A stretch of 64,000 nt of DNA from Pedobacter sp. AJM (lineage in GTDB: Bacteria > Bacteroidota > Bacteroidia > Sphingobacteriales > Sphingobacteriaceae). The stretch spans positions 248,001 through 312,000 of the forward strand of contig NZ_NHOT01000001.1 of assembly GCF_002197755.1 (NCBI RefSeq), read 5' to 3'. Under the pieces are notes generated by a model that worked only from the letters and a program-made list of their open reading frames with translations, made no database searches and was not told where the DNA came from. Positions 1-64,000 of this stretch are shown in pieces (position 1 is the stretch's first letter; the number at the start of each line of letters is the position of its first letter). Position numbers and translations under genes: made by a program.

Positions 1-438
1 TCAGCTGATGATGTGACTTATGTTTCAAATATGTTTAGCGGGCTGTTAACTAAATTAATTGATGAGGGAAAAATTAATGAAGGTAAAAAAATAGCAAATC
101 AATACTTTCAGGTGATACCTGACAAATTTTATACCATGCGCCAGGTGGTAAGTACTTTCTATTTTACAGAAAGCCTTTATCGTTTGAATGATTTAAACCG
201 GGCAAATGCAATGATCAGCAAATCCGCCAATCACATCAACAAAGAGCTGACCTATCTGGCTGACGTTTCTGAAAGCAAAGATCAACTCGCATCAGCGCAA
301 AACGTTCGTATTTACCTTACCTATCTTGCTCAGATGGTCAAGCTGACGCAAACATTTAAGCAGAACGGGTTGAGTAAGCAACTTGAAAATCAATACAACG
401 AATTAATACAAAGATTTACCCCATTTGCCTCAAGCTAA
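1..438 (+). CDS. DUF2723 (GT117-type) membrane protein, C-terminal part only
   Basis: The reading frame is open from the first base and ends at a TAA at 436-438, so only the last 145 residues are visible and the start lies outside the window. The residues align end to end with the C-terminus of the next gene (shared patterns include LIxEGK, KxVxxxYF/YEVxP, SAxxINKEL and GSQNV/AQNV). The two genes are therefore tandem paralogues. In this family the C-terminal part is a soluble helical, TPR-like region following an N-terminal multi-pass membrane domain. A hairpin terminator follows directly. Confidence 0.85.
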   Translation, partial: SADDVTYVSNMFSGLLTKLIDEGKINEGKKIANQYFQVIPDKFYTMRQVVSTFYFTESLYRLNDLNRANAMISKSANHINKELTYLADVSESKDQLASAQNVRIYLTYLAQMVKLTQTFKQNGLSKQLENQYNELIQRFTPFASS

Positions 439-458
439 GTAAAAATACATTTAAACCT

Positions 459-503
459 AACCCATAATCAGCATCTATGATTCTGTTTATGGGTTTTTAT
501 TTT
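459..503 (+). terminator. Rho-independent terminator after first DUF2723 gene
   Basis: AACCCATAA at 459-467 pairs with TTTATGGGTT at 486-495, followed by a T-rich run. It sits about 20 bases after the stop codon and separates the two paralogues into distinct transcription units. Confidence 0.6.
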
Positions 504-664
504 TTTCACCACATTTAAAAGGCAATAAAGTACCTGGTAAAATAACCTGCAGCCGTTAAAATTTGTTAAATCAATCTAAAAATTTACCAGTTTTATCGAC
601 TAGAATAGTTAATTTCGGCAGCATTTTTATGTGAAAACAATTTTTTAATATCATTAAATAACCA

Positions 665-3600
665 ATGAATTATTCTAAAGTCAATAATATAGTAGGCTGG
701 ATCTGCTTTCTAATTGCTACCATAACTTATGTTTTAACCCTTGAGCCCTCTGCAAGCTTTTGGGACTGCGGAGAATTTATCGCATCAGCATACAGAATGC
801 AGGTGGTACACCAGCCAGGCGCACCATTATTCTTAATGATCCAACGCTTCTTCTCTATTTTTGCCTTTGGTGATGTTACAAAAATTGCCTACTGGATGAA
901 CATTGGTTCTGCAGTATCAAGCGGTGCTACGATCATGTTCTTGTTCTGGACGATTACGGCATTGGCTAAAAAAACACTGGTTAAACCAGGCGAGGTGCTT
1001 TCAAAAAGTACGTTAATCAGCATTATGGGTGCCGGAGCGGTTGGTGCGCTGGCTTATACCTTCTCAGATAGTTTCTGGTTTTCTGCAGTAGAATCAGAAG
1101 TTTATGCTCAATCATCCTTATTTACAGCTATTGTATTCTGGGCAATTCTAAAATGGGAATCTCATGCCGATGAGCCGAGAGCCGACAGGTGGCTGTTATT
1201 TATTGCCTATATCATGGGTTTATCTATTGGTATTCACTTACTAAACTTATTAACCATTCCGGCAATTGCTTTTGTATATTATTTCAGAAGAACAGGCAAA
1301 GCGACTACCGCTGGTATTTTTAAAACCCTGATTGCTGGAATCTTAATTTTAGCTGTTATTCAATATGGCATTATTCAATATTTAGTCTCCTTCGGTGCCT
1401 ATTTCGATTTATTCTTCGTGAACACTTTAGGTCTTGGCTTCGGAACAGGTGTGCTGTTTTTTGCGATCGTATTAATTGGTTTATTGGTTTGGGGAATCAG
1501 GTACTCCATTAAACACCAAAAGAAATTATTAAACCTGGGCTTGATTTCAACAGTACTCATTATTTTCGGATATGCTTCATTCTCCATGATCATCATCCGG
1601 GCAAAAGCTGATCCAAATTTAAATAATAGTGCCCCTAAAGATGCTTTCTCCTTTTTAAGCTACCTTAACCGTGAACAATATGGTGACAGGCCACTGGGCT
1701 ATGGACCTAACTACAACTCTGAACGGACCGGAATTAAAGAGGGGGGAAAAACCATCTGGAGAAAAGGGAATGATAAGTATGAAAAAGCAGGCACAAAAAC
1801 GGAATACGAATACAACAACAATACTTTGCTCCCCCGTATGTATAGCGATGATGCCCCTCATGCCGCATTTTATAAAGAATGGATGCACCTTGATGATGCT
1901 AAAAAGCCAAACCTGGCAGATAACGTAGGTTTCTTATTCAGCTACCAGATCGGTTACATGTATATGCGTTATTTCGGATGGAATTTTATTGGCCGCCAGA
2001 ATGATGAACAAGGTCAGGGAAGCGGTTATGAAGGAGAATGGTTAAGTGGCATTAAAGCTTTTGACTCTTGGAAAATTGGCGATCAAAGTCATTTGCCCCC
2101 ATCAACAGTTGATAATAAAGCTTACAACCGCTTCTTCTTTCTGCCATTGATTATTGGCTTGTTAGGTGCCATCTGGCATTTTCAACGCAATCAAAAAGAT
2201 GCCGGTGTAGTGGCTTTACTCTTCTTTTTTACCGGTATTGCCATTGTTTTATACTTAAACCAAAAGCCCTTAGAACCTCGTGAACGTGATTATGCTTATG
2301 TAGGCTCATTCTATGCCTTCGCGATATGGATTGGACTCGGGGTTCTGGCCATTCGAGAGTGGGTACTCAAAAAGCTGAGCCCAACCGCCGGTGCCATTGG
2401 CGCTACCGTGATTGGATTACTGGTTGCACCTGTAATTATGGCTGAACAAGGCTGGGATGATCACGATCGTTCTACAAAAATGGTGGCACATGATATTGCA
2501 CTGGATTATCTTCAGTCATGCGCATCCAATGCCATTTTGTTTACTTATGGCGATAATGACACTTATCCGCTCTGGTACATCCAGGAGGTTGAAAATGTTC
2601 GCCCTGATGTCCGCATTGTGAATTTAAGCTTATTCGATACAGACTGGTACATTAATGGTTTAAGACAGAAACAAAATCAATCTGAGCCATTGCCAATCAC
2701 CATGAAACCTGAACAATATGTACAGGGAGAAAGAGATGTAATGCCTTTCGATGATTATAAAATTGCGGGTAATGTGGAACTTAAAAACATCGTGGAATTA
2801 CTTTTATCCAATGATGACAATGATAAAGTAGCCATGCAGGATGGTACTAAATCTAACTTCCTGCCTACTAAAAATTTCAAAATCACCATTGATCCGCAAC
2901 AGGTAATCAGTACAGGAACCGTTTCTCCTGCCAATGCAGCAAAAATTACTCCTGAAATGGACTGGACATTCAACAAAGGGTATGTTACTAAAGGTACTTT
3001 AGCCATGCTGGATATCCTGGCACACAACAACTGGAAAAGGCCAATTTATTTTGCCTCTACTGTACCTTCAGATCAATACAATGGTTTGGATAAATACTTA
3101 TACAGTGAAGGCCTGGCCTTACGCTTGATGCCACTTAAACCAGATACTGCTAATAATGAAGAAAGGGCTGAACAGTTAAATACTCCAGTTCTTTACAACA
3201 ACGTAATGACCAAGTTTAAATGGGGCAACATGAAAACTGCCACTTATTTAGATCCGCAATCATCAGATGACACCTTTATTTTCACCAATATCTTCAGTAA
3301 CCTCGCCGGAAGTTTAATTAAAGAAGGAAAAAATACCGAAGCTAAAAAAGTGGTAGATAAATATTATGAAGTGATGCCACAACGGTTCTTTGGCATTCGT
3401 ACTGTAGTGGTAAAATATTACATGGCCGAAAATCTGTATAAGTTAGGTGAAACAGCCAGGGCAAATGAAATTTTAACACAATCAGCAGATTATATCAATA
3501 AAGAACTTATTTTCCTGAGTGATATTTCGCAGTCTAAACGTTCACTAACCGGATCGCAAAATGTGCAGACAGGCCTCTACTATTTAGACAGAATGATTAA

Positions 3601-3712
3601 AACCAGCAAGGCTGCCGGCCAGGAAAAGGTAAGCACACAACTGGAAAAAATATTTGCTGGATTGGAGGCTAAATTTTCAGGTTATTATGGGCAGCAAGGC
3701 CCGGGGCAATAA
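665..3712 (+). CDS. DUF2723 / glycosyltransferase family 117-type integral membrane protein
   Basis: This 1015-residue protein has an N-terminal half rich in hydrophobic segments (first at about residues 8-26, then many between 60 and 310 and between 490 and 600) and a hydrophilic C-terminal half. Conserved family features are WDCGEF at residues 33-38, where the acidic residues suggest a GT-C-type active site, HQPGAPLF at 49-56, and a PLEPRERDYAY stretch in the middle of the protein. The last 150 residues match the truncated gene upstream. The family (Pfam DUF2723, related to eukaryotic TMEM260 O-mannosyltransferase) is thought to glycosylate cell-envelope proteins or sugars from a lipid-linked donor; the substrate here is unknown. 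Length is typical for Bacteroidota members. The ATG at 665 directly precedes the first membrane helix. Confidence 0.85.
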   Translation: MNYSKVNNIVGWICFLIATITYVLTLEPSASFWDCGEFIASAYRMQVVHQPGAPLFLMIQRFFSIFAFGDVTKIAYWMNIGSAVSSGATIMFLFWTITALAKKTLVKPGEVLSKSTLISIMGAGAVGALAYTFSDSFWFSAVESEVYAQSSLFTAIVFWAILKWESHADEPRADRWLLFIAYIMGLSIGIHLLNLLTIPAIAFVYYFRRTGKATTAGIFKTLIAGILILAVIQYGIIQYLVSFGAYFDLFFVNTLGLGFGTGVLFFAIVLIGLLVWGIRYSIKHQKKLLNLGLISTVLIIFGYASFSMIIIRAKADPNLNNSAPKDAFSFLSYLNREQYGDRPLGYGPNYNSERTGIKEGGKTIWRKGNDKYEKAGTKTEYEYNNNTLLPRMYSDDAPHAAFYKEWMHLDDAKKPNLADNVGFLFSYQIGYMYMRYFGWNFIGRQNDEQGQGSGYEGEWLSGIKAFDSWKIGDQSHLPPSTVDNKAYNRFFFLPLIIGLLGAIWHFQRNQKDAGVVALLFFFTGIAIVLYLNQKPLEPRERDYAYVGSFYAFAIWIGLGVLAIREWVLKKLSPTAGAIGATVIGLLVAPVIMAEQGWDDHDRSTKMVAHDIALDYLQSCASNAILFTYGDNDTYPLWYIQEVENVRPDVRIVNLSLFDTDWYINGLRQKQNQSEPLPITMKPEQYVQGERDVMPFDDYKIAGNVELKNIVELLLSNDDNDKVAMQDGTKSNFLPTKNFKITIDPQQVISTGTVSPANAAKITPEMDWTFNKGYVTKGTLAMLDILAHNNWKRPIYFASTVPSDQYNGLDKYLYSEGLALRLMPLKPDTANNEERAEQLNTPVLYNNVMTKFKWGNMKTATYLDPQSSDDTFIFTNIFSNLAGSLIKEGKNTEAKKVVDKYYEVMPQRFFGIRTVVVKYYMAENLYKLGETARANEILTQSADYINKELIFLSDISQSKRSLTGSQNVQTGLYYLDRMIKTSKAAGQEKVSTQLEKIFAGLEAKFSGYYGQQGPGQ

Positions 3713-3738
3713 ACTTAATGATTAAAATATAAGCTTAC

Positions 3739-3773
3739 AAAGCAGTTACATTTAGTTGTAGCTGCTTTTTTTT
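3739..3773 (+). terminator. Terminator after the GT117-type gene
   Basis: AAGCAG and TACA around 3740-3750 pair with TGTA and CTGCTT at 3757-3766 across a short loop, followed by eight T residues. It lies about 30 bases after the stop codon. Confidence 0.65.
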
Positions 3774-3909
3774 GCGCTTGCGCTCGTTTCTAACGAGTGC
3801 AAGAATAGCCTTACGATTTTATCGTAAAAAGATGCATAAAGATTAATTTGGCATATAAGTCGTAAATACGACAAACTATTTAAACGCTCGTTAGAATCGA
3901 GTGTAAGCA
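3774..3909 (+). repeat. REP-like unit a (upstream of RAYT)
   Basis: A roughly 140-bp unit beginning GCGCTTGCGCTCGTTTCTAA. It contains the same ordered hairpins as the three units downstream of the transposase: a long outer stem, a TTACGAT/ATCGTAA stem, a GTCGTAaatACGAC stem, and a final GCTCG-type stem. It is the most diverged copy and lies 38 bases before the transposase start. Confidence 0.8.
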
Positions 3910-3946
3910 ATTATGATTTTTCAGTATAAATAAATATTTTTATTGA

Positions 3947-4501
3947 ATGTCAGATCAGTATCAAGCTAGGAATCCGGAAGGTATCTACTTTCTAACTTTT
4001 ACGATTGTAGATTGGGTGGATATATTCACCCGTCAATCTTATAAAGAAATTATCATGGATTCTTTAAAGTATTGCCAATCAAACAAAGGCCTTATACTTT
4101 ACGCATACTGTTTAATGACAAATCATATCCATCTTATTGCATCTACCCATACAAATGTCAAGCTTTTTGAAATCATAAGAGATTTTAAAAAATTCACAAA
4201 CAAGGCTATTATTAAAGAGATATCTTCTGAAAATGAAAGTCGCAGGAAATGGTTGCTTAATAAATTTGAATTTGCTGGAAAATATCTTACACGAATTGAA
4301 AACTATAAAGTTTGGCAAGATGGTTATCATGCGGTTGAATTAATCAGTCCAAATTTTACATTTCAAAAGTTGAATTACATTCATCAAAATCCGGTTAGAG
4401 CTGGAATAGTGTCTGAGCCAGAACATTATATTTATAGTTCAGCATCCAACTATTATAATTTAGGAGGCCCAATAGAAATTGAATTGTTAGACATTGATTG
4501 A
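3947..4501 (+). CDS. REP-associated tyrosine transposase (RAYT, Y1/IS200-like)
   Basis: The 184-residue protein belongs to the single-domain Y1 transposase superfamily that nicks and joins single-stranded DNA. The metal-binding HUH-type motif is NHIHLIA with H60 and H62. The probable nucleophile is Y144 in KLNYIHQNPVRAGIV, and the preceding WQDGYHAVEL segment (residues 123-132) is typical of RAYTs rather than of classical IS200/IS605 TnpA. RAYTs are usually domesticated single-copy genes that act on REP hairpins. Here four hairpin-rich units flank the gene, one upstream and three downstream, which supports that reading. The ATG at 3947 gives the standard N-terminus with FLTFTIVDW. Confidence 0.9.
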   Translation: MSDQYQARNPEGIYFLTFTIVDWVDIFTRQSYKEIIMDSLKYCQSNKGLILYAYCLMTNHIHLIASTHTNVKLFEIIRDFKKFTNKAIIKEISSENESRRKWLLNKFEFAGKYLTRIENYKVWQDGYHAVELISPNFTFQKLNYIHQNPVRAGIVSEPEHYIYSSASNYYNLGGPIEIELLDID

Positions 4502-4515
4502 GAGATGCATAAGAT

Positions 4516-4940
4516 ATGTACTTGCGCTCGGTTTTAAAGCCGCGCAATAATAGCCCTACGATTTTATTGTAAATGTGTATAAAACGAGTTTACCCTTATA
4601 TGCCGTAAAATACGGCAACCTATTTATACGCTTGTTTGAAACGAGCGTAAGCCGTTCTATAGCGCTTGCGCTTGTTTCTAACAAGTGCAAGAATAGCCTT
4701 ACGATTTTATCGTAAAAGTATACAAAACCAGTTTACCCTTACACGCCGTAAAATACGGCAACCTATTTACATGCTCGTTTCAAACGAGCGTAAGCAATTC
4801 TATAGCGCTTGCGCTTGTTTCTAACAAGTGCAATAATAGCCTTACGATTTTATCGTAAAAGTATACAAAACCAGTTTACCCTTACATGCCCTAAAATACG
4901 GCAACCTATTTACACGCTCGTTTCAAACGAGCGTGAACTG
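4516..4940 (+). repeat. Tandem array of three REP-like units (b, c, d), period about 143 bp
   Basis: Three units start near 4518, 4661 and 4804. Each carries four palindromes in the same order: CTTGCGCTTGTT pairing with AACAAGTGCAAG, TTACGAT with ATCGTAA, GCCGTA with TACGGC, and GCTCGTTT with AAACGAGC. Units c and d are nearly identical. Unit b and unit a upstream of the transposase are more diverged, mostly by compensating or wobble changes in stems (for example GGTTTTAAAGCC in unit b). The array ends against the accA terminator. Confidence 0.85.
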
Positions 4941-4941
4941 C

Positions 4942-4975
4942 AAAAAAAAATCCCGCTCAGCCAGGCCAAACGGGA
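4942..4975 (-). terminator. accA terminator
   Basis: On the minus strand TCCCG, a short imperfect arm, and CGGGA (plus-strand 4951-4975) are followed by nine T residues (plus-strand A run 4942-4950). It lies about 20 bases beyond the accA stop codon. Confidence 0.75.
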
Positions 4976-4997
4976 CAAAAATATAGGTAGTTAATGA

Positions 4998-5960
4998 TTA
5001 TTCGTTTACAACTCCCATTGCACAGAATTTATCAATTCTTTGCTCAATCATTTTATCGGTTTTTAATTTACCTAAAGCTGCCAGATCTTTAATCAGGTAT
5101 TCTTTTAACGTTTTGCCCATCAGCTCCGGATCCTGATGCGCACCTCCAAGCGGCTCCGGAATAATTCCGTCAATCAGCTTGTTGCCAAACATATCATCAG
5201 ACGTTAGTTTTAAACATTCTGCAGCTTTTTCTTTAAAATCCCAGCTTCTCCATAAAATAGATGAACAAGATTCCGGAGAAATTACAGAATACCAGGTATG
5301 CTCTAACATATAAACCTTATCGCCAATACCAATCCCTAAAGCACCGCCTGATGCACCTTCACCCACAACAATACAGATAATCGGCACACGGAGTACAGAC
5401 ATTTCTAATAAGTTTCTGGCAATGGCTTCACCTTGACCACGTTCTTCTGCTTCTAAACCCGGATAAGCACCCATGGTATCAATAAAAGAAACAACAGGTT
5501 TGTTAAATTTTTCTGCCAGGCGCATTAAACGTAAAGCTTTGCGGTAACCTTCAGGGTTAGCCATACCGAAGTTGCGAAACTGACGCTCTTTGGTATTTTT
5601 GCCCTTCTGATGACCGATAACCATTATGGTTTGGCCGTTTATGGTCGCAAAACCACCAATAATGGCTTTATCATCTTTAACCGTTCTATCACCGTGAAGC
5701 TCAATAAAATCATCACAAATCATGCTGATATAATCAAGCGTTTGCGGACGATCCGGATGACGGCTCATCTGAACCTTATTCCAGCCTGTTAAATTTTTAT
5801 ATAAGTTATTGGTTGTTTCATTTAATTTACCGTCAAGCTCATCTAAAGTGGCAGACATATCTACCTTAGTTTTATCGGCAACCTGCTTAACCTTTTCTAT
5901 TTGCTGAACTAAATCTGCAATAGGTTTTTCAAAATCGAATGATGTTTTTATTTGCTGCAT
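4998..5960 (-). CDS. accA: Acetyl-CoA carboxylase carboxyltransferase subunit alpha
   Basis: The 320-residue protein is full length for AccA, which with AccD transfers the carboxyl group from carboxybiotin to acetyl-CoA to form malonyl-CoA for fatty acid synthesis in the cytoplasm. Seen in the sequence: HPDRPQ at residues 68-73, [13 protein letters not shown] at 130-142, [16 protein letters not shown] at 161-176 and the glycine-rich oxyanion segment EGASGGALG at 201-209. The N-terminal coiled-coil start [10 protein letters not shown] is typical. It is monocistronic, bounded by its own terminator and a 440-bp spacer. Confidence 0.97.
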
Positions 5961-6401
5961 AATTGAGCCACAAAAATAAGTATTTATTTTTAGTTTGCAG
6001 GCAACAGTTTACGCTTTGAATTTTTAAGCAGATAAATTGCCCTGGCAGCATTGACAAATTTTCCTGCATGCTGACGATTTGAGTTGTCAAACCTTAAAGT
6101 TTATGTACTGTGAAATCTGTTGCTTCTAAATAAATCATTTGGAAAGCAGTGGCAGTAATGCTTTGGTAAAGCATCCACTGTGGTCGGGTTTAAATTATTC
6201 AGGTTACCGCTACTATGAGGGGTTTCCGTACTACAAGCCTAACCGATTTAGCCCTGATTGAAGCGGCATCTCCCGATTTTTTATCGGTAATACAGCGCAA
6301 AGCAGGAACAAATTTTATATTTGCACTGCCTTTGCGCTCCCATTATTGAATGAACGATATCTCTACACTATCTTAACATCCTATAATCACCACCATCATA
6401 G
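5961..6401. other. 440-bp spacer with a decayed Bacteroidota intergenic repeat
   Basis: No supportable gene. The stretch 6247-6315 (containing TTTAGCCCTGATTGAAGCGG, then CCCGATTTTTTATCGG, then an ACAGCGCAAAGCAGGA-like end) resembles a repeat I recall between genes in Pedobacter and Flavobacterium genomes. The inner part can form a hairpin (CCGAT...ATCGG). The rest appears unstructured. Confidence 0.4.
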
Positions 6402-7961
6402 CTAAAACTTAGCCGCCTCTCCTTCTTTTGGCAACGCTTTTTTGATAAACTCCCTGATGTGGTTATTTGCCGTTTTCAAATCATCTTTTCGCAGATACAT
6501 CATGTGTCCGCTCCGGTAGCCTTCCCATGTCATTCTATCCTTTAATTTACCGGCGGCGTCTAGTTGCCACATGCTGTATTTGGCATTGAAATAATCGCAG
6601 GCACCATCGTAATAACCGGATTGCACCAATAAGTGGAGGAATGAATTTTGTGCCATCGCCTGGCGGAGATTATCTCCAGTTTGGTCGCCTGTTTTATCCC
6701 AAGGGTAAACAGAACCGAACATATTATATTTTAAATCTGTTTTGTAATGGAGTTCATTGCGGATGTACATATTAATAGCCGGCGTGAACGAATGCAACCA
6801 GGAAGTTAATTCGGCATTGTAATCCGGACCTTCGCCAGCACTCATTTTATCGATGCCGCGGTAACGTGAATCTAACCGACCAACCGTGAACCCTTTATCT
6901 CGCATCAGTTCTTTCCAAAAGAAATCTGTTGGTACGTTAAGGTTATAATCCATGATTACCTTTTCTGATAAGCCGGAATATCGTGCCATTTTGTTTGCAG
7001 TTTCCTTCTTCTTATCCGCACTCAACATCCCTCCCTGTGCAATTGCCGGAATGAGTTCATTAATGGTAAAAGCCTCAACTTCGGGTAACATGGCGGTTAA
7101 ATCTTTCGACTGTAAATCTGCAGGCAACACTTTATGGTACCAGGCCGTAGCCGCAAAGTAGGGTAAACGCAAGGCAGCATCAACAGGGCCACCTCTTTCA
7201 ATGCCTAATTCTGTCGGCGAGACCAAAACCACACCATTTAAATACATCCATTGGTTGTTTTGTAGTTCCAAAGCCAGACCTGAAACGCGGGTGGTACCGT
7301 AACTCTCGCCAATAAGAAACTTTGGTGATGCCCAACGATTATTGCGGGTGACGAAAGTATTGATCCACTCGGCTAAATATTTAATGTCAGCTTTTACGCC
7401 GAAAAACTTTTCTTTCGGTACATCCTTACTTACCGCACGAGAGTAACCTGTATTAACCGGATCTACGTAAACAATATCAGCAACATCTAAAATAGAGTAC
7501 GGATTTTCTTTGTAGCCGTAGGGCTGTACCGGATAACCTTCATCATCAATATTCAAAACCACCGGACCGGTATAAGCAATATGCATCCAAACCGATGCCG
7601 AGCCCGGACCGCCGTTAAAGGAAATCACCAATGGTCGCTTATCTCGATTGGAAACGTCGCTCCGCTCATAATAAGTGTAAAACAAGCCTGCAATAGGTTT
7701 TCCTTCTTCATCCCAAACGGGTAAAGTACCTGTTGTAGCTTTATAAGGAACGGATTTACCGTTAATATTCACAGCGTGATTGGTCACTACAGTGCTCTCC
7801 ACTTTTATGCTTCTTTCGTTAGCTGCAGGTTTCGGCTCTTCTTTAACGGTTAATTCTGTGGTGGTTTTAGTTTCTTTTGATTGGTTTTTCTTCGGCTCTT
7901 GCTGTGCATTGACGAAAAAGCCTGCACATAAGAAGGTAGCGAGTACAAGTTTGAATTTCAT
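6402..7961 (-). CDS. Secreted S10 family serine carboxypeptidase-like peptidase
   Basis: The 519-residue protein has a signal peptide (residues 1-20, ending VNAQ) and a charged low-complexity linker to about residue 50. The alpha/beta-hydrolase core follows: FNGGPGSAS at 115-123 (oxyanion hole), VDPVNTGYS at 166-174, nucleophile S220 in GESYGTTR, a catalytic Asp in the YYDGACD segment (D452 or D456), and H486 in GYRSGHMMY. These match family S10 carboxypeptidases, which release C-terminal residues and work best at acidic pH. Location is probably periplasmic or extracellular. The gene stands alone; substrates cannot be read from the sequence. Confidence 0.9.
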   Translation of the reverse strand: MKFKLVLATFLCAGFFVNAQQEPKKNQSKETKTTTELTVKEEPKPAANERSIKVESTVVTNHAVNINGKSVPYKATTGTLPVWDEEGKPIAGLFYTYYERSDVSNRDKRPLVISFNGGPGSASVWMHIAYTGPVVLNIDDEGYPVQPYGYKENPYSILDVADIVYVDPVNTGYSRAVSKDVPKEKFFGVKADIKYLAEWINTFVTRNNRWASPKFLIGESYGTTRVSGLALELQNNQWMYLNGVVLVSPTELGIERGGPVDAALRLPYFAATAWYHKVLPADLQSKDLTAMLPEVEAFTINELIPAIAQGGMLSADKKKETANKMARYSGLSEKVIMDYNLNVPTDFFWKELMRDKGFTVGRLDSRYRGIDKMSAGEGPDYNAELTSWLHSFTPAINMYIRNELHYKTDLKYNMFGSVYPWDKTGDQTGDNLRQAMAQNSFLHLLVQSGYYDGACDYFNAKYSMWQLDAAGKLKDRMTWEGYRSGHMMYLRKDDLKTANNHIREFIKKALPKEGEAAKF

Positions 7962-8498
7962 TGAAGGTTTGGTTTGAATGTTTAAATATCAAACTTAAGA
8001 AGCGTTAATCAAAAATCGCTGTAGAAATGTTACCAAATCGTATGTTCTCCTGAACTTGATCCGAGATTTTTTCGAATCGTGCAGTTTTTTCCAATGCGGT
8101 GGCTGGCCTCGGCTGGCCGCCGAAGGGCTTTCTTCTTTTCTTAACAAGAGCAAGCAAAAGTCAAGGCTTGTAACTGATGTCGGATAAATTCGTTAAAGCT
8201 TTATTTCGGCAGCACAAGCACCCGATGAAAAATCTGGTGCTTGTGCTGCCTTGGGTGGTAGTGGTATGTAAAATTGTGGTGGAAGCTTTAATCGTTTTCT
8301 CCAATCCATCATTTCCTAGGCCGGGTAGCAGGGATGGCGATAGCGAAGCGCAAAGTTAAATTTGTAAGCTTCCTTTCAATTTTAAGCTGCTTTTTATATT
8401 GATATGAACAAGGGATTAATGCGGTCGTCTTCCTGAACTTGATACAGCAATCTTTTTATCGAAGCCTACCAACTGTCAATGAAGAACGATCAACAATC
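7962..8498. other. 536-bp spacer with a perfect 15-bp hairpin and interspersed-repeat debris
   Basis: No supportable gene. It holds a perfect inverted repeat at 8208-8250, two related segments starting CTGAACTTGAT (near 8051 and 8435) about 385 bp apart, a GCCGAAGGGCTTTC stretch near 8121 and a CCGGGTAGCAGGGATGGCGA stretch near 8321. The latter two resemble repeats common in this family. The arrangement suggests remnants of one or more small non-autonomous elements. Confidence 0.45.
8208..8250. repeat. Perfect 15-bp inverted repeat with 13-base loop
   Basis: GGCAGCACAAGCACC at 8208-8222 is the exact reverse complement of GGTGCTTGTGCTGCC at 8236-8250. No T run follows on either side, so it is not an ordinary terminator. 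Confidence 0.8.
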
Positions 8499-9866
8499 TT
8501 ACACCGATCTGTTCTCTTCAACACCCAACTTCACTGTCAAAACATCATCTGTTTTTTTCGGTTCTCTGATGAAGACATAACAAATCACTGCAGCTAAAAT
8601 CATCAGGCCACCACCCAATTGAACCGCCAAAAGGCGATCATTATTTAATACGTTTCGCATTAACCAGCCGAAACCCAGCGAAGCGATAATCTCTGGTAAC
8701 ACGATAAAGAAGTTAAAAATGCCCATGTAGATCCCGATTTTATCTTTTGGTAAAGAACCACTCAGCATGGCATAAGGCATGGAAAGAATACTGGCCCATG
8801 CAATGCCAACACCCGTCATACATAGATACAGCATGTTTTTGTCATGTACCCAAGCTACACTGATCAGTCCGATGGCACCACAGATTAGACAAATGGCATG
8901 GGTTGTTTTTCTTCCTAAAGCATCAGCAATTTTGGGCAACACCAATGCAAAAAGAAACGTAATGACACTATAATAAGCCAAAGTCAAACTCCCAAAATCG
9001 GCGCCTTGTGCATAAACCGGATCGGCAGCATCTTTGCCACCAAATACATTTACCGCAACCGCAGTAGTGTAATAAAACCACATCAGGAATAACCCCGGCC
9101 AGGTGAAAAACTGCACCAATGAAACAATCTGCATGCGCTTCGGCATATTTTTCAATGCACTGAAAATTTCATTCACACCGTTCCTGAAACCTCTGCTTTC
9201 TTTTTCCGGAAGTTCGTTTTCTTGTGGCGGATACTCTTTCGTGGTAAAGACCGTCCACAATACGGCTGCGAAAAAGAAAAAAGCACCGATGTAAAACGAA
9301 AACTTCACATTTTCAGGAATGATTCCCTTTGCAGCTGTGTTTTGCAAATGAAAGACGTTGTTCATTAACCAGGGTAACGCTGAAGCCACACTTCCACCCA
9401 AACCGATCATCATGCTTTGCATAATAAAACCCCGGTTCACCTGACTATCAGGCAATTTATCGGTAACAAAAGCACGGAAAGGCTCCATCGCTATGTTTCC
9501 GAAAACATCTAAAACCCAAAGCAAACCTGCTGCCATCCACAGCACACTGCTGTGTGGCATCACGATCAGTGCCAGACTACTCACAATTGCCCCGATCATA
9601 AAATAGGGTCTTCTTCTTCCCCATTTCGGGTGCCAGGTTCTATCGCTCAGGTAACCAATAATCGGTTGAACCAACAACCCGGTTAATGGTGCGGCTAGAA
9701 ACAATAAGGGAACCTGATCTGGATTGGCTCCCAGATTTTCATAAATACGTCCCATGTTGGCACGTTGTAAATCCCAGCCAAACTGGATTCCGAAAAATCC
9801 AACACTCATGTTAATGATCTGAACCAGTGTTAATTTCGGGTTCTCGAAAACTGTTTTTAAGCTCAT
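8499..9866 (-). CDS. SLC45-type MFS sugar transporter (maltose/maltodextrin uptake)
   Basis: The 455-residue protein has about 12 hydrophobic segments. It carries the FGWDLQRANMGRIYENLGA N-terminal signature (residues 29-47) and an extended loop GYLSDRTWHPKWGRRRPYF (71-89), both typical of the SLC45/GPH-like branch of the major facilitator superfamily that moves sucrose or maltose with protons. It is the last gene of a minus-strand starch locus, downstream of GH13, GH65 and pgmB genes. I infer that it carries maltose or short maltodextrins across the inner membrane to the cytoplasmic maltose phosphorylase. The substrate is inferred from context only. Confidence 0.88.
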   Translation of the reverse strand: MSLKTVFENPKLTLVQIINMSVGFFGIQFGWDLQRANMGRIYENLGANPDQVPLLFLAAPLTGLLVQPIIGYLSDRTWHPKWGRRRPYFMIGAIVSSLALIVMPHSSVLWMAAGLLWVLDVFGNIAMEPFRAFVTDKLPDSQVNRGFIMQSMMIGLGGSVASALPWLMNNVFHLQNTAAKGIIPENVKFSFYIGAFFFFAAVLWTVFTTKEYPPQENELPEKESRGFRNGVNEIFSALKNMPKRMQIVSLVQFFTWPGLFLMWFYYTTAVAVNVFGGKDAADPVYAQGADFGSLTLAYYSVITFLFALVLPKIADALGRKTTHAICLICGAIGLISVAWVHDKNMLYLCMTGVGIAWASILSMPYAMLSGSLPKDKIGIYMGIFNFFIVLPEIIASLGFGWLMRNVLNNDRLLAVQLGGGLMILAAVICYVFIREPKKTDDVLTVKLGVEENRSV

Positions 9867-9880
9867 TATTTTTCGTTATT

Positions 9881-10076
9881 TTACCACAGAGGGCACAGCG
9901 TTTTTCACGGAGGACACAAAGTTTCTATTTGCTAACTGTTCATTTCCTCTGTAAGCTCATTGTTATTTGGTTCTGTTTTTTACCACATAGCACACCGATT
10001 TTTTACACAAAAGACGTTGACATTTTAAAACTTCTCTGCTTGCTCTGTGCTTTTTCTTTGTGTACTCTGTGGTTAA
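9881..10076. repeat. Intergenic ACCACAGAG/CACAAAG-type inverted repeats
   Basis: TTACCACAGAGGGCACAGCG with GGACACAAAG (9881-9921), a degenerate direct copy near 9978-10014, and an inverted copy with CTTTGTGTACTCTGTGGTTAA (10056-10076). They fill the spacer between the GH13 and transporter genes and can fold into a long imperfect stem. Repeats of this wording are, from memory, interspersed in Sphingobacteriaceae genomes. Confidence 0.5.
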
Positions 10077-10082
10077 TACTTT

Positions 10083-11825
10083 TTAAAATTCAATCACCTG
10101 CGCGGATACCGGCCCAAGTTTAACAGGAATACTTGTTCCTGCCGGAATATTTAGCCTGCTGTTTGTTAATAAATCAGTAACCGGCGAAGAACTTTTTACT
10201 TTCAGAATTTGATCCGGTATTTCAATAGTTGCTTCTAAAGTTTGGTCCCTGTCGAAATTCGCAACCACTAGTAAACGTTGCTTGCCCGAGTAGCGAATAA
10301 AAGCATACATGCGGTTATTCATGTTTCCGTTTTGTGGAACATCATAAATTTCACCATGTAAAACGGCATCACTGGTTGTGGTTACTTTTAATAACTGCTG
10401 ATAATAAGTCCTTAACGCCTGCTGATCTCCATTTAAACCGTATCCGTCGAATAAGCCGCCGTTCATCCATTGCTGATGATAGGGTACGCCCCAATAATCA
10501 AAAATCGTGGTGCGGTTATCATCGCCACCAAAACCTTCTGCACCTTTACCGGGCTCGCCTACTTCTTGTCCGAAGTATAACATTACGGGGCCTTGGCCCA
10601 AGGTTGCCGAAACCACCATTGCAGGTAAAGCCAGTTCGGCCTTCCCTGCAAATCCTGCAGAAGCAATTCTTTCCTCATCATGGTTTTCTAAAAAGCGCAA
10701 CATGTGTTCGCCAAAACCAGCACTTTCTGCCTGCCATACGTGACGAATATCCTTAACATCTGCATTGGGTTCGTTTTTGATTAACCGCTTTAAGCCGTCG
10801 TATAATCCAACTTTATCGTATAAGTAATCGAATTTACCCTCTTCAAGATACTGTTTGTAAACCTGCGGATTGTAAGCTTCACCCAGAAAAATCAGATCCG
10901 GATTTATCTTTTTTACCTGAGGGATTACCCAGCTCCAGAAAGCGATCGGTACCATTTCGGCCATATCGCATCGAAAACCATCTACCCCTTTTTTGGTCCA
11001 GAAGATTAAGATATCACGCATTTTGGTCCATACCGGAGGAATGGGATCAAAATACTGTTTCTCTCCATGCTGATAGTCTACCCCATAATTGAGTTTAATG
11101 GTTTCATACCAGTCATCATATTTAGGCACAGCTGAAAACACATTGTTTCCGGTGGCTTTAGCCGGATTTTCCTCAAACTTTCCATCCTGCAGCGCAGAAA
11201 GAGGCGTTTTTTCTCCGTTGGTGGGTACCACGAATGGCTGACCCGGAACATAGTAAAAATCATTTTTCGGACTGAAACTTTTGCTCGGATCATCCTGCGC
11301 ACCAAAATCAATCACATTTTTTGGCCTGGCGTATGAATGATAACTTCTGGCGACATGGTTAGGAACGAAATCGATAATGGCTTTTAGATTTCTGGCATGT
11401 GTTCTTTTGATCAACGCTTCGAACTCCTGCATCCGGTTTTTAACATCAACGGCTAAATCAGGATTCACGTCGTAATAATCGCGGATGGCATAGGGCGAAC
11501 CTGCCCGGCCTTTTACCACATCGGCATCATCGACCTTAATCCCATAGGCAGCATAATCGGTTAAACTGGCGTGGGCGATGGCTCCGGTGTACCAAATGTA
11601 GTTTACATGAAGTTCCTTAATTCCGTCTAAAGCCTTATCAGTAATGTCGTTAAACTTACCAGAACCATTTTGTTCAATGGTGCCGTAAGGGATATTTCTG
11701 GTGTTTTTATTTCCAAATAACCGAGGCAATAACTGATAGATCACGATTTGTCGATCGTTCATTTTTTTACTCCTTTTTTGTGCAAATGATGATGAAGAGA
11801 GCAGCATTAAGATCAAGATAAGCAT
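10083..11825 (-). CDS. GH13 alpha-amylase-family glycoside hydrolase, exported
   Basis: From the start at 11825 the protein has 580 residues with a short signal peptide MLILILMLLSSSSFAQ. An in-frame ATG at 11948 would add 41 residues encoded by a GTTTAAGG-like intergenic repeat, and would hide the signal peptide, so I prefer 11825. GH13 regions: FVPNH (about residues 153-157), GVDGFRCDMAEM with nucleophile D287, FLGEAY with acid/base E316, and FLENHDEERI with D383. It hydrolyses alpha-1,4-glucan or maltodextrin, probably in the periplasm or on the outer membrane. It lies 119 bases downstream of the maltose phosphorylase gene in the starch operon. Confidence 0.9.
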   Translation of the reverse strand: MLILILMLLSSSSFAQKRSKKMNDRQIVIYQLLPRLFGNKNTRNIPYGTIEQNGSGKFNDITDKALDGIKELHVNYIWYTGAIAHASLTDYAAYGIKVDDADVVKGRAGSPYAIRDYYDVNPDLAVDVKNRMQEFEALIKRTHARNLKAIIDFVPNHVARSYHSYARPKNVIDFGAQDDPSKSFSPKNDFYYVPGQPFVVPTNGEKTPLSALQDGKFEENPAKATGNNVFSAVPKYDDWYETIKLNYGVDYQHGEKQYFDPIPPVWTKMRDILIFWTKKGVDGFRCDMAEMVPIAFWSWVIPQVKKINPDLIFLGEAYNPQVYKQYLEEGKFDYLYDKVGLYDGLKRLIKNEPNADVKDIRHVWQAESAGFGEHMLRFLENHDEERIASAGFAGKAELALPAMVVSATLGQGPVMLYFGQEVGEPGKGAEGFGGDDNRTTIFDYWGVPYHQQWMNGGLFDGYGLNGDQQALRTYYQQLLKVTTTSDAVLHGEIYDVPQNGNMNNRMYAFIRYSGKQRLLVVANFDRDQTLEATIEIPDQILKVKSSSPVTDLLTNSRLNIPAGTSIPVKLGPVSAQVIEF

Positions 11826-11944
11826 ATGATGACTTACTTTGCTTAATTGAAAAGGTGACAAACATGGTGCCGAAAGGCCTTTCTGATTTGCAAAAGTTAG
11901 CTTTTTTAACCCTCTACCTTCAACCTTTAAACCCTCATCTTTAC

Positions 11945-14263
11945 TCATACTAATTCAGTGTTTTTAACTTCGATTTCAGTGCTACCCGCTAACTTATACA
12001 ACTGGTTTTTGATATTAATTTCAAGTTCTACATCATTATTGTTTTTAATGGTGATGCCGTTTTCTGCGATCCTTATTTTAAGCGTTGCACCTCTGAAACC
12101 AATCGTAAACGAGAACGATTTCCATTGTGTTGGCAAAAACGGATTAAATTGTAGTTTTCCATTTCGAACCCGCATTCCGGCGAAACCTTCTACCACACTC
12201 ATCCAGGTTCCGGCCATTGAAGTGATGTGTAAACCATCTTCTGTATCGTTGTTGTAATCATCTAAATCTAACCGGGCAGTACGCAGATAAAATTCGTAAG
12301 CACGTGCTTCGTCGTTTAGTTTCGCGGCCAAAATACTGTGTACGCAAGGCGACAAGGAACTTTCGTGAACGGTACGTGGCTCATAGAAATCGAAGTTTCT
12401 TCTGATGGTTTCCAGATCATAATCTTCTTCAAAGAAATAGATACCTTGTAAAACATCCGCTTGCTTAATGAACGGTGAGCGCAAAATCCTATCCCAACTC
12501 CATTTCTGGTTGATTGGTCTATCACTCGCCGGCAGATCTTTTACCAATGTTTGCTCCTTATCCAGATAACCATCCTGCTGTAAGAAAATTCCTTTTTCCT
12601 GATCTTCCGGATAGTACATCTTTTCGATAATATCTGCCCAATCGGTAAATTCCTCATCTCTGAAATTTACGCTTTCCAGCAAATTCACATATTTTTGTGG
12701 CTGCTGTGTTTTTACAATTTCTGCTGCTTCGGTGGCATATTTCATGCACCAGGTAGCGAGTAAATTGGTGTACCAGTTATTGTTTACGTTGTTTTCGTAC
12801 TCATTCGGACCTGTAACCCCGAGCATTACGTATTGCTGTTTTTCGCTGCTCCAGTTTACACGTTGTTTCCAGAAACGGGCAATGCCAATGAGTACTTCCA
12901 AGCCGAAGTCAGAAAGATAACTTTCATCGCCTGTATAGCGGATGTAGTTATAAATAGCGAAGGCAATCGCACCATTGCGGTGAATTTCCTCGAAGGTTAT
13001 TTCCCATTCGTTATGGCATTCCTCGCCATTCATGGTCACCATGGGATATAACGCTGCGCCATCCTTAAAGCCTAATTTTGCAGCATTTTCGATCGCCTTA
13101 CCTAATTGTTTATGGCGATAAACCAATAAGTTTTTGCTTACTTCCTGTGGTGCAGTGGCCAGATAAAATGGTACGCAATAAGCTTCAGTATCCCAATAAG
13201 TAGAGCCGCCGTATTTTTCGCCGGTAAAACCTTTCGGACCAATATTCAGACGATCATCTTTACCTGTATAAGTTTGAAACAACTGGAAAATATTGAACCT
13301 GATGGCTTGCTGTGCAGATACATCTCCTTCAATAATGATATCACTCTCTTCCCATTTGGTTGCCCAGGCTGCTTTTTGTTCTGACAATAACGTATCAAAA
13401 CCTTTAGCCGTTGCTTTCGCAATTACTGCCTTTGTTTCTTTTAAAAGCGATTCTTTTGGATAGTTTTCGGAAGATAAATTAGCCGCAATTTTGATCAGTG
13501 TAACCTCTTCGTTTGCCTTTATATCCAACGTTACAGTTTGTCCGACGAATTTTTCCCGGCGAACTTCCTCCAACTGAACATCAAGCTGTTCCCCATTTTT
13601 GTAGAGTTTGATGTTAGTACCTGTGCAAACTTCAAAAGCTGTTTTTTTCGTTCTCAGTTTGAGGTAAGCTTCTGTTCCTGAAAATTCATCCGCAACAAGA
13701 TCCCAGAATTTTTCATCATAATTGCTATCCTGGTTTTTAACATCACCATCAATAAAAGGCATTAAGGTTAGTTTTCCATCAAAATCTATTGGCGTAATGG
13801 AATAACGAATGGCGCCAACTTCATCATCAGCGATGCTACAAAAACGGGTTGCTTTTACTTTTACAGTTTTACCACTTTTTAGCTTTGCGGTGAAAGTACG
13901 TTCTAAAACCCCGGAATGCATATCCAACACCCGCTTGAATTCGCTTACTTCGGCAGTTGCCAAATCTAAAACTTCATCATCCAGCTTGACTTCAATTCCT
14001 ACCCAGTTTGCAGCATTTAAAACTTTGGCAAAATATTCCGGATAGCCGTTTTTCCACCAGCCTACGCGGGTTTTATCAGGATAATAAACGCCTGCAACAT
14101 AATTACCTGATAAAGTTTCGCCGGTATAAGTTTCTTCAAAATTAGCCCGCTGACCCATCCGGCCGTTGCCTAAGCTGAAAATACTTTCTGAAATTTTATT
14201 TAAATGTGGATCAAAGCCTTCTTCGATAATGTTCCACTCATCTGCTTTAATGTAATTTTTCAT
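11945..14263 (-). CDS. GH65 maltose phosphorylase (kojibiose phosphorylase family)
   Basis: From the ATG at 14263 the protein has 772 residues, normal for GH65, and no signal peptide, so it is cytoplasmic. An earlier in-frame ATG at 14302 would add 13 residues encoded by repeat-like sequence. The family N-terminus NGRMGQRANFEE is present. The general acid is E488 in GVTGPNEYENNVNNN, matching the position reported for Lactobacillus brevis maltose phosphorylase (E487). WDTEAYCVPFY lines the active site. The reaction is maltose plus phosphate to glucose plus beta-glucose-1-phosphate. The adjacent pgmB gene, 70 bases upstream, supplies the next step, which strongly supports maltose over other GH65 substrates. 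Confidence 0.93.
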   Translation of the reverse strand: MKNYIKADEWNIIEEGFDPHLNKISESIFSLGNGRMGQRANFEETYTGETLSGNYVAGVYYPDKTRVGWWKNGYPEYFAKVLNAANWVGIEVKLDDEVLDLATAEVSEFKRVLDMHSGVLERTFTAKLKSGKTVKVKATRFCSIADDEVGAIRYSITPIDFDGKLTLMPFIDGDVKNQDSNYDEKFWDLVADEFSGTEAYLKLRTKKTAFEVCTGTNIKLYKNGEQLDVQLEEVRREKFVGQTVTLDIKANEEVTLIKIAANLSSENYPKESLLKETKAVIAKATAKGFDTLLSEQKAAWATKWEESDIIIEGDVSAQQAIRFNIFQLFQTYTGKDDRLNIGPKGFTGEKYGGSTYWDTEAYCVPFYLATAPQEVSKNLLVYRHKQLGKAIENAAKLGFKDGAALYPMVTMNGEECHNEWEITFEEIHRNGAIAFAIYNYIRYTGDESYLSDFGLEVLIGIARFWKQRVNWSSEKQQYVMLGVTGPNEYENNVNNNWYTNLLATWCMKYATEAAEIVKTQQPQKYVNLLESVNFRDEEFTDWADIIEKMYYPEDQEKGIFLQQDGYLDKEQTLVKDLPASDRPINQKWSWDRILRSPFIKQADVLQGIYFFEEDYDLETIRRNFDFYEPRTVHESSLSPCVHSILAAKLNDEARAYEFYLRTARLDLDDYNNDTEDGLHITSMAGTWMSVVEGFAGMRVRNGKLQFNPFLPTQWKSFSFTIGFRGATLKIRIAENGITIKNNNDVELEINIKNQLYKLAGSTEIEVKNTELV

Positions 14264-14333
14264 AATTGAGTATTGAGTAGCGGGATTGGAGATTGGAGAC
14301 AATGCCCTTCACCTTAAACCCTACACCTTAAAC

Positions 14334-15020
14334 CTATAAATTCTCTAAATCTTTAACTGTTAATTTGTCTAATCCGCTAACGACTACATCCGCATCGGTG
14401 AGTATGCTTTTTTCGCCGATACCAATGGCTCTCATGTCACCTCTTTTCGCTGCTTCCACACCAGCCACAGCATCTTCAAAAACGACACATTCATTAGGTT
14501 TGAAACCTAAAAGTTCTGCACCTTTCAAAAATACTTCCGGATCTGGCTTTGATTTAGTAACCATATTGCCATCTACAATTTCATCAAAGAAATGCGCAAG
14601 ATTGGTTTTCTCTAAAATAATCCCTGAGTTTTTGCTCGCCGAACCCAAAGCCAGTTTATAACCAGCCTGGTGAATTTCAGTCAAAAAATCTACCGTCCCG
14701 GGCAAAACCTCTGCAGGTGTCATTTTGGTGATCATTTCTACATACCAGCTATTTTTCAAAGTGGCGAGTTCTTCTTTTTCAGCATCCGTTTTTTCTACGC
14801 CGCCCCAGGCCAAAATTTTATTCAAACTTTCTACCCTGCTTACGCCTTTCAACTGTTCGTTTTGCGCTTCGGTAAAATCAAAACCAATGGTATTGGCGAG
14901 TCGTTTCCATGCCTGGTAATGGTAAACAGCGGTATCAACTAAAACGCCATCAAGATCAAAAAGGCAGGCTTTTATTTGGGTTTTGGGTTCGGGATTGGGG
15001 GTTTGGAGTTCTTCTTGCAT
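14334..15020 (-). CDS. pgmB: Beta-phosphoglucomutase (HAD superfamily)
   Basis: The 228-residue protein has the HAD motifs FDLDGVLVDT (residues 21-30; the two Asp are nucleophile and acid/base), GSASK (motif II), and KPDPEVF with VFEDAVAGVEAAKRG (motifs III and IV), as in beta-PGM. It converts beta-glucose-1-phosphate to glucose-6-phosphate, completing maltose phosphorolysis with the GH65 enzyme. The first 16 residues (rich in Pro, Gln and Thr) are encoded by a CCAAACCCCCAATCCCGAACC-like low-complexity stretch resembling the repeats at other junctions of this operon. No internal ATG precedes the HAD motif, so the ATG at 15020 is kept. Confidence 0.93.
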   Translation of the reverse strand: MQEELQTPNPEPKTQIKACLFDLDGVLVDTAVYHYQAWKRLANTIGFDFTEAQNEQLKGVSRVESLNKILAWGGVEKTDAEKEELATLKNSWYVEMITKMTPAEVLPGTVDFLTEIHQAGYKLALGSASKNSGIILEKTNLAHFFDEIVDGNMVTKSKPDPEVFLKGAELLGFKPNECVVFEDAVAGVEAAKRGDMRAIGIGEKSILTDADVVVSGLDKLTVKDLENL

Positions 15021-15138
15021 TGTTGGTTGTTATATCTTATGGCGTAGTAAGTATCTATTATCAAGGCAGGTGTGCTTACCTGGTTTTCCGCTTTGATCTT
15101 TGATCTTTCCGCCTTAGTATTTATTTTTTGCGTTTTAA

Positions 15139-17058
15139 TTAATTCAACTCCAAAACCAGCGTTGTCCTTGCTGGCACTTTAATTTCGTTGAATGAAATGG
15201 TTTTGTTGGTAATGATATTTTTCGCTGAGGTAGTTCCGAGGGTTCTTTCTGTGAAACGATCCGTTTTCAGTGTCTTTTCTTTTTCGGAATTATTTACAAC
15301 GACCATCACTGTTCCTTTAACGCTTTCATTGTAGCGGAAGTACACATAAATATCATCTTCCGGTACAAACTGCATCAATTTTCCACTTTGTAAAGGAACA
15401 CTGTTTTTTCGGTAATTTGCTAATGTCCGCACAAAATTGAATGCCTCATTTTCTTTGCTTGTTCTACCTTTGGCGATGAACTTATCTTTTTTGTCACCAT
15501 CCCATCCACCAGGGAAGTCGGCACGCACTAAACCATCAGGGTTGGAGAAATTTTTCATTAAAATTTCAGTTCCGTAATACATTTGCGGAATGCCACGCAT
15601 GGTGAGCAATAAGGCCATACCCATTTTATACTTTTCGAAATCTTCATTCACTACAGAATAAAAACGGCTCATGTCGTGGTTATCTAATGCGATGCAATTT
15701 TGAGTAGGATCTTTATATAAAAAATCATGTGCGATCACGTCGTACAAACGATTCACGCCATCAGTCCAGCCATTTTTTCCGTTTAGTGCTTCATAAATCC
15801 CTTCTTTTACAGCCATATCGGTAATTCCCGGAAGGTGTGTATTAAAGCCGCGATTTACAGTATTTCCTTCTGTAAAATAAGCCTGATTCGGCACGCCACT
15901 GACAAAGGTTTCTGCGAAGATAGAAAGGTTTGGAAACTCAGCTTTTATCTTCAATGCCCAATCTGCCATATAAGCCGGATCGTTGTAAGGATAAGTATCT
16001 AAACGTAAACCATCAATGCCTGCATATTCAATCCACCAGATGTGGTTTTGCGTCAGGTAATTTTGCACATAAGGGTTTTGCTGATCCAGATCTGGCATAG
16101 ACGGCACAAACCAGCCATCCAGCATTTTCTTGCGATCGGCTTGTGAGGCATGTGTATCCATAACCGCCTGATCGCGGTAACTGGTCTGTGTATATTTTGC
16201 CCACTGATGCACCCAGCTTTTCATCGGTAAATCTTTAAAAAACCAATGCCCCGTGCCAATGTGATTGTGCACAATATCTTTAATCACTTTCATGCCTTTT
16301 GCATGAGCAGTTTCTACATATTTCTTAAAAAGTTCGTTGCTGCCATAACGCGGATCAATTTTATAGTGATCGGTTACTGCATAACCATGATAGGAAGCTT
16401 TTTCCATATCATTTTCGATTTCCGGCGTCATCCAAACGGTGGTGATGCCTAAATCTTTCAGGTAATCGAGGTGATTCATTACCCCCTGAATATCGCCTCC
16501 GTGACGGAAATACATACTATCACGGTTTAATGCAGTTTCGGCTAAGCCTTTCACTACATCGTTACTTTTATCGCCGTTCGAAAAACGATCCGGCATCAAC
16601 AAGTAAATAAAATCTTTTTGTGTTACGCCCTGAATTCTGGTTGCGCTTTTATCGCGGTTCCTTAATTCGTAAGTGTAATTCAATATTTTTTTCCCGTTTA
16701 CAGTGAAGTGAATTGGAAATTTTCCCGCCCTGGTAGTTGGCGCGATGGTTAAATCTAAAAACAGGTAATTTGGGTTTTCTACTTTATTAACTTTTACCAG
16801 TTTTACACCCGGGTAAGTTAATGAAACGGTGCTTGCTGCGATGTTTTCGCCATGTACAATCAACTGCAATTCAGGATTGTGCATACCTGTAAACCAAAAC
16901 ATCGGCTCGATCCGTTCTAATTTCTGGGCGAATAAATGACTTGCCGAAAGTGAAATCAGCAAAGTCAGCAGCATTATTTTTTTTCCTGCAAATTGCAGAA
17001 AGTTTGTTTGAGCACTGGATAATAAAGGAAAGAGCGAAAAGTTTTTGGATCTGAACAT
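15139..17058 (-). CDS. GH13 neopullulanase/cyclomaltodextrinase-like enzyme with N-terminal domain (SusA-like)
   Basis: The protein has 639 residues from the ATG at 17058, or 611 from the ATG at 16974 whose product starts directly with the signal peptide MLLTLLISLSASHLFAQ. The second start fits export better, but I cannot decide. After the signal comes a beta-sandwich of about 95 residues (KLERIEPMFWFTGMHNPELQL) of the cyclomaltodextrinase N-terminal type, then the GH13 barrel: VHNHIG (263-268), GIDGLRLDTYPY with D354, FAETF with E383, LDNHD with D462 (long numbering). It cleaves maltodextrins, pullulan or cyclodextrins in the periplasm, the role of SusA in Bacteroides. It follows susE in the operon. 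Confidence 0.9.
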   Translation of the reverse strand: MFRSKNFSLFPLLSSAQTNFLQFAGKKIMLLTLLISLSASHLFAQKLERIEPMFWFTGMHNPELQLIVHGENIAASTVSLTYPGVKLVKVNKVENPNYLFLDLTIAPTTRAGKFPIHFTVNGKKILNYTYELRNRDKSATRIQGVTQKDFIYLLMPDRFSNGDKSNDVVKGLAETALNRDSMYFRHGGDIQGVMNHLDYLKDLGITTVWMTPEIENDMEKASYHGYAVTDHYKIDPRYGSNELFKKYVETAHAKGMKVIKDIVHNHIGTGHWFFKDLPMKSWVHQWAKYTQTSYRDQAVMDTHASQADRKKMLDGWFVPSMPDLDQQNPYVQNYLTQNHIWWIEYAGIDGLRLDTYPYNDPAYMADWALKIKAEFPNLSIFAETFVSGVPNQAYFTEGNTVNRGFNTHLPGITDMAVKEGIYEALNGKNGWTDGVNRLYDVIAHDFLYKDPTQNCIALDNHDMSRFYSVVNEDFEKYKMGMALLLTMRGIPQMYYGTEILMKNFSNPDGLVRADFPGGWDGDKKDKFIAKGRTSKENEAFNFVRTLANYRKNSVPLQSGKLMQFVPEDDIYVYFRYNESVKGTVMVVVNNSEKEKTLKTDRFTERTLGTTSAKNIITNKTISFNEIKVPARTTLVLELN

Positions 17059-17122
17059 GCTGAAACATTAAAGGATAAAAGCCCTGCAGAACATGCGTTC
17101 GGCAGGGCGAAATAAAGATTAA

Positions 17123-18154
17123 TTACTTTTTAACCATGGTGTAGCTACCGCCTGTTACCACATCGCCTGCTTTCGTAAGCGTTAAAGTAATGGTATAAAT
17201 GCCAGGGGTTTCCACCTTAATGTTGCCACCCCCCAAAGCAAGCGTGGTACCGCCACCTAAATTAATCGCCCAGTCGTGACCGAAACGAAATTTAAATTCT
17301 CCTGCAACCAGCGTAGTTTGCAATGTGTAAACCATTGCTTTTCCATCGTTAATTACTTTCAAATCGGTATCAGTAACCCAGCCACCTGGAGTTGCATCAC
17401 CAATAATAGACCATTCTTTTGGTGTAGTGATGGTGTAGGTTGATTTATTTAAGTCGACCGTAACTTGTTTTACTACCGCATCCGGTGAATTAATATCTCC
17501 ACCAGAAGTACTGATAGTACCCGTACCGGCATCACCGTAAGAAAGATCCCATTTTTTTGCAGGTGTAATTTTGAAAGCAAGTTTACCTGGCGTAAAGGCA
17601 ATCATTCCGGTATAAATGCCATTGCTTGATAGTGAAACCAAACTATCTGCAGTAGCGGGATCCCAGTTTTGGTAAGCTCCCGGAGCATAAATCCAGGCAG
17701 AAGCTAAATAAGGTGTTGCACTTAAAGTAACCACATTCGAATAGCTGATGTCGTTTACGGCTGCGCCGGATTTTAACCTTACTTCAACCTGTGCAGGTGT
17801 ACCTACCTTCCCACCCAAAGCTAAAATCATGTTATTTACCTGGGTAACCGTTGGTGCATAAGTACCCCTTGTAACCACTATTTCACTTGGCGTACTAAAG
17901 TTTTTCCCTTTTAAATCGAACTGTAAAGTAGAGGTTACTGGCACAACATAACCTGTTGCGGTAGATATAGGAAAGTTCAAGGTTAGTGCGGTTTGCGTAC
18001 CATTGGATTGCACTAAATTTAAATTAGTTGCCGAAGCCGCTAATGTACCTGCAGGTGCAATATTGGAAACGGTTTGCGTTTCATCTTTTTTGCAGGACCA
18101 AAGCGATAGGGTGATTAAGCCCAACGCTAAGGATTTGAATATTGTTGATTTCAT
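17123..18154 (-). CDS. susE: SusE-like starch-binding outer membrane lipoprotein
   Basis: The 343-residue protein has a lipoprotein signal with lipobox LWSC (C21) followed by KKDE. Two early beta-rich repeats (about residues 45-150) precede paired binding modules with the pattern WIYAPGAYQNWDPATA and WSIIGDATPGGWVTDTDL, the signature of SusE/SusF-type domains that hold starch through aromatic residues. It is the third gene of a susC-susD-susE set, 18 bases after susD. The length suits SusE, which has fewer modules than SusF; no separate SusF is present. Confidence 0.88.
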   Translation of the reverse strand: MKSTIFKSLALGLITLSLWSCKKDETQTVSNIAPAGTLAASATNLNLVQSNGTQTALTLNFPISTATGYVVPVTSTLQFDLKGKNFSTPSEIVVTRGTYAPTVTQVNNMILALGGKVGTPAQVEVRLKSGAAVNDISYSNVVTLSATPYLASAWIYAPGAYQNWDPATADSLVSLSSNGIYTGMIAFTPGKLAFKITPAKKWDLSYGDAGTGTISTSGGDINSPDAVVKQVTVDLNKSTYTITTPKEWSIIGDATPGGWVTDTDLKVINDGKAMVYTLQTTLVAGEFKFRFGHDWAINLGGGTTLALGGGNIKVETPGIYTITLTLTKAGDVVTGGSYTMVKK

Positions 18155-18172
18155 CTCTTATTAAAATTAAGA

Positions 18173-19762
18173 TTAATAACCTGTGTTTTGAACCAGATTC
18201 GGGTTGGCAATTAAATCTGCTGTTGGAATGGCAAAGATATTGCGGTAAGCCGGGATTGATGCTCCGGCTTTTACGCCACCTTTGTATGGCCACAAATAAG
18301 CAGCACCTGCAAACCTTCCGAAACGGACTAGATCTGTACGGCGGTGACCTTCCCAGTATAATTCACGTCCGCGCTCATCTAAATAGAAATCTGTAGTTAA
18401 TGCCGCAGCACTCACATGACCAGATGCATTCCCATAAGCCCTGGTGCGTAAGGCATTAACATAAGTTAAAGCAAGGCTTGCACTTCCGCCGGAACCACCA
18501 CGCGCAACAGCTTCTCCATAAATTAAATACTGTTCAGCCAGGCGGAATAAAGCAAAATCAAGCGAGCTGAATACGCCGTTTAGCGAAGTTGGAGTGGTAT
18601 TGGCAGATGTTCTATTGGTGAATTTTGTAACACGTAACCCATCAGTGAAAGTACCAACATCATCAATTGTATTTTTAGTACCGAAGAAAACACCACGTTT
18701 ATCTAATGTTCCGTTTGCATCAGGAAACAGAGCCGGTAAATTCTGACGGGTCCTGTTTCCACCCCATCCACCATTCGGAACACCGAAACTCGCCGGATTC
18801 ATATCTGCATTAATGGCCGCATTAATTAAGAAAGTAGTTCCTCCGTAATTTGTTCCTTTTACACCATCATAGTTAATGGTTAAGATGTTTTCTGTATTGT
18901 TTCTATCGTTATCTGATTTGAAAAGATCCAGGTAATTGTTTTTCAATTGATAACTGGCTGCAATTACTTTACTTGAATAGGTAATGGCTTCAGTATATTT
19001 CGCGGTACCGGTATAAACCTGTGCATTTAAATATAACCTCGCCAATAAAGCCCAATCTGCACCTTTATCGGCACGGCCATAATCATTTGCACGCGGCTCA
19101 GCTAAATCGCCTTCAATTGCTTTTAATTCAGATTCCACATAGTTAAATAACGCTGCTCTTTGAATTTGTTTTGGTGCAACTTTACCAATGTTATCATCTT
19201 CAGTTACGAAAGGCGGATTACCAAAAGCATCTAACAATACCCAATATTGAAAAGCACGTAAAAAACGAGCTTCAGCACGGTAGCGGGTAATGGCGGTGGC
19301 ATCTGCACCAGCAATGTTGCGACTTGCCAATTTCTCTGGTGTGCTTTCTCTTAAAAACTCATTACAGAAAGTAATCTGCAGTAAACTTCTCGAGTATAAA
19401 CCTCTTAAAAACTGGTTATCATTGCTTGGCGTGCCGAAGTTTAATTCCGGAATACCCACATCGCCCCAGGCACAAATGGCTTCATCCGTTGTCAGCTCCT
19501 GCGAAGTCCAGAATAACCTGAAGAAATCTGCAAAACCTGCATTTAATCCGCCAACATCACTGTTGTCTGAACCTGATGGACTGGTTAGTGCGTAAGTTGC
19601 ATACAGCTTCACCAGGCTATTTTTATATCCGGCCGGAGTGGCATAAACATTCTCGGCAGTTACATCATTGGTTGGCGTTAAGTTTAAGTCCTCTTTTTTA
19701 CAAGAATTTAAACCTAAAAGCAAGAACCCTGATGCCAATATGATTTTAAATGAATTTTTCAT
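18173..19762 (-). CDS. susD: SusD/RagB family starch-binding lipoprotein
   Basis: The product is 529 residues from the ATG at 19762. An upstream in-frame ATG at 19795 overlaps the end of susC and displaces the lipobox, so it is unlikely. The lipobox is LNSC (C21) followed by KKEDLNL. Typical SusD features are the helical TPR-like scaffold (RAEARFLRAFQYWVLLDAFGNPPF), DYGRADKGADWALLARLYLNA, and a C-terminal segment ERGRELYWEGHRRTDLVRFG. SusD caps the SusC barrel outside the cell and hands oligosaccharides to it. It starts 19 bases after the susC stop. Confidence 0.95.
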   Translation of the reverse strand: MKNSFKIILASGFLLLGLNSCKKEDLNLTPTNDVTAENVYATPAGYKNSLVKLYATYALTSPSGSDNSDVGGLNAGFADFFRLFWTSQELTTDEAICAWGDVGIPELNFGTPSNDNQFLRGLYSRSLLQITFCNEFLRESTPEKLASRNIAGADATAITRYRAEARFLRAFQYWVLLDAFGNPPFVTEDDNIGKVAPKQIQRAALFNYVESELKAIEGDLAEPRANDYGRADKGADWALLARLYLNAQVYTGTAKYTEAITYSSKVIAASYQLKNNYLDLFKSDNDRNNTENILTINYDGVKGTNYGGTTFLINAAINADMNPASFGVPNGGWGGNRTRQNLPALFPDANGTLDKRGVFFGTKNTIDDVGTFTDGLRVTKFTNRTSANTTPTSLNGVFSSLDFALFRLAEQYLIYGEAVARGGSGGSASLALTYVNALRTRAYGNASGHVSAAALTTDFYLDERGRELYWEGHRRTDLVRFGRFAGAAYLWPYKGGVKAGASIPAYRNIFAIPTADLIANPNLVQNTGY

Positions 19763-19781
19763 TTTTATATTTTCTTTGATA

Positions 19782-22763
19782 TTAGAAACCAACATTTAAA
19801 CCCAAAGTGTAAGTTCTCGGTCTTGGGTATAAGTTAAAATCAATCCCTGATGATAATTCCGGATCTAAGCCTTTGTAATCAGATACGATAAATACATTCT
19901 GTACGTTCGCTGAAATTCGCATACTGGTGTTACTGTTTTTAGATAATTTACCTACGTTGTACGACAAACCAACGTTATCCATTTTTAAGAATGATGCATT
20001 TTTGATAAAATAATCACTTAAATACTGTGTACCCGAACTCCCGGAGAAATTGGTATTGTATAAATCTACCCCGGCATTGTTCAGAATTCCCTGTGTGCTT
20101 AAGATGTTATTTCTGATTCCGAAGTTGGATGAAATGTTATCGTATACATAGTTTCCAATGCTCGCCCGAAGCACGGTTGTAGCCGTCCATTTTTTATAGG
20201 TGAATGACGTATTGAAACCAAAGGTGAAGTTTGGATCCGGTGATTTATAGAAATACTGATCATTCGTGTTGATTACACCATCGCCATTTAAATCTTCATA
20301 AATACCTTCTAGAGGCACGCCATTGGCATTGTAAACTTGCTTATAAACGAAGAATGCACTTGGAATCTGGTTCACCGCATTCCATTTTAAGGTATTTCCT
20401 GTACCGCCGGTAATGTCACCTGCGCCAACTTTAGATCCCGGATCAGGATTTAACGTTAAGTTGGTAATCTTCCTTTTGTTGTAAGCCGCATTCACACCAA
20501 ATTCCCAGGTCACCTCATCTTGTTGAATGGCTACAAAATTCAAGCTGGCTTCAGCACCCTTTACTTCCATATTCCCCACGTTGGTGGTTAATAAGTTACT
20601 GAAGTTGGTCCCTACCGGGATGTTAATCGTACTCAATAAATCTTTTGTTTTTTTGTAATACACATCCAGGCTACCGTACAATCTTCCTTTTAAGAAACCA
20701 TAATCCAAACCAGCATTATAAGTAGTTGTGGTTTCCCATTTCATATCCGGATCATAACCAGCAGGACTGTAATAATTGTAAAAAGAGTTGCCCACCTGAT
20801 ACTGACCCTGGTTGGTATTGGCATAATATCTGGAGATGTAATTGTAGTTACCAATGGTTGATCCGTCTTTATTACCTGTTTCGCCATAGCTTAATCTTAA
20901 TTTCAGATCAGATACCACTTTGCTGTCTTTTAAGAAATTTTCGCCAATAATTCTCCAGGTAAAACCAGCTGAAGGAAAATATCCCCAACGATTCTGCTCT
21001 GAGAATCTTGATGAAGCATCTGCACGCATCGTTCCGGAAAGGATATATTTATCAGCAAGGGTGTATACAAATCTTCCATAATAAGAAAGTAACTTTTGTC
21101 TTTCCACCGCATTAGGGAATACAGGAGTAGTTAAAATCTCTCCTGTTCCTCTGTACGTATTGAAATAAAAATCAGTAGTGGAGTTATCATAGTAACCATA
21201 ACCAGCAGTTACATCAAACCTACTTTTAATGCTTTCTACTGTTTTGGCATAGTTTAAATAGAACTCTGAGAATTTATCAGAACCATTGTTTAACCTTCTT
21301 TCGTAGTAACCATTTGTTGAGGCACGTTGCGCTGCATAAACAGGAATTGATTTTGAACCGTAACCTTTAGAGATATCGTAACCTAAATTTAAGTTTGCGT
21401 GCAATTCCGGCAGGAAGTGAAAAGAGTAATCAAACCTGGCATTACCAAAGCTTCTTTCTGCATTACCTACGTTATTTTGCTGCCTGATTAAAGCAACCGG
21501 GTTACGTGGTGCATTTGGATTTGGCACGCCTGCAGCTCCCGTTCCTGAAATCCACTCGAAATAGCCACCAAATTTATTATCAGCATAAACAGGTTGAGTG
21601 GGATCGAACTGGATGGCATTCTGAATGGCTGCCTCATCAGGATATTGAGAATTACTCAGGGTTCCTTTTAAACTTAAATCAATTTTTAAGTGGTCCTTAA
21701 ATAAACGTGGCGATAAGGTTAAACCACCAGTTGCTCTTTTCAACTTGGCGGTAATCAATACTCCATCCTGATCTAAATAACCAGCAGATACGCGGTAAGG
21801 AACGCCTTTAAATGATCCGGCAATGCTTAACGTATTATCTGTTGAAAATGCATTTTGATAAATTTCATCCTGCCAATCAGTATTGGCGGTACCTAAAAGT
21901 GCTCGCTGTGCAGCTGTTCCATTTGCGTTTACATAGGCACGAACCTCATCAGCAGAGAAAACATCAACCTTTTTCGCTACTGTGGCGATGGAATTATTGG
22001 TACTGAAATTAATCACCGGTGCACCTGAAGCACCTTTTTTAGTAGTAATTAAAATTACCCCATTTGATGCCCTGGAACCGTAAATTGCCGTTGCATTTGC
22101 ATCTTTCAATACGGTAAAGGTTTCAATATCGTTCGGATTAATTAAAGAAAGCGGACTTGGTGCATTACCAATACTGTTTCCGCTGAAAGGAACACCATCC
22201 ACAACAATTAACGGATCGTTGCTGGCATTTAGAGATGCACCACCACGAATACGGATTTGTCCTCCTGCACCTGGCGCACCACCACCTGAAATGATGTTTA
22301 CACCGGCAACTTTACCCTGAATCAATTGTTCAGGAGTGGTAATGGTACCTTTTTGAAAGTCTTTCGAACTTACGGTAGTAATGGAACCGGTTAAGTTTTT
22401 CTTTTCTGCCGTACCGTAGCCAATTACCACAACTTCATTTAATTTTTGTGCATCAGGCACCAGCTGAAAGTTTAGCGTAGTGTTGCCATTAAGGCTTACC
22501 GCTTTATCGAGTGTTTGATAGCCGATAAAACTGGCAGATAAGGTTACCGAACCGTTCGGTAAACCAGCAATTTTGAAATTTCCTTCACCATCAGTGGATG
22601 TACTTCTGGTTGTACCTTTTACAACCACAGAAGCACCAGGTAATGGCAGGCCTGTTTCATCAAGCACCTTTCCGGAGATTGATCCGGTTTGTGCTTTTAC
22701 GATTAATGCTGAAAAAACTAACAGCACCAAAAGCCCCTGTTTTAACAGGTAAAATACTTTCAT
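19782..22763 (-). CDS. susC: SusC/RagA family TonB-linked outer membrane transporter
   Basis: The 993-residue protein has a signal peptide ending IVKAQ (about residue 25), a carboxypeptidase-regulatory-like domain (GSISGKVLDETGLPLPGASV, residues 27-46, onward to about 105), a plug with VVIGYGTAEKKNLTGSIT and the SusC signature RIRGGASLNASNDPLIVVDG, and a barrel ending in an aromatic residue (GLNVGF). It imports starch oligosaccharides into the periplasm using TonB energy, paired with SusD. It is the first gene of the operon. Two LacI-type operators lie about 280-345 bp upstream of its start. Confidence 0.95.
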   Translation of the reverse strand: MKVFYLLKQGLLVLLVFSALIVKAQTGSISGKVLDETGLPLPGASVVVKGTTRSTSTDGEGNFKIAGLPNGSVTLSASFIGYQTLDKAVSLNGNTTLNFQLVPDAQKLNEVVVIGYGTAEKKNLTGSITTVSSKDFQKGTITTPEQLIQGKVAGVNIISGGGAPGAGGQIRIRGGASLNASNDPLIVVDGVPFSGNSIGNAPSPLSLINPNDIETFTVLKDANATAIYGSRASNGVILITTKKGASGAPVINFSTNNSIATVAKKVDVFSADEVRAYVNANGTAAQRALLGTANTDWQDEIYQNAFSTDNTLSIAGSFKGVPYRVSAGYLDQDGVLITAKLKRATGGLTLSPRLFKDHLKIDLSLKGTLSNSQYPDEAAIQNAIQFDPTQPVYADNKFGGYFEWISGTGAAGVPNPNAPRNPVALIRQQNNVGNAERSFGNARFDYSFHFLPELHANLNLGYDISKGYGSKSIPVYAAQRASTNGYYERRLNNGSDKFSEFYLNYAKTVESIKSRFDVTAGYGYYDNSTTDFYFNTYRGTGEILTTPVFPNAVERQKLLSYYGRFVYTLADKYILSGTMRADASSRFSEQNRWGYFPSAGFTWRIIGENFLKDSKVVSDLKLRLSYGETGNKDGSTIGNYNYISRYYANTNQGQYQVGNSFYNYYSPAGYDPDMKWETTTTYNAGLDYGFLKGRLYGSLDVYYKKTKDLLSTINIPVGTNFSNLLTTNVGNMEVKGAEASLNFVAIQQDEVTWEFGVNAAYNKRKITNLTLNPDPGSKVGAGDITGGTGNTLKWNAVNQIPSAFFVYKQVYNANGVPLEGIYEDLNGDGVINTNDQYFYKSPDPNFTFGFNTSFTYKKWTATTVLRASIGNYVYDNISSNFGIRNNILSTQGILNNAGVDLYNTNFSGSSGTQYLSDYFIKNASFLKMDNVGLSYNVGKLSKNSNTSMRISANVQNVFIVSDYKGLDPELSSGIDFNLYPRPRTYTLGLNVGF

Positions 22764-23043
22764 ATTCGAAGCTCGTTTAAGTATAAAAATTTGGTTAAAT
22801 ATTATAGTGAATTACACACAGGCCTAATTTACAGCACATAATTACATTTCAAAATTTATTTAAAAAATATATTTACAGAGAAGAACAGACCTGTAAAAAA
22901 CTGATAAAAATTTAATTTTACTTTAAATTTTAGATTTCAAAAAAATGCCGAATAAAAAATAAAATATTGATAATCAATTAATTATTGAAACATAAAAGTT
23001 GTTTAGCGTGTATTTTTTACACTAAGCCATTTTTCAACGATTC

Positions 23044-23061
23044 TTCGGGAACGTTCCCGAA
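23044..23061. promoter_or_regulatory. LacI-family operator, proximal copy
   Basis: Perfect 18-bp palindrome TTCGGGAACGTTCCCGAA with the central AACGTT typical of LacI-family sites. An identical copy lies 44 bp away. The adjacent gene encodes a LacI-type regulator, which is the likely ligand-responsive repressor of the susC operon. Confidence 0.85.
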
Positions 23062-23087
23062 AAAATCAATATCAAATCTGCTGCATT

Positions 23088-23105
23088 TTCGGGAACGTTC
23101 CCGAA
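23088..23105. promoter_or_regulatory. LacI-family operator, distal copy
   Basis: Identical to the palindrome at 23044-23061. Centre-to-centre distance is 44 bp, close to four helical turns, compatible with binding on roughly the same face of the helix by a tetramer or two dimers. Confidence 0.85.
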
Positions 23106-23178
23106 ATTTGAACAGAATTCTGCTTATTTTACACTAAGTGAGGATTTTTTTTGAGATTTTCAGGGATTAAAAACCTGC

Positions 23179-24210
23179 TTATTTCGGGCGTTTTTTTTGC
23201 TGGTTTGAGGTAGAATTACGGATGATGATTTCTGACTCCAGAACCACCTCATTCATGAAATTTTTATCTTGCTGACAATCTAAAATTTTGAATAATAATT
23301 TAGCTGCCTCATCTCCAATTTTAGCCGCTGGTTGCGTAATGGTGGTGAGTGATGGATTTAAGAGCGGGGCAATTTCCAGACTGGAAAAACTAATTACTTT
23401 CAAATCATCAGGAATGTCAATGCCTAAATCATAACAAGCATAATAAGTAGCAAAAGCCAGACGTTCCACAGATGTAAAAACACCATCTGGCTTTAAATCC
23501 GTTAAGGCATTCTTAATGATAATGCTATTTTCATCATAACTATTACTGCAATCCACAATTAACTGTTCTTCAAAACCAACCCGATGCTTGGTCAAAGCAT
23601 CTAAATATCCCTGCATTCGCGTTTTACCGATAGATAAACTTTTATTCACCACCAGATAAGCAATGCGCCTGCAACCTTGCATGATTAAATGTTCAGTGGC
23701 TAAAAAACTACTGTTATAATCGTTCGTAATTACTCTGGGCGTTACAATATCTTCATAAATCCTGTCGAAAAAAACCAACGGCAGGCGTTTCGTACCGAAC
23801 TCATTCAGGTAATTGTGGTCGTTGGCCTCCCCCGAAACTGACATGATAATTCCATCAGCCCGGCCATTATGCAAATGCCGAATAAAGGTTACCTCTTTAT
23901 GATAGTCATCATCAGTCACATAAATTAGGATATGATAACCATTCGCCCTGGCCACCCGCTCAATACCATGTATAGCCTGTGAAAAATAGTTGTTGGCCAA
24001 TTCAGGTACAATTACCGCAATGGTTTTGCTTTTTTGTTCTCTTAAATTGCTGGCGTAATGGTTAGGCTGATAGTTTAATTCTTTCGCTTTGGTTAAAATC
24101 CGCTCTTTGGTGGCACCATTAATATCGCTGTTATCTCTAAAAGCACGCGAAATTGTAGAAGTTGATAGATTTAATGCTTCTGCTAATTTCTTAATATTAA
24201 TATGATCCAT
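23179..24210 (-). CDS. LacI family transcriptional regulator of the starch locus
   Basis: The 343-residue protein has an N-terminal helix-turn-helix with the LacI pattern (KKLAEALNLSTSTISRAFRD, residues 7-26, then RILTKAKELNYQPNHYASNL) and a periplasmic-binding-protein-like effector domain (IAVIVPELANNYFSQAIHGIE; GCRRIAYLV; PDGVFTSVERLAFATYYACYDLGI). It is encoded immediately upstream of, and in the same direction as, susC. The two perfect palindromes between them are its probable binding sites. Bacteroides uses the membrane regulator SusR for starch; here a soluble LacI-type protein takes that place. The effector, probably maltose or a derivative, is inferred. Confidence 0.93.
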   Translation of the reverse strand: MDHINIKKLAEALNLSTSTISRAFRDNSDINGATKERILTKAKELNYQPNHYASNLREQKSKTIAVIVPELANNYFSQAIHGIERVARANGYHILIYVTDDDYHKEVTFIRHLHNGRADGIIMSVSGEANDHNYLNEFGTKRLPLVFFDRIYEDIVTPRVITNDYNSSFLATEHLIMQGCRRIAYLVVNKSLSIGKTRMQGYLDALTKHRVGFEEQLIVDCSNSYDENSIIIKNALTDLKPDGVFTSVERLAFATYYACYDLGIDIPDDLKVISFSSLEIAPLLNPSLTTITQPAAKIGDEAAKLLFKILDCQQDKNFMNEVVLESEIIIRNSTSNQQKKRPK

Positions 24211-24538
24211 TTTAACTTTGAAAGATAGACTGGTTAAATTTTGATGTAAATATAAGTGATAAAATCACTTTTTAATTTTATAATACAATACAACTGTTCT
24301 GACTCCTTTTCTAAATTATCATTTAGATGCTAAGTTATTCATCATGTGCGCCATATTTCTCTTTTTTAACAGCATGAAGTTGAAACAAATATGGTCTAAA
24401 AACCATCAGGAAGTGAAATTTAAAATAATATATTTTTTTTAAAACAAAAACAAGATTTATCCATTAATACTAATAGAGAATTTATGATATTTGCTTTTCA
24501 CCTATAAATACTAACAAATAAGACAAAATCTACGCCAA
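24211..24538. other. AT-rich divergent spacer
   Basis: 328 bp between the divergent LacI-type and response-regulator genes. It must hold promoters for both, but I found no clear TAnnTTTG element, hairpin or gene. Confidence 0.4.
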
Positions 24539-24898
24539 ATGGAAATTAAGAAAATACTCATCGCTGATGATGATGAAGGGATAGTAGATGCGATAACGAT
24601 GATATTGGAAGTGATGGGTTATGATGTTGAGTTTACTTACGATGGTGGAGCAGTTATTGATGCAGTGAAAAATAAACCTGATTTAATTATGCTCGATATC
24701 TGGATGAGTGGACATGACGGACGTGATATCTGTAAGTTGTTAAAAAATGACCCTAAATACAAAGAAATTCCGGTTTTGATGATTTCAGCAAGCCGTGATA
24801 TCAGGCAATCTGCCATGGATGCAGGCGCGAACGACTTTATGGAAAAACCTTTCGAAATGGATTCCTTATTAGATAAAGTGCAGGAACTTTTAAATTAA
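24539..24898 (+). CDS. Single-domain response regulator (receiver only)
   Basis: The 119-residue protein is a stand-alone CheY-like receiver. Acidic residues D10-D12 are in LIADDDEG, the phospho-acceptor is D53 in MLDIWMSGHDG, the switch Ser is S83 in MISAS and the invariant Lys is K103 in MEKPFEM. No output domain follows, so it signals through protein contacts or a phosphorelay. No histidine kinase is adjacent, so the partner is unknown. It lies upstream of dinB with a 242-bp gap, making an operon doubtful. Confidence 0.93.
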   Translation: MEIKKILIADDDEGIVDAITMILEVMGYDVEFTYDGGAVIDAVKNKPDLIMLDIWMSGHDGRDICKLLKNDPKYKEIPVLMISASRDIRQSAMDAGANDFMEKPFEMDSLLDKVQELLN

Positions 24899-25140
24899 CC
24901 CGTTAACGATAACCAATTTCCTATTGCCAATAGCTTAGATTGTTTACATCTCTAATATCTGATTTTCCAGTCATTATCATTGGCCATTACTGATCCTTTA
25001 GCCATTCCGGATTACATTATCCCGGTTGATTTTATGTAAAGAAAAATACGGGACACTCCAGATCATGATATTTTTTTCGAAATTTAATATCAGTTTTTCA
25101 CAAAAAGTGATTCTTCATTCCGAACGTATACTACCCATCA

Positions 25141-26241
25141 ATGTCCGATCAGCCTGAAAGTATTATAAGAAAGATTATCCACATTGATATGGATGCTTTT
25201 TATGCATCGGTAGAGCAACGTGATTTTCCTGAGTATAGGGGGAAACCTCTTGTAGTGGGCGGCAAGCCCGATAGTCGCGGGGTAGTTGCCACAGCCAGTT
25301 ACGAAGCCCGGCAATATGGCATTCGTTCCGCAATGTCTTGCAGTAAAGCTTATCAGCTTTGTCCAACAGCTATATTTGTGTATCCCAGGTTTGATGCCTA
25401 TACCGCGGTGTCAAAAGCCATCAGGGAAATATTCAGCCGCTATACTGATGTGATAGAGCCACTTTCGCTGGATGAGGCCTATCTGGATGTTACGGAAGAT
25501 AAACTTGGCATAGGATCAGCTATCGATATTGCCAAATCGATTAAAGATGCCATCAGAAATGAATTGAACCTTACCGCATCTGCAGGTATTTCCATCAATA
25601 AATTTGTGGCTAAGGTGGCTTCAGATATGAACAAGCCAGATGGATTAACTTTTATTGGGCCATCAAAAATCAAGGCTTTTATCGAAAAACTTCCTGTTGA
25701 AAAGTTCTTTGGTGTAGGCAAAGTTACTGCTGCAAAAATGAAGGCCATGCAAATTAACACTGGTGCTGATTTAAAAAACTTAACCGAATCACAACTCATT
25801 GCACAGTTTGGAAAATCAGGCAAATTCTATTACAAAATTGTACGTGGACTGGATCACCGGCCTGTTCAGTCTCAACGCGAAACAAAATCCGTTGGCGCAG
25901 AAGACACCTTGTCAGAAGATACTAATGACCTGGCCGTAATGCACGATTTATTGAAGCAAATCAGCGAAACGGTAGCCACCAGGTTAGAGAAGCATCAGTT
26001 AAAAGGAAAAACCATTACCCTAAAAATTAAATTTGAAGATTTTAAACAGATTACCAGAAGCCGTTCTTTTTCAACACCATTTAATCAGGCTTCGCAGATG
26101 TTTCAGGAAGCCATAAAACTTTTAGAGGAAGCGCAATTGGGAACCATGAAAGTTCGATTGCTGGGCATCACCCTTTCTCGTTTTTATGATGAAATCCCAA
26201 TCGAAAATATCGAAAATAACCAGCTGGAATTTGATTTCTGA
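25141..26241 (+). CDS. dinB: DNA polymerase IV (Y-family translesion polymerase)
   Basis: The 366-residue protein has IHIDMDAFYASVEQRD (catalytic D16 and, in the fingers/palm motif, SLDEAYLD with the Asp-Glu pair), ASAGISINKFVAKVASDMNKPDG, the helix-hairpin-helix VGKVTAAKMKAM, and a little-finger domain (GKTITLKIKFEDF). It ends in QLEFDF, a C-terminal beta-clamp-binding motif of the QLxLxL type. It copies past damaged bases, without proofreading. The start at 25141 gives a short N-terminal extension before the polymerase core. Confidence 0.95.
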   Translation: MSDQPESIIRKIIHIDMDAFYASVEQRDFPEYRGKPLVVGGKPDSRGVVATASYEARQYGIRSAMSCSKAYQLCPTAIFVYPRFDAYTAVSKAIREIFSRYTDVIEPLSLDEAYLDVTEDKLGIGSAIDIAKSIKDAIRNELNLTASAGISINKFVAKVASDMNKPDGLTFIGPSKIKAFIEKLPVEKFFGVGKVTAAKMKAMQINTGADLKNLTESQLIAQFGKSGKFYYKIVRGLDHRPVQSQRETKSVGAEDTLSEDTNDLAVMHDLLKQISETVATRLEKHQLKGKTITLKIKFEDFKQITRSRSFSTPFNQASQMFQEAIKLLEEAQLGTMKVRLLGITLSRFYDEIPIENIENNQLEFDF

Positions 26242-26341
26242 TAGATGTGAGTGTATCAGAATTAATTTATATTGGTAACTCAGGCATATAAAAATAATGG
26301 AGCACGTTATTTATTCCTTAAACCTGCTGGTCATTTTATGG

Positions 26342-26986
26342 TTAATGTGTTTTTAACCACTCCAGTCTGCGCTGATCTGGCAAATGTTTCACCTTAAAGT
26401 TTTCAAATTTTGCCTCAAAACCATTACCATCCGGACTAGCAGCCATTAAGCCCACCATTACAGGTGTATTATCCTGCAAAGGAGCATTTCTTGTCATGAT
26501 GTAATTTTGATCATCCAAAGAATAAAAAATCTCTACAGCATCAAGTCGGCGCACCACTTTAACCCAGATAAATGGCGGCACCTTTTCCAACGGAAGCACA
26601 CTCCAATCACTTTTATCATGAGTAACTACTGTACTGATGTTAAATTTCCCATCCACAAACTCCACCCCTGTTTTAATATAGTTCTGATGATCTATCCGGA
26701 TCATTAAACCCATCTGATCGAATCGGGCTTTATAGGCTCCGGTAAGTTTTACCTTTGCTTCAAACTCTCCCCCATATGTTGCATAATAAAATGGTGCATC
26801 ATCAACCGTAAAGCCATAATGAGAAATACGCCAGTAATCACTATTTGGTGTAACCTGCATTTTTAAGGTATTATTCTTAATTTCCCATTTATCCGGCTCA
26901 TTAAACCACTGCATTTTTTCTAAATTCTGCGCCTTCAATTCGTTCAGTCCGCATAAAATACCTATTGTCAAAAGAATTCTTTTCAT
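26342..26986 (-). CDS. Secreted DUF1349 domain protein (concanavalin-like fold)
   Basis: The 214-residue protein has a signal peptide of about 19 residues (ending LKAQ). The remainder matches the DUF1349 pattern: WFNEPDKWEIKNNTLKMQV, FYYATYGGEFEAKVKLTG, DQMGLMIRID, YIKTGVEFVDGKFNISTVVTHDKSDWS, and VMVGLMAASPDGNGFEAKFENFKV. These jelly-roll proteins are related to laminin-G/concanavalin folds and are often linked to carbohydrate binding, but enzyme activity is not established. It stands alone between dinB (convergent) and a divergent regulator. Confidence 0.85.
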   Translation of the reverse strand: MKRILLTIGILCGLNELKAQNLEKMQWFNEPDKWEIKNNTLKMQVTPNSDYWRISHYGFTVDDAPFYYATYGGEFEAKVKLTGAYKARFDQMGLMIRIDHQNYIKTGVEFVDGKFNISTVVTHDKSDWSVLPLEKVPPFIWVKVVRRLDAVEIFYSLDDQNYIMTRNAPLQDNTPVMVGLMAASPDGNGFEAKFENFKVKHLPDQRRLEWLKTH

Positions 26987-27149
26987 TTAATATTATCGAT
27001 TAATTTATAGTAATGATCAATTAAGAGAATACAAGCAATTGAAAACATTTATTTCATCACTTCATCACCATTCAAATGATTAAGTTCGCAAAGTTATTTA
27101 ACGCTTCAGCCAATTTCAATGGTCATAAATAACCATCAATTTTAGTTAA

Positions 27150-27905
27150 ATGCGAAATCTGCTTGATATTAAACTTTTGTCTCAAACTTTTGAAACGATC
27201 CAAAATCCTGATCAGAAACTGGATAATACGAAGCGTATTGCACAGATGTACAGTCAATTTGAAAACTGTATTGCAGTGTTAAGTGACATGAAAGCGCGGA
27301 AAAGCTTTCTTTATTATGGCGATATCGCTGGACAGCTTGGGCTATCTGAGCAAGATCATGAAATCAGATCCATTTGGGAAGATCAGTTATTAAATAAAAT
27401 ACATCCTGAAGATTTACAGAAAAAATACCGACTTGAGTTCCAGTTTTTTCAGCACCTGCATACTTTGCCTGCTGAAGAACGCATGGATTATGAGGTCATC
27501 ACCAAACTTAGAATAAAAAACAGGGATGGCAAATACGTGTTGATCAAACATCGTTTGCTGTATATCACCAGTTCGGATGATGGCAGTATCTGGCTGGCAC
27601 TCTGCCTTTACCAGATGATTTATGACCACCCGGAATTTGATATTCCGCGAGGCATAATTATTAACAATAAAAGCGGTAAGAGTATTGAGCAGAATGAGGC
27701 GCAATTTAAAGTGCTCCTCTCCTCAAGAGAAAAAGAAGTTTTACGGCTAATTAAACGTGGACTGAGGAGTAAAGAGATTGCAGATAAGCTGGTGCTGAGT
27801 ATCAATACTGTGAATCGACACAGACAAAATATATTTCAGAAACTAAACGCAAGTAACGCGATGGAAGCCTGCAGAATGGCCGAAACCATGGGCCTGGTAA
27901 CTTAA
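27150..27905 (+). CDS. LuxR-type helix-turn-helix transcriptional regulator with N-terminal PAS-like sensor
   Basis: The 251-residue protein ends in a GerE/LuxR DNA-binding domain (about residues 189-250): LSSREKEVLRLIKRGLRSKE, IADKLVLSINTVNRHRQNIFQKL. The N-terminal 170 residues have the layout of a PAS-like domain (YYGDIAGQLGLSEQDHEIRSIWEDQLLNKIHPEDLQKK, with the IHPEDL segment typical of PAS folds). There is no receiver domain. Such proteins are common one-component regulators in Sphingobacteriaceae. The target and signal are unknown. Confidence 0.85.
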   Translation: MRNLLDIKLLSQTFETIQNPDQKLDNTKRIAQMYSQFENCIAVLSDMKARKSFLYYGDIAGQLGLSEQDHEIRSIWEDQLLNKIHPEDLQKKYRLEFQFFQHLHTLPAEERMDYEVITKLRIKNRDGKYVLIKHRLLYITSSDDGSIWLALCLYQMIYDHPEFDIPRGIIINNKSGKSIEQNEAQFKVLLSSREKEVLRLIKRGLRSKEIADKLVLSINTVNRHRQNIFQKLNASNAMEACRMAETMGLVT

Positions 27906-28248
27906 TTGGTTGACATTTAATTCTAGATGATTCAGATGTGATCAGCTGACTATAGGCTATCATTTATTATGTTTGGAAAAGATTTAATAAGGGTAAAAAA
28001 TGTATACCGGCAAAAAATCAAATCAATCTTAATCAAGATTTTGTTTTCCTTAAAATATTTTTTCTGCACTTAAAAGCAGTCATCTTCATAAGGCTTAAGA
28101 CATTCCCTTAAGTGATATTTCACTCCAAATAAGAGTATAAAAAACATAAATCACTGTTACAGAGCGTTTAATTTACTTTTGCTCATTATTCATGATTTGA
28201 TAGTGAAACAAAATATAGCTCTCCCTGTTAATATCGAAAATTAACAAT
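27906..28248. promoter_or_regulatory. Promoter region of the ompA-type gene
   Basis: 343-bp AT-rich spacer. TACTTTTG at 28174-28181 matches the Bacteroidota -7 consensus TAnnTTTG exactly and leaves a leader of about 60 bases before the ATG at 28249. The matching TTTG-like -33 element is weak (CTGTT near 28154). No other structure noted. Confidence 0.5.
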
Positions 28249-29529
28249 ATGAACAGAAATATTACAAAACTATCAATGATGGTTGCGATATTGGGATTAT
28301 CATCACAATTATTTGCACAAGAATCAACACCAACTACCTCTGGTAGATTTGGTAAACAACCTTTAAGAACCTGGAGTGTAGGTGCTCAGGGAGGTATATT
28401 CAGCCAGAATACTTTTTTAGGTGGTGGAAGTGTTACTGCCAGGGAATTTAAAAGTATCGGTTATGGTGCTTTTGTTAAAAAACAAATTTTACCGGCTTTA
28501 GGCTTACAGGCAGACTTTTTACGTGGTGAAATGAAAACCATCGTAGCGCCTAACTTAGAACAGAAAAACAGCATCAACTGGGCTGGATCATTAACTGCAG
28601 TGTTAAACATCGCTAACTTCAGCTTAAATACTGAAAACGCGGTATTGATTCCTTACATTAAGGCAGGTGCCGGTTATATGGCTTCTGATTCTCAGGTAGG
28701 AACTACCCAGGTTTTCACAGACAGAGAAGGCTGGTACATCCCAACAGGAGTTGGATTTAAATTTGGTGTATCAAAAGGCATCAACATTGATTTAGGTTAT
28801 GATATTAATTTTATCAAATCATCACCAACTGTTAAAAGTGCTTACTTAGAAAACAGGTATTCTTACTCTCACGTAGGTTTAGAGTTTGCTTTGGGTAACA
28901 AAGAAAATTCTCAATTACAAAACTATAGCGCCGTTGCGGATCTTCGCAAACAAAGTGCTGAAGAAAGTGCTGAGTTAAGAAGAGCATTATCTACTGCTGA
29001 GCAAAATGCACAACGTGACAGAGATCAATATGCTAAAGATATGGCTGATGATGATAATGATGGTGTAGCAAACAAATTTGACAAATGCCCTGGAACAGGT
29101 TCAGGAACTGTAGTTGATGGTTCAGGTTGTCCAATCAAAGTACAACGCGAAATCATCAGAGAAACTAAGGTAATCACTGAGGAAGACCGTAAGGTAGTTA
29201 AAGATGCGATTTCAAACTTAGAATTTGACTTAGGTAAATCAACTATCCGTTCTAAATCATATGCTAGCTTAAACAGGGTTGCTGGATTATTGGTAGACAA
29301 AAACTTTAGCTTAAAATTAGCTGGTCACACCGATAACACTGGTGGCAGAGAGTTAAACTTACGTTTATCTAAAGAAAGAGCAGAATCTGTAAAAGCTTAT
29401 TTGGTATCTCAGGGTGCTAATGCTTCCAGAATCGAAGCTACTGGTTACGGACCTGATCAACCGATTTCATCTAACAAAACTGCGACTGGTCGTCAGGAAA
29501 ACCGTCGTGTAGAGTTTACCTTATACTAA
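28249..29529 (+). CDS. OmpA family outer membrane protein
   Basis: The 426-residue protein has a signal peptide (residues 1-23, ending LFAQ), a beta-barrel of about 210 residues (WSVGAQGG onward, ending VGLEFALGN), a short coiled segment (LRKQSAEESAELRRALSTAEQNAQRDRDQ), a calcium-binding thrombospondin type 3-like stretch (DDDNDGVANKFDKCPGT, from residue 267), and a C-terminal OmpA peptidoglycan-binding domain with LAGHTDNTG and LSKERAESVKAYL. It anchors the outer membrane to peptidoglycan. Codon use appears biased and the leader has a good promoter match, consistent with a highly expressed protein. Confidence 0.93.
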   Translation: MNRNITKLSMMVAILGLSSQLFAQESTPTTSGRFGKQPLRTWSVGAQGGIFSQNTFLGGGSVTAREFKSIGYGAFVKKQILPALGLQADFLRGEMKTIVAPNLEQKNSINWAGSLTAVLNIANFSLNTENAVLIPYIKAGAGYMASDSQVGTTQVFTDREGWYIPTGVGFKFGVSKGINIDLGYDINFIKSSPTVKSAYLENRYSYSHVGLEFALGNKENSQLQNYSAVADLRKQSAEESAELRRALSTAEQNAQRDRDQYAKDMADDDNDGVANKFDKCPGTGSGTVVDGSGCPIKVQREIIRETKVITEEDRKVVKDAISNLEFDLGKSTIRSKSYASLNRVAGLLVDKNFSLKLAGHTDNTGGRELNLRLSKERAESVKAYLVSQGANASRIEATGYGPDQPISSNKTATGRQENRRVEFTLY

Positions 29530-29546
29530 GTACAGAATAGAGTATA

Positions 29547-29581
29547 GCATAATATTAACTAAAATCAGATTAATATTATGC
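29547..29581 (+). other. Perfect 12-bp hairpin in the ompA-type 3' region
   Basis: GCATAATATTAA at 29547-29558 pairs exactly with TTAATATTATGC at 29570-29581 over an 11-base loop. No T run follows, so it is not itself a terminator; it may stabilise the transcript. Confidence 0.7.
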
Positions 29582-29590
29582 CAATGATAT

Positions 29591-29626
29591 AAATGCAGTT
29601 AATTTATTTTAACTGCATTTATTTTA
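29591..29626 (+). terminator. Terminator of the ompA-type gene
   Basis: AAATGCAGTTAA at 29591-29602 pairs exactly with TTAACTGCATTT at 29609-29620 over a 6-base loop, followed by ATTTTAT. It is the second of two perfect 12-bp hairpins after the stop codon. Confidence 0.75.
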
Positions 29627-29672
29627 TAAAATGATATGGGCGCAGGCAAAACCACATCTCAACAATTTAAAT

Positions 29673-30770
29673 ATGAAAAAGGAATTCCCATTTTACATTA
29701 AGGCACCAGTAATCATGCTTGGCCTCGTCATCGCTGTATTTATACTCAGTGTGCTTCGGGATATTCTGGTTCCGCTGGCTTTTGCAACATTGATTGCGAT
29801 ATTATTAAATCCCCTATCGGTACGGCTGGAGAGAAAATTACCTAAAATTCTTTCCATTATAATTTCTATGATTATTGCTTTACTGGTAGTAGCCGGAATC
29901 GCTTATTTCCTGTCGTCGCAAATTGCACACTTTTTTGATAATGTTGATGCCATGAAGCAAAAGTTTACCGAATTGCTTTATACCAGTCAAGCCTGGCTGG
30001 AAAAAACTTTTGGTATTGGCACGAAAAAACAGGTACAGATGATTAAGGAGGCAGCCAACAACAGTAAGGCAGTAATCGGACAAACCTTAAGCGGCGCACT
30101 GGGTGTTCTGAGTGTGGTGTTTCTGATCCCGGTATATACCTTTCTGATCATGTTATACAAAACATTAATCCTCAATTTCTTTTATGAAGTTTTCTCAGCA
30201 GAAAATCAACAAAAAGTCGGAGAAATTCTGGCAGAAACCAAAGCTGCGATTCAAAGTTATATTGTGGGTTTACTAATAGAAACAGGGATTGTGGCTGTTA
30301 TGAATTCTTGTGCATTGTTAATTCTGGGTGTGCCCAATGCCATTTTGATTGGGGTAATTGGGGCAATCTTGAACCTGCTTCCCTATATCGGCGGAATTAT
30401 TGCCATTGCTTTACCCGTACTAATGGCTACCGTTTCATTTGACGGGTACACCACTCAATTATTAATTATTGCGGCCTATGCACTTATCCAGTTTATCGAC
30501 AATAATTTACTGGTTCCGAAGATCGTTTCTTCAAAAGTTCAGATTAACGCACTGGTGTCTATCGTTATTGTGCTCATGGGTGCAGCGGTGTGGGGCGTAC
30601 CGGGTATGTTTTTATCAATTCCTTTCATTGCCGTACTTAAAATCATATTTGACAGAATTGACGAATTAAAACCCTGGGGTAAATTACTCGGGGATAATAT
30701 TCCTACTGAACACTTGGGTCAGCTCAAAAGACTGAGAAGAGGAAAAAATCAATTGGCAAAAAATACTTAG
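29673..30770 (+). CDS. AI-2E family transporter (PerM/TqsA-like)
   Basis: From the ATG at 29673 the protein has 365 residues. An upstream in-frame ATG at 29631 lies in the terminator region of the preceding gene and adds a hydrophilic 14-residue tail, so I reject it. Hydrophobic segments near residues 8-55 and 60-80 precede a soluble stretch and a C-terminal bundle (VLSVVFLIPVYTFLIMLYK; ILIGVIGAILNLLPYIGG; NNLLVPKIVSSKVQINALVSI), the pattern of the AI-2E/PerM family. Members export small molecules or act as ion antiporters; the substrate here is unknown. A small protein gene follows 24 bases later. Confidence 0.88.
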   Translation: MKKEFPFYIKAPVIMLGLVIAVFILSVLRDILVPLAFATLIAILLNPLSVRLERKLPKILSIIISMIIALLVVAGIAYFLSSQIAHFFDNVDAMKQKFTELLYTSQAWLEKTFGIGTKKQVQMIKEAANNSKAVIGQTLSGALGVLSVVFLIPVYTFLIMLYKTLILNFFYEVFSAENQQKVGEILAETKAAIQSYIVGLLIETGIVAVMNSCALLILGVPNAILIGVIGAILNLLPYIGGIIAIALPVLMATVSFDGYTTQLLIIAAYALIQFIDNNLLVPKIVSSKVQINALVSIVIVLMGAAVWGVPGMFLSIPFIAVLKIIFDRIDELKPWGKLLGDNIPTEHLGQLKRLRRGKNQLAKNT

Positions 30771-30794
30771 GATAAATTTAAAAGATTCAATAAT

Positions 30795-31181
30795 ATGACA
30801 ACTGGAAAAAAAATCACATCAATTATAGCCCTCATCGCTTTATTAATTATCGGAGGGTTAATTTACTACAATTATTTCTTTGTATTTGGCGAAGGTGTTA
30901 AGGCAGGCGAATTAAACTATATTGTAAAAAAGGGCTACCTTTTTAAATCGTATGAAGGAAAACTTATTCAAAGCGGGATCAAATCAAGGCAAACCGGCAC
31001 ACTGCAGAATAATGAATTTGAGTTTTCAGTCGGAGATAAGCAAATTGCAGAACGCATGATGGGCAACAGTGGTAAATTTTATGAATTACACTATAAAGAA
31101 TATAAAGGAAGCTTGCCCTGGAGAGGTTATAGCAAATATGTAGTTGATAGTATTTATACCATCAAAGATTTGCCACAGTAA
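30795..31181 (+). CDS. Small membrane-anchored conserved protein of unknown function
   Basis: The 128-residue protein starts with a single hydrophobic segment (SIIALIALLIIGGLIYYNYFF, about residues 9-29). A hydrophilic domain follows: FGEGVKAGELNYIVKKGYLFKSYEGKLIQ. I recall similar proteins in many Bacteroidota, sometimes mislabelled as 6-phosphogluconate dehydrogenase, which the length rules out. It is 24 bases downstream of the AI-2E-type gene and followed by a strong terminator, so the two probably form an operon. Confidence 0.75.
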   Translation: MTTGKKITSIIALIALLIIGGLIYYNYFFVFGEGVKAGELNYIVKKGYLFKSYEGKLIQSGIKSRQTGTLQNNEFEFSVGDKQIAERMMGNSGKFYELHYKEYKGSLPWRGYSKYVVDSIYTIKDLPQ

Positions 31182-31203
31182 TCATGTTTTCCTGTATAAA
31201 ATC

Positions 31204-31238
31204 AATCCGGACGACTTTGCGTTGTCCGGATTTTTTTT
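31204..31238 (+). terminator. Terminator after the small anchored protein
   Basis: AATCCGGAC at 31204-31212 pairs exactly with GTCCGGATT at 31224-31232, followed by a run of T residues. Confidence 0.85.
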
Positions 31239-31450
31239 GACCATATATTTCTGATTCATCAAAAATCTCCCCCCTTACTCATCCATAAAATTCAAGTTTC
31301 TTCTTTATTATCAGCGATACATTTATTTCTTCATGATATTGAATAAAAATGTAGTAACCCCCAAACATCGTCCTGGCCAAATATTTAGTATATTTATAAA
31401 CATTATAATTACAAAATTGTATATTAATATATTAATTCAAGCAGCATCCC

Positions 31451-32170
31451 ATGAGATTTCAGCATCAAAATATTCTGGTTATAGGCGGAAGTTCAGGCAT
31501 AGGCCTTGATCTGATTAGATTATTAAACAATGAAGGAGCGACTATTTATGCGGCATCCAGAAACCGTTCAGCAGAATGGCCCGCAGCAGTACACTACCTG
31601 GAAATGGATGTGATGCAAGGACCTGAGTCATTATCTGCATTTATCCCAGATGAATTGCATGGCTTGGTTTATTGTGTTGGTAACATCAATCTAAAACCAT
31701 TTAACAGAATTTCTGCACTTGATTTAATAGATGATTTCAGGCTTAACGTAGTTGGTGCAGCATTGTCTATACAACAGGCATTAAAATCGCTAAAAAATGT
31801 TTCTTCAGCTTCTATTGTACTGATGAGTTCCGTAGCAGCGAGAACCGGCATGGGCTTTCATTCCAGCATCGCATCGTCAAAAGCAGCGGTGGAGGGATTG
31901 ACCATCTCTTTAGCAGCCGAACTGAGCCCTAACCATATCCGGGTAAATGCAGTAGCACCCTCCTTAACCCATACCCCGTTGGCTGGCAAGCTGCTTAACA
32001 CTCCCGAAAAAATGGAAGCATCAGCAAAAAGACATCCCATCGGAAGATTTGGAGAACCAAAAGATATCAGCGCAGCCATTGCCTATCTGCTCTCAAGTGA
32101 TAGCAGCTGGATAACCGGACAAATTTTAACGGTTGATGGCGGCATTGGCAATTTAAAAACGAATTTTTAG
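31451..32170 (+). CDS. SDR family oxidoreductase lacking the catalytic Tyr
   Basis: The 239-residue protein has the Rossmann nucleotide motif GGSSGIG (residues 12-18), the VYCVGN segment in place of NNAG (73-78) and catalytic-type Ser in LMSSVAA. The YxxxK position reads I140-A-S-S-K144, so Lys is kept but the Tyr is replaced by Ile. The C-terminal cofactor/cap region PIGRFGEPKDISAAIAYLLSSDSSWITGQILTVDGG is normal. It may be an atypical dehydrogenase or a non-catalytic binder. It is the first of a cluster with a MarR regulator (8 bases downstream), phytoene synthase and photolyase. Confidence 0.88.
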   Translation: MRFQHQNILVIGGSSGIGLDLIRLLNNEGATIYAASRNRSAEWPAAVHYLEMDVMQGPESLSAFIPDELHGLVYCVGNINLKPFNRISALDLIDDFRLNVVGAALSIQQALKSLKNVSSASIVLMSSVAARTGMGFHSSIASSKAAVEGLTISLAAELSPNHIRVNAVAPSLTHTPLAGKLLNTPEKMEASAKRHPIGRFGEPKDISAAIAYLLSSDSSWITGQILTVDGGIGNLKTNF

Positions 32171-32178
32171 CCCGAAAT

Positions 32179-32793
32179 ATGATGTATCAATTAATCCATG
32201 AACTGGTAGACCTGGTTAAAATATATGAAAGCAGTACCAAACATCCTGCTGAAGATCTTCATGCCTTTCGCAGCTGGCTCGATATTCGTTTCAGAGATGA
32301 ACAGCCGGTATCAGCAGCTGATCCCAACTGGACGGGTAAAGTAAATGGCCGCTCGGCAGATAGTGTCATCAACACCTCTCTCGTTCATTTATACCGTTAT
32401 GCCAAAATCCACGCCAAAGCCGCTATCACCGACAGCACATTCTCCACACCCGACGAATTTATCTACCTCATCAGCCTGGTTTCTGGCGGAAGCATGAGTA
32501 AAACAGAATTGATTAAACACAATATACATGATAAGCCCGCAGGATCATTAATTATTAAAAGGCTTCTGGACAAAGGTTTAATTGAACAGCAATCTTCAGC
32601 TCTGGACAGGAGAAGTAAACTGATCCGCGTAACTGCAAAAGGAAATGACCATTTAAAACAAAGCATGGATAAAATCAGACTGGCTTCGGCTCAGGTAACG
32701 GAGCCCCTTTCTCCACAGGAAAAAATGGAACTAATTAACCTATTGCTCAAACTTGAAGACTTTCATCATGCCCAGCTGGCAGAAAAGATTTAA
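32179..32793 (+). CDS. MarR family winged-helix transcriptional regulator
   Basis: The 204-residue protein has a winged-helix core in its second half: EFIYLISLVSGGSMSKTELI, GSLIIKRLLDKGLIEQQSSALDRRSKLIRVTAKGNDHL. The DRRSK turn is the MarR beta-wing signature. The N-terminal 100 residues are longer than in a minimal MarR protein and include a putative helical dimerisation region. It follows the SDR gene by 8 bases and precedes crtB by 79, so it may control the SDR/crtB/photolyase group. The ligand is unknown. Confidence 0.85.
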   Translation: MMYQLIHELVDLVKIYESSTKHPAEDLHAFRSWLDIRFRDEQPVSAADPNWTGKVNGRSADSVINTSLVHLYRYAKIHAKAAITDSTFSTPDEFIYLISLVSGGSMSKTELIKHNIHDKPAGSLIIKRLLDKGLIEQQSSALDRRSKLIRVTAKGNDHLKQSMDKIRLASAQVTEPLSPQEKMELINLLLKLEDFHHAQLAEKI

Positions 32794-32872
32794 CATATAT
32801 GTATTCGATTTATTTTGAAAGCCGCATCCTTCGATTATTTAATTTTTGCTTCCGTTCATCCATTACAGAAAA

Positions 32873-33709
32873 ATGAAAACCATCTTTGATAAAGTATCTG
32901 CAGAATGCAGTAAGATCGTTACTAAAAATTACAGCACCAGCTTTTCCATGGGTATTCAATTCCTGGGTAAAAAGCTTCGGAATCCTATTTATGCGATATA
33001 CGGTTTCGTAAGGCTTGCCGATGAAATTGTTGACAGTTTCCACGACTATGATAAGGCCACACTGCTCCATAAGTTTAAAAGAGACTGTTATGAAGCCATC
33101 AATGACCGCATCAGCCTTAACCCGGTACTTAATGCCTTTCAGGAAGTGGTTAATAACTATCAGATAGATATTGAACTGATTGATCTTTTTCTTCAGAGCA
33201 TGGAAATGGATCTCCGAAAGGAAGTATATACGCCAGAAAAATATGAGCAGTATATCCTGGGCTCTGCGCAAGTGGTGGGCCTGATGTGCCTGCATGTTTT
33301 TACAGAAGGTGATAAGGCCACTTACGCACGTTTAAAAGAATCTGCGATGAAACTGGGTTCAGCCTTTCAAAAGGTAAATTTTTTAAGAGATGTGAATGCC
33401 GATTTTTATGTTTTAAGCCGTACGTATTTCCCAAATGTGGATTTGTCGGTATTTTCAACGTCAGAAAAAACCGTTATTGAAAAGGAAATCAGCAAAGAAT
33501 TTGACGAGGCACTGGAAGGCATCAGGCAATTGCCGGCATCATCCAGAAAAGGTGTATACCTGGCTTACATTTATTACCGCAGACTTTTTGATAAAATCAG
33601 GAGGAAAACAGCAGCACAAATTATGGCGGAACGCGTCAGAATTTCCAACGTACATAAATTTACACTTCTCTTCGGCTCTGTGCTAAGAAGCCGCTACAAT
33701 AGAATTTAA
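32873..33709 (+). CDS. crtB: Phytoene synthase (squalene/phytoene synthase family)
   Basis: The product is 278 residues from the ATG at 32873; an earlier in-frame ATG at 32846 adds nine residues not seen in the family. The two Asp-rich diphosphate-binding motifs are present: LADEIVDSF with the first DxxxD, and NFLRDVNADF as the second. Also seen are YSTSFSMGIQFLGKKLRNPIYAIYGFVR near the N-terminus and GSAQVVGLMC. It condenses two geranylgeranyl diphosphates to phytoene, the first committed carotenoid step. The desaturase, cyclase and hydroxylase are encoded 14-20 kb away in this window. Confidence 0.93.
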   Translation: MKTIFDKVSAECSKIVTKNYSTSFSMGIQFLGKKLRNPIYAIYGFVRLADEIVDSFHDYDKATLLHKFKRDCYEAINDRISLNPVLNAFQEVVNNYQIDIELIDLFLQSMEMDLRKEVYTPEKYEQYILGSAQVVGLMCLHVFTEGDKATYARLKESAMKLGSAFQKVNFLRDVNADFYVLSRTYFPNVDLSVFSTSEKTVIEKEISKEFDEALEGIRQLPASSRKGVYLAYIYYRRLFDKIRRKTAAQIMAERVRISNVHKFTLLFGSVLRSRYNRI

Positions 33710-33772
33710 TACCGACAAGATCAACGGTTTAAGATGGAGCTGACTTAAGTAAGATCTTACATATTATGCATC

Positions 33773-35320
33773 ATGAAGCAAAAATACCAGATACTCCGGC
33801 TTATCCTCGGCGATCAACTGAACCTGAAACACTCCTGGTTTTTAAATGCTGATCCGGCTATCCTCTATGTGATGATGGAAGTGAAAACTGAAACGGATTA
33901 TGTATGGCACCACATTCAAAAAGCCTGTGCCTTTTTTGCAGCCATGGAAAATTTTACTGAAACCATCAGCAACAAAGGATTTGAGACACTTTACCTTCAC
34001 CTTGACCATCCGGATAACAGGCAAAATTTTTCTGATAACCTAAATGATCTGATAAAGAAGTATCAAATTGAGGAATTCCAGTATCAGCTTCCGGATGAAT
34101 ACAGGCTGGATCAGGAACTCAAAGGTTTTTGTAGTGGCCTCAATATTTCCTCCTGTAGTTTTGACAGTGAACACTTTTATACTACAAGAACAGCACTGGC
34201 TGATTTTTTTGCTGACCGTAAAGAAATCATAATGGAAAGCTTTTACCGGGCCATGCGGATAAAGCACCATGTTTTAATCCATCATGACCATGATCCTGAA
34301 GCCGGGAAATGGAATTTTGATGCAGAAAACCGGAAAAAGCTCCCCAAAAACCATAAACCCAATCCACCTTTGCTATTTGACAATGATGTACGTCAGCCAT
34401 ATGAGCGTTTACTGAAAGCAGGGGTTAAAACCATCGGCAAAATCGAACCGGAATATTTGCAATGGCCGGTAAACAGGAAACAATCGCTAAAACTTCTCCA
34501 TTATTTCTGTGAAAACTGCCTGCCACTATTTGGTACTTTTCAGGACGCCATGCAAACGAATGAATGGGCACTTTATCATTCCCGCCTATCTTTCAGCATG
34601 AACACGAAATTAATCTCACCAGTAGAAGTAGTGAATGCGGCTTTGGCCACCTGGGAAAAAGATAAAAAATCAATCACACTGAACCAGATCGAGGGCTTCA
34701 TCAGGCAAATTTTGGGTTGGCGCGAATACATGCGTGGCATTTACTGGATGAAAATGCCAGAATTTGAATCACTCAATTACTTTAATCATCAAACGAAGCT
34801 GCCAGCCTGGTACTGGACGGGCAAAACCCACATGAACTGCCTGAAACAGGCCATTTCCCAATCCTTTCATCATGCTTATGCCCATCATATTCAACGCCTG
34901 ATGATTACAGGAAATTTTGCCTTGCTTGCCGGAATAAACCCTGATGAGGTAGATTTCTGGTATCTGGGTATTTACATTGATGCCATACAGTGGGTAGAAA
35001 TTACCAATACCCGTGGCATGAGCCAGTATGCCGATGGTGGAATTACGGGCTCAAAGCCTTACACCGCGTCGGCAAACTACATCCATAAAATGAGCAATTA
35101 CTGTGAAGGGTGCAAATATGACCGCAATGATAAGGTGGGAGACAATGCCTGCCCTTTCAATAGTTTGTACTGGGATTTTCATGATCGCCATAGGGATAAA
35201 CTTCAGCATAACCACCGCCTTTCAATGGTGTATCGGCTTTGGGATAAAATGAATCCTGAACTCAAATCGGCAGTTTTAAAACGTGCAAATTACTGCTTAA
35301 CAAATTTGGATAAATTATAA
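33773..35320 (+). CDS. Fe-S bacterial cryptochrome/(6-4) photolyase (PhrB-like)
   Basis: The 515-residue protein belongs to the deoxyribodipyrimidine photolyase-related group (FeS-BCP). The N-terminus LRLILGDQLNLKHSWF, the linker FDAENRKKLPKNHKP and GWREYMRGIYW are group signatures. Four cysteines sit at C356 (HMNCLK), C444, C447 (NYCEGC) and C460 (NACPFN). Their spacings of 88, 3 and 13 residues equal those of the [4Fe-4S] ligands of Agrobacterium PhrB (350, 438, 441, 454). PhrB uses FAD and a lumazine antenna to repair (6-4) photoproducts. Location beside crtB fits a light-protection cluster. Confidence 0.95.
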   Translation: MKQKYQILRLILGDQLNLKHSWFLNADPAILYVMMEVKTETDYVWHHIQKACAFFAAMENFTETISNKGFETLYLHLDHPDNRQNFSDNLNDLIKKYQIEEFQYQLPDEYRLDQELKGFCSGLNISSCSFDSEHFYTTRTALADFFADRKEIIMESFYRAMRIKHHVLIHHDHDPEAGKWNFDAENRKKLPKNHKPNPPLLFDNDVRQPYERLLKAGVKTIGKIEPEYLQWPVNRKQSLKLLHYFCENCLPLFGTFQDAMQTNEWALYHSRLSFSMNTKLISPVEVVNAALATWEKDKKSITLNQIEGFIRQILGWREYMRGIYWMKMPEFESLNYFNHQTKLPAWYWTGKTHMNCLKQAISQSFHHAYAHHIQRLMITGNFALLAGINPDEVDFWYLGIYIDAIQWVEITNTRGMSQYADGGITGSKPYTASANYIHKMSNYCEGCKYDRNDKVGDNACPFNSLYWDFHDRHRDKLQHNHRLSMVYRLWDKMNPELKSAVLKRANYCLTNLDKL

Positions 35321-35592
35321 CCCCTCTTAACAGCGGTTAAGGCATTCCTTCAGAAATTTAAAAATAAGATCAGATCAGATCGAAATACAGTTTTATTCGC
35401 GAAATGATCATCTAATCTATACTTAAAACAGAGAAAGCCTGAATCTAACGGTAGAATTTTTAAAACAACTCTGGCCTTGGTATTTGCAAAAAAACAGGTG
35501 ACCGGCACCCGGTCATCACTTTTTTAAATGGTTTCATCACATTTTAAGTTTCTGTAATCCTGACAAGGTTACCTTGCTTCATATTTAAAATA
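35321..35592 (+). terminator. Spacer with terminator of the photolyase gene
   Basis: GTGACCGG at 35498-35505 pairs with CCGGTCA and CAC at 35509-35519, followed by TTTTTT. The rest of the 272-bp spacer is AT rich with no gene seen. Confidence 0.65.
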
Positions 35593-36474
35593 ATGATGAA
35601 AACATATCTGTTTCTTTTCTTTCTTTTTTTGAGTGCTAAAACGTTCGGGCAAAATACAATTGATGCTCATCATCGGTTTAGATTCACTATGCAGAACATG
35701 GAGTTTAAGCGTGATACCATCACTTTGGCAGGCACACTCCTCATCCCGGAAAAACCCTATGCCGCGGTAGTTCTGGTACATGGATCCGGACAAGAGAAAA
35801 GGATGATAAAGCTGGCATCTACCCTGGCAAAAAATGGTATAGCTGTATTTACTTATGATAAACGCGGAGTAGGAAAATCAGGTGGGCTTTACGAAGGGCC
35901 TGAGGTGGGAACAAATAACATTGATTCAGTTAACCTGAACAGGCTGGCAACAGATGCCAGTGAAGCCATCAATACCTTTCTGGCGCATCTTCCGGCTAAA
36001 CCTATACCTGTAGGTTTAATGGGGTTTAGTCAGGCCGGATGGATTGTTCCGCTGGCAGCTGCAAAAAATCGCCAGGTAAATTTTATGGTCCTATTTAGCG
36101 GACCAGTTGTTAATACTCTTCAACAGTTACGGTTTCAGTTTTATACCCGGGGAGATTCAAATTTCTGGGAAACGCATACTGAAAATGATGCGCGGAATCA
36201 CATAAAGAACGACCCTGACAGGTATTCATTTGCAGCAACAGACCCTAACCAGTCACTTGCAATGCTTAACATTCCTGGTCTTTGGATTTTCGGAGGAAAA
36301 GATATTCAGGCCCCCGTAGGTTTATCAATAGAAAACCTTCATACTTTTAAAGCTAAAGGAAAGGCTTATGAATATGCATTATACCCGGAATTAGGCCATA
36401 ACACCGCCTTTTCAACATCAGAACAGCCCCTTAAGATGGCTATTTCCTGGATTAAACATCGGGTGAATCATTAA
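35593..36474 (+). CDS. Secreted alpha/beta hydrolase
   Basis: The 293-residue protein has a signal peptide (residues 1-20, ending TFGQ), an oxyanion segment VVLVHGSGQEKR (59-70), nucleophile S146 in GLMGFSQAGW, and a probable catalytic His in PELGHNTAF near the C-terminus; an Asp in FGGKDIQAP may complete the triad. The first strands (MEFKRDTITLAGTLLIPEK) resemble the Bacteroidota group of esterase/dienelactone-hydrolase-like enzymes. The substrate cannot be assigned. It overlaps the 3' end of the convergent next gene by four bases. Confidence 0.88.
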   Translation: MMKTYLFLFFLFLSAKTFGQNTIDAHHRFRFTMQNMEFKRDTITLAGTLLIPEKPYAAVVLVHGSGQEKRMIKLASTLAKNGIAVFTYDKRGVGKSGGLYEGPEVGTNNIDSVNLNRLATDASEAINTFLAHLPAKPIPVGLMGFSQAGWIVPLAAAKNRQVNFMVLFSGPVVNTLQQLRFQFYTRGDSNFWETHTENDARNHIKNDPDRYSFAATDPNQSLAMLNIPGLWIFGGKDIQAPVGLSIENLHTFKAKGKAYEYALYPELGHNTAFSTSEQPLKMAISWIKHRVNH

Positions 36475-37211
36475 TGCCCTACCAGTGTCATTTCCATGAT
36501 CCTGCTGCCTGCAGAAATGTTTTGTTTATAAATTTGCCGGGTAAGTTGATCAATCTGGTAAATACTTCGTCCGTTGGTGCTTCCGATTTCATCAGAAACT
36601 TCCACTACCCAAATTTTCCTTTTACCCAGTTTTTTACTGTTAAATTCGCCTTCGCGTACATCCAGTATATTGGCCTTAAGTAAACCTGTTTTTCCATTTG
36701 GATTGTAATCGAAAATGGCAATCTCTGCTTTTAAATTCTTTTTTAAGGGTAACCAGTTGATCAGCATAGGATAAAAGTTACTGTCAAAATAGCCAGGATG
36801 TACGGGTTCATTAATTTTAGTTGTTTCTCCCGTTGCCATATTTTTATAAAACCCCATCACCTCATCGCCAAAATGCAGTACCATTTCCCGCTGCGCATTA
36901 TAAGAAGAATGGTAAATGGGTGAAAGATCTGAGCGGCGTACAAGCGTAGAATCTATCCAAGGGGAAGCTGACGATTTCATTTTTACAATGGTTATGACCA
37001 GAATTTTATCTCCCTGAACTTCTACCTGCGTATCAACCGTTGCCAGTGGAATCCTGAGCGTATCTTTTACTGCTGACCAGATCATTTGGTAATTTTGATT
37101 CTTGATCCACTTTTTATCAACAATGTTCTTTTCAGGCTTAATCATTTGCTGACTCCACCCCAAAAACGGAATAGCCAGGCAAAACAATAATAAAAGATTT
37201 TTTTTTCTCAT
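36471..37211 (-). CDS. Secreted protein of unknown function
   Basis: From the ATG at 37211 the product has 246 residues and a clear signal peptide (MRKKNLLLLFCLAIPFLGWSQQ). An earlier ATG at 37271 would bury it behind 20 residues and is rejected. The mature part is beta-rich, with SSASPWIDSTLVRRSDLSPIYHSSYNAQREMVLHFG and YPMLINWLPLKKNLKAEI. This looks like the DUF3108-type fold seen in periplasmic proteins that track a lipid or envelope component, but the match is by eye. No function is assigned. Confidence 0.75.
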   Translation of the reverse strand: MRKKNLLLLFCLAIPFLGWSQQMIKPEKNIVDKKWIKNQNYQMIWSAVKDTLRIPLATVDTQVEVQGDKILVITIVKMKSSASPWIDSTLVRRSDLSPIYHSSYNAQREMVLHFGDEVMGFYKNMATGETTKINEPVHPGYFDSNFYPMLINWLPLKKNLKAEIAIFDYNPNGKTGLLKANILDVREGEFNSKKLGKRKIWVVEVSDEIGSTNGRSIYQIDQLTRQIYKQNISAGSRIMEMTLVGH

Positions 37212-37568
37212 CACTTCAGCTATAATAGTTGGATGAAAATCAGCGCAACATGTTACAGCGCAAAAATCCATTTGCTTACTTAAATTATGTTGTTTGAAAG
37301 ATCAACAGCAGAAAACGGGATTCAGCAGACCTGATTTAACAAACCGGCTTGCCAGGATCATGCGGTATAAAGATCAAAAGGTTTAAATAAATATGCAGGG
37401 GTTTCTATAATTTTAATACTTTTGCAACAATCGAAATGAGAAAAATTCAACAAGTTTCATATCACCCTGTGACAAAGCCCTGAAACCTTTCAGTTATTTT
37501 TTTAACCCTGGCTAATCTCTTGCCAGGATAATATCTATTTTATTTTTTTTGACATTAATTTTCACGGT

Positions 37569-39107
37569 ATGTATTTACGTACACGTTTTTTTGATTTTTC
37601 ACAAAAAGTCAACTACAAAACAGAAGTTTTGGCTGGTATCACTGTGGCAATGACCATGATACCCGAATCGCTTTCCTTTGCCATTTTGGCTGGTTTTCCA
37701 CCCCTGGTAGGTTTATATGCGGCATTTATAATGGGATTGGTAACCTCCATTCTGGGTGGCCGTCCGGGATTAATTTCCGGAGGTGCGGGCGCGGTAGTAG
37801 TAGTGCTGATTGCATTAATGCAGTCGCATGGAATTGAATATGTTTTTGCTGCTGTTGCCCTCGCTGGGATTGTCCAGATTATGGTTGGCCTGTTTAAATT
37901 GGGAAAGTTTATCAGACTTGTTCCACAACCTGTGATGTATGGTTTTGTGAATGGCCTCGCTGTCATCATATTTATGGCACAACTGGAGCAATTCAAAACA
38001 ATCATTAACGGGAAACAAACCTGGCTTTCGGGCAGCCCATTAATAATTATGACTGGCCTTGTAGCCCTTACCATCGCCATCGTTGTATTTTTTCCGAAGA
38101 TTACAAAAGCAGTTCCGCCATCGTTGGCAGCTATTGTTGTCGTTTTCTTTATCGTTTTAGGATTTGGCATCCACACTAAAACTGTGAGTGACATTGCTTC
38201 AGTGAGTGGCGGATTTCCACCTTTTCACATCCCTCATATACCATTAAATCTGGAAACCTTTCAGATTATCTTACCCTATGCTGTAATCATGGCAGGCGTT
38301 GGCCTTACCGAGGGCCTGCTCACCCTTAACCTGGTAGATGAGATCACCGGTACAAGAGGTAACGGTAACCGTGAATCAATTGCACAGGGCATTGCCAATA
38401 TCCTGAATGGATTTTTCTACGGCATGGGGGGCTGCCCGATGATTGCACAAACACTGGTAAACCTTTCCGCCGGCGCAAGGGCCCGTCTCTCAGGAATTGT
38501 GGCAGCACTTACTATTCTACTGATCATTCTATTTGGTGCACCCGTTATTGGCCTCGTTCCCATGGCTGCACTCACCGGAGTGATGATTATGGTTGCCATC
38601 GGAACCTTTGAATGGATGAGTTTAAGAATCATCAACAAGATGCCCAAACAAGACATTTTTGTTGGCATTACAGTAGCCGTAATTACGGTATGGCTACACA
38701 ACCTCGCACTCGCAGTACTTATTGGTGTCGTAATTTCTGCACTGGTATTTGCCTGGGAAAGTGCTAAAAGAATCAGGGCAAGAAAATACATCGATCATTA
38801 TGGCATTAAGCATTATGAAATTTACGGCCCATTGTTTTTCGGATCGGTTACTGCATTTGCTGAAAAATTTGATGTAGTAAATGATCCTGCTGAAGTGATC
38901 ATTGATTTTAAGGATAGCAGGGTGGCGGATATGTCTGCCATTGAAGCATTAAACAAACTTACTGAACGCTATCACAAGGAAGGTAAAAAACTGCATTTAA
39001 AACACCTTAGTGAAGACTGCCGTACCTTACTGGCCAACGCCGGTGATGTCATCGACATTAATATTTATGAAGATCCAAGTTACAGGGTTGCAGTTGATAA
39101 AAATTAA
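37569..39107 (+). CDS. SulP family inorganic anion transporter with STAS domain
   Basis: The 512-residue protein has a SulP membrane core of about 390 residues (AGITVAMTMIPESLSFAILAGFPPLVGLYAAF near the N-terminus is the family signature; GGRPGLISGGAGAVVVV follows), with many hydrophobic segments. A cytoplasmic STAS domain covers about residues 415-505 (HYEIYGPLFFGS; VIIDFKDSRVADMSAIEAL, where the Ser lies in the usual regulatory loop). Members move sulfate, bicarbonate or related anions. No carbonic anhydrase or cys gene is nearby, so the substrate is open. Confidence 0.93.
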   Translation: MYLRTRFFDFSQKVNYKTEVLAGITVAMTMIPESLSFAILAGFPPLVGLYAAFIMGLVTSILGGRPGLISGGAGAVVVVLIALMQSHGIEYVFAAVALAGIVQIMVGLFKLGKFIRLVPQPVMYGFVNGLAVIIFMAQLEQFKTIINGKQTWLSGSPLIIMTGLVALTIAIVVFFPKITKAVPPSLAAIVVVFFIVLGFGIHTKTVSDIASVSGGFPPFHIPHIPLNLETFQIILPYAVIMAGVGLTEGLLTLNLVDEITGTRGNGNRESIAQGIANILNGFFYGMGGCPMIAQTLVNLSAGARARLSGIVAALTILLIILFGAPVIGLVPMAALTGVMIMVAIGTFEWMSLRIINKMPKQDIFVGITVAVITVWLHNLALAVLIGVVISALVFAWESAKRIRARKYIDHYGIKHYEIYGPLFFGSVTAFAEKFDVVNDPAEVIIDFKDSRVADMSAIEALNKLTERYHKEGKKLHLKHLSEDCRTLLANAGDVIDINIYEDPSYRVAVDKN

Positions 39108-39247
39108 TGCCCCATTTTAGGCGGAGCTTTTTATTCAGGTTCCGCCCCTAAAAAAATCTCAATTGATTGATGGTTCAGGTAAAATTATAATGGTTCTGAT
39201 GCTTATCGTAATCTTTTTTATGATTGGCACTTATTATGAAAATAAAA

Positions 39248-39281
39248 AACCCCCATCCTATTAGCTAGGATGGGGGTTTTT
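39248..39281. terminator. Bidirectional terminator between sulP-type gene and tRNA-Asn copies
   Basis: CCCCCATCCTA at 39250-39260 pairs exactly with TAGGATGGGGG at 39266-39276, with an A run before and a T run after. It can stop transcription from both sides. Imperfect copies of it accompany two of the intact tRNA-Asn genes (about 45042-45074 and 45478-45510). Confidence 0.85.
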
Positions 39282-39309
39282 ATGTGATTTTCAGGCTTGA
39301 AAATCTTTG

Positions 39310-39361
39310 CTCCCTCTGCTGGGCTCGAACCAGCGACCCTCTGATTAACAGTCAGATGCTC
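39310..39361 (-). pseudogene. Truncated tRNA-Asn (3' 52 bases only)
   Basis: Identical to the last 52 bases of the three intact tRNA-Asn genes at 45.1-45.8 kb: part of the D-stem, the anticodon arm with GTT, the variable loop, T arm and 3' acceptor strand. The 5' acceptor strand and most of the D arm are missing; identity stops after AGATGCTC on the plus strand. Similarity continues on the other side through the terminator (to about 39229) with a few mismatches. This is the left border of the island. Confidence 0.9.
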
Positions 39362-39706
39362 CTTATTCCTAATTACATCTTAATCAATCAATTACAAGCT
39401 AGCAAAGATATTCCGTTAAATATGTGTAACGGTTTTTAATTACCTGTAAATTTAAGAATTTCTTTTTAGAATTGTAACATCTATTCTATCTGGATCTCGG
39501 ACTCTTGATTAACATTCAAAAATTATTTTGTAAGATATTAGCTCCCTAAACTATTAAGAAGTGCGCCCTATGCAAGTACAAAGGCCTCGTACTACGCACT
39601 GTTATTTTCATCGCCGTCATGGGTTTTTACCACAGCTCTTATTTCTGGTTCGCCAACAAGATCTCCATCATCATTAACAAATTAAATTAAAACACGCTCC
39701 TGGTGA
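39362..39706 (+). other. Left end of island: unassigned sequence with a possible gene remnant
   Basis: 39362-39545 is AT rich with nothing recognised. From 39550 the composition rises in GC, and the plus strand is open to a TAA at 39688-39690 with a plausible membrane peptide (GLVLRTVIFIAVMGFYHS, then WFANKISIIINKLN). After that stop the same frame continues to 39759 (LVIKLVFWRTLKGNKCWYF). No start codon in good context is visible. I read it as a fragment of an unrelated element joined here; no family recognised. Confidence 0.3.
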
Positions 39707-40477
39707 TTAAACTGGTCTTTTGGCGCACCCTGAAAGGGAATAAGTGCTGGTACTTTTGATACTGACAGTGGCGCCACTAGGCGTTAAACATGAAACGATA
39801 TCTTGATAGCTGGCTCCATTTTGGGATATTTTAATTGTGTTTTCAGTAAATGCCGTTTTTTTTATTGCGCTGAGTGCATAACCAACAGAGGATTTGTTTG
39901 ACTTTGCCTCTGTATAAATATACTTTTCACCTGCTTCATATAGAGATGTATTGGTATAGAAAATCATTTTTTTTCTTATATCTTGAAATTTCCATATTCC
40001 ACTTACAAAATCGTTTATGAAATCCATGCTAAACCGGTTAATTTGCCTTGGAATTGCATCAGTGAAATCCATTATCGTGCTTTTTTCGGAGATAGTGGAA
40101 TAACTACACGCTGCAAACAAGCCATAAGGAGTACTTCGCGTACACATTCTTGAATAATATTTATGTAGAGTCAACATAAGCTTATCCGTTTTTTTCTTGT
40201 CTAGTTCTTTCCCCTCCAACCAGCTTAACATAAGCCCATAAACCTCTTCTGAGGCAAAAAAAAGTGCCTTAACGAATTCTCTGTTAGAAAAATGTTCTTT
40301 TAACATCTCCCTTGCTATAGTCTGATCCTCCATCTTTTCATACATGGATAAATCGTTATTCAACTTAATAGCACGTTCTATAGGAAAAGTTGGGGTTCTT
40401 ACAATACAAAAGTCATAAAGGAAGTGCCCGCTAGGGTTTTTATCTAATTGTTTTGAAGGGTTCAATATATTTTTCAT
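39707..40477 (-). pseudogene. Lantibiotic dehydratase (LanB), N-terminal fragment
   Basis: The 256-residue frame starts at 40477, 18 bases after the receptor gene. About 230 residues are clearly LanB N-terminal domain: FLYDFCIVRTPTFPIE, the signature MCTRSTPYGLFAACS (about residues 111-125), INRFSMDF, and a later NGASYQDIVSCL. The last 20-25 residues (from SGATVSIKS on) do not look like LanB and coincide with a change in composition. Intact LanB proteins carry roughly 700-1000 residues (glutamylation plus elimination domains), so this is truncated and probably inactive. It would have dehydrated Ser/Thr of the precursor encoded upstream in the same operon. Confidence 0.85.
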
Positions 40478-40495
40478 TAGAGGTCATTTTTGTTT

Positions 40496-42925
40496 TTAAT
40501 TAGCTCTTCTTGATTCATCATTGTTTACCTCTTTTATTTGCCTATTAGTTTTTGCAACTTTACCGAAACTATAATTTAATGAAAAGCGTAGAGATTGACT
40601 GTCGAAGTAATTATTATAACTAGTTTGAATATTGTTTGTCACAGAACTGAATCGCACTTTAGATGTCTTCAGAATATCAACAGCATTGACAGCGAGCGCT
40701 AGATTTTTTTTGTTAAGTAAAACCTTAATACCAGCATCTAAAGAATAGTACGCTTCGAATTTTGAAATTCCAGATACCATAGGAAACGTATAACTAAAGT
40801 CTGCATTAGCTGTAATTGTTCGTGCCTTATTCAATTTGAAAGTATTGTTTGAAGATAAATCACCGCCGAAACCGCTCTGACCTGACGCATAATCAATATT
40901 CGATTTTGTAGAAATATAATTGATAGATGCAGAATTGTAGCTTTCAAGCCACTTCAAATCACTAAAGATATAATTCTGGCTAATACCATAGTTTCTTTGG
41001 GAATAGTAATTAAGCCTTGTTAATTTGGATATTTTGGTGGAATTATCATTAATCACAATCTGATCAAAAATATTATTGAGCAAATAGACATTTGCTTTTG
41101 TTATTAGTTTGTTTTTATGATTAAATGTAAGCTGAAAGATGTTGTTAAACGATGGCCTCAAAAATGGATTACCCTCATAATAAAAATAAGGGCTTACAAA
41201 TTGTTTAAATGGGTTTAGATACCAATAACTTGGCCTATTGATACGCTTGCCGTATGATAGAACAAATGAGTTATTTTGATCTTTCTGGTACATCAAATAT
41301 GCTGTTGGGAAGATTTTAAGATAGTTGACCTTTGTAGTTTGTTGAGCGGTAATTGATTCACCAGTAGTCAAGGTATTCTCTGCTCTAAGGCCTAGCTGAA
41401 GACTGAATCGCCCAAGTTCCTTTGAACCACTGATATAGAGAGCTTGTATATTTTCGCTGTAATTAAAGGCATTATTGAGTAAAGTGTTTTCGAATGTGAT
41501 TGTATTTACATTATAATAATAGTTTGATGAGGCCGCTGTTTTGATAAAAGACAATTTTCCACCAAAATTAAAATCCATAATTTTATTCGGAAAGGATATA
41601 TCAGATTGTATGGTATAAGTATTTACATTTTGTGGAGCGTAGCTGGAAGTATTGCTAACGTTTGATATTATTCCATCTACAAGAGATTCATTGACAGATT
41701 GTTGGGCCGTTGTACTGTTAAAGGTAAAATAAGCGCCATCTATAGAGAATTTTTTGCCCAATGTATCCAAGAGATATTCATAATGAAGATTGATGTTATT
41801 ACTATTCGAGGTTTTTGATAAACCATTTCGAGCATTGATAACAGAATCAATCAAGTTTGGATTCGAAGCAGGAAATATGTTTGTGGTAGATTCCTCTTCT
41901 GCCGGAATAGATCTAGCCCCATAAGAATAAATTAGTCCAATGGCCTGCCTTTTAGTAATTCGGTAGTCCAACGACAATCTGCCAAGGAAACTTTCGCTGG
42001 TGTTTTTTGACTCTCTGCGCTGATCCCAGGTTTGAGAAGGATAAAATATACTTGGACGGGTACTCTCTTGAAAAATGTTATTACTAATGTTGAAGCTTGA
42101 ATTTACACTTAGTTTTCCAGAGTTTACATTTAATAGTAAGCCCGAATTGCCAGATAAGTAGGTTGCTTTAGATAGTGCGCCAGAAAAACTACCATTGAAA
42201 CCATGCTGTCTCTTTTTCTTCGTTACAATGTTAATTAGACCAAAATTCCCTGCAGCATCATATTTAGCAGGTGGATTCGTAATTACTTCGATTTTGGAAA
42301 CCTCATTAGAAGACATAGATCGTAAATAATTCGCCAAATCATCACCAGACATCTGTATCAGTCGATCATCAATCATTACGTTTACCTGTCCTTTTCCAAC
42401 TAGTGATACGCCATTTGATTGATTTACTCGAACGCCTGGAATTTTAGACAGGGCTTCCAATACAGTAGAGCCCGTCATTGAAACACTATTTTCAACATTA
42501 AATACTAACCGGTCTGTTTTCTGCTCTAAAATTGGTCGGTTACCTTCAACCGTAACATCCTTTAATGAAACGGTCATAGGTATAAGTACAATGGCTGATA
42601 GAGTAGTATCCTTAGTTGAAAGCTTTAACTCTAACTTTCCATCTTCGAACATTTGGTGACTCACGCGTATTCTGTAACTCCCCGTATCCTTAACAGAAAA
42701 GTTAAATTTTCCTTTATCTGATGATAATGTTTGTGTTATCTTTTCTGCAGACCGAGCATTAATGATATAAATTGTTGCATCTGCTATTGGCTGATTCCTA
42801 CCATCGGAAACACTCCCCAAAATATTATGTTGCGCTCTTACAGTAGAGCTTGAAAGGAAAAAAATAAAAAAAAATGCCTCGGCTATAAAAATCTTTAAAA
42901 TGAAATGTCTTTTCCAGTTGATCAT
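40496..42925 (-). CDS. TonB-dependent receptor / outer membrane beta-barrel protein of the lanthipeptide operon
   Basis: The 809-residue protein has a signal peptide (to about residue 32, ending VRAQ), a carboxypeptidase-regulatory-like domain (NILGSVSDGRNQPIADATIYI), a plug-like region with VTVEGNRPILEQKTDRLVFNVENS, VLEALSKIPGVRVNQSNGVS and IEVITNPPAKYDAAGNFGLINIVTKKK, then a barrel of the OMP_b-brl_3 type ending in SLRFSLNYSFGK. It lies between the precursor gene (68 bases upstream) and the LanB fragment (18 bases downstream). Receptors of this kind are often found in Bacteroidota peptide clusters, where they may carry the product across the outer membrane. The frame is intact. Confidence 0.85.
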   Translation of the reverse strand: MINWKRHFILKIFIAEAFFFIFFLSSSTVRAQHNILGSVSDGRNQPIADATIYIINARSAEKITQTLSSDKGKFNFSVKDTGSYRIRVSHQMFEDGKLELKLSTKDTTLSAIVLIPMTVSLKDVTVEGNRPILEQKTDRLVFNVENSVSMTGSTVLEALSKIPGVRVNQSNGVSLVGKGQVNVMIDDRLIQMSGDDLANYLRSMSSNEVSKIEVITNPPAKYDAAGNFGLINIVTKKKRQHGFNGSFSGALSKATYLSGNSGLLLNVNSGKLSVNSSFNISNNIFQESTRPSIFYPSQTWDQRRESKNTSESFLGRLSLDYRITKRQAIGLIYSYGARSIPAEEESTTNIFPASNPNLIDSVINARNGLSKTSNSNNINLHYEYLLDTLGKKFSIDGAYFTFNSTTAQQSVNESLVDGIISNVSNTSSYAPQNVNTYTIQSDISFPNKIMDFNFGGKLSFIKTAASSNYYYNVNTITFENTLLNNAFNYSENIQALYISGSKELGRFSLQLGLRAENTLTTGESITAQQTTKVNYLKIFPTAYLMYQKDQNNSFVLSYGKRINRPSYWYLNPFKQFVSPYFYYEGNPFLRPSFNNIFQLTFNHKNKLITKANVYLLNNIFDQIVINDNSTKISKLTRLNYYSQRNYGISQNYIFSDLKWLESYNSASINYISTKSNIDYASGQSGFGGDLSSNNTFKLNKARTITANADFSYTFPMVSGISKFEAYYSLDAGIKVLLNKKNLALAVNAVDILKTSKVRFSSVTNNIQTSYNNYFDSQSLRFSLNYSFGKVAKTNRQIKEVNNDESRRAN

Positions 42926-42993
42926 AAATATTGGTTCGATGGATATAAATAGAACAAACAGAATCGGAATTAACCGATCCTGTTTGTCTCAAA

Positions 42994-43206
42994 CTATGCT
43001 ATCGCAGTACAAGTGCTAGAACCCGTGCCGCATCCGGTCGAAGTAGCATCATTCTCCTTACCACAGGTACTACCACCTGATCCACAGCCTGTAGATGTTG
43101 CATCATAATCCACTCCACCACCAAGGATGTCATTTAATTGTTTTTCGTCAAGTCTGGCAATTGTTTCTTTGTCCAACACCAATGGGCTTAATTCCATTTT
43201 TTTCAT
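42994..43206 (-). CDS. Class I lanthipeptide precursor (LanA-like), double-glycine leader, twin-repeat core
   Basis: The 70-residue peptide has a leader of 30 residues (KETIARLDEKQLNDILGG), the pattern of Bacteroidota natural-product precursors, with a likely cleavage after G29-G30. The core holds two 14-residue repeats, DATSTGCGSGGSTC (35-48) and DATSTGCGTGSSTC (53-66), separated by GKEN. Four Cys and many Ser/Thr allow up to four (methyl)lanthionine rings, two per repeat. The receptor and LanB fragment lie downstream on the same strand. Known Bacteroidota lanthipeptides include the pinensins of Chitinophaga; this core differs from what I recall of them. An internal ATG at residue 4 is an alternative start. 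Confidence 0.85.
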   Translation of the reverse strand: MKKMELSPLVLDKETIARLDEKQLNDILGGGVDYDATSTGCGSGGSTCGKENDATSTGCGTGSSTCTAIA

Positions 43207-44026
43207 GGTTCTTATATTTTTTGATGTTTATCTCTACTCTTTTGGGAATTTTCGAGTTACTCCCATCGTCGCGCAACAATATCTATGATGTCTTTATAAT
43301 GTCATTGATTCTATTTAGTCCAACAAACATTTCTAACTATTCATTTTGGATTTTTAATTCCCCTTTGCCATCAACCAAAACCATTACTTCATCATTACCA
43401 TTAAGTTGTAACTATTATTTTAAAAACAAAGGATAAGGAAGTATAGCTTTCATAACCTATTAGACTTGTAAATATTTTAAATTTACCGTTTAATTTATCC
43501 TATAGACATTTTCCTTAAGTATCAGATAAGCCAGCTCAGTGTGTCTCACCTCGCATATTAATTAAGGAAATTTTAGCAAATGCAACTGGCCTATCGTATT
43601 CTTTACTAATTAGTTTAAGATTTAAACGTAGGCTTTGTTGTCCATAAACTGTCAATCCACTAAAATAGATTAAACCAGCTAGCAGCAAACTTTTTAAGCA
43701 CCTTTGCAATATGTTTCTTTATAAGCCAAATGAAATCATTAATAACTGAATAAATATTTGATTAACTTAAATTGGGTAACATGATTCTTTTTAAAAACTT
43801 TAACACTTTGCAATTTCATACATCAATAAATTAATTATCTGAAAATTAAACTCTTATAACTAAATTAGTATTGACAGAGGCTTACGATGAAAGTATAATT
43901 AATATAAATTCATTGTATTAATTTATTTACTAATTTATTTACTAATTCGAAATAATTAATTATAATTAATAGTTATTTATCAATTTTTAAACTTTTTTAT
44001 ATAAAAGATATATTTTTCTATATACA
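43207..44026. other. AT-rich island spacer
   Basis: About 820 bp upstream of the lanthipeptide precursor. Composition is strongly AT rich, especially after 43800. Apparent open frames are short and lack recognisable features. No exact TAnnTTTG element was found for the precursor operon. Confidence 0.4.
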
Positions 44027-44250
44027 ATGTTGCATTTTGAGGAATACTTTTGGGATTTTTCAAAGAAGGTTATCGGCGGAATGTTATTTCACCTTTCTTT
44101 ATTAAAAATATTCTGGTCAATTTTGAAAAAGTGGAAACCTATAATGATAGGATTCAGCAGTTTTATGAAAAAATTATTCGAATTTTACTTTATAATATGT
44201 TTTGGATCTATTACAGGAAGTTTTGCGAGAAATAACTAAAAAACATTTTA
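44027..44250 (+). pseudogene. Possible remnant of a LytS-type histidine kinase
   Basis: A short frame encodes ISPFFIKNILVNFEKVE, then QQFYEKIIRILLYNMF. The first part resembles the H-box of LytS-type kinases (consensus near Q-I-S-P-H-F-I-F-N-x-L), with the phospho-accepting His read as Phe, and the second resembles the following L-S-x-L-L-R-Y-S-L-Y helix. No ATPase domain follows. It is directly upstream of a broken response regulator. The resemblance is weak and judged by eye. Confidence 0.3.
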
Positions 44251-44423
44251 GACATAATTCTTTAGAAAAGATATTTTAAAAACTAGTCAAAACCTATAAT
44301 TTTTTAATGATTTAATTATACAAAGACATCTTTTTTCTATATTAAACCCTATTTCCTTTAAAACCATTTTTCATATAAAAAAATAAAAAGATTATATAAG
44401 TTGCTTCTTACCTTTTACAAGAT

Positions 44424-44837
44424 ATGTTTAGATGCATTATAATCGATGACGACCGCCATGCCATATTGAGCCTAGAAAAATATATCGATTCGTTTCCCGG
44501 ACTTGAGCTGGTTGAAAGTTATATAGACCCATTAAAGGCACTTACATCTATAGCTAAAGCCGAACCCGTAGACACCTTATTCTTCTTGACATTGATATGC
44601 CCAAGATTAATGGTATAGAGCTTTCTAAAGCAATTAGAAACAAGACAGATAAATTAGTTATTCACTACTGGACATATTAAGTATGGTTATGATGCTTTTA
44701 AGGTGTACGCAGATGATTATTTACTGAAACCTTTTACACTCGGGGAGTTTATGATATCAATGAGCAAAATATTCCCTGAGCAGAATGATGTGAAAAAAGA
44801 TGAATTCTTTTTATCATTTTTTAAATGGTGCACGTAA
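44424..44837 (+). pseudogene. Frameshifted response regulator receiver (LytTR-type, output domain lost)
   Basis: The first frame (44424-44618) encodes MFRCIIIDDDRHAILSLEKY and continues to DTLF. A shift near 44583 restores LDIDMPKINGIELSKAIRNK, including the phospho-acceptor Asp. A second shift near 44664 restores TTGHIKYGYDAFKVYADDYL and LKPFTLGEF. Together these are a complete receiver with the switch Thr and conserved Lys. The sequence stops at 44837 without a LytTR domain. LytTR systems are common partners of Bacteroidota peptide clusters, so it probably regulated the lanthipeptide operon once. Confidence 0.8.
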
Positions 44838-44907
44838 ATTTTTGCATCTACTGTTGCCATTTTTTTAAGTTGAAAAATTGCGTTTACGGATACCGGAAGT
44901 CCTAGAT

Positions 44908-45174
44908 AACGGGATTTTTCTTGTTAAATATTTGTAGAATATTTTCGTCAAGTTCAGCAATTTTTGCTGTTGAACTCGATGGAAAATGGCGATTGAAAAA
45001 TTTTCTGGAGGTAGGATACTTCCTATTATGAAAATAAAAAACCCCATCCTATTAGCTAGAAATGGGGTTTTTATGTGATTTTCAGACTTAAAAATCTTTG
45101 CTCCCTCTGCTGGGCTCGAACCAGCGACCCTCTGATTAACAGTCAGATGCTCTAACCAGCTGAGCTAAGAAGGA
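44908..45174. repeat. Border repeat R, copy 1 (267 bp, includes tRNA-Asn)
   Basis: Identical, as far as I can check by eye, to 45344-45610 (offset 436). Contents: a 110-bp stretch with a GTTCAGCA/TGCTGTTGAAC hairpin, an imperfect terminator, and a complete tRNA-Asn. The terminator-to-tRNA part also matches the left border at 39229-39361. Confidence 0.85.
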
Positions 45175-45339
45175 GTGCTGGTTGTTTCCCAAATCGAGGT
45201 TATTAAGGCTTTTCAGCCTGCATACCCTTGTTCGTTTTGGGAATGCAATATTAGGGCTTTTAAATTATTTATGCAATATTTGCAGTGAAAAATTTTTAAA
45301 AAAATTCAAATAAAAATATATGAGCCTGATAATCATAGG
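45097..45339. repeat. Border repeat S, copy 1 (243 bp: tRNA-Asn, spacer, first bases of pfkB-type gene)
   Basis: Identical by eye to 45696-45938 (offset 599). It runs from the tRNA-Asn through the GCTGGTTGTTTCCCAAATCG spacer and ends with ATGAGCCTGATAATCATAGG, the first 20 bases of the pfkB-type gene, after which sequence switches to border repeat R copy 2. It is a duplication with a junction inside the kinase gene's 5' end. Confidence 0.9.
45101..45174 (-). tRNA. tRNA-Asn(GTT), copy 1
   Basis: On the minus strand the 74-base sequence starts TCCTTCTTAGCTCAGCTGGT and folds as a cloverleaf: acceptor TCCTTCT/AGAGGGA, D-stem GCTC/GAGC, anticodon stem TCTGA/TCAGA with loop CTGTTAA (anticodon GTT), T-stem GCTGG/CCAGC with TTCGAGC. 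The discriminator is G and CCA is not encoded. The anticodon decodes AAC/AAU (Asn). A terminator hairpin follows it on the minus strand. Confidence 0.97.
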
Positions 45340-45343
45340 AAAA

Positions 45344-45610
45344 AACGGGATTTTTCTTGTTAAATATTTGTAGAATATTTTCGTCAAGTTCAGCAATTTT
45401 TGCTGTTGAACTCGATGGAAAATGGCGATTGAAAAATTTTCTGGAGGTAGGATACTTCCTATTATGAAAATAAAAAACCCCATCCTATTAGCTAGAAATG
45501 GGGTTTTTATGTGATTTTCAGACTTAAAAATCTTTGCTCCCTCTGCTGGGCTCGAACCAGCGACCCTCTGATTAACAGTCAGATGCTCTAACCAGCTGAG
45601 CTAAGAAGGA
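45344..45610. repeat. Border repeat R, copy 2
   Basis: Second copy of 44908-45174, 436 bp away, with the same hairpins, terminator and tRNA-Asn. It starts four bases after the truncated kinase-gene copy. Confidence 0.85.
45537..45610 (-). tRNA. tRNA-Asn(GTT), copy 2
   Basis: Same 74-base sequence and fold as copy 1. It has its own imperfect terminator at about 45478-45510. The upstream flank (plus-strand 45611 onward, ATATTTATTCTGG) differs from that of copies 1 and 3. Confidence 0.97.
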
Positions 45611-45667
45611 ATATTTATTCTGGTTGGTACTGTATGTTTTGCTAAAATCATTTAGCAAGTTTGTCAT

Positions 45668-45697
45668 AAAAAATCCCCACATTACTGTGAGGATTTT
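45668..45697 (-). terminator. Terminator of tRNA-Asn copy 3
   Basis: Read on the minus strand, AAAATCCTCAC and GTGGGGATTTTTT form a hairpin directly after the tRNA 3' end. Its sequence differs from the terminator of copies 1 and 2, suggesting that copy 3 is ancestrally distinct. Confidence 0.75.
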
Positions 45698-45699
45698 TG

Positions 45700-45773
45700 C
45701 TCCCTCTGCTGGGCTCGAACCAGCGACCCTCTGATTAACAGTCAGATGCTCTAACCAGCTGAGCTAAGAAGGA
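45700..45773 (-). tRNA. tRNA-Asn(GTT), copy 3
   Basis: Same 74-base sequence and fold as copies 1 and 2. Its 5' flank (plus-strand side) is the spacer leading to the pfkB-type gene. Confidence 0.97.
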
Positions 45774-45918
45774 GTGCTGGTTGTTTCCCAAATCGAGGTT
45801 ATTAAGGCTTTTCAGCCTGCATACCCTTGTTCGTTTTGGGAATGCAATATTAGGGCTTTTAAATTATTTATGCAATATTTGCAGTGAAAAATTTTTAAAA
45901 AAATTCAAATAAAAATAT

Positions 45919-46839
45919 ATGAGCCTGATAATCATAGGTACTGTAGCGTTCGATGCTATTGAAACGCCATTCGGAAAAACAGATAAAATTGTTGGTGGCG
46001 CTGCAACTTACGCCAGTTTAGCTGCATCTTACTTCTATAATCAAGCAAAAATTGTCGCTGTTGTAGGTGATGACTTCGGAAAAGAAAATATTGAGATCCT
46101 TACGCAGCATGGCATAGATACGGAAGGCTTACAAATTAAAACCGGCGAAAAATCGTTCTTTTGGAGTGGAAAATATCATAACGATATGAACAGTCGCGAC
46201 ACCTTAATAACCGAACTTAATGTTTTGGAACATTTCGACCCTATTATTCCGGAAAGCTACCAGAACTGCGAATTTTTAATGTTAGGCAACCTGACGCCAC
46301 AAGTACAGCAAACCGTGATTAAACGCCTTAAAAACCGCCCTAAACTCATTGTAATGGACACCATGAACTTTTGGATGGACATTATGATGGATGACCTGCT
46401 GGAGACCATTAAAATGGTGGATGTTTTAACCATTAATGATGCAGAGGCACGTCAGCTTTCCGGCGAATATTCACTGGTTAAAGCCGCTAAAAAAATCCTG
46501 ACCATGGGGCCAAAATATTTAATCATCAAAAAAGGTGAGCATGGTGCATTGTTATTTCATGAAAATCAGATTTTCTCAGCACCGGCATTACCTTTGGCAG
46601 AAGTTTTCGATCCGACTGGCGCAGGCGATACTTTCGCAGGCGGATTTATTGGTTACCTGGCTAAAGTGGGTACCATTAATTTTAACAACATGAAAAATGC
46701 CATTATTTATGGATCAGCACTTGCTTCATTCTGTGTAGAAAAATTTGGAACGGAAAGGTTATTAAATTTAACAGATCAAGAGGTTGCAGATAGAATCCAG
46801 GAGTTTGTTAACCTGAGTGCTTTCACTATCGAAGCTTAA
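45919..46839 (+). CDS. PfkB family carbohydrate kinase
   Basis: The 306-residue protein has the ribokinase fold. GGAATYAS (residues 27-34) is near the N-terminus, a sugar-binding region follows, and the C-terminal signature DPTGAGDTFAGGF starts at residue 231 with catalytic base D237. It phosphorylates a sugar or nucleoside with ATP; the substrate cannot be told from sequence. The first 20 bases of the gene are duplicated 599 bp upstream together with a tRNA-Asn, so the 5' region has been rearranged while the frame stays intact. Confidence 0.92.
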   Translation: MSLIIIGTVAFDAIETPFGKTDKIVGGAATYASLAASYFYNQAKIVAVVGDDFGKENIEILTQHGIDTEGLQIKTGEKSFFWSGKYHNDMNSRDTLITELNVLEHFDPIIPESYQNCEFLMLGNLTPQVQQTVIKRLKNRPKLIVMDTMNFWMDIMMDDLLETIKMVDVLTINDAEARQLSGEYSLVKAAKKILTMGPKYLIIKKGEHGALLFHENQIFSAPALPLAEVFDPTGAGDTFAGGFIGYLAKVGTINFNNMKNAIIYGSALASFCVEKFGTERLLNLTDQEVADRIQEFVNLSAFTIEA

Positions 46840-46880
46840 ATTTATTAAATAGCAATCAAAATTTCCAGTCTTTAATTATT

Positions 46881-46921
46881 GCTGCAGACTTGCAAATCTT
46901 GATGATTTGTACATCTGCGGC
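46881..46921. terminator. Hairpin between convergent kinase and cytochrome b5-like genes
   Basis: GCTGCAGA and TGCAAATC at 46881-46898 pair with GATTTGTACA and TCTGCGGC at 46904-46921 with two or three mismatches. It lies between two stop codons and can serve both strands, although T runs are short. Confidence 0.5.
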
Positions 46922-46929
46922 ATTCTTAT

Positions 46930-47163
46930 TTATATCATTCTTGCAACAGGAGTGAATTTCTCAAAAACCGCTTCTGTATGAGGTGCATCTGGCAACTCAT
47001 CAGTAAGGTCCTGCCCTGCCCAATGTTCGTAATGCTTACCGTTACGCCACAAGCGACTATCAGTCATATCATAAATAAACCCCTTATAAGCCACCCAGAT
47101 CTGAGGTTTATCCTGTCCGTTCCGCAAAGCCAATTGCTGCTTGGTGTACACTGGCAATTCCAT
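46930..47163 (-). CDS. Cytochrome b5-like heme-binding domain protein
   Basis: The 77-residue protein is a minimal cytochrome b5-type domain: YTKQQLALRNGQDKPQIWVAYKGFIYDMTDS, then a heme-ligand region GKHYEHWAGQDLTDELPDAPHTE. The classical HPGG is replaced by a HYEHWAG sequence, as in the short prokaryotic and steroid-binding-like members. No membrane segment or signal is present. Its start codon overlaps the lycopene cyclase stop by one base (TAATG), so the two are translationally coupled. It may pass electrons to a carotenoid-modifying enzyme such as CrtZ, but this is inference from position only. Confidence 0.85.
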   Translation of the reverse strand: MELPVYTKQQLALRNGQDKPQIWVAYKGFIYDMTDSRLWRNGKHYEHWAGQDLTDELPDAPHTEAVFEKFTPVARMI

Positions 47164-47843
47164 TATTTTATCGCCCTATTTTTAAACCATTCGTATAAAT
47201 AAATATTCATTAATAATAAGCTCATTAAATAGAAGTGATCTTCAAAAGGAATTGTACCTACCCTAAAACTTAAGTTTTCTTTGTTGTTGTAGATCACTAC
47301 AGGTATTGCTGTTAAAAATCCATTTACAATGTAAAATGGAATCAAGGCTACAAGGTAGGCCCTGTAAAACCGATACATAAAACGAAGCTTTGTATTAATA
47401 TATTCTACGTAGGCCAGCACAACAAATAAAAACCCAAAATTAATAACTGTATACCAATAGCGGTAACCAAAGAAAAGAATGGCGATACATAAGCCCAGAA
47501 AAAGGTTGCTCAGCGCCAGGCTATATCTTTGTAAACCATTTTTAGGGAAATAAACATTTAGGCATTCGTAAATAAAAACACAGGCATAGGGCACTGTTAA
47601 GAAAAACAGCATTTCTTCAAGAGGCAAACCCCACAAATTGATGCCTGTAATGTAATCCGGATTAAAAGACCATACATTCAATTTTACAAAGAGTAAATCC
47701 CAGATCAGAAAAACAATCACGGTAATTAATATCGCCGGCACAATGAATTTCCACTTACTGAAAAAATGAACCTTCTTATCAAATGACAATACCAGAGGGA
47801 AGAAAATTACAGCAATATTGATGAGTAAATAGGTATAATTCAT
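47163..47843 (-). CDS. Lycopene cyclase, CrtYcd (heterodimer-fused) type
   Basis: The 226-residue integral membrane protein has six or seven hydrophobic segments. The cyclase signature LPLEEMLFFLTVPYACVFI (PxEExxFF) is present, preceded by LNVWSFNPDYITGINLWG, and the second half repeats the fold (YLVALIPFYIVNGFLTAIPVV). It cyclises both ends of lycopene to beta-carotene in the inner membrane. This type is found in Bacteroidota, actinobacteria and archaea and is unrelated to CrtY/CrtL. The start codon directly abuts the upstream gene's stop. Confidence 0.92.
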   Translation of the reverse strand: MNYTYLLINIAVIFFPLVLSFDKKVHFFSKWKFIVPAILITVIVFLIWDLLFVKLNVWSFNPDYITGINLWGLPLEEMLFFLTVPYACVFIYECLNVYFPKNGLQRYSLALSNLFLGLCIAILFFGYRYWYTVINFGFLFVVLAYVEYINTKLRFMYRFYRAYLVALIPFYIVNGFLTAIPVVIYNNKENLSFRVGTIPFEDHFYLMSLLLMNIYLYEWFKNRAIK

Positions 47844-48374
47844 TTAAACATATTTTTTTAGGACTTTAACTTCTTCAGGCGTACAACGTTTGCTTTCGAC
47901 CATAAACTTAGCTACATTTTTAATCAGGGCCTGATCAGCGCTGCCAAAATTACCATGCTGATAGTGCTTAACAATTTGTTTGCGGTCTATGCTCAAATTT
48001 TTACTAAACCCCAGGAAAGATGGGGTAAAGTGTTCAATAGAAAAACGCATGAAGCGAATTTCCAGGTTTTCTTTATCCATATTAACCGCTTGTTGCATGG
48101 CTTTCTGCGAGGCCTTTACATACTTTATCTTATTATACGGGCTCCAGGCATGTTTTGCTTTTAGTGCTTCCAGCGTTCCGAGATAGGCCGTTGTTAAAGC
48201 CGTTTTACCACTTAACTTATTTAGTTTAACAAATAAAGAATCGGTTAATTTGGAATCATCTACTGCCTTTACCAGGTCGTTCTTAAGTGCTGAAAGTTCT
48301 TTGGGAGATAACTGTGCATAACAAAGGTTTACGCTAATGGTAAATAGAAGAATTAAAAATCGAATTTTTGACAT
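47844..48374 (-). CDS. Secreted protein of unknown function in the carotenoid set
   Basis: From the ATG at 48374 the product has 176 residues with a signal peptide (MSKIRFLILLFTISVNLCYAQ). An earlier ATG at 48422 adds 16 residues and is less likely. The mature part is helical and charged (KLNKLSGKTALTTAYLGTLEALKAKHAWSPYNKIKYVKASQKAMQQAVNMDKENLEIRFMRFSIE), of a kind I recall next to lycopene cyclase in Sphingobacteriaceae. It is divergent from crtI and is the first gene of the three-gene unit with the cyclase and cytochrome b5-like genes. No catalytic motif is seen. Confidence 0.75.
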   Translation of the reverse strand: MSKIRFLILLFTISVNLCYAQLSPKELSALKNDLVKAVDDSKLTDSLFVKLNKLSGKTALTTAYLGTLEALKAKHAWSPYNKIKYVKASQKAMQQAVNMDKENLEIRFMRFSIEHFTPSFLGFSKNLSIDRKQIVKHYQHGNFGSADQALIKNVAKFMVESKRCTPEEVKVLKKYV

Positions 48375-48507
48375 GGTTAGATGCAAATGTAATAAAAGGA
48401 ATGAAAATACATGATCTGACATCGGCGATCAATACTGTGAATTAAAAGAATTGCACTCGCATCATTATTTTCCAAACAAAATCCCATAAAATCCTTTTAT
48501 TTACATC

Positions 48508-49989
48508 ATGGATAAAAAACCGCAGGTTGCAGTTATTGGCGCTGGTTTCGCAGGGCTTTCTGCCGCAGCTTTATTAGCTAAACATGGCTGCGAAGTGACT
48601 GTAATCGAAAAAAATGAGATGGCCGGTGGCAGGGCCAGAACTTGGGAAAAAGATGGATTTACATTCGATATGGGGCCAAGCTGGTATTGGATGCCAGATG
48701 TTTTTGAAAACTTCTATCAATTATTCAATAAAACCACCTCTGATTTTTATGAGCTGAAAAGACTGGACCCTTCCTACAGAATCTATTTCAACAGAGAAGA
48801 CACCCTAAATGTACCCGCCACAATCGAAAAATTGTATGCGCTGTTTGAAGAATTAGAACCCGGAAGCACAAAGAACCTTGAGGTATTCCTGAAGCAGGCG
48901 AAATACAAATATGACGTCGGTATGAATGAATATGTGTTTAAACCGTCACACAGTGTAATGGAATATTTTGATCCCCGGCTGGCCATAAGTGGTATTAAAT
49001 TACAGCTTCTGGGCAATATGCGTAATCATGTTCACCAACTCTTTAAAAATGAAAAACTAAGGAAACTGCTGGAATTTCCGGTATTGTTTCTGGGTGCAAC
49101 ACCCGGGAACACCCCAGCACTATATAGCCTGATGAATTATGCAGACCTTATTATGGGTACATGGTATCCGATGGGCGGAATGCATGAAATCGTTTCGGCT
49201 ATGCAAACCATTGCCGAACAGGAAGGTGTTAAGTTTTTATTTAATACTACTGTATCTAAAATTGAAGTAAAAGGTAAGATTGCGAAAACAATCAAAACCA
49301 ACAAAGGCGATTTGGAGATTGATTATGTTATAGGAAATGCAGATTATAACCATATAGAGCAACATTTACTGGATAAACCTTACCGGAATTACGACAAAAA
49401 ATATTGGGAAAGCCGAACAATGGCCCCCTCAAGCCTGCTCTTTTACATCGCCTTAAATAAAAAACTTAAGAATGTTCTGCATCACAATTTATTTTTCGAC
49501 CAGAATTTTGATCAGCATGCGGAAGAAATATATACTGATCCGCAGTGGCCATCTCAACCATTGTTCTACGCTTGCTGCCCATCTATAACTGATGATCGCG
49601 TGGCTCCGGAAGGCTGTGAAAATCTTTTCTTTCTAATTCCGCTTGCACCAGGTCTGGAAGATAGCGAGTTGAAAAGAGCGGAATACTTTGAAATTCTGGC
49701 AGATAGATTCAGAGACTTGACTGGCAATGAAATCCGGGATGCTATTCTTTTCAAAAGAAGTTACGCTATGAATGATTTCGTAAGTGACTATAATGCTTTC
49801 AAAGGAAATGCTTACGGCCTGGCAAACACATTGAAACAAACTGCTTTTTTAAAACCAAAGATGAAAAGCAAAGTAACAAACATGTTATACACCGGACAAT
49901 TAACGATTCCAGGCCCTGGAGTGCCTCCTGCCATCATATCCGGACAAGTGGTGGCAAAAGAAATAATAAAAAAGCTAAAAAAAGCTTGA
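48508..49989 (+). CDS. crtI: Phytoene desaturase
   Basis: The 493-residue protein has an N-terminal FAD-binding motif VAVIGAGFAGLSAAALLAKHG (residues 8-28) with VIEKNEMAGGRA, the substrate-tunnel segment GPSWYWMPDVFENFY, GTWYPMGGMHEIVSAM, and the C-terminal bacterial-type desaturase signature LTIPGPGVPPAIISGQVVA. It converts phytoene to lycopene by successive desaturations at the membrane. It is transcribed away from the cyclase operon, with only 133 bases between the two starts, so both promoters lie there. Confidence 0.95.
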   Translation: MDKKPQVAVIGAGFAGLSAAALLAKHGCEVTVIEKNEMAGGRARTWEKDGFTFDMGPSWYWMPDVFENFYQLFNKTTSDFYELKRLDPSYRIYFNREDTLNVPATIEKLYALFEELEPGSTKNLEVFLKQAKYKYDVGMNEYVFKPSHSVMEYFDPRLAISGIKLQLLGNMRNHVHQLFKNEKLRKLLEFPVLFLGATPGNTPALYSLMNYADLIMGTWYPMGGMHEIVSAMQTIAEQEGVKFLFNTTVSKIEVKGKIAKTIKTNKGDLEIDYVIGNADYNHIEQHLLDKPYRNYDKKYWESRTMAPSSLLFYIALNKKLKNVLHHNLFFDQNFDQHAEEIYTDPQWPSQPLFYACCPSITDDRVAPEGCENLFFLIPLAPGLEDSELKRAEYFEILADRFRDLTGNEIRDAILFKRSYAMNDFVSDYNAFKGNAYGLANTLKQTAFLKPKMKSKVTNMLYTGQLTIPGPGVPPAIISGQVVAKEIIKKLKKA

Positions 49990-50015
49990 CAAATTTAAAA
50001 TTTCCCTTATCTTTA
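49986..50015 (+). promoter_or_regulatory. Bacteroidota-type promoter at the crtI stop codon
   Basis: TTGAC at 49986-49990 overlaps the crtI stop, and TATCTTTA at 50008-50015 is one base off the TAnnTTTG -7 consensus. The 19-base spacer between TTG and TA is in the accepted range. No gene follows on this strand before a terminator 160 bases on. Confidence 0.45.
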
Positions 50016-50021
50016 TATCCA

Positions 50022-50182
50022 CAAAACAAAAACACTGCTAATAACCTTTTAAACGCAATATTGTTCAGGGTTTGCATTTGTTTCGAAACGAAAGAGAAGG
50101 CGAATTGTTGAAAGTAAACATAAGAATCAACTAACCAAATATATGATAAGCAAATAAGGCCTGGTTTTTCCGGGCCTTTTTG
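50022..50182 (+). ncRNA. Candidate small RNA of about 160 nt between crtI and the sigma factor gene
   Basis: It starts 6-8 bases after the candidate promoter and ends at a strong terminator: AAGGCCTGG at 50156-50164 pairs with CCGGGCCTT at 50170-50178, then TTT. The interior has no plausible reading frame beyond a four-codon ATG-TAA, and includes the palindrome TTTCGAAA near 50091. No match to tmRNA or the signal recognition particle RNA is evident. It could be the crtI 3' UTR instead. Confidence 0.45.
50156..50181 (+). terminator. Terminator of candidate small RNA / crtI
   Basis: Nine-base stem AAGGCCTGG/CCGGGCCTT with a TTTTT loop and trailing T residues. Confidence 0.85.
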
Positions 50183-50302
50183 CTTTTTACCTCACTGACC
50201 GGAAATACATAGCCCCGTTTGTCGAAAATACTTATTTCATTTTCTATTTATTATTTTATTACAAATCATCATATAATAATGATAACGCTCAAAAAACAGG
50301 GC

Positions 50303-50329
50303 AAAAAAAAGTCCCGATTAAATCAGGAC
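50303..50329 (-). terminator. Terminator of the sigma factor gene
   Basis: Read on the minus strand, GTCCTGATT and AATCGGGAC (plus-strand 50311-50329, one mismatch) form a stem followed by eight T residues (plus-strand A run 50303-50310). Confidence 0.75.
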
Positions 50330-50352
50330 CTTAGTTTTTAAGTAGATGTATC

Positions 50353-50883
50353 TTAAGCCATTTCTGCAATGGCAATATCTTTAGAATATGTTTTTAAATA
50401 TTTTTTAAGAATACCCCTCGCTACGTGAATACGGGTTTTTACAGTTCCGATTGGAATCTCCAGCATATCTGCGATTTCATGATATTTATATCCTTCAAAA
50501 TAACGGATAAACGGAATATAATATTCCTGAGGCAATTGAGAAAGTGCTTTATCAATATCACCCAATACAAATTTACTTTCAGCCTGATTTTTAGTTGCAC
50601 TATAAGAAAGGTTTGCGGAAGAAATATCCTCACTTTGCGTGATTAAAGTATTTGTTTTAACCAAACGGCGATAATTATTGATGAAGGTGTTTTTCATGAT
50701 GGTAAATAACCAGCCTTTTAAATTCGTACCTTCTTTAAACTTATTGTAGTAAGTTATCGCCTTAAGCATCGTATCCTGAACAAGATCATTAGCATCTTCG
50801 GCATCTTTTGTAAAATTTAAAGCGTATGATCTAAGTGAAACAGCGTGATGGTTAACCAGATGGTTGAATTCAAATTTTGTCAT
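50353..50883 (-). CDS. ECF-type RNA polymerase sigma factor
   Basis: From the ATG at 50883 the product has 176 residues; an in-frame ATG at 50970 would add 29 hydrophobic residues unlike the family. Sigma region 2 is DAEDANDLVQDTMLKAITYYNKF with GWLFTIMKNTFINNYRR, and region 4 is EGYKYHEIADMLEIPIGTVKTRIHVARGILKKYL. No anti-sigma factor is adjacent. Members of this small group in Sphingobacteriaceae sit near carotenoid genes and may respond to light or oxidants, but I cannot show that here. Two TAnnTTTG-like elements (plus-strand CAAACTTA 50943-50950 and CAAAAATA 50955-50962) precede the start. Confidence 0.9.
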   Translation of the reverse strand: MTKFEFNHLVNHHAVSLRSYALNFTKDAEDANDLVQDTMLKAITYYNKFKEGTNLKGWLFTIMKNTFINNYRRLVKTNTLITQSEDISSANLSYSATKNQAESKFVLGDIDKALSQLPQEYYIPFIRYFEGYKYHEIADMLEIPIGTVKTRIHVARGILKKYLKTYSKDIAIAEMA

Positions 50884-51009
50884 GATATATAGCTTTAGGA
50901 GATTAAATAAAATGAATTGATGTTCATTTATAATATTATAATCAAACTTAATACCAAAAATAACTGGCACGGCAATATCCTCATTCAGCCTTAGTCAGGC
51001 GAGTTTTCG

Positions 51010-52026
51010 TCACAGAATATTTACTTCACGTTCAAGAGTGACTCCAAAAGTGGACTTTACACTGTCTATTATCTGTTCAGATAACTGATACACTTCCGTG
51101 CCAGAAGCATGTCCATGGTTAACTAAAACTAAAGCCTGGTTTTTCCAGGTACCGGTTTGACCAATTTTTTTGCCTTTCCAACCACATTGTTCAATTAACC
51201 ATCCTGCAGCAAGTTTAATTTTATCATCTACAGTAGGATAATGCACCACATCAGGATGCTTGGCTACCACATCGGCAAATTCATACTTTTCTATTACTGG
51301 ATTTTTGAAAAAACTTCCGGCATTGCCAATTGTGGAAGGATCCGGCAGTTTACTCACCCGAATGTGTGCAACAGCAGCTGAAACATCTGCTATACCAGGA
51401 TTTTCAATGCCACGATGATGAAGCTCAGTCTCTATGGCACCGTAACTGGTATTTAACACTGCTTTTAATGATAAACGGAAAGTAACTTTGGTAATAATGT
51501 ACTGCCCTTTAAATGCACCTTTGAAAACACTTTCGCGGTAACCAAACTGGCAATCATCAAAATGAAAGGTTTTGATCTGACCGCTTTTAATTTCAAAAGC
51601 AATACAACTTTCAAATACATCTTTCAGTTCCACGCCATATGCACCAATATTTTGAATAGGTGATGCCCCAACAGTTCCTGGGATTAAACTCAGGTTTTCA
51701 ACACCTGCAAAATGGTTTGCAACACAATAATTCACAAAATCATTCCAAACTTCTCCAGCTCCTGCCGTTACCAACACCTGATCTCCCTCATTTTTTGATT
51801 CGATCCCCTTGATACTCATTTTCACCACTAAGCCATCAAAATCCTGCGTAAACAGCATATTGCTTCCACCGCCAACAATTAATCGTTTTTGATTACTAAA
51901 AAGTGGGTTTTGAAACAATTCCTTCAAATCACTTTCTGTTTCTATTTCAGTAAAATAGCGTGCGTTAACATCAATAGCGAATGAGTTATAAGGCTTTAAT
52001 GAAATATTTTCCAAAATCTGAGGCAT
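51010..52026 (-). CDS. murB: UDP-N-acetylenolpyruvoylglucosamine reductase
   Basis: The 338-residue protein makes UDP-MurNAc from its enolpyruvyl precursor using NADPH and FAD in the cytoplasm. Seen: VGGGSN (residues 51-56), IPGTVGASPIQNIGAYG (115-131), RESVFK, and catalytic S238 in GSFFKNP. A long domain 3 with the Tyr loop marks it as a type I (E. coli-like) MurB rather than the shorter type II. The ATG at 52026 directly precedes the family N-terminus LENISLKPYNSF. It is not in an obvious cell-wall operon. Confidence 0.95.
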   Translation of the reverse strand: MPQILENISLKPYNSFAIDVNARYFTEIETESDLKELFQNPLFSNQKRLIVGGGSNMLFTQDFDGLVVKMSIKGIESKNEGDQVLVTAGAGEVWNDFVNYCVANHFAGVENLSLIPGTVGASPIQNIGAYGVELKDVFESCIAFEIKSGQIKTFHFDDCQFGYRESVFKGAFKGQYIITKVTFRLSLKAVLNTSYGAIETELHHRGIENPGIADVSAAVAHIRVSKLPDPSTIGNAGSFFKNPVIEKYEFADVVAKHPDVVHYPTVDDKIKLAAGWLIEQCGWKGKKIGQTGTWKNQALVLVNHGHASGTEVYQLSEQIIDSVKSTFGVTLEREVNIL

Positions 52027-52100
52027 GGTATTGGGTGTTAAGCTGCAAAATTAAAATAAAATTTAACTATGTTAGAAGTGCCCTGATAATAATAAAACAC

Positions 52101-52541
52101 CTATTTCACTAAACTCTTTTTAACAAACAACAATCCAAATGCCTTTCCTTTTTCCTTGCGCTGATTTTTGTGGTGAATTTTATGTGCTTTTCTCACCATT
52201 TGCAAATAAGTATTCTTGCTTTTAAAAGTTTTAAATCTTCTGTGCACAAACCAATCGTGAATTACGAAATAAATGATGCCATACAAAGTAATTCCTAAAC
52301 CAATAAAAAAGCGATAACCATAACTTTTTCGATCCAGATACATGAGGTATAAAGCAAGCGCGGCAAAGAGCAGGGCAAATACATCATTCCACTCTAAAAA
52401 GGAATGCGATTTTTGGTGGTGACTTTTGTGCAGGAACCACAAAGGGCCATGAAATAAGTACTTATGGATAAACCAGGACAAACATTCCATTACAATCAGG
52501 GTAGATAATGTAATTAGAATACCAAATATAACATGCATCAT
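52101..52541 (-). CDS. crtZ: Beta-carotene hydroxylase (fatty acid hydroxylase superfamily)
   Basis: From the ATG pair at 52541/52538 the product has about 146 residues; an upstream ATG at 52577 is possible but less typical. The histidine clusters of the di-iron site are FIHKYLFHGPLWFLHKSHH, HDWFVHRRF and HKIHHKNQ, as in CrtZ, with three hydrophobic segments. It hydroxylates beta-ionone rings to give zeaxanthin via cryptoxanthin, and needs electrons from a partner. It lies 5 kb from crtI and crtY, between murB and a divergent TetR gene. Confidence 0.92.
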   Translation of the reverse strand: MMHVIFGILITLSTLIVMECLSWFIHKYLFHGPLWFLHKSHHQKSHSFLEWNDVFALLFAALALYLMYLDRKSYGYRFFIGLGITLYGIIYFVIHDWFVHRRFKTFKSKNTYLQMVRKAHKIHHKNQRKEKGKAFGLLFVKKSLVK

Positions 52542-52660
52542 TCTTAAGTTATTGGTTTGTAAAGATATATAAATCATTTAAAACGAGAATTGATTGTCAT
52601 CCATGCGTCAGTTGTTAATTCAAATTTTAGCCTGCTGATTAAGAAATGAAAATTTAAATC

Positions 52661-52668
52661 TAACTTTG
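52661..52668 (+). promoter_or_regulatory. Candidate -7 element of the TetR gene
   Basis: TAACTTTG matches TAnnTTTG exactly and lies 38 bases before the TetR start codon. A -33 TTTG element is not clear at the expected distance. Confidence 0.45.
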
Positions 52669-52706
52669 ACTAAAATATTAAAAAAGTCAGAAAGTAGAAA
52701 AGTAGA

Positions 52707-53312
52707 ATGATTGTAGCTGATAAAAAAAGAGAACAAATTATTGACGGGGCGATCAAACGTTTCAGCCATTTTGGGATAGGCAAAACCACCATGAATGATA
52801 TCGCTGAAGATCTTTCCGTATCTAAGCCCTCTCTTTATTATTATTTCCCTGATAAGAAAAGTTTGATAGTTGGTGTAATTGAAAAGGTATTTACAGACTA
52901 TTTCGACTTATTAAAAAAGAAATATAATCCAGATGCCCCTTTAGAAACTGTTTTATTCCAGACAATAGAAATCAGAAATACCTTTTTCATGAAATATTTT
53001 ATGTTGAGAATCTCAGAAGGACTACCTGATATTTTTAACGATGACTCTATGAAAAAGAAACTAACCGCATTAAAAGATTCAGAGAAAGTTTTTTATGCAG
53101 AGATTTTTGAAAGGGCAAAAGAGAAGGGAGAGATCAAACACGAAAACATGTCGCATATAGCAGAACTTTACCTGGAAAGCTTGATGGGTTTAACAAATAT
53201 GTGCATTATGGAACTGGGTAAAGACCTCCTTCCGGATAAAAAAGCTGTAAACAGAATGAAACAGAAACAGAAAGACCTTTCTTCCATCTTTACCAGGGGA
53301 TTAAGTTGCTGA
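52707..53312 (+). CDS. TetR/AcrR family transcriptional regulator
   Basis: The 201-residue protein has an N-terminal TetR helix-turn-helix: AIKRFSHFGIGKTTMNDIAEDLSVSKPSLYYYFPDKKSLIVGVIE (about residues 15-55). The remaining helical domain binds an unknown ligand. The TolC/MFP/RND efflux genes start 139 bases downstream on the same strand, so it is probably their local repressor. A short low-complexity repeat (GTTTAAAG-like) sits in the gap. Confidence 0.92.
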   Translation: MIVADKKREQIIDGAIKRFSHFGIGKTTMNDIAEDLSVSKPSLYYYFPDKKSLIVGVIEKVFTDYFDLLKKKYNPDAPLETVLFQTIEIRNTFFMKYFMLRISEGLPDIFNDDSMKKKLTALKDSEKVFYAEIFERAKEKGEIKHENMSHIAELYLESLMGLTNMCIMELGKDLLPDKKAVNRMKQKQKDLSSIFTRGLSC

Positions 53313-53451
53313 AAGCATGAGGGAGTGGGAAGTTTAAAGTGCAAAACTTAAAGTGGAAAGTATAAAGGCCCAAAGGCTAATCGTTTAAAATACTGGTATA
53401 TTGATACCGGAAAAATAGTCATAGATAAGAACCCAAAACAAAAAACAATAC
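53313..53451. repeat. Purine-rich intergenic repeat between tetR-type and tolC-type genes
   Basis: GGAAGTTTAAAGTGC, AAACTTAAAGTGGAAAG and related imperfect units (53330-53375) resemble the GTTTAAGG-type strings found at starch-operon junctions in this window. Confidence 0.4.
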
Positions 53452-54795
53452 ATGATGCTTAGAGTAAAAATGGTAAAATTAATGCTCGTCCTGATCGTTG
53501 GCATGGCTTTACCACAACTGGTATCTGCGCAGCAGCAGATTACCCTAAAAGAAGCGCTGACCTATGCGCTTCAGAACAATGCCAATGTGCGTAAATCAAG
53601 ATTGGATATTGAAAACGGTCGATATAAAGTCCAGGAAGTAAGGGCGCAGGCTTTACCACAAATTACAGGTAACGCCGGACTAACCTATAACCCGATTATC
53701 GGCCAGTTGGTGGCCAATTTTGGCGGTCAGACACAGGCCATTAAATTAGGTCAGAACTGGAATTCTTCTGCCGGCGTGCAACTTTCGCAACAGTTATTTA
53801 ACCAGCAGGTTTTTACCGGTTTGCAGGCTGCCCGATCAAGCGAAGAATATTATAACCTAACCGCTCAATTAACAGAAGAACAGATTATAGAACTGGTGGC
53901 CAACAATTACTATCAGGTATTGGTTAACAGAGAGCAGTTAAGTGTAATTGATACTAATATTAAAAATGTTAAGGTTGTCGAAAAAATTGTTTCCAATCAA
54001 TACCAAAATGGCCTGGCCAGAAAAATTGATGTAGACCGGATCAATGTGAATATCACGAACCTGACTACGCAAAGGGAACAAACGGTTAATGCCATCACAC
54101 AATTGGAAAATCAGTTAAAGTTTTCAATGGGTATGCCTGTTACTACACCTATTGAATTACCTAAAGCAGAATTGACCAATGTATCGCAATTGCCGGAATT
54201 TGCAGAAACCATTGACTTCGGCAACCGTACAGAAGTGAAATTGTTAAACACCCAGGATAAGCTTTTATCGCTTCAACGGAAGGCCTATGTAGCTGAATAC
54301 TACCCCAGCCTATCTTTAACAGGAAATTATACTTATTCCAGTCAGAGTGATGGATTTGATTTCTTATCTTCAAATGCTGCATCTATCGGTTACGGCGCAT
54401 CGGCGATTGGTTTAACTTTAAAAGTACCCATTTTCAATGGCTTTTTAACCCGTTCAAAAATCCGCCAGGCTGATGTGGAGATCAAAAAAGCAAAAGAAGA
54501 CAGAAAGGAATCTACAAATTCATTAAATTTAGCTTACGAGAACGCTAAAATTCAACTTCGCAATAATTTAAATACCATCACTTCACAACGTAAAAATGCC
54601 GAACTGGCACAGGAAATTTATAAAAGCACACAGAATAACTATAACAATGGTTTAGCTTCTTTAACTGACTTACTGGATACCGAAAACTCCCTGACTCAGG
54701 CGCAAAACAGTTATAACCAGGCATTATTAAACTTTAAGGTTGCCGAAATACAGCTCATCAAATCAAACGGAAATATTAAATCGCTAGTACAATAG
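53452..54795 (+). CDS. TolC family outer membrane efflux protein
   Basis: The 447-residue protein has a signal peptide (ending LVSAQ), and two repeated halves each with long helices and beta-barrel strands: ITLKEALTYALQNNANVRKSRLD (about 30-52), NLTAQLTEEQIIELVANNYYQVLVNREQL, and NGLASLTDLLDTENSLTQAQNSYNQALLNFKVAEIQLIKSNG at the end. This is the OMF channel of a tripartite pump. Three in-frame ATGs cluster at the N-terminus; the first is kept. The adaptor gene begins two bases after the stop. Confidence 0.93.
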   Translation: MMLRVKMVKLMLVLIVGMALPQLVSAQQQITLKEALTYALQNNANVRKSRLDIENGRYKVQEVRAQALPQITGNAGLTYNPIIGQLVANFGGQTQAIKLGQNWNSSAGVQLSQQLFNQQVFTGLQAARSSEEYYNLTAQLTEEQIIELVANNYYQVLVNREQLSVIDTNIKNVKVVEKIVSNQYQNGLARKIDVDRINVNITNLTTQREQTVNAITQLENQLKFSMGMPVTTPIELPKAELTNVSQLPEFAETIDFGNRTEVKLLNTQDKLLSLQRKAYVAEYYPSLSLTGNYTYSSQSDGFDFLSSNAASIGYGASAIGLTLKVPIFNGFLTRSKIRQADVEIKKAKEDRKESTNSLNLAYENAKIQLRNNLNTITSQRKNAELAQEIYKSTQNNYNNGLASLTDLLDTENSLTQAQNSYNQALLNFKVAEIQLIKSNGNIKSLVQ

Positions 54796-54797
54796 AA

Positions 54798-55865
54798 ATG
54801 AAAAGAATAATTACCATAATTATCGTTATTGTTGTTGCCCTGGGTGCAATAGCCTATGTTTTAACCAACAATAAGAAAAAGAACGAAGCCAAAACGGCTT
54901 ACATTGCCGAAGGCGGTGGTGCAGTTGCCGTTCGTGTGGCAACAGTAGAGAAAAAAGTAGTTGATGTAGATTTTGTGGCAAACGGAAACTTTGCACCGAA
55001 GCAAGAATTAAACTTCTTATCTGAAAATGCCGGTCGCGTAACTAAAATTTATGTAGATGAAGGTGATAAAGTGACCAAAGGACAGCCATTGGCACGCCTT
55101 GATGCTGAAATTATTAATACCGACAGGGAAACTGCTGAAGCTACTTATCAAAATGCAGTTAGAGATGAAGCCAGATACCAGAGCTCTTTTCAAACCGGCG
55201 GTGTAACCCAGCAACAGTTGGACCAGGCTAAACTGGCTACCAGAAATGCAAAATTACGCCTGCAGGCTTCACAGCGAAAATTAAGTGATGCAAACATCAA
55301 ATCTCCAATCAACGGTATTGTAAATAAAAGATATATTGAAGTTGGTGCATTTGTAACCGCACAAGGTACACAGTTATTTGAACTGGTTGATGTTTCTAAA
55401 TTGAAACTAAAAGTAAACGTTAATGAATCGCAGGTAGCGAATATTAAAGTTGGCGATCAGATCAGCATAAAATCAACCATTTTCCCTAATGAGAAATTTT
55501 CAGGCAGAATTACATTCATTGCCCCAAAAGCGGATGCAACTTTAAATTTCCCGATTGAAATTGAAGTAACCAATAATACCAAAAACAGTTTAAGAGCGGG
55601 TATGTACGGAACAGCCGTATTTAACTTCCCTAAACAAGCACCAAGTATCCTGATCCCTCGTACCTCTTTCGTAGGTAGTGTAAGTAGTAATCAAGTATTT
55701 GTTTATGATAAATCAAATAACAAGGCTAAGGTACGCAAGGTAGTTTCAGGACGTATTTTAGGTGATAATGTGGAAATAGTTGAAGGCTTAAATGAAGGTG
55801 AAACTGTAATTACCAGTGGACAGATTAACTTAGCTGAAGGTACTGCCGTAAGCATTGTTAAATAA
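54798..55865 (+). CDS. RND efflux periplasmic adaptor (membrane fusion protein)
   Basis: The 355-residue protein is anchored by an N-terminal helix (IITIIIVIVVALGAIAYVL). Barrel-sandwich halves (LNFLSENAGRVTKIYVDEGDKVTKGQPLARLDAEI and INGIVNKRYIEVGAFVTAQ) flank a short helical hairpin (about residues 115-165), followed by a beta-barrel and the membrane-proximal domain (GRILGDNVEIVEGLNEGETVITSG). It links the RND pump to the TolC channel. Its start is two bases from the tolC-type stop, so the genes are cotranscribed. Confidence 0.93.
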   Translation: MKRIITIIIVIVVALGAIAYVLTNNKKKNEAKTAYIAEGGGAVAVRVATVEKKVVDVDFVANGNFAPKQELNFLSENAGRVTKIYVDEGDKVTKGQPLARLDAEIINTDRETAEATYQNAVRDEARYQSSFQTGGVTQQQLDQAKLATRNAKLRLQASQRKLSDANIKSPINGIVNKRYIEVGAFVTAQGTQLFELVDVSKLKLKVNVNESQVANIKVGDQISIKSTIFPNEKFSGRITFIAPKADATLNFPIEIEVTNNTKNSLRAGMYGTAVFNFPKQAPSILIPRTSFVGSVSSNQVFVYDKSNNKAKVRKVVSGRILGDNVEIVEGLNEGETVITSGQINLAEGTAVSIVK

Positions 55866-55929
55866 GCTGAAAGTCTAAAATCATTAGTCAGAACACGCGG
55901 TGGCTATACCACCAGCATAAAAATTAAAA

Positions 55930-58900
55930 ATGAAAATAACAGACATTTCTATAAAAAGGCCCTCGCTGGTAATTGTGGTGTTTACCGCACTTACGCTTCT
56001 TGGGCTATTGAGTTACTTTTCGTTGGGTTATGAATTATTACCAAAATTCTCAAACAACGTAGTATCCATCTCAACCATTTATCCTGGTGCCTCTCCTGCC
56101 GAGGTAGAAAATACGGTAACGAAGAAAATTGAGGATGCGGTTTCCTCCATGGAAAATATTAAAAAAATCAATTCCGTATCATTCGAAAGTTTATCAACCG
56201 TTACCATAACCCTAACGGATGCAGCGAACATCGATATTTCCTTGAACGACGCACAGCGTAAGGTAAACGCCATTCTTTCAGATTTACCTGAAGATGTTAA
56301 AACACCTTCATTAAGTAAATTCTCGCTAGATGATTTACCGGTAATTACCATGACGGCTTCGGCTAATATGGATGATGTTTCCTTCTATGATTTAATTGAC
56401 CAAAGAATTGCCCCGGTGATTTCGAGGGTAACAGGTGTTGCGCAGGTAAATTTAGTTGGGGGTTCAGAAAGGGAGATCAGGGTGATGCTTGATGCCAATA
56501 AATTGCAGGGGTATAACCTTGCAGTGCCTCAGGTACAACAAATGATTTTAAGCTCTAACTTAGACTTCCCTACCGGAAGCGTTAAAACTGAAAATCAGGA
56601 TGTTTTAATCCGTTTATCTGGTAAATACAGAAGTATTGAAGAACTGCGGAACCTGGTATTAACGACATCGAAAGATGGTTCACAAATTCGCCTGGGTGAT
56701 GTGGCTGATGTTCAGGATTCGCAAAAAGAAACTGAAAAACTGGCGCGTATTAACCGCAAAGCATCTATCGCCATACAAATTATTAAACAAAGTGATGCGA
56801 ATGCGGTAGAAGTAAGTGAAGGTACACATGCCATTATCGCAAAACTTAAAACGGAATATGCAGCCAATAAATTAGACATTAAAATTGTAAACGATAGCTC
56901 TATTTTTACCCTTGAATCTGCTGATGCCGTTATTCACGATTTAATTTTAGCCGTTATTTTAGTGGCATTCGTAATGCTTTTCTTTCTGCATAGCTTCCGT
57001 AATGCATTAATTGTAATGGTTTCCATTCCGGTTTCATTAATTGCAACATTTATAGGCATCAATTTATTTGGCTTTACGTTAAACTTAATGTCATTACTGG
57101 GATTATCACTTGTAGTGGGTATCCTGGTGGATGATGCGATTGTGGTTTTGGAAAACATTCAACGCCACATGGAAATGGGTAAAAACAAGGTACGTGCAGC
57201 ATCCGATGCGACTCGTGAAATTGGTTTTACGGTAGTATCCATTACCTTCGTAATTGTAGTGGTGTTCTTCCCGATTGCAATAAGTAGCGGGTTAGTATCA
57301 AACATCCTCCGTCAGTTTTGTATCGTGGTGATTATAGCCACACTGTTATCATTAGTTGCTTCCTTTACCATCGTGCCATTGCTTTTCTCCAGATATGGTA
57401 AGCTGGAACACATTGAAGGTAAAAACCTGTTTGGCAGATTCATCCTTTGGTTTGAAAAGCAACTGAAAAAATTCACCTTGTGGATTACCAGTATTTTAAA
57501 CTGGTCATTAAACCATAAAGCATTAACGCTGATTATTGTGTTTGTGATGTTCCTGAGTTCATGTGGTTTATTGGGTGCTGGTTTTATTGGTTCTGAGTTT
57601 TTTCCAAAATCAGATAAGGGAGAATTTTTGGTACAGATTGAATTACCAAAAGATGCGCCTTTGGAACAAACCAATTTCTTTACACAAAGAGCCGAAGCTT
57701 TCTTAAGCAAACAGCCTGAAATTACCCAGTTAATTACAACTGTTGGTCAGGCCAGCGGTGATTTTGGCGGTACGCAGGCTACAGCTTACAAGTCTGAAAT
57801 TAACGTGAAGTTGGTAGAACGTGATAAACGTGAAGGCATGTCTTCTGACGTTTTTGCAACCAAAATGAGCCGTGCTTTGGCCAAACAACTGGTTGGTGCG
57901 AAAGTTAAAACCGTGCCGATTAGTATTTTGGGTATTGCTGAAAATGCACCTATTAGTTTAGTGGTAATGGGTTCCAATCTGGATAGTGCTTTAAAATACG
58001 CAGAGGGTGCTCAAAAAGTACTTAAAACGATTTCTGGTGCAACAGAGATTAAATTATCGGTAGAGAAAGGTACACCGGAAATTAATGTTCAGGTAGACCG
58101 TGATAAAATGTCGGCTGTTGGATTGACATTATCTACCGTAGGTTCTACCATGCAAACTGCCTTTGCCGGTAACACGGATGGAAAGTATAGAAAAGGTGAG
58201 TACGAGTACGACATCAACATTCAATATCAGGATTTCAACAGGAAAAACATTGATGATGTACGGAACCTTATCTTTGTGAACGATCAGGGCGCACAAATTA
58301 AATTATCACAGTTTGCAAACATTACAGAAGGCTCTGGTCCAAGTCAGCTGGAGCGTTTAAATAAGTCTACTTCAGTATCTGTACAGGCACAATCAATTGG
58401 TCGTCCTACAGGAACTATTGTAGCAGAATTCCAGGAAAAACTGGAACAACTGCAGGCTAACGGCAAAATGAAAACGCCTATCGGTGTAAGTTATACCTGG
58501 GCTGGTGATCAGGAAAACCAATCGGAAGGTTTCGGAACTTTAGGGATTGCCTTGCTGGCTTCGTTAATTTTGGTTTATCTGATCATGGTTGCGCTTTACG
58601 ATAGCTTTGTTTACCCGCTCGTGGTGATGTTTTCACTTCCCCTGGCTGTAATTGGCGCATTGCTCGCATTGGCTTTAACTAATAATTCCATTGGTATTTT
58701 CACCATTTTAGGTTTGATTATGTTAATGGGTCTGGTGGCAAAGAATGCAATCATCCTGGTCGATTTTACCAACCAGCTAAAAGCAGAAGGTAAAGAGACC
58801 AAGGAAGCACTTGTATTGGCCAATCATGCCCGCTTACGCCCTATTTTAATGACAACCATTGCCATGGTATTCGGTATGCTTCCAATTGCATTGGCAAGTG

Positions 58901-59124
58901 GTGCAGGTGCCGAATGGAAAAATGGTTTAGCATGGGTTATTGTTGGTGGTTTAACCAGTTCGTTATTCTTAACTTTAATTGTTGTACCGGTAATCTATCT
59001 GATATTTGATAGAATTCTGGATAGATTCGGATTCAACAAAAAAGGAAAAACCATTGATGAGTTAATGGTTGAACCATATGACCATAAAGACGTTTTGGAA
59101 TATGATTTAGATGCCAAACATTAA
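55930..59124 (+). CDS. RND family efflux transporter permease (HAE1-type)
   Basis: The 1064-residue protein has the two-fold RND layout: TM1 (LVIVVFTALTLLGLLSYFSLG), a porter domain, TM2-TM6 with the proton-relay pair in LVVGILVDDAIVVLENIQRHME, a second porter half, and TM7-TM12 (SLPLAVIGALLALAL, NAIILVDFTNQLKAEG). It uses proton influx to expel hydrophobic drugs or other amphiphiles through the adaptor and TolC channel. The family N-terminus KITDISIKRPSLVIVV and the length are standard. Drug specificity is unknown. A strong terminator closes the operon. Confidence 0.95.
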   Translation: MKITDISIKRPSLVIVVFTALTLLGLLSYFSLGYELLPKFSNNVVSISTIYPGASPAEVENTVTKKIEDAVSSMENIKKINSVSFESLSTVTITLTDAANIDISLNDAQRKVNAILSDLPEDVKTPSLSKFSLDDLPVITMTASANMDDVSFYDLIDQRIAPVISRVTGVAQVNLVGGSEREIRVMLDANKLQGYNLAVPQVQQMILSSNLDFPTGSVKTENQDVLIRLSGKYRSIEELRNLVLTTSKDGSQIRLGDVADVQDSQKETEKLARINRKASIAIQIIKQSDANAVEVSEGTHAIIAKLKTEYAANKLDIKIVNDSSIFTLESADAVIHDLILAVILVAFVMLFFLHSFRNALIVMVSIPVSLIATFIGINLFGFTLNLMSLLGLSLVVGILVDDAIVVLENIQRHMEMGKNKVRAASDATREIGFTVVSITFVIVVVFFPIAISSGLVSNILRQFCIVVIIATLLSLVASFTIVPLLFSRYGKLEHIEGKNLFGRFILWFEKQLKKFTLWITSILNWSLNHKALTLIIVFVMFLSSCGLLGAGFIGSEFFPKSDKGEFLVQIELPKDAPLEQTNFFTQRAEAFLSKQPEITQLITTVGQASGDFGGTQATAYKSEINVKLVERDKREGMSSDVFATKMSRALAKQLVGAKVKTVPISILGIAENAPISLVVMGSNLDSALKYAEGAQKVLKTISGATEIKLSVEKGTPEINVQVDRDKMSAVGLTLSTVGSTMQTAFAGNTDGKYRKGEYEYDINIQYQDFNRKNIDDVRNLIFVNDQGAQIKLSQFANITEGSGPSQLERLNKSTSVSVQAQSIGRPTGTIVAEFQEKLEQLQANGKMKTPIGVSYTWAGDQENQSEGFGTLGIALLASLILVYLIMVALYDSFVYPLVVMFSLPLAVIGALLALALTNNSIGIFTILGLIMLMGLVAKNAIILVDFTNQLKAEGKETKEALVLANHARLRPILMTTIAMVFGMLPIALASGAGAEWKNGLAWVIVGGLTSSLFLTLIVVPVIYLIFDRILDRFGFNKKGKTIDELMVEPYDHKDVLEYDLDAKH

Positions 59125-59147
59125 AAAAAAGATGAACAATCAATTAA

Positions 59148-59176
59148 GGTCGCCCCACAAAGGCGACCTTTTTTTT
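59148..59176 (+). terminator. Terminator of the efflux operon
   Basis: GGTCGCC at 59148-59154 pairs exactly with GGCGACC at 59162-59168 over a 7-base loop, followed by eight T residues. Confidence 0.95.
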
Positions 59177-59296
59177 AATCAAATTTGCAATACCACAAAA
59201 GACTGAACAACAGCCTAAAAAAAGATTGAACATGAAAATTCAGTGTAAATGAAAGGGCTTCAAACAAAATATTGGGCATCATTGTATATTAGTCAT

Positions 59297-60145
59297 ATGT
59301 TTAAAATTGTTTTATCTCTCCTCCTGATCTGTGCTTCAATTTTAGTTAAAGCGCAACATCCACCTGTTTTTGATGCCATGACCAGCGATTCTTCATTTAT
59401 TAAAGTATCTGATCTTGACATTACACTGGTAAAATATAGTTACAAACCCAATGGCGTAAAATTTTTAGTGGTTCATGACAATGAAGATACAGGCGTTAAG
59501 GCAGGATTTGATTATATCCGCTGGAACGGCGGAGAATTAATAGACAGCCAGTATGGAGGCGTCAGGGATTATACATTTACCTATATGGACGATCCTTACC
59601 GTATTGATCCGAATGCCATTTATACAGAAACCGGTGTAAAAACCCGCTTAAAAAAGGATGCGTACAGTTCTAACGAAGTAGAAAAGCTTATTCTCAATGC
59701 AGGTAAACAGATTGTTGATTTCTATAATCCCAAAGCCACCGGCTATTTTTTAACGTTGCACAATAATGCTGATGGTGGTTTTGGGATTTCCTCCTACTTA
59801 CCCGGATATGATTTATCCAGCACAGCAGATTCAGTTTTCATAAACTTTGAAATGGATGGCGATGATCTTTTATATGTAACCGAGCCCAGGTTATTTACAA
59901 GTTTAAAAAAAGCAAATGTAAATGTCATTTTACAATCTAAATTTGCCGAGAATGATGGCTCTTTATCGGTTTATGCCATGATCAATCATATCCCTTACAT
60001 CAATGTAGAAGTTCAGCACGGGCATCAGGAAGAAAATTTAAGACTGATAGAAATCGCCGTGGCTACACTAAAAGAACATGGCTTAATTAAAAAGGATTAT
60101 GTGCCGGTACAAAAAGATAGCTTGGGGAAAACCGCTACTCAATAG
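59297..60145 (+). CDS. Secreted protein with HxxE-type motif, possible metallohydrolase; function unknown
   Basis: From the ATG at 59297 the product has 282 residues with a signal peptide (MFKIVLSLLLICASILVKAQ). An earlier ATG at 59249 adds 16 residues. LVVHDNEDTG (H60, E63) gives an HxxE arrangement, LTLHNNADGG has a second His, and NVEVQHGHQEEN has further His/Glu near the C-terminus. This recalls zinc carboxypeptidase or N-formylglutamate amidohydrolase-like active sites, but no complete family signature was recognised. The 3' end overlaps the convergent MFS gene by 11 bases. Confidence 0.7.
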   Translation: MFKIVLSLLLICASILVKAQHPPVFDAMTSDSSFIKVSDLDITLVKYSYKPNGVKFLVVHDNEDTGVKAGFDYIRWNGGELIDSQYGGVRDYTFTYMDDPYRIDPNAIYTETGVKTRLKKDAYSSNEVEKLILNAGKQIVDFYNPKATGYFLTLHNNADGGFGISSYLPGYDLSSTADSVFINFEMDGDDLLYVTEPRLFTSLKKANVNVILQSKFAENDGSLSVYAMINHIPYINVEVQHGHQEENLRLIEIAVATLKEHGLIKKDYVPVQKDSLGKTATQ

Positions 60146-61334
60146 CTTTCATTTTAGTTACCAGAAAGCTCACTAATAAACCAAAAACACCAATTACAGC
60201 ATAAGAATACCGCAAGCTGGATAAAGCAGAAATATAACCGATTAAAGGTGGCCCCATTAAAAAACCAAAATAGCTCACACTGGACACCATTGCGATGGCA
60301 ATTCCTGGAGATACTTTTCCATTTTTACCAGCCACACTGTATAAGGTAGGTACAATGCTCGAAACACCTACACCAACCAGCATAAAGCCAATGGTTGCGG
60401 TTACTACATAAGGCAGGAATACAGATAGAAACATGCCTGTAGAAACAATTAAGCCACTGATCTGAATGGTTTTTTTCCTCCCCAGTTTGGCTATGATCCT
60501 GTCTCCAATAAAGCGCCCCGTAGCCATCATGATCATAAATGATGCATAACCCAAAATAACCAATGAGGCTGGTGCCTTCACAATTTCTTTGAAATAAACA
60601 CCACTCCAGTCGAACATAGCGCCCTCGGTGGCCATACTGCAAAATCCGATGATACCCAATTGCAGGAGTGAACCTTCCGGCATGGTAAATAGTTTCGGTT
60701 TCCGCTCTGTTTTAGCGCCCTTTCCAGGCACCAAATGTTTGTAGTTTAGAAATACATTGATCCAGATGAGGAAAGTAATGATCCAAAAATGGTAATATGG
60801 GATGAGGTGCAGATTCACCATCAGTAAACCCACCAGGGCACCGGTAAATCCGGCAATGCTCCAGGCACCGTGAAAGGAAGTCATAATAGGTCGGCCAAAA
60901 AGCTTTTCAGCTTCAGAACCCTGGGTATTCACTGCAATATTGCACATATTACCCACCACACCAAACATAAAAAGAAAGACAGCCAAATGCCAGGGTGCAG
61001 TAGCCAAACCTAAATTACATAAAGCTAAAACATACAAAGGTGCTGTAATGGTTAATATTTTCTTACTTCCGTACCTGGTTACCAATCTGCCGGAAATAGG
61101 CATAGTAACCAACTGTCCTAAAGGCAGGGCCAGTAAAATACTGCCTAACTCACCGTCAGATAGATGCAGGGAATGTTTAATATCCGGAATGCGGCTGGCC
61201 CATGATGCAAATGCAATGCCCTGACCAAAGTAAAAAAGTGAAACGGCTAACCGGATTCTATTAGGAGAGCTTTTGGCTAATACAGGCTGGTTAATGGTGT
61301 GAATGTTTTCCTGATCTGCTTTAATTTCTTCCAA
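60135..61334 (-). CDS. MFS transporter, fucose-permease-like
   Basis: The 399-residue protein has about 12 hydrophobic segments. The N-terminal FYFGQGIAFASWASRIPDIKHSLHLSDGELGSILLALPLGQL and the SGRLVTRYGSKK motif resemble the FucP/YbjJ-like branch of the major facilitator superfamily. Members handle sugars or act as efflux proteins; no neighbouring catabolic gene points to a substrate. The first 30 residues before TM1 are hydrophilic, so a start further in cannot be excluded. Confidence 0.88.
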   Translation of the reverse strand: MEEIKADQENIHTINQPVLAKSSPNRIRLAVSLFYFGQGIAFASWASRIPDIKHSLHLSDGELGSILLALPLGQLVTMPISGRLVTRYGSKKILTITAPLYVLALCNLGLATAPWHLAVFLFMFGVVGNMCNIAVNTQGSEAEKLFGRPIMTSFHGAWSIAGFTGALVGLLMVNLHLIPYYHFWIITFLIWINVFLNYKHLVPGKGAKTERKPKLFTMPEGSLLQLGIIGFCSMATEGAMFDWSGVYFKEIVKAPASLVILGYASFMIMMATGRFIGDRIIAKLGRKKTIQISGLIVSTGMFLSVFLPYVVTATIGFMLVGVGVSSIVPTLYSVAGKNGKVSPGIAIAMVSSVSYFGFLMGPPLIGYISALSSLRYSYAVIGVFGLLVSFLVTKMKAIE

Positions 61335-61630
61335 CTCCTGATTTTTATATGAACGTTAATACCTATGCAAAGGTCCTCAAATCAATTGAAAATTAAAAAA
61401 TTATTATCATATACATATCAATTAACAAAAAAACCAACCTTTCGGCAGGCCTTTTAGTTAGAAAATGGCTTTGATTATATTTTGGGCTGATAGAAATTTA
61501 CTGTTTCATGAACCTGAAACAAACGGTGTAATTTGTCTTCCCGCCATCTATTTATAAATTAAATGCTCCATAAAAAAACCTTACAGGTTTTAAGCCTATG
61601 AGGTTTGGAATGCTATTCTTTGCAAATACC
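61335..61630 (-). terminator. Spacer with terminator of the dihydrolipoyl dehydrogenase gene
   Basis: At 61572-61606, AAACCT..CAGG and CCTATGAGGTTT form a stem; on the minus strand it is followed by a run of seven T residues (plus-strand A run 61573-61579). A second weaker hairpin, minus-strand GCCTGCC/GGTTGG, sits near 61425-61455 before seven T residues. The rest is AT rich. Confidence 0.65.
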
Positions 61631-63037
61631 TTAAATATGTATCGCCCTGTTTTCAGTTGCAGCTAGTGCAGCTTCTTTTAAAGCTTCTGTATAGGTAGGG
61701 TGAGCATGGCAAGTACGGGCAATATCTTCAGCTGATGCACGGAATTCCATTGCAATCACGGCTTCAGCAATTACGTCAGCCACACGCGGACCAATCATAT
61801 GCACACCTAAAACTTCATCAGTTGAGGCATCAGCCAGAACTTTAATGAAACCATCAGTATCCATACTTGCTTTTGCACGGCCACTCGCTTTGAAAGGGAA
61901 TGAACCCGCTTTATATTTTGTTCCTTTTTCTTTTAACTGCTCTTCCGTTAAACCAACAGCGGCTACTTCTGGCCAGGTATAAACAACACCAGGAATCAGG
62001 TTATAATTGATGTGTGGCTTTTGTCCTGCTATGGTTTCAGCAACATATATTCCTTCATCTTCAGCTTTGTGTGCCAGCATAGCGCCAGTAATCACATCGC
62101 CAATAGCATAAACACCTTTAACCGAAGTTTCTAAATGTTCGTTTACCGGAACTTTTTTACCTCTCTCTTCTATCGTAATGCCAATTTTATCTAAACCTAA
62201 ACCTTCTGTATATGCAGTACGACCAACCGCAACGATACAATAATCTGCCTCTAATGATATGGTTTGTCCTTTCGGGGTTTCGGCAGTTACAGTTACGGTT
62301 TCACCATTATTGGTTGCACCTGTAACTTTATGTCCCATGTAAAAGTCCATTCCCAGGTTTTTCTTTAAAACACGTTGCAACTCTTTACCTAAGCTGGCAT
62401 CCATAGTGGCAATGATAGATGGTAAAAATTCTACAACAGAAACTTTTGTACCTAAACGGGCATATACAGAACCTAATTCCAAACCGATTACACCACCACC
62501 AATTACAACCATTGATTTTGGAACTTCTTTGATGTTTAAAGCTTCAGTTGAAGTGATGATCCGCTTTTTATCAATTGGTAAAAATGGCAACGTTGTTGGT
62601 TTTGAACCCGTAGCAATGATCACATTTTTGGCAGATAAGGTTTCTGTAGTACCATCTGCCTTGGTAATTAAAATGGTATTTTTATCTACAAATGATCCTA
62701 CGCCTTCGAAAGCATCAATTTTATTCTTTTTAAACAGATAAGTGATACCAGCAGTGTTTTGTGCGACCACATCATCTTTACGGGCAATCATCTGGTTCAT
62801 GTCAACCTGTAAATCTTTCAGATTAATCCCGTGGGTTGTAAATGTATGTGCAGCATTATGAAAATGCTCTGATGAATCTAATAACGCTTTAGATGGAATA
62901 CAGCCTACATTTAAGCAGGTACCTCCAAAAGTTTTATATTTTTCAATAACCGCAGTTTTTAAACCTAACTGAGCACAACGGATTGCGCCAACATAACCGC
63001 CCGGCCCTGAACCGATAACAACGACATCGTATTGCAT
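61631..63037 (-). CDS. lpdA: Dihydrolipoyl dehydrogenase (E3)
   Basis: From the ATG at 63037 the product has 468 residues; an in-frame ATG nine codons upstream is less typical. FAD motif VVVIGSGPGGYVGAIRCAQLG (residues 5-25), redox disulfide GGTCLNVGCIPS (C41 and C46), NAD motif VVIGGGVIGLELGSVYARLG, and the dimer-interface catalytic pair in CHAHPTYTEALKEA near the C-terminus. It reoxidises dihydrolipoamide of pyruvate, 2-oxoglutarate or branched-chain dehydrogenases or the glycine cleavage system. No E1/E2 gene is adjacent, so it may be the shared E3. Confidence 0.96.
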   Translation of the reverse strand: MQYDVVVIGSGPGGYVGAIRCAQLGLKTAVIEKYKTFGGTCLNVGCIPSKALLDSSEHFHNAAHTFTTHGINLKDLQVDMNQMIARKDDVVAQNTAGITYLFKKNKIDAFEGVGSFVDKNTILITKADGTTETLSAKNVIIATGSKPTTLPFLPIDKKRIITSTEALNIKEVPKSMVVIGGGVIGLELGSVYARLGTKVSVVEFLPSIIATMDASLGKELQRVLKKNLGMDFYMGHKVTGATNNGETVTVTAETPKGQTISLEADYCIVAVGRTAYTEGLGLDKIGITIEERGKKVPVNEHLETSVKGVYAIGDVITGAMLAHKAEDEGIYVAETIAGQKPHINYNLIPGVVYTWPEVAAVGLTEEQLKEKGTKYKAGSFPFKASGRAKASMDTDGFIKVLADASTDEVLGVHMIGPRVADVIAEAVIAMEFRASAEDIARTCHAHPTYTEALKEAALAATENRAIHI

Positions 63038-63216
63038 AATTTCTTTAGAATTTTGATTGTTCAAATGTAGGGAAAAAAGGCGGAAAGCTGAAGGATCAAC
63101 TGTTTAAGGCTAGGGCTGAAATGACAATTTTACATTGAAAGTGTATTGCAAAAGGTTACTTTCTAATTCATTTTTAATCCTGCAGAAAAACAATCAAAAG
63201 TTAGAGATGAATTCTT

Positions 63217-63882
63217 TTAAATCAGTTCGTTTTGAAGTATAAATGCTTTTGCATGAACAAAGCTGAGGAATAATTCATCGGCTATTTTAAGTTTAAGATG
63301 CGCCCTTACATTATTTTGAATGGCGTAACAGGTAATCCCGGCGGCCTTTGCTGATTTAACACCATTTACCGTATCTTCAAAAACCAGGCATTCATCTTGC
63401 TGTAAACCAAGCCGTTCTACACACACATTATAACTTTCGGGATCTGGTTTGCTTTTGCTGACATCCGTCCTGGTAATAAACAATTTGAAATATTTTGCCA
63501 GGCCGTTGCGTTCGAAAACAGCTTCTACATCTACCCTGGGGCTTGCCGTTACCACTGCGAGTGTAAGTCCTTTCTCATAAAAATATTGAACAAACTCCAG
63601 GGCAAAAGGCATAAGACTGATGTCTTTCGTTTTAAATCCTTCGTAGGTAAGGTGCTCCCGTCTAGCAATGAAATCTGTTAAATCGGCATCAATTTTATAC
63701 CGCTCTATTAAGGTCTTCGCATTTTGAGGCAAAGGAATCCCGGCGTAATTGGTTAGCCAGTCTTTAAGTTCAAGCGTTACACCATAAGGAAGCAAAAACT
63801 CATTCCAGCAATTGAAATGAAACTTTTCAGAATCAATCAAAGTCCCATCTAAATCAAACAACAATGCTTTTATTTTACTCAT
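63217..63882 (-). CDS. HAD family phosphatase, beta-phosphoglucomutase-like subfamily
   Basis: The 221-residue protein has FDLDGTLIDSEKFHF (residues 9-23), motif II VVTAS, motif III K in SKSKPDPESY, and motif IV VFEDTVNGVKSAKAAGI. The cap insertion after motif I is the helical C1 type. Compared with the starch-locus PgmB it lacks the GVSR-type substrate loop, and the DGT (not DGV) motif favours a phosphatase. The substrate is unknown. It stands alone. Confidence 0.88.
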   Translation of the reverse strand: MSKIKALLFDLDGTLIDSEKFHFNCWNEFLLPYGVTLELKDWLTNYAGIPLPQNAKTLIERYKIDADLTDFIARREHLTYEGFKTKDISLMPFALEFVQYFYEKGLTLAVVTASPRVDVEAVFERNGLAKYFKLFITRTDVSKSKPDPESYNVCVERLGLQQDECLVFEDTVNGVKSAKAAGITCYAIQNNVRAHLKLKIADELFLSFVHAKAFILQNELI

Positions 63883-64000
63883 TTTATTTTTATTAACTAA
63901 TTCCCTTATCGTTAAGAGGCTACAATAGAGAGGTCATTTTTGCGAGGAGGAACGAGGAAGCAATCACCAATGGAGATTTCTTTTCTACTCCCAACTTTCA
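63883..64000. repeat. Partial interspersed repeat at window edge
   Basis: TGCGAGGAGGAACGAGGAAG followed by CAATC (about 63938-63962) matches a repeat wording I recall as dispersed in Bacteroidota and other genomes. No gene is visible before the window ends. Confidence 0.45.

Follow-up and report, generated by a model that had tools for sequence, protein, structure and literature searches.

A Probable Remnant of a Class I Lanthipeptide Cluster With a Two-Unit Core in Pedobacter sp. AJM

The window analyzed here, a stretch of 64,000 nucleotides from Pedobacter sp. AJM, very probably contains what is left of a class I lanthipeptide cluster with the GG-leader type found in Bacteroidota. Its precursor has a core of two similar units, and the cluster most likely no longer yields a modified product. 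The class of peptide is known, the core is distinctive and the window copy is decayed. The features of the locus are collected in Table 1.

TABLE 1. Features of the lanthipeptide locus (positions in the window).
Feature	Position	Strand	Basis and remarks
Left boundary: duplicated 3' part of tRNA-Asn and terminator	39240..39361	-	122-nt direct repeat, 93% identical to 45031-45152
Truncated LanB	39707..40477	-	PF04738 profile positions 2-177/649; homology ends near 39785, final residues unrelated
Intact outer-membrane beta-barrel protein (OMP), TonB-receptor-like	40496..42925	-	PF14905 (OMP_b-brl_3), E 1.1e-81; usual cluster member
Lanthipeptide precursor	42994..43206	-	Leader residues 1-30 ending in GG, then two-unit core; NF038153 match and homologues beside intact LanB/LanC
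Core unit 2, DATSTGCGTGSSTC	43009..43050	-	Residues 53-66; translation and unit comparison
Core unit 1, DATSTGCGSGGSTC	43063..43104	-	Residues 35-48; translation and unit comparison
DUF805b-like RNA element (RF02914), presumed 5' UTR	43231..43265	-	22.2 bits, E 0.0087; 24 nt before start codon
16-nt dyad ATTGTTGCGCGACGAT	43265..43280	-	Just upstream of DUF805b-like element; alignment, conserved in three relatives
Pseudogene of divergent LytTR response regulator	44424..44837	+	Three-frame translation; receiver domain, two frameshifts, DNA-binding domain lost
Right boundary: three tRNA-Asn genes in array	45100..45773	-	ARAGORN

The Precursor and Its Two-Unit Core

The precursor is encoded by an intact open reading frame (ORF) of 70 amino acids with an ATG start, and its translation, which agrees with that of an earlier sequence-only reading, runs in the order ...LDEKQLNDILGG GVDY DATSTGCGSGGSTC GKEN DATSTGCGTGSSTC TAIA. 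The tandem 14-residue Cys/Ser/Thr repeat noted in that reading was confirmed: the two units are identical at 12 of 14 positions, a value reached in none of 20,000 shuffles of the core, among which the best ungapped self-match was 9. At the DNA level, the units have 29 of 42 bases in common, and nine of the 12 identical residues are encoded by different synonymous codons. With a pS of 0.88 and a pN of 0.10 between the units, their likeness is therefore old and maintained by selection on the protein. Synonymous sites are saturated, which rules out that the repeat arose by slippage or through a recent duplication.

Residues 1-30 match the NCBIfam model NF038153 (lant_leader_L1a) with 41.1 bits at a cut-off of 22, the single such leader above cut-off in this genome. 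This leader and the neighboring LanB fragment are the grounds on which the peptide had been assigned to class I, and relatives in which both LanB and LanC are intact support its identity as a class I lanthipeptide whose core is duplicated. A weak match of the precursor to TIGR04149, a radical SAM RiPP leader (18.0 bits, below the cut-off of 25), might instead point to a radical-SAM-modified RiPP, or the product might be an unmodified Cys-rich peptide. Such a reading is highly improbable and the radical SAM RiPP was rejected, given this sub-cut-off score against 41 bits for the lanthipeptide leader, the LanB and LanC genes of the intact relatives, and the lack of any recognized radical SAM domain among the cluster proteins of two relatives (G129 and G426, below) that were scanned with Pfam.

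Relatives With the Doubled Core

A search of the genus found a related precursor in 16 of 145 genomes. The closest, with 53 and 51% identity over 67 residues, belong to an uncultured Pedobacter (G129, contig NZ_CAJYOJ010000022.1) and to Pedobacter sp. ISL-64 (G106, contig NZ_JAGGPU010000010.1), and a profile built from three precursors recovered further examples of this type in G426 and G418, which belong to a different genus within the family. The core units read AATSGDCSTGSSDC/GGTSGDCSTGNTKC in G129, AATSGVCTGGSTDC/GGTSGDCTSGPTTC in G106, and QATSGDCNLGSSSC/TGNSGSCNTGSSQC in G426. When these were compared with the two units of the window, Ser4, Cys7, Gly10, Ser/Thr12, and Cys14 proved invariant in all eight units from the four genomes, and Thr3 was changed in only one. 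The conservation of core Cys and Ser/Thr expected from the sequence-only reading is thus present in both units.

A class-wide sample of 395 genomes contained no further two-unit member, its one extra match (L183) having a different core, and plasmid records held no relative of the G129 precursor. In precursors at a greater distance, the core is shorter or otherwise different, with four Cys in G264, three in a Cytophagales MAG, and two in a Sphingobacterium MAG. As judged from these comparisons, the doubling of the core defines a small subfamily of predicted lanthipeptides.

Intact Clusters and the Proposed Maturation

In G129, G106, and G426, the precursor adjoins genes for a full-length LanB, a LanC-like protein and a C39 ABC transporter; both dehydratase domains of LanB (Lant_dehydr_N and Lant_dehydr_C) were confirmed in G129 and G426. 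The G129 cluster comprises a divergent LytTR regulator with a histidine kinase, the OMP, the precursor, a LanB of 1078 amino acids with both domains, LanC, two accessory genes X and Y (359 and 469 amino acids), and the C39-peptidase ABC transporter. An additional downstream protein with a weak biotin/lipoyl-like match is probably a membrane-fusion partner. The G106 cluster repeats this arrangement, while the order in G426 is precursor, OMP, LanB, LanC, X, Y, and transporter, which is also the order in the window (precursor, OMP, LanB) up to the break. When the LanB fragment of the window was used as the query against the genome contigs in the search for intact LanBs, no matches were obtained, and an alignment of intact LanBs used as the query found four loci.

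By analogy with the family, the leader would recruit LanB in the intact relatives, and LanB would dehydrate Ser and Thr residues of the core. LanC would then close thioether rings, and the conservation of the units suggests, as the simplest pattern, Ser4-Cys7 and Ser/Thr12 (or Ser/Thr8-9)-Cys14 in each unit. Ser4 is the one donor ahead of Cys7 that every unit has, and of the Ser/Thr positions that separate Cys7 from Cys14, position 12 alone is invariant, so i,i+3 and i,i+2 rings would be expected. Because i,i+2 rings are unusual, Ser/Thr8-9 are considered as alternative donors for Cys14. The C39-peptidase ABC transporter would finally cut after GG and export a peptide with two similar lobes.

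Decay of the Window Cluster

The presence of LanB sequence near the precursor, on which the earlier class assignment had partly relied, was borne out, but the broken state of the cluster had been missed. What remains of LanB is an N-terminal fragment (PF04738, E 1.3e-28) with 41% identity to residues 15-227 of the G129 protein, its homology ending after about 231 residues, at a point that corresponds to residue 227 of 1078 in G129. LanC, the accessory genes X and Y, and the transporter are absent from the window locus. The divergent regulator is preserved as a pseudogene with 36% identity over 134 of the 245 amino acids of its G129 counterpart, and the remnant ends ahead of the LytTR domain. 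With LanC, the accessory genes and the transporter lost entirely, and LanB for the most part, the strain most likely makes no modified product from this cluster.

Two further observations were made in the same region. An ORF of 57 amino acids at 43536-43709(-) has a signal peptide and begins with a weak resemblance to carboxypeptidase-regulatory-like domains, after which stops intervene. It may be what is left of the N-terminal part of a further outer-membrane protein, its Pfam match being not significant. Next to the truncated LanB, a frame near 39590-39700(+) resembles a transposase tail by eye; it has no Pfam match and no second copy in the genome, and a transposon is not claimed as the cause of the truncation.

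Elsewhere, the genome encodes LanB systems on two contigs, C8 and C11, and its sole LanC lies on C11. The C11 locus (L041; G000:C11:2000-21900), at 8659-16682, is a second lanthipeptide-type locus with a LanB split into 904 and 293 amino acids, a LanC of 631 amino acids with an additional C-terminal part, and a C39 ABC transporter. Its enzymes adjoin a candidate precursor of 63 amino acids (L041:8659-8850) with the C-terminal sequence HHTPPVRCTTVIC. The C8 locus (L040; G000:C8:83000-102900), at 9362-14434, carries a solitary LanB of 932 amino acids that has no adjacent LanC; genes for a histidine kinase and a LytTR-type regulator are convergent with it.

These systems raise the question of whether the window precursor still receives its modifications in trans, from the complete LanB, LanC, and C39 set of C11 or from the LanB of C8, so that the two-unit lanthipeptide is still made. 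In favor of such a scenario, the precursor ORF, its start codon, the upstream RNA element, and the OMP gene are all intact. It is nevertheless unlikely, as the C11 and C8 enzymes come from other lineages (the LanB fragment matches the other LanBs of the genome weakly, with 27% identity over 153 and 20% over 82 amino acids), the C11 set has a candidate precursor of its own with a different leader, and the window cluster retains its regulator only as a pseudogene. The remnant without a modified product is therefore the preferred reading.

The Outer-Membrane Protein

Between the precursor and the LanB fragment lies the OMP gene, whose product of 809 amino acids shows 32% identity to the G129 copy over 784 aligned positions; an OMP was found in most of the intact LanB loci examined. 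It is conceivable that, as the biosynthetic genes decay, the remnant has been retained since the OMP is useful alone, for example as a receptor, as an importer or by protecting the cell from the lanthipeptide that relatives make. This proposal, which is compatible with the locus being a cluster remnant, can be held only tentatively. In its favor, all 809 codons are preserved next to a LanB that is broken and a regulator with two frameshifts. The regulator makes up about one-tenth of the remaining coding sequence, and for it to receive both frameshifts has P ~0.01 under uniform decay. A second case is provided by G418, in which the precursor is damaged and the OMP next to it, with 70% identity to the G426 protein, is intact. 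In this independently decayed copy (L080; G418:C7), at 7395-10080, the precursor lacks the ATG start and one Cys, and no LanB was found near it. Against the proposal, there are only these two cases, the decay may be recent, the codon-position GC contrast is weak, and close homologues for dN/dS are lacking. Taken together, the two loci hint at an independent use for the OMP.

Insertion at a tRNA-Asn Array

The locus is flanked by tRNA-Asn sequences, and the repeat at its left boundary includes an exact copy of the 24-nt tRNA 3' end. In five relatives, tRNA-Asn lies beside the same PfkB gene and the cluster is absent; PfkB served as the synteny anchor, SulP having been discarded owing to its paralogues. 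The flanking repeats and the empty site in these relatives suggest that the cluster arrived as an insertion in the tRNA-Asn array, the mode of insertion being read solely from the repeats. The GC content of the island is low (25-36%), and no recombinase or integrase gene was seen within it. Within the array itself (44908-45938), stretches of 267 and 246 nt are duplicated exactly in tandem, and one of the copies spans the start of the following PfkB gene.

A DUF805b-Like Element Upstream of the Precursor

A block of about 50 nt ahead of the precursor start is conserved and matches DUF805b in Rfam; the dyad just upstream of the element is possibly an operator or an RNA hairpin. DUF805b is known as a candidate cis-regulator. 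Relatives carry matches to it at the same place before the precursor, with 34-47 bits. Relative to the Rfam gathering score of 35.6 bits for RF02914, the elements of the window, G129 (34.0), and G106 (34.1) score below, and those of G426 (40.9), G264 (38.9), and G387 (47.2 and 36.5) above; the Sphingobacterium MAG is among the genomes with a match above this score.

Three loop bases before GAAAA can pair with three bases after AGAGTA in 32 of 34 elements from nine genomes, with exchanges among G-C, C-G, and A-U, and this covariation supports a predicted pseudoknot in DUF805b. The window element keeps the 3-bp pairing as CUC/GAG. By free energy alone, the stability of the 5' leader was not significant (z -0.8 to -1.6).

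Elements of this family precede not only lanthipeptide precursors but many other small peptide genes in the family (L172, L173, L178, L181, L142-L171), with five matches in the genome of the window and up to 18 elsewhere. Examples are two loci (L172, G043:C1:5809500-5817500; L173, G017:C10:157500-165000) with tandem arrays of peptides of 76-92 amino acids, e.g., MARAWYSYDGVGS...C...CAIYA, in which every peptide has a DUF805b element to itself. DUF805b may be a common regulator of small exported peptides.

Comparison With Known Systems

SapB and the labyrinthopeptins of class III have two-unit cores and a two-lobed product, a precedent that the sequence-only reading had missed. They resemble the present core in having two similar ring units and differ from it in their LanKC enzymes, where the present subfamily has separate LanB and LanC proteins, in their occurrence in Actinobacteria, and in leader and ring chemistry. 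Text searches, which stopped short of the full text of the most relevant Pedobacter papers, returned no description of the present core.

Within Bacteroidota, the pinensins of Chitinophaga pinensis are likewise class I lanthipeptides, with a split LanB and a different leader type; the C11 locus, with its LanB in two genes, looks closer to these. PedA15 of Pedobacter lusitanus is reportedly a characterized class I member of the GG-leader group considered next, said to have been described by Bothwell in 2021.

Class I lanthipeptides with an LxLxKx5L...GG leader and a C39 transporter form a described and abundant Bacteroidota group, and nearly a quarter of class I LanCs come from this phylum (PMC7268733). 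The assumption in the sequence-only reading that Bacteroidota lanthipeptides are few was therefore wrong, as the number of Pedobacter genomes with a related precursor also indicates. Two such lanthipeptides have been produced in E. coli, and characterized members come from Chryseobacterium and Runella (PMC9993889). The present subfamily shares with this group the leader motif, the GG site, the two-domain LanB, the LanC-like cyclase, and the C39 ABC transporter, but its core consists of two copies of a 14-residue unit, and the window copy, unlike those systems, has no working enzymes. Several copies of one modifiable unit per core are also found in graspetides of the type of plesiocin, a repeat-core graspetide (PMC9576775); there, ATP-grasp enzymes form ester or amide rings, whereas thioethers are predicted here.

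Implications

A broader picture would combine a two-unit subfamily under selection, control by a DUF805b pseudoknot leader shared with other genes for small exported peptides, and an OMP kept as a receptor or for protection after loss of the enzymes; as a whole, this combination is doubtful. What the OMP does after loss of the peptide can be asked in the window and G418 loci, where the cluster has decayed, and the link of DUF805b to small peptide genes gives this RNA family a testable role. In the three intact relatives, it can readily be asked whether a single LanB/LanC pair forms identical rings in both units of one peptide, and efforts to design rings in modular form could naturally begin from the doubled unit.
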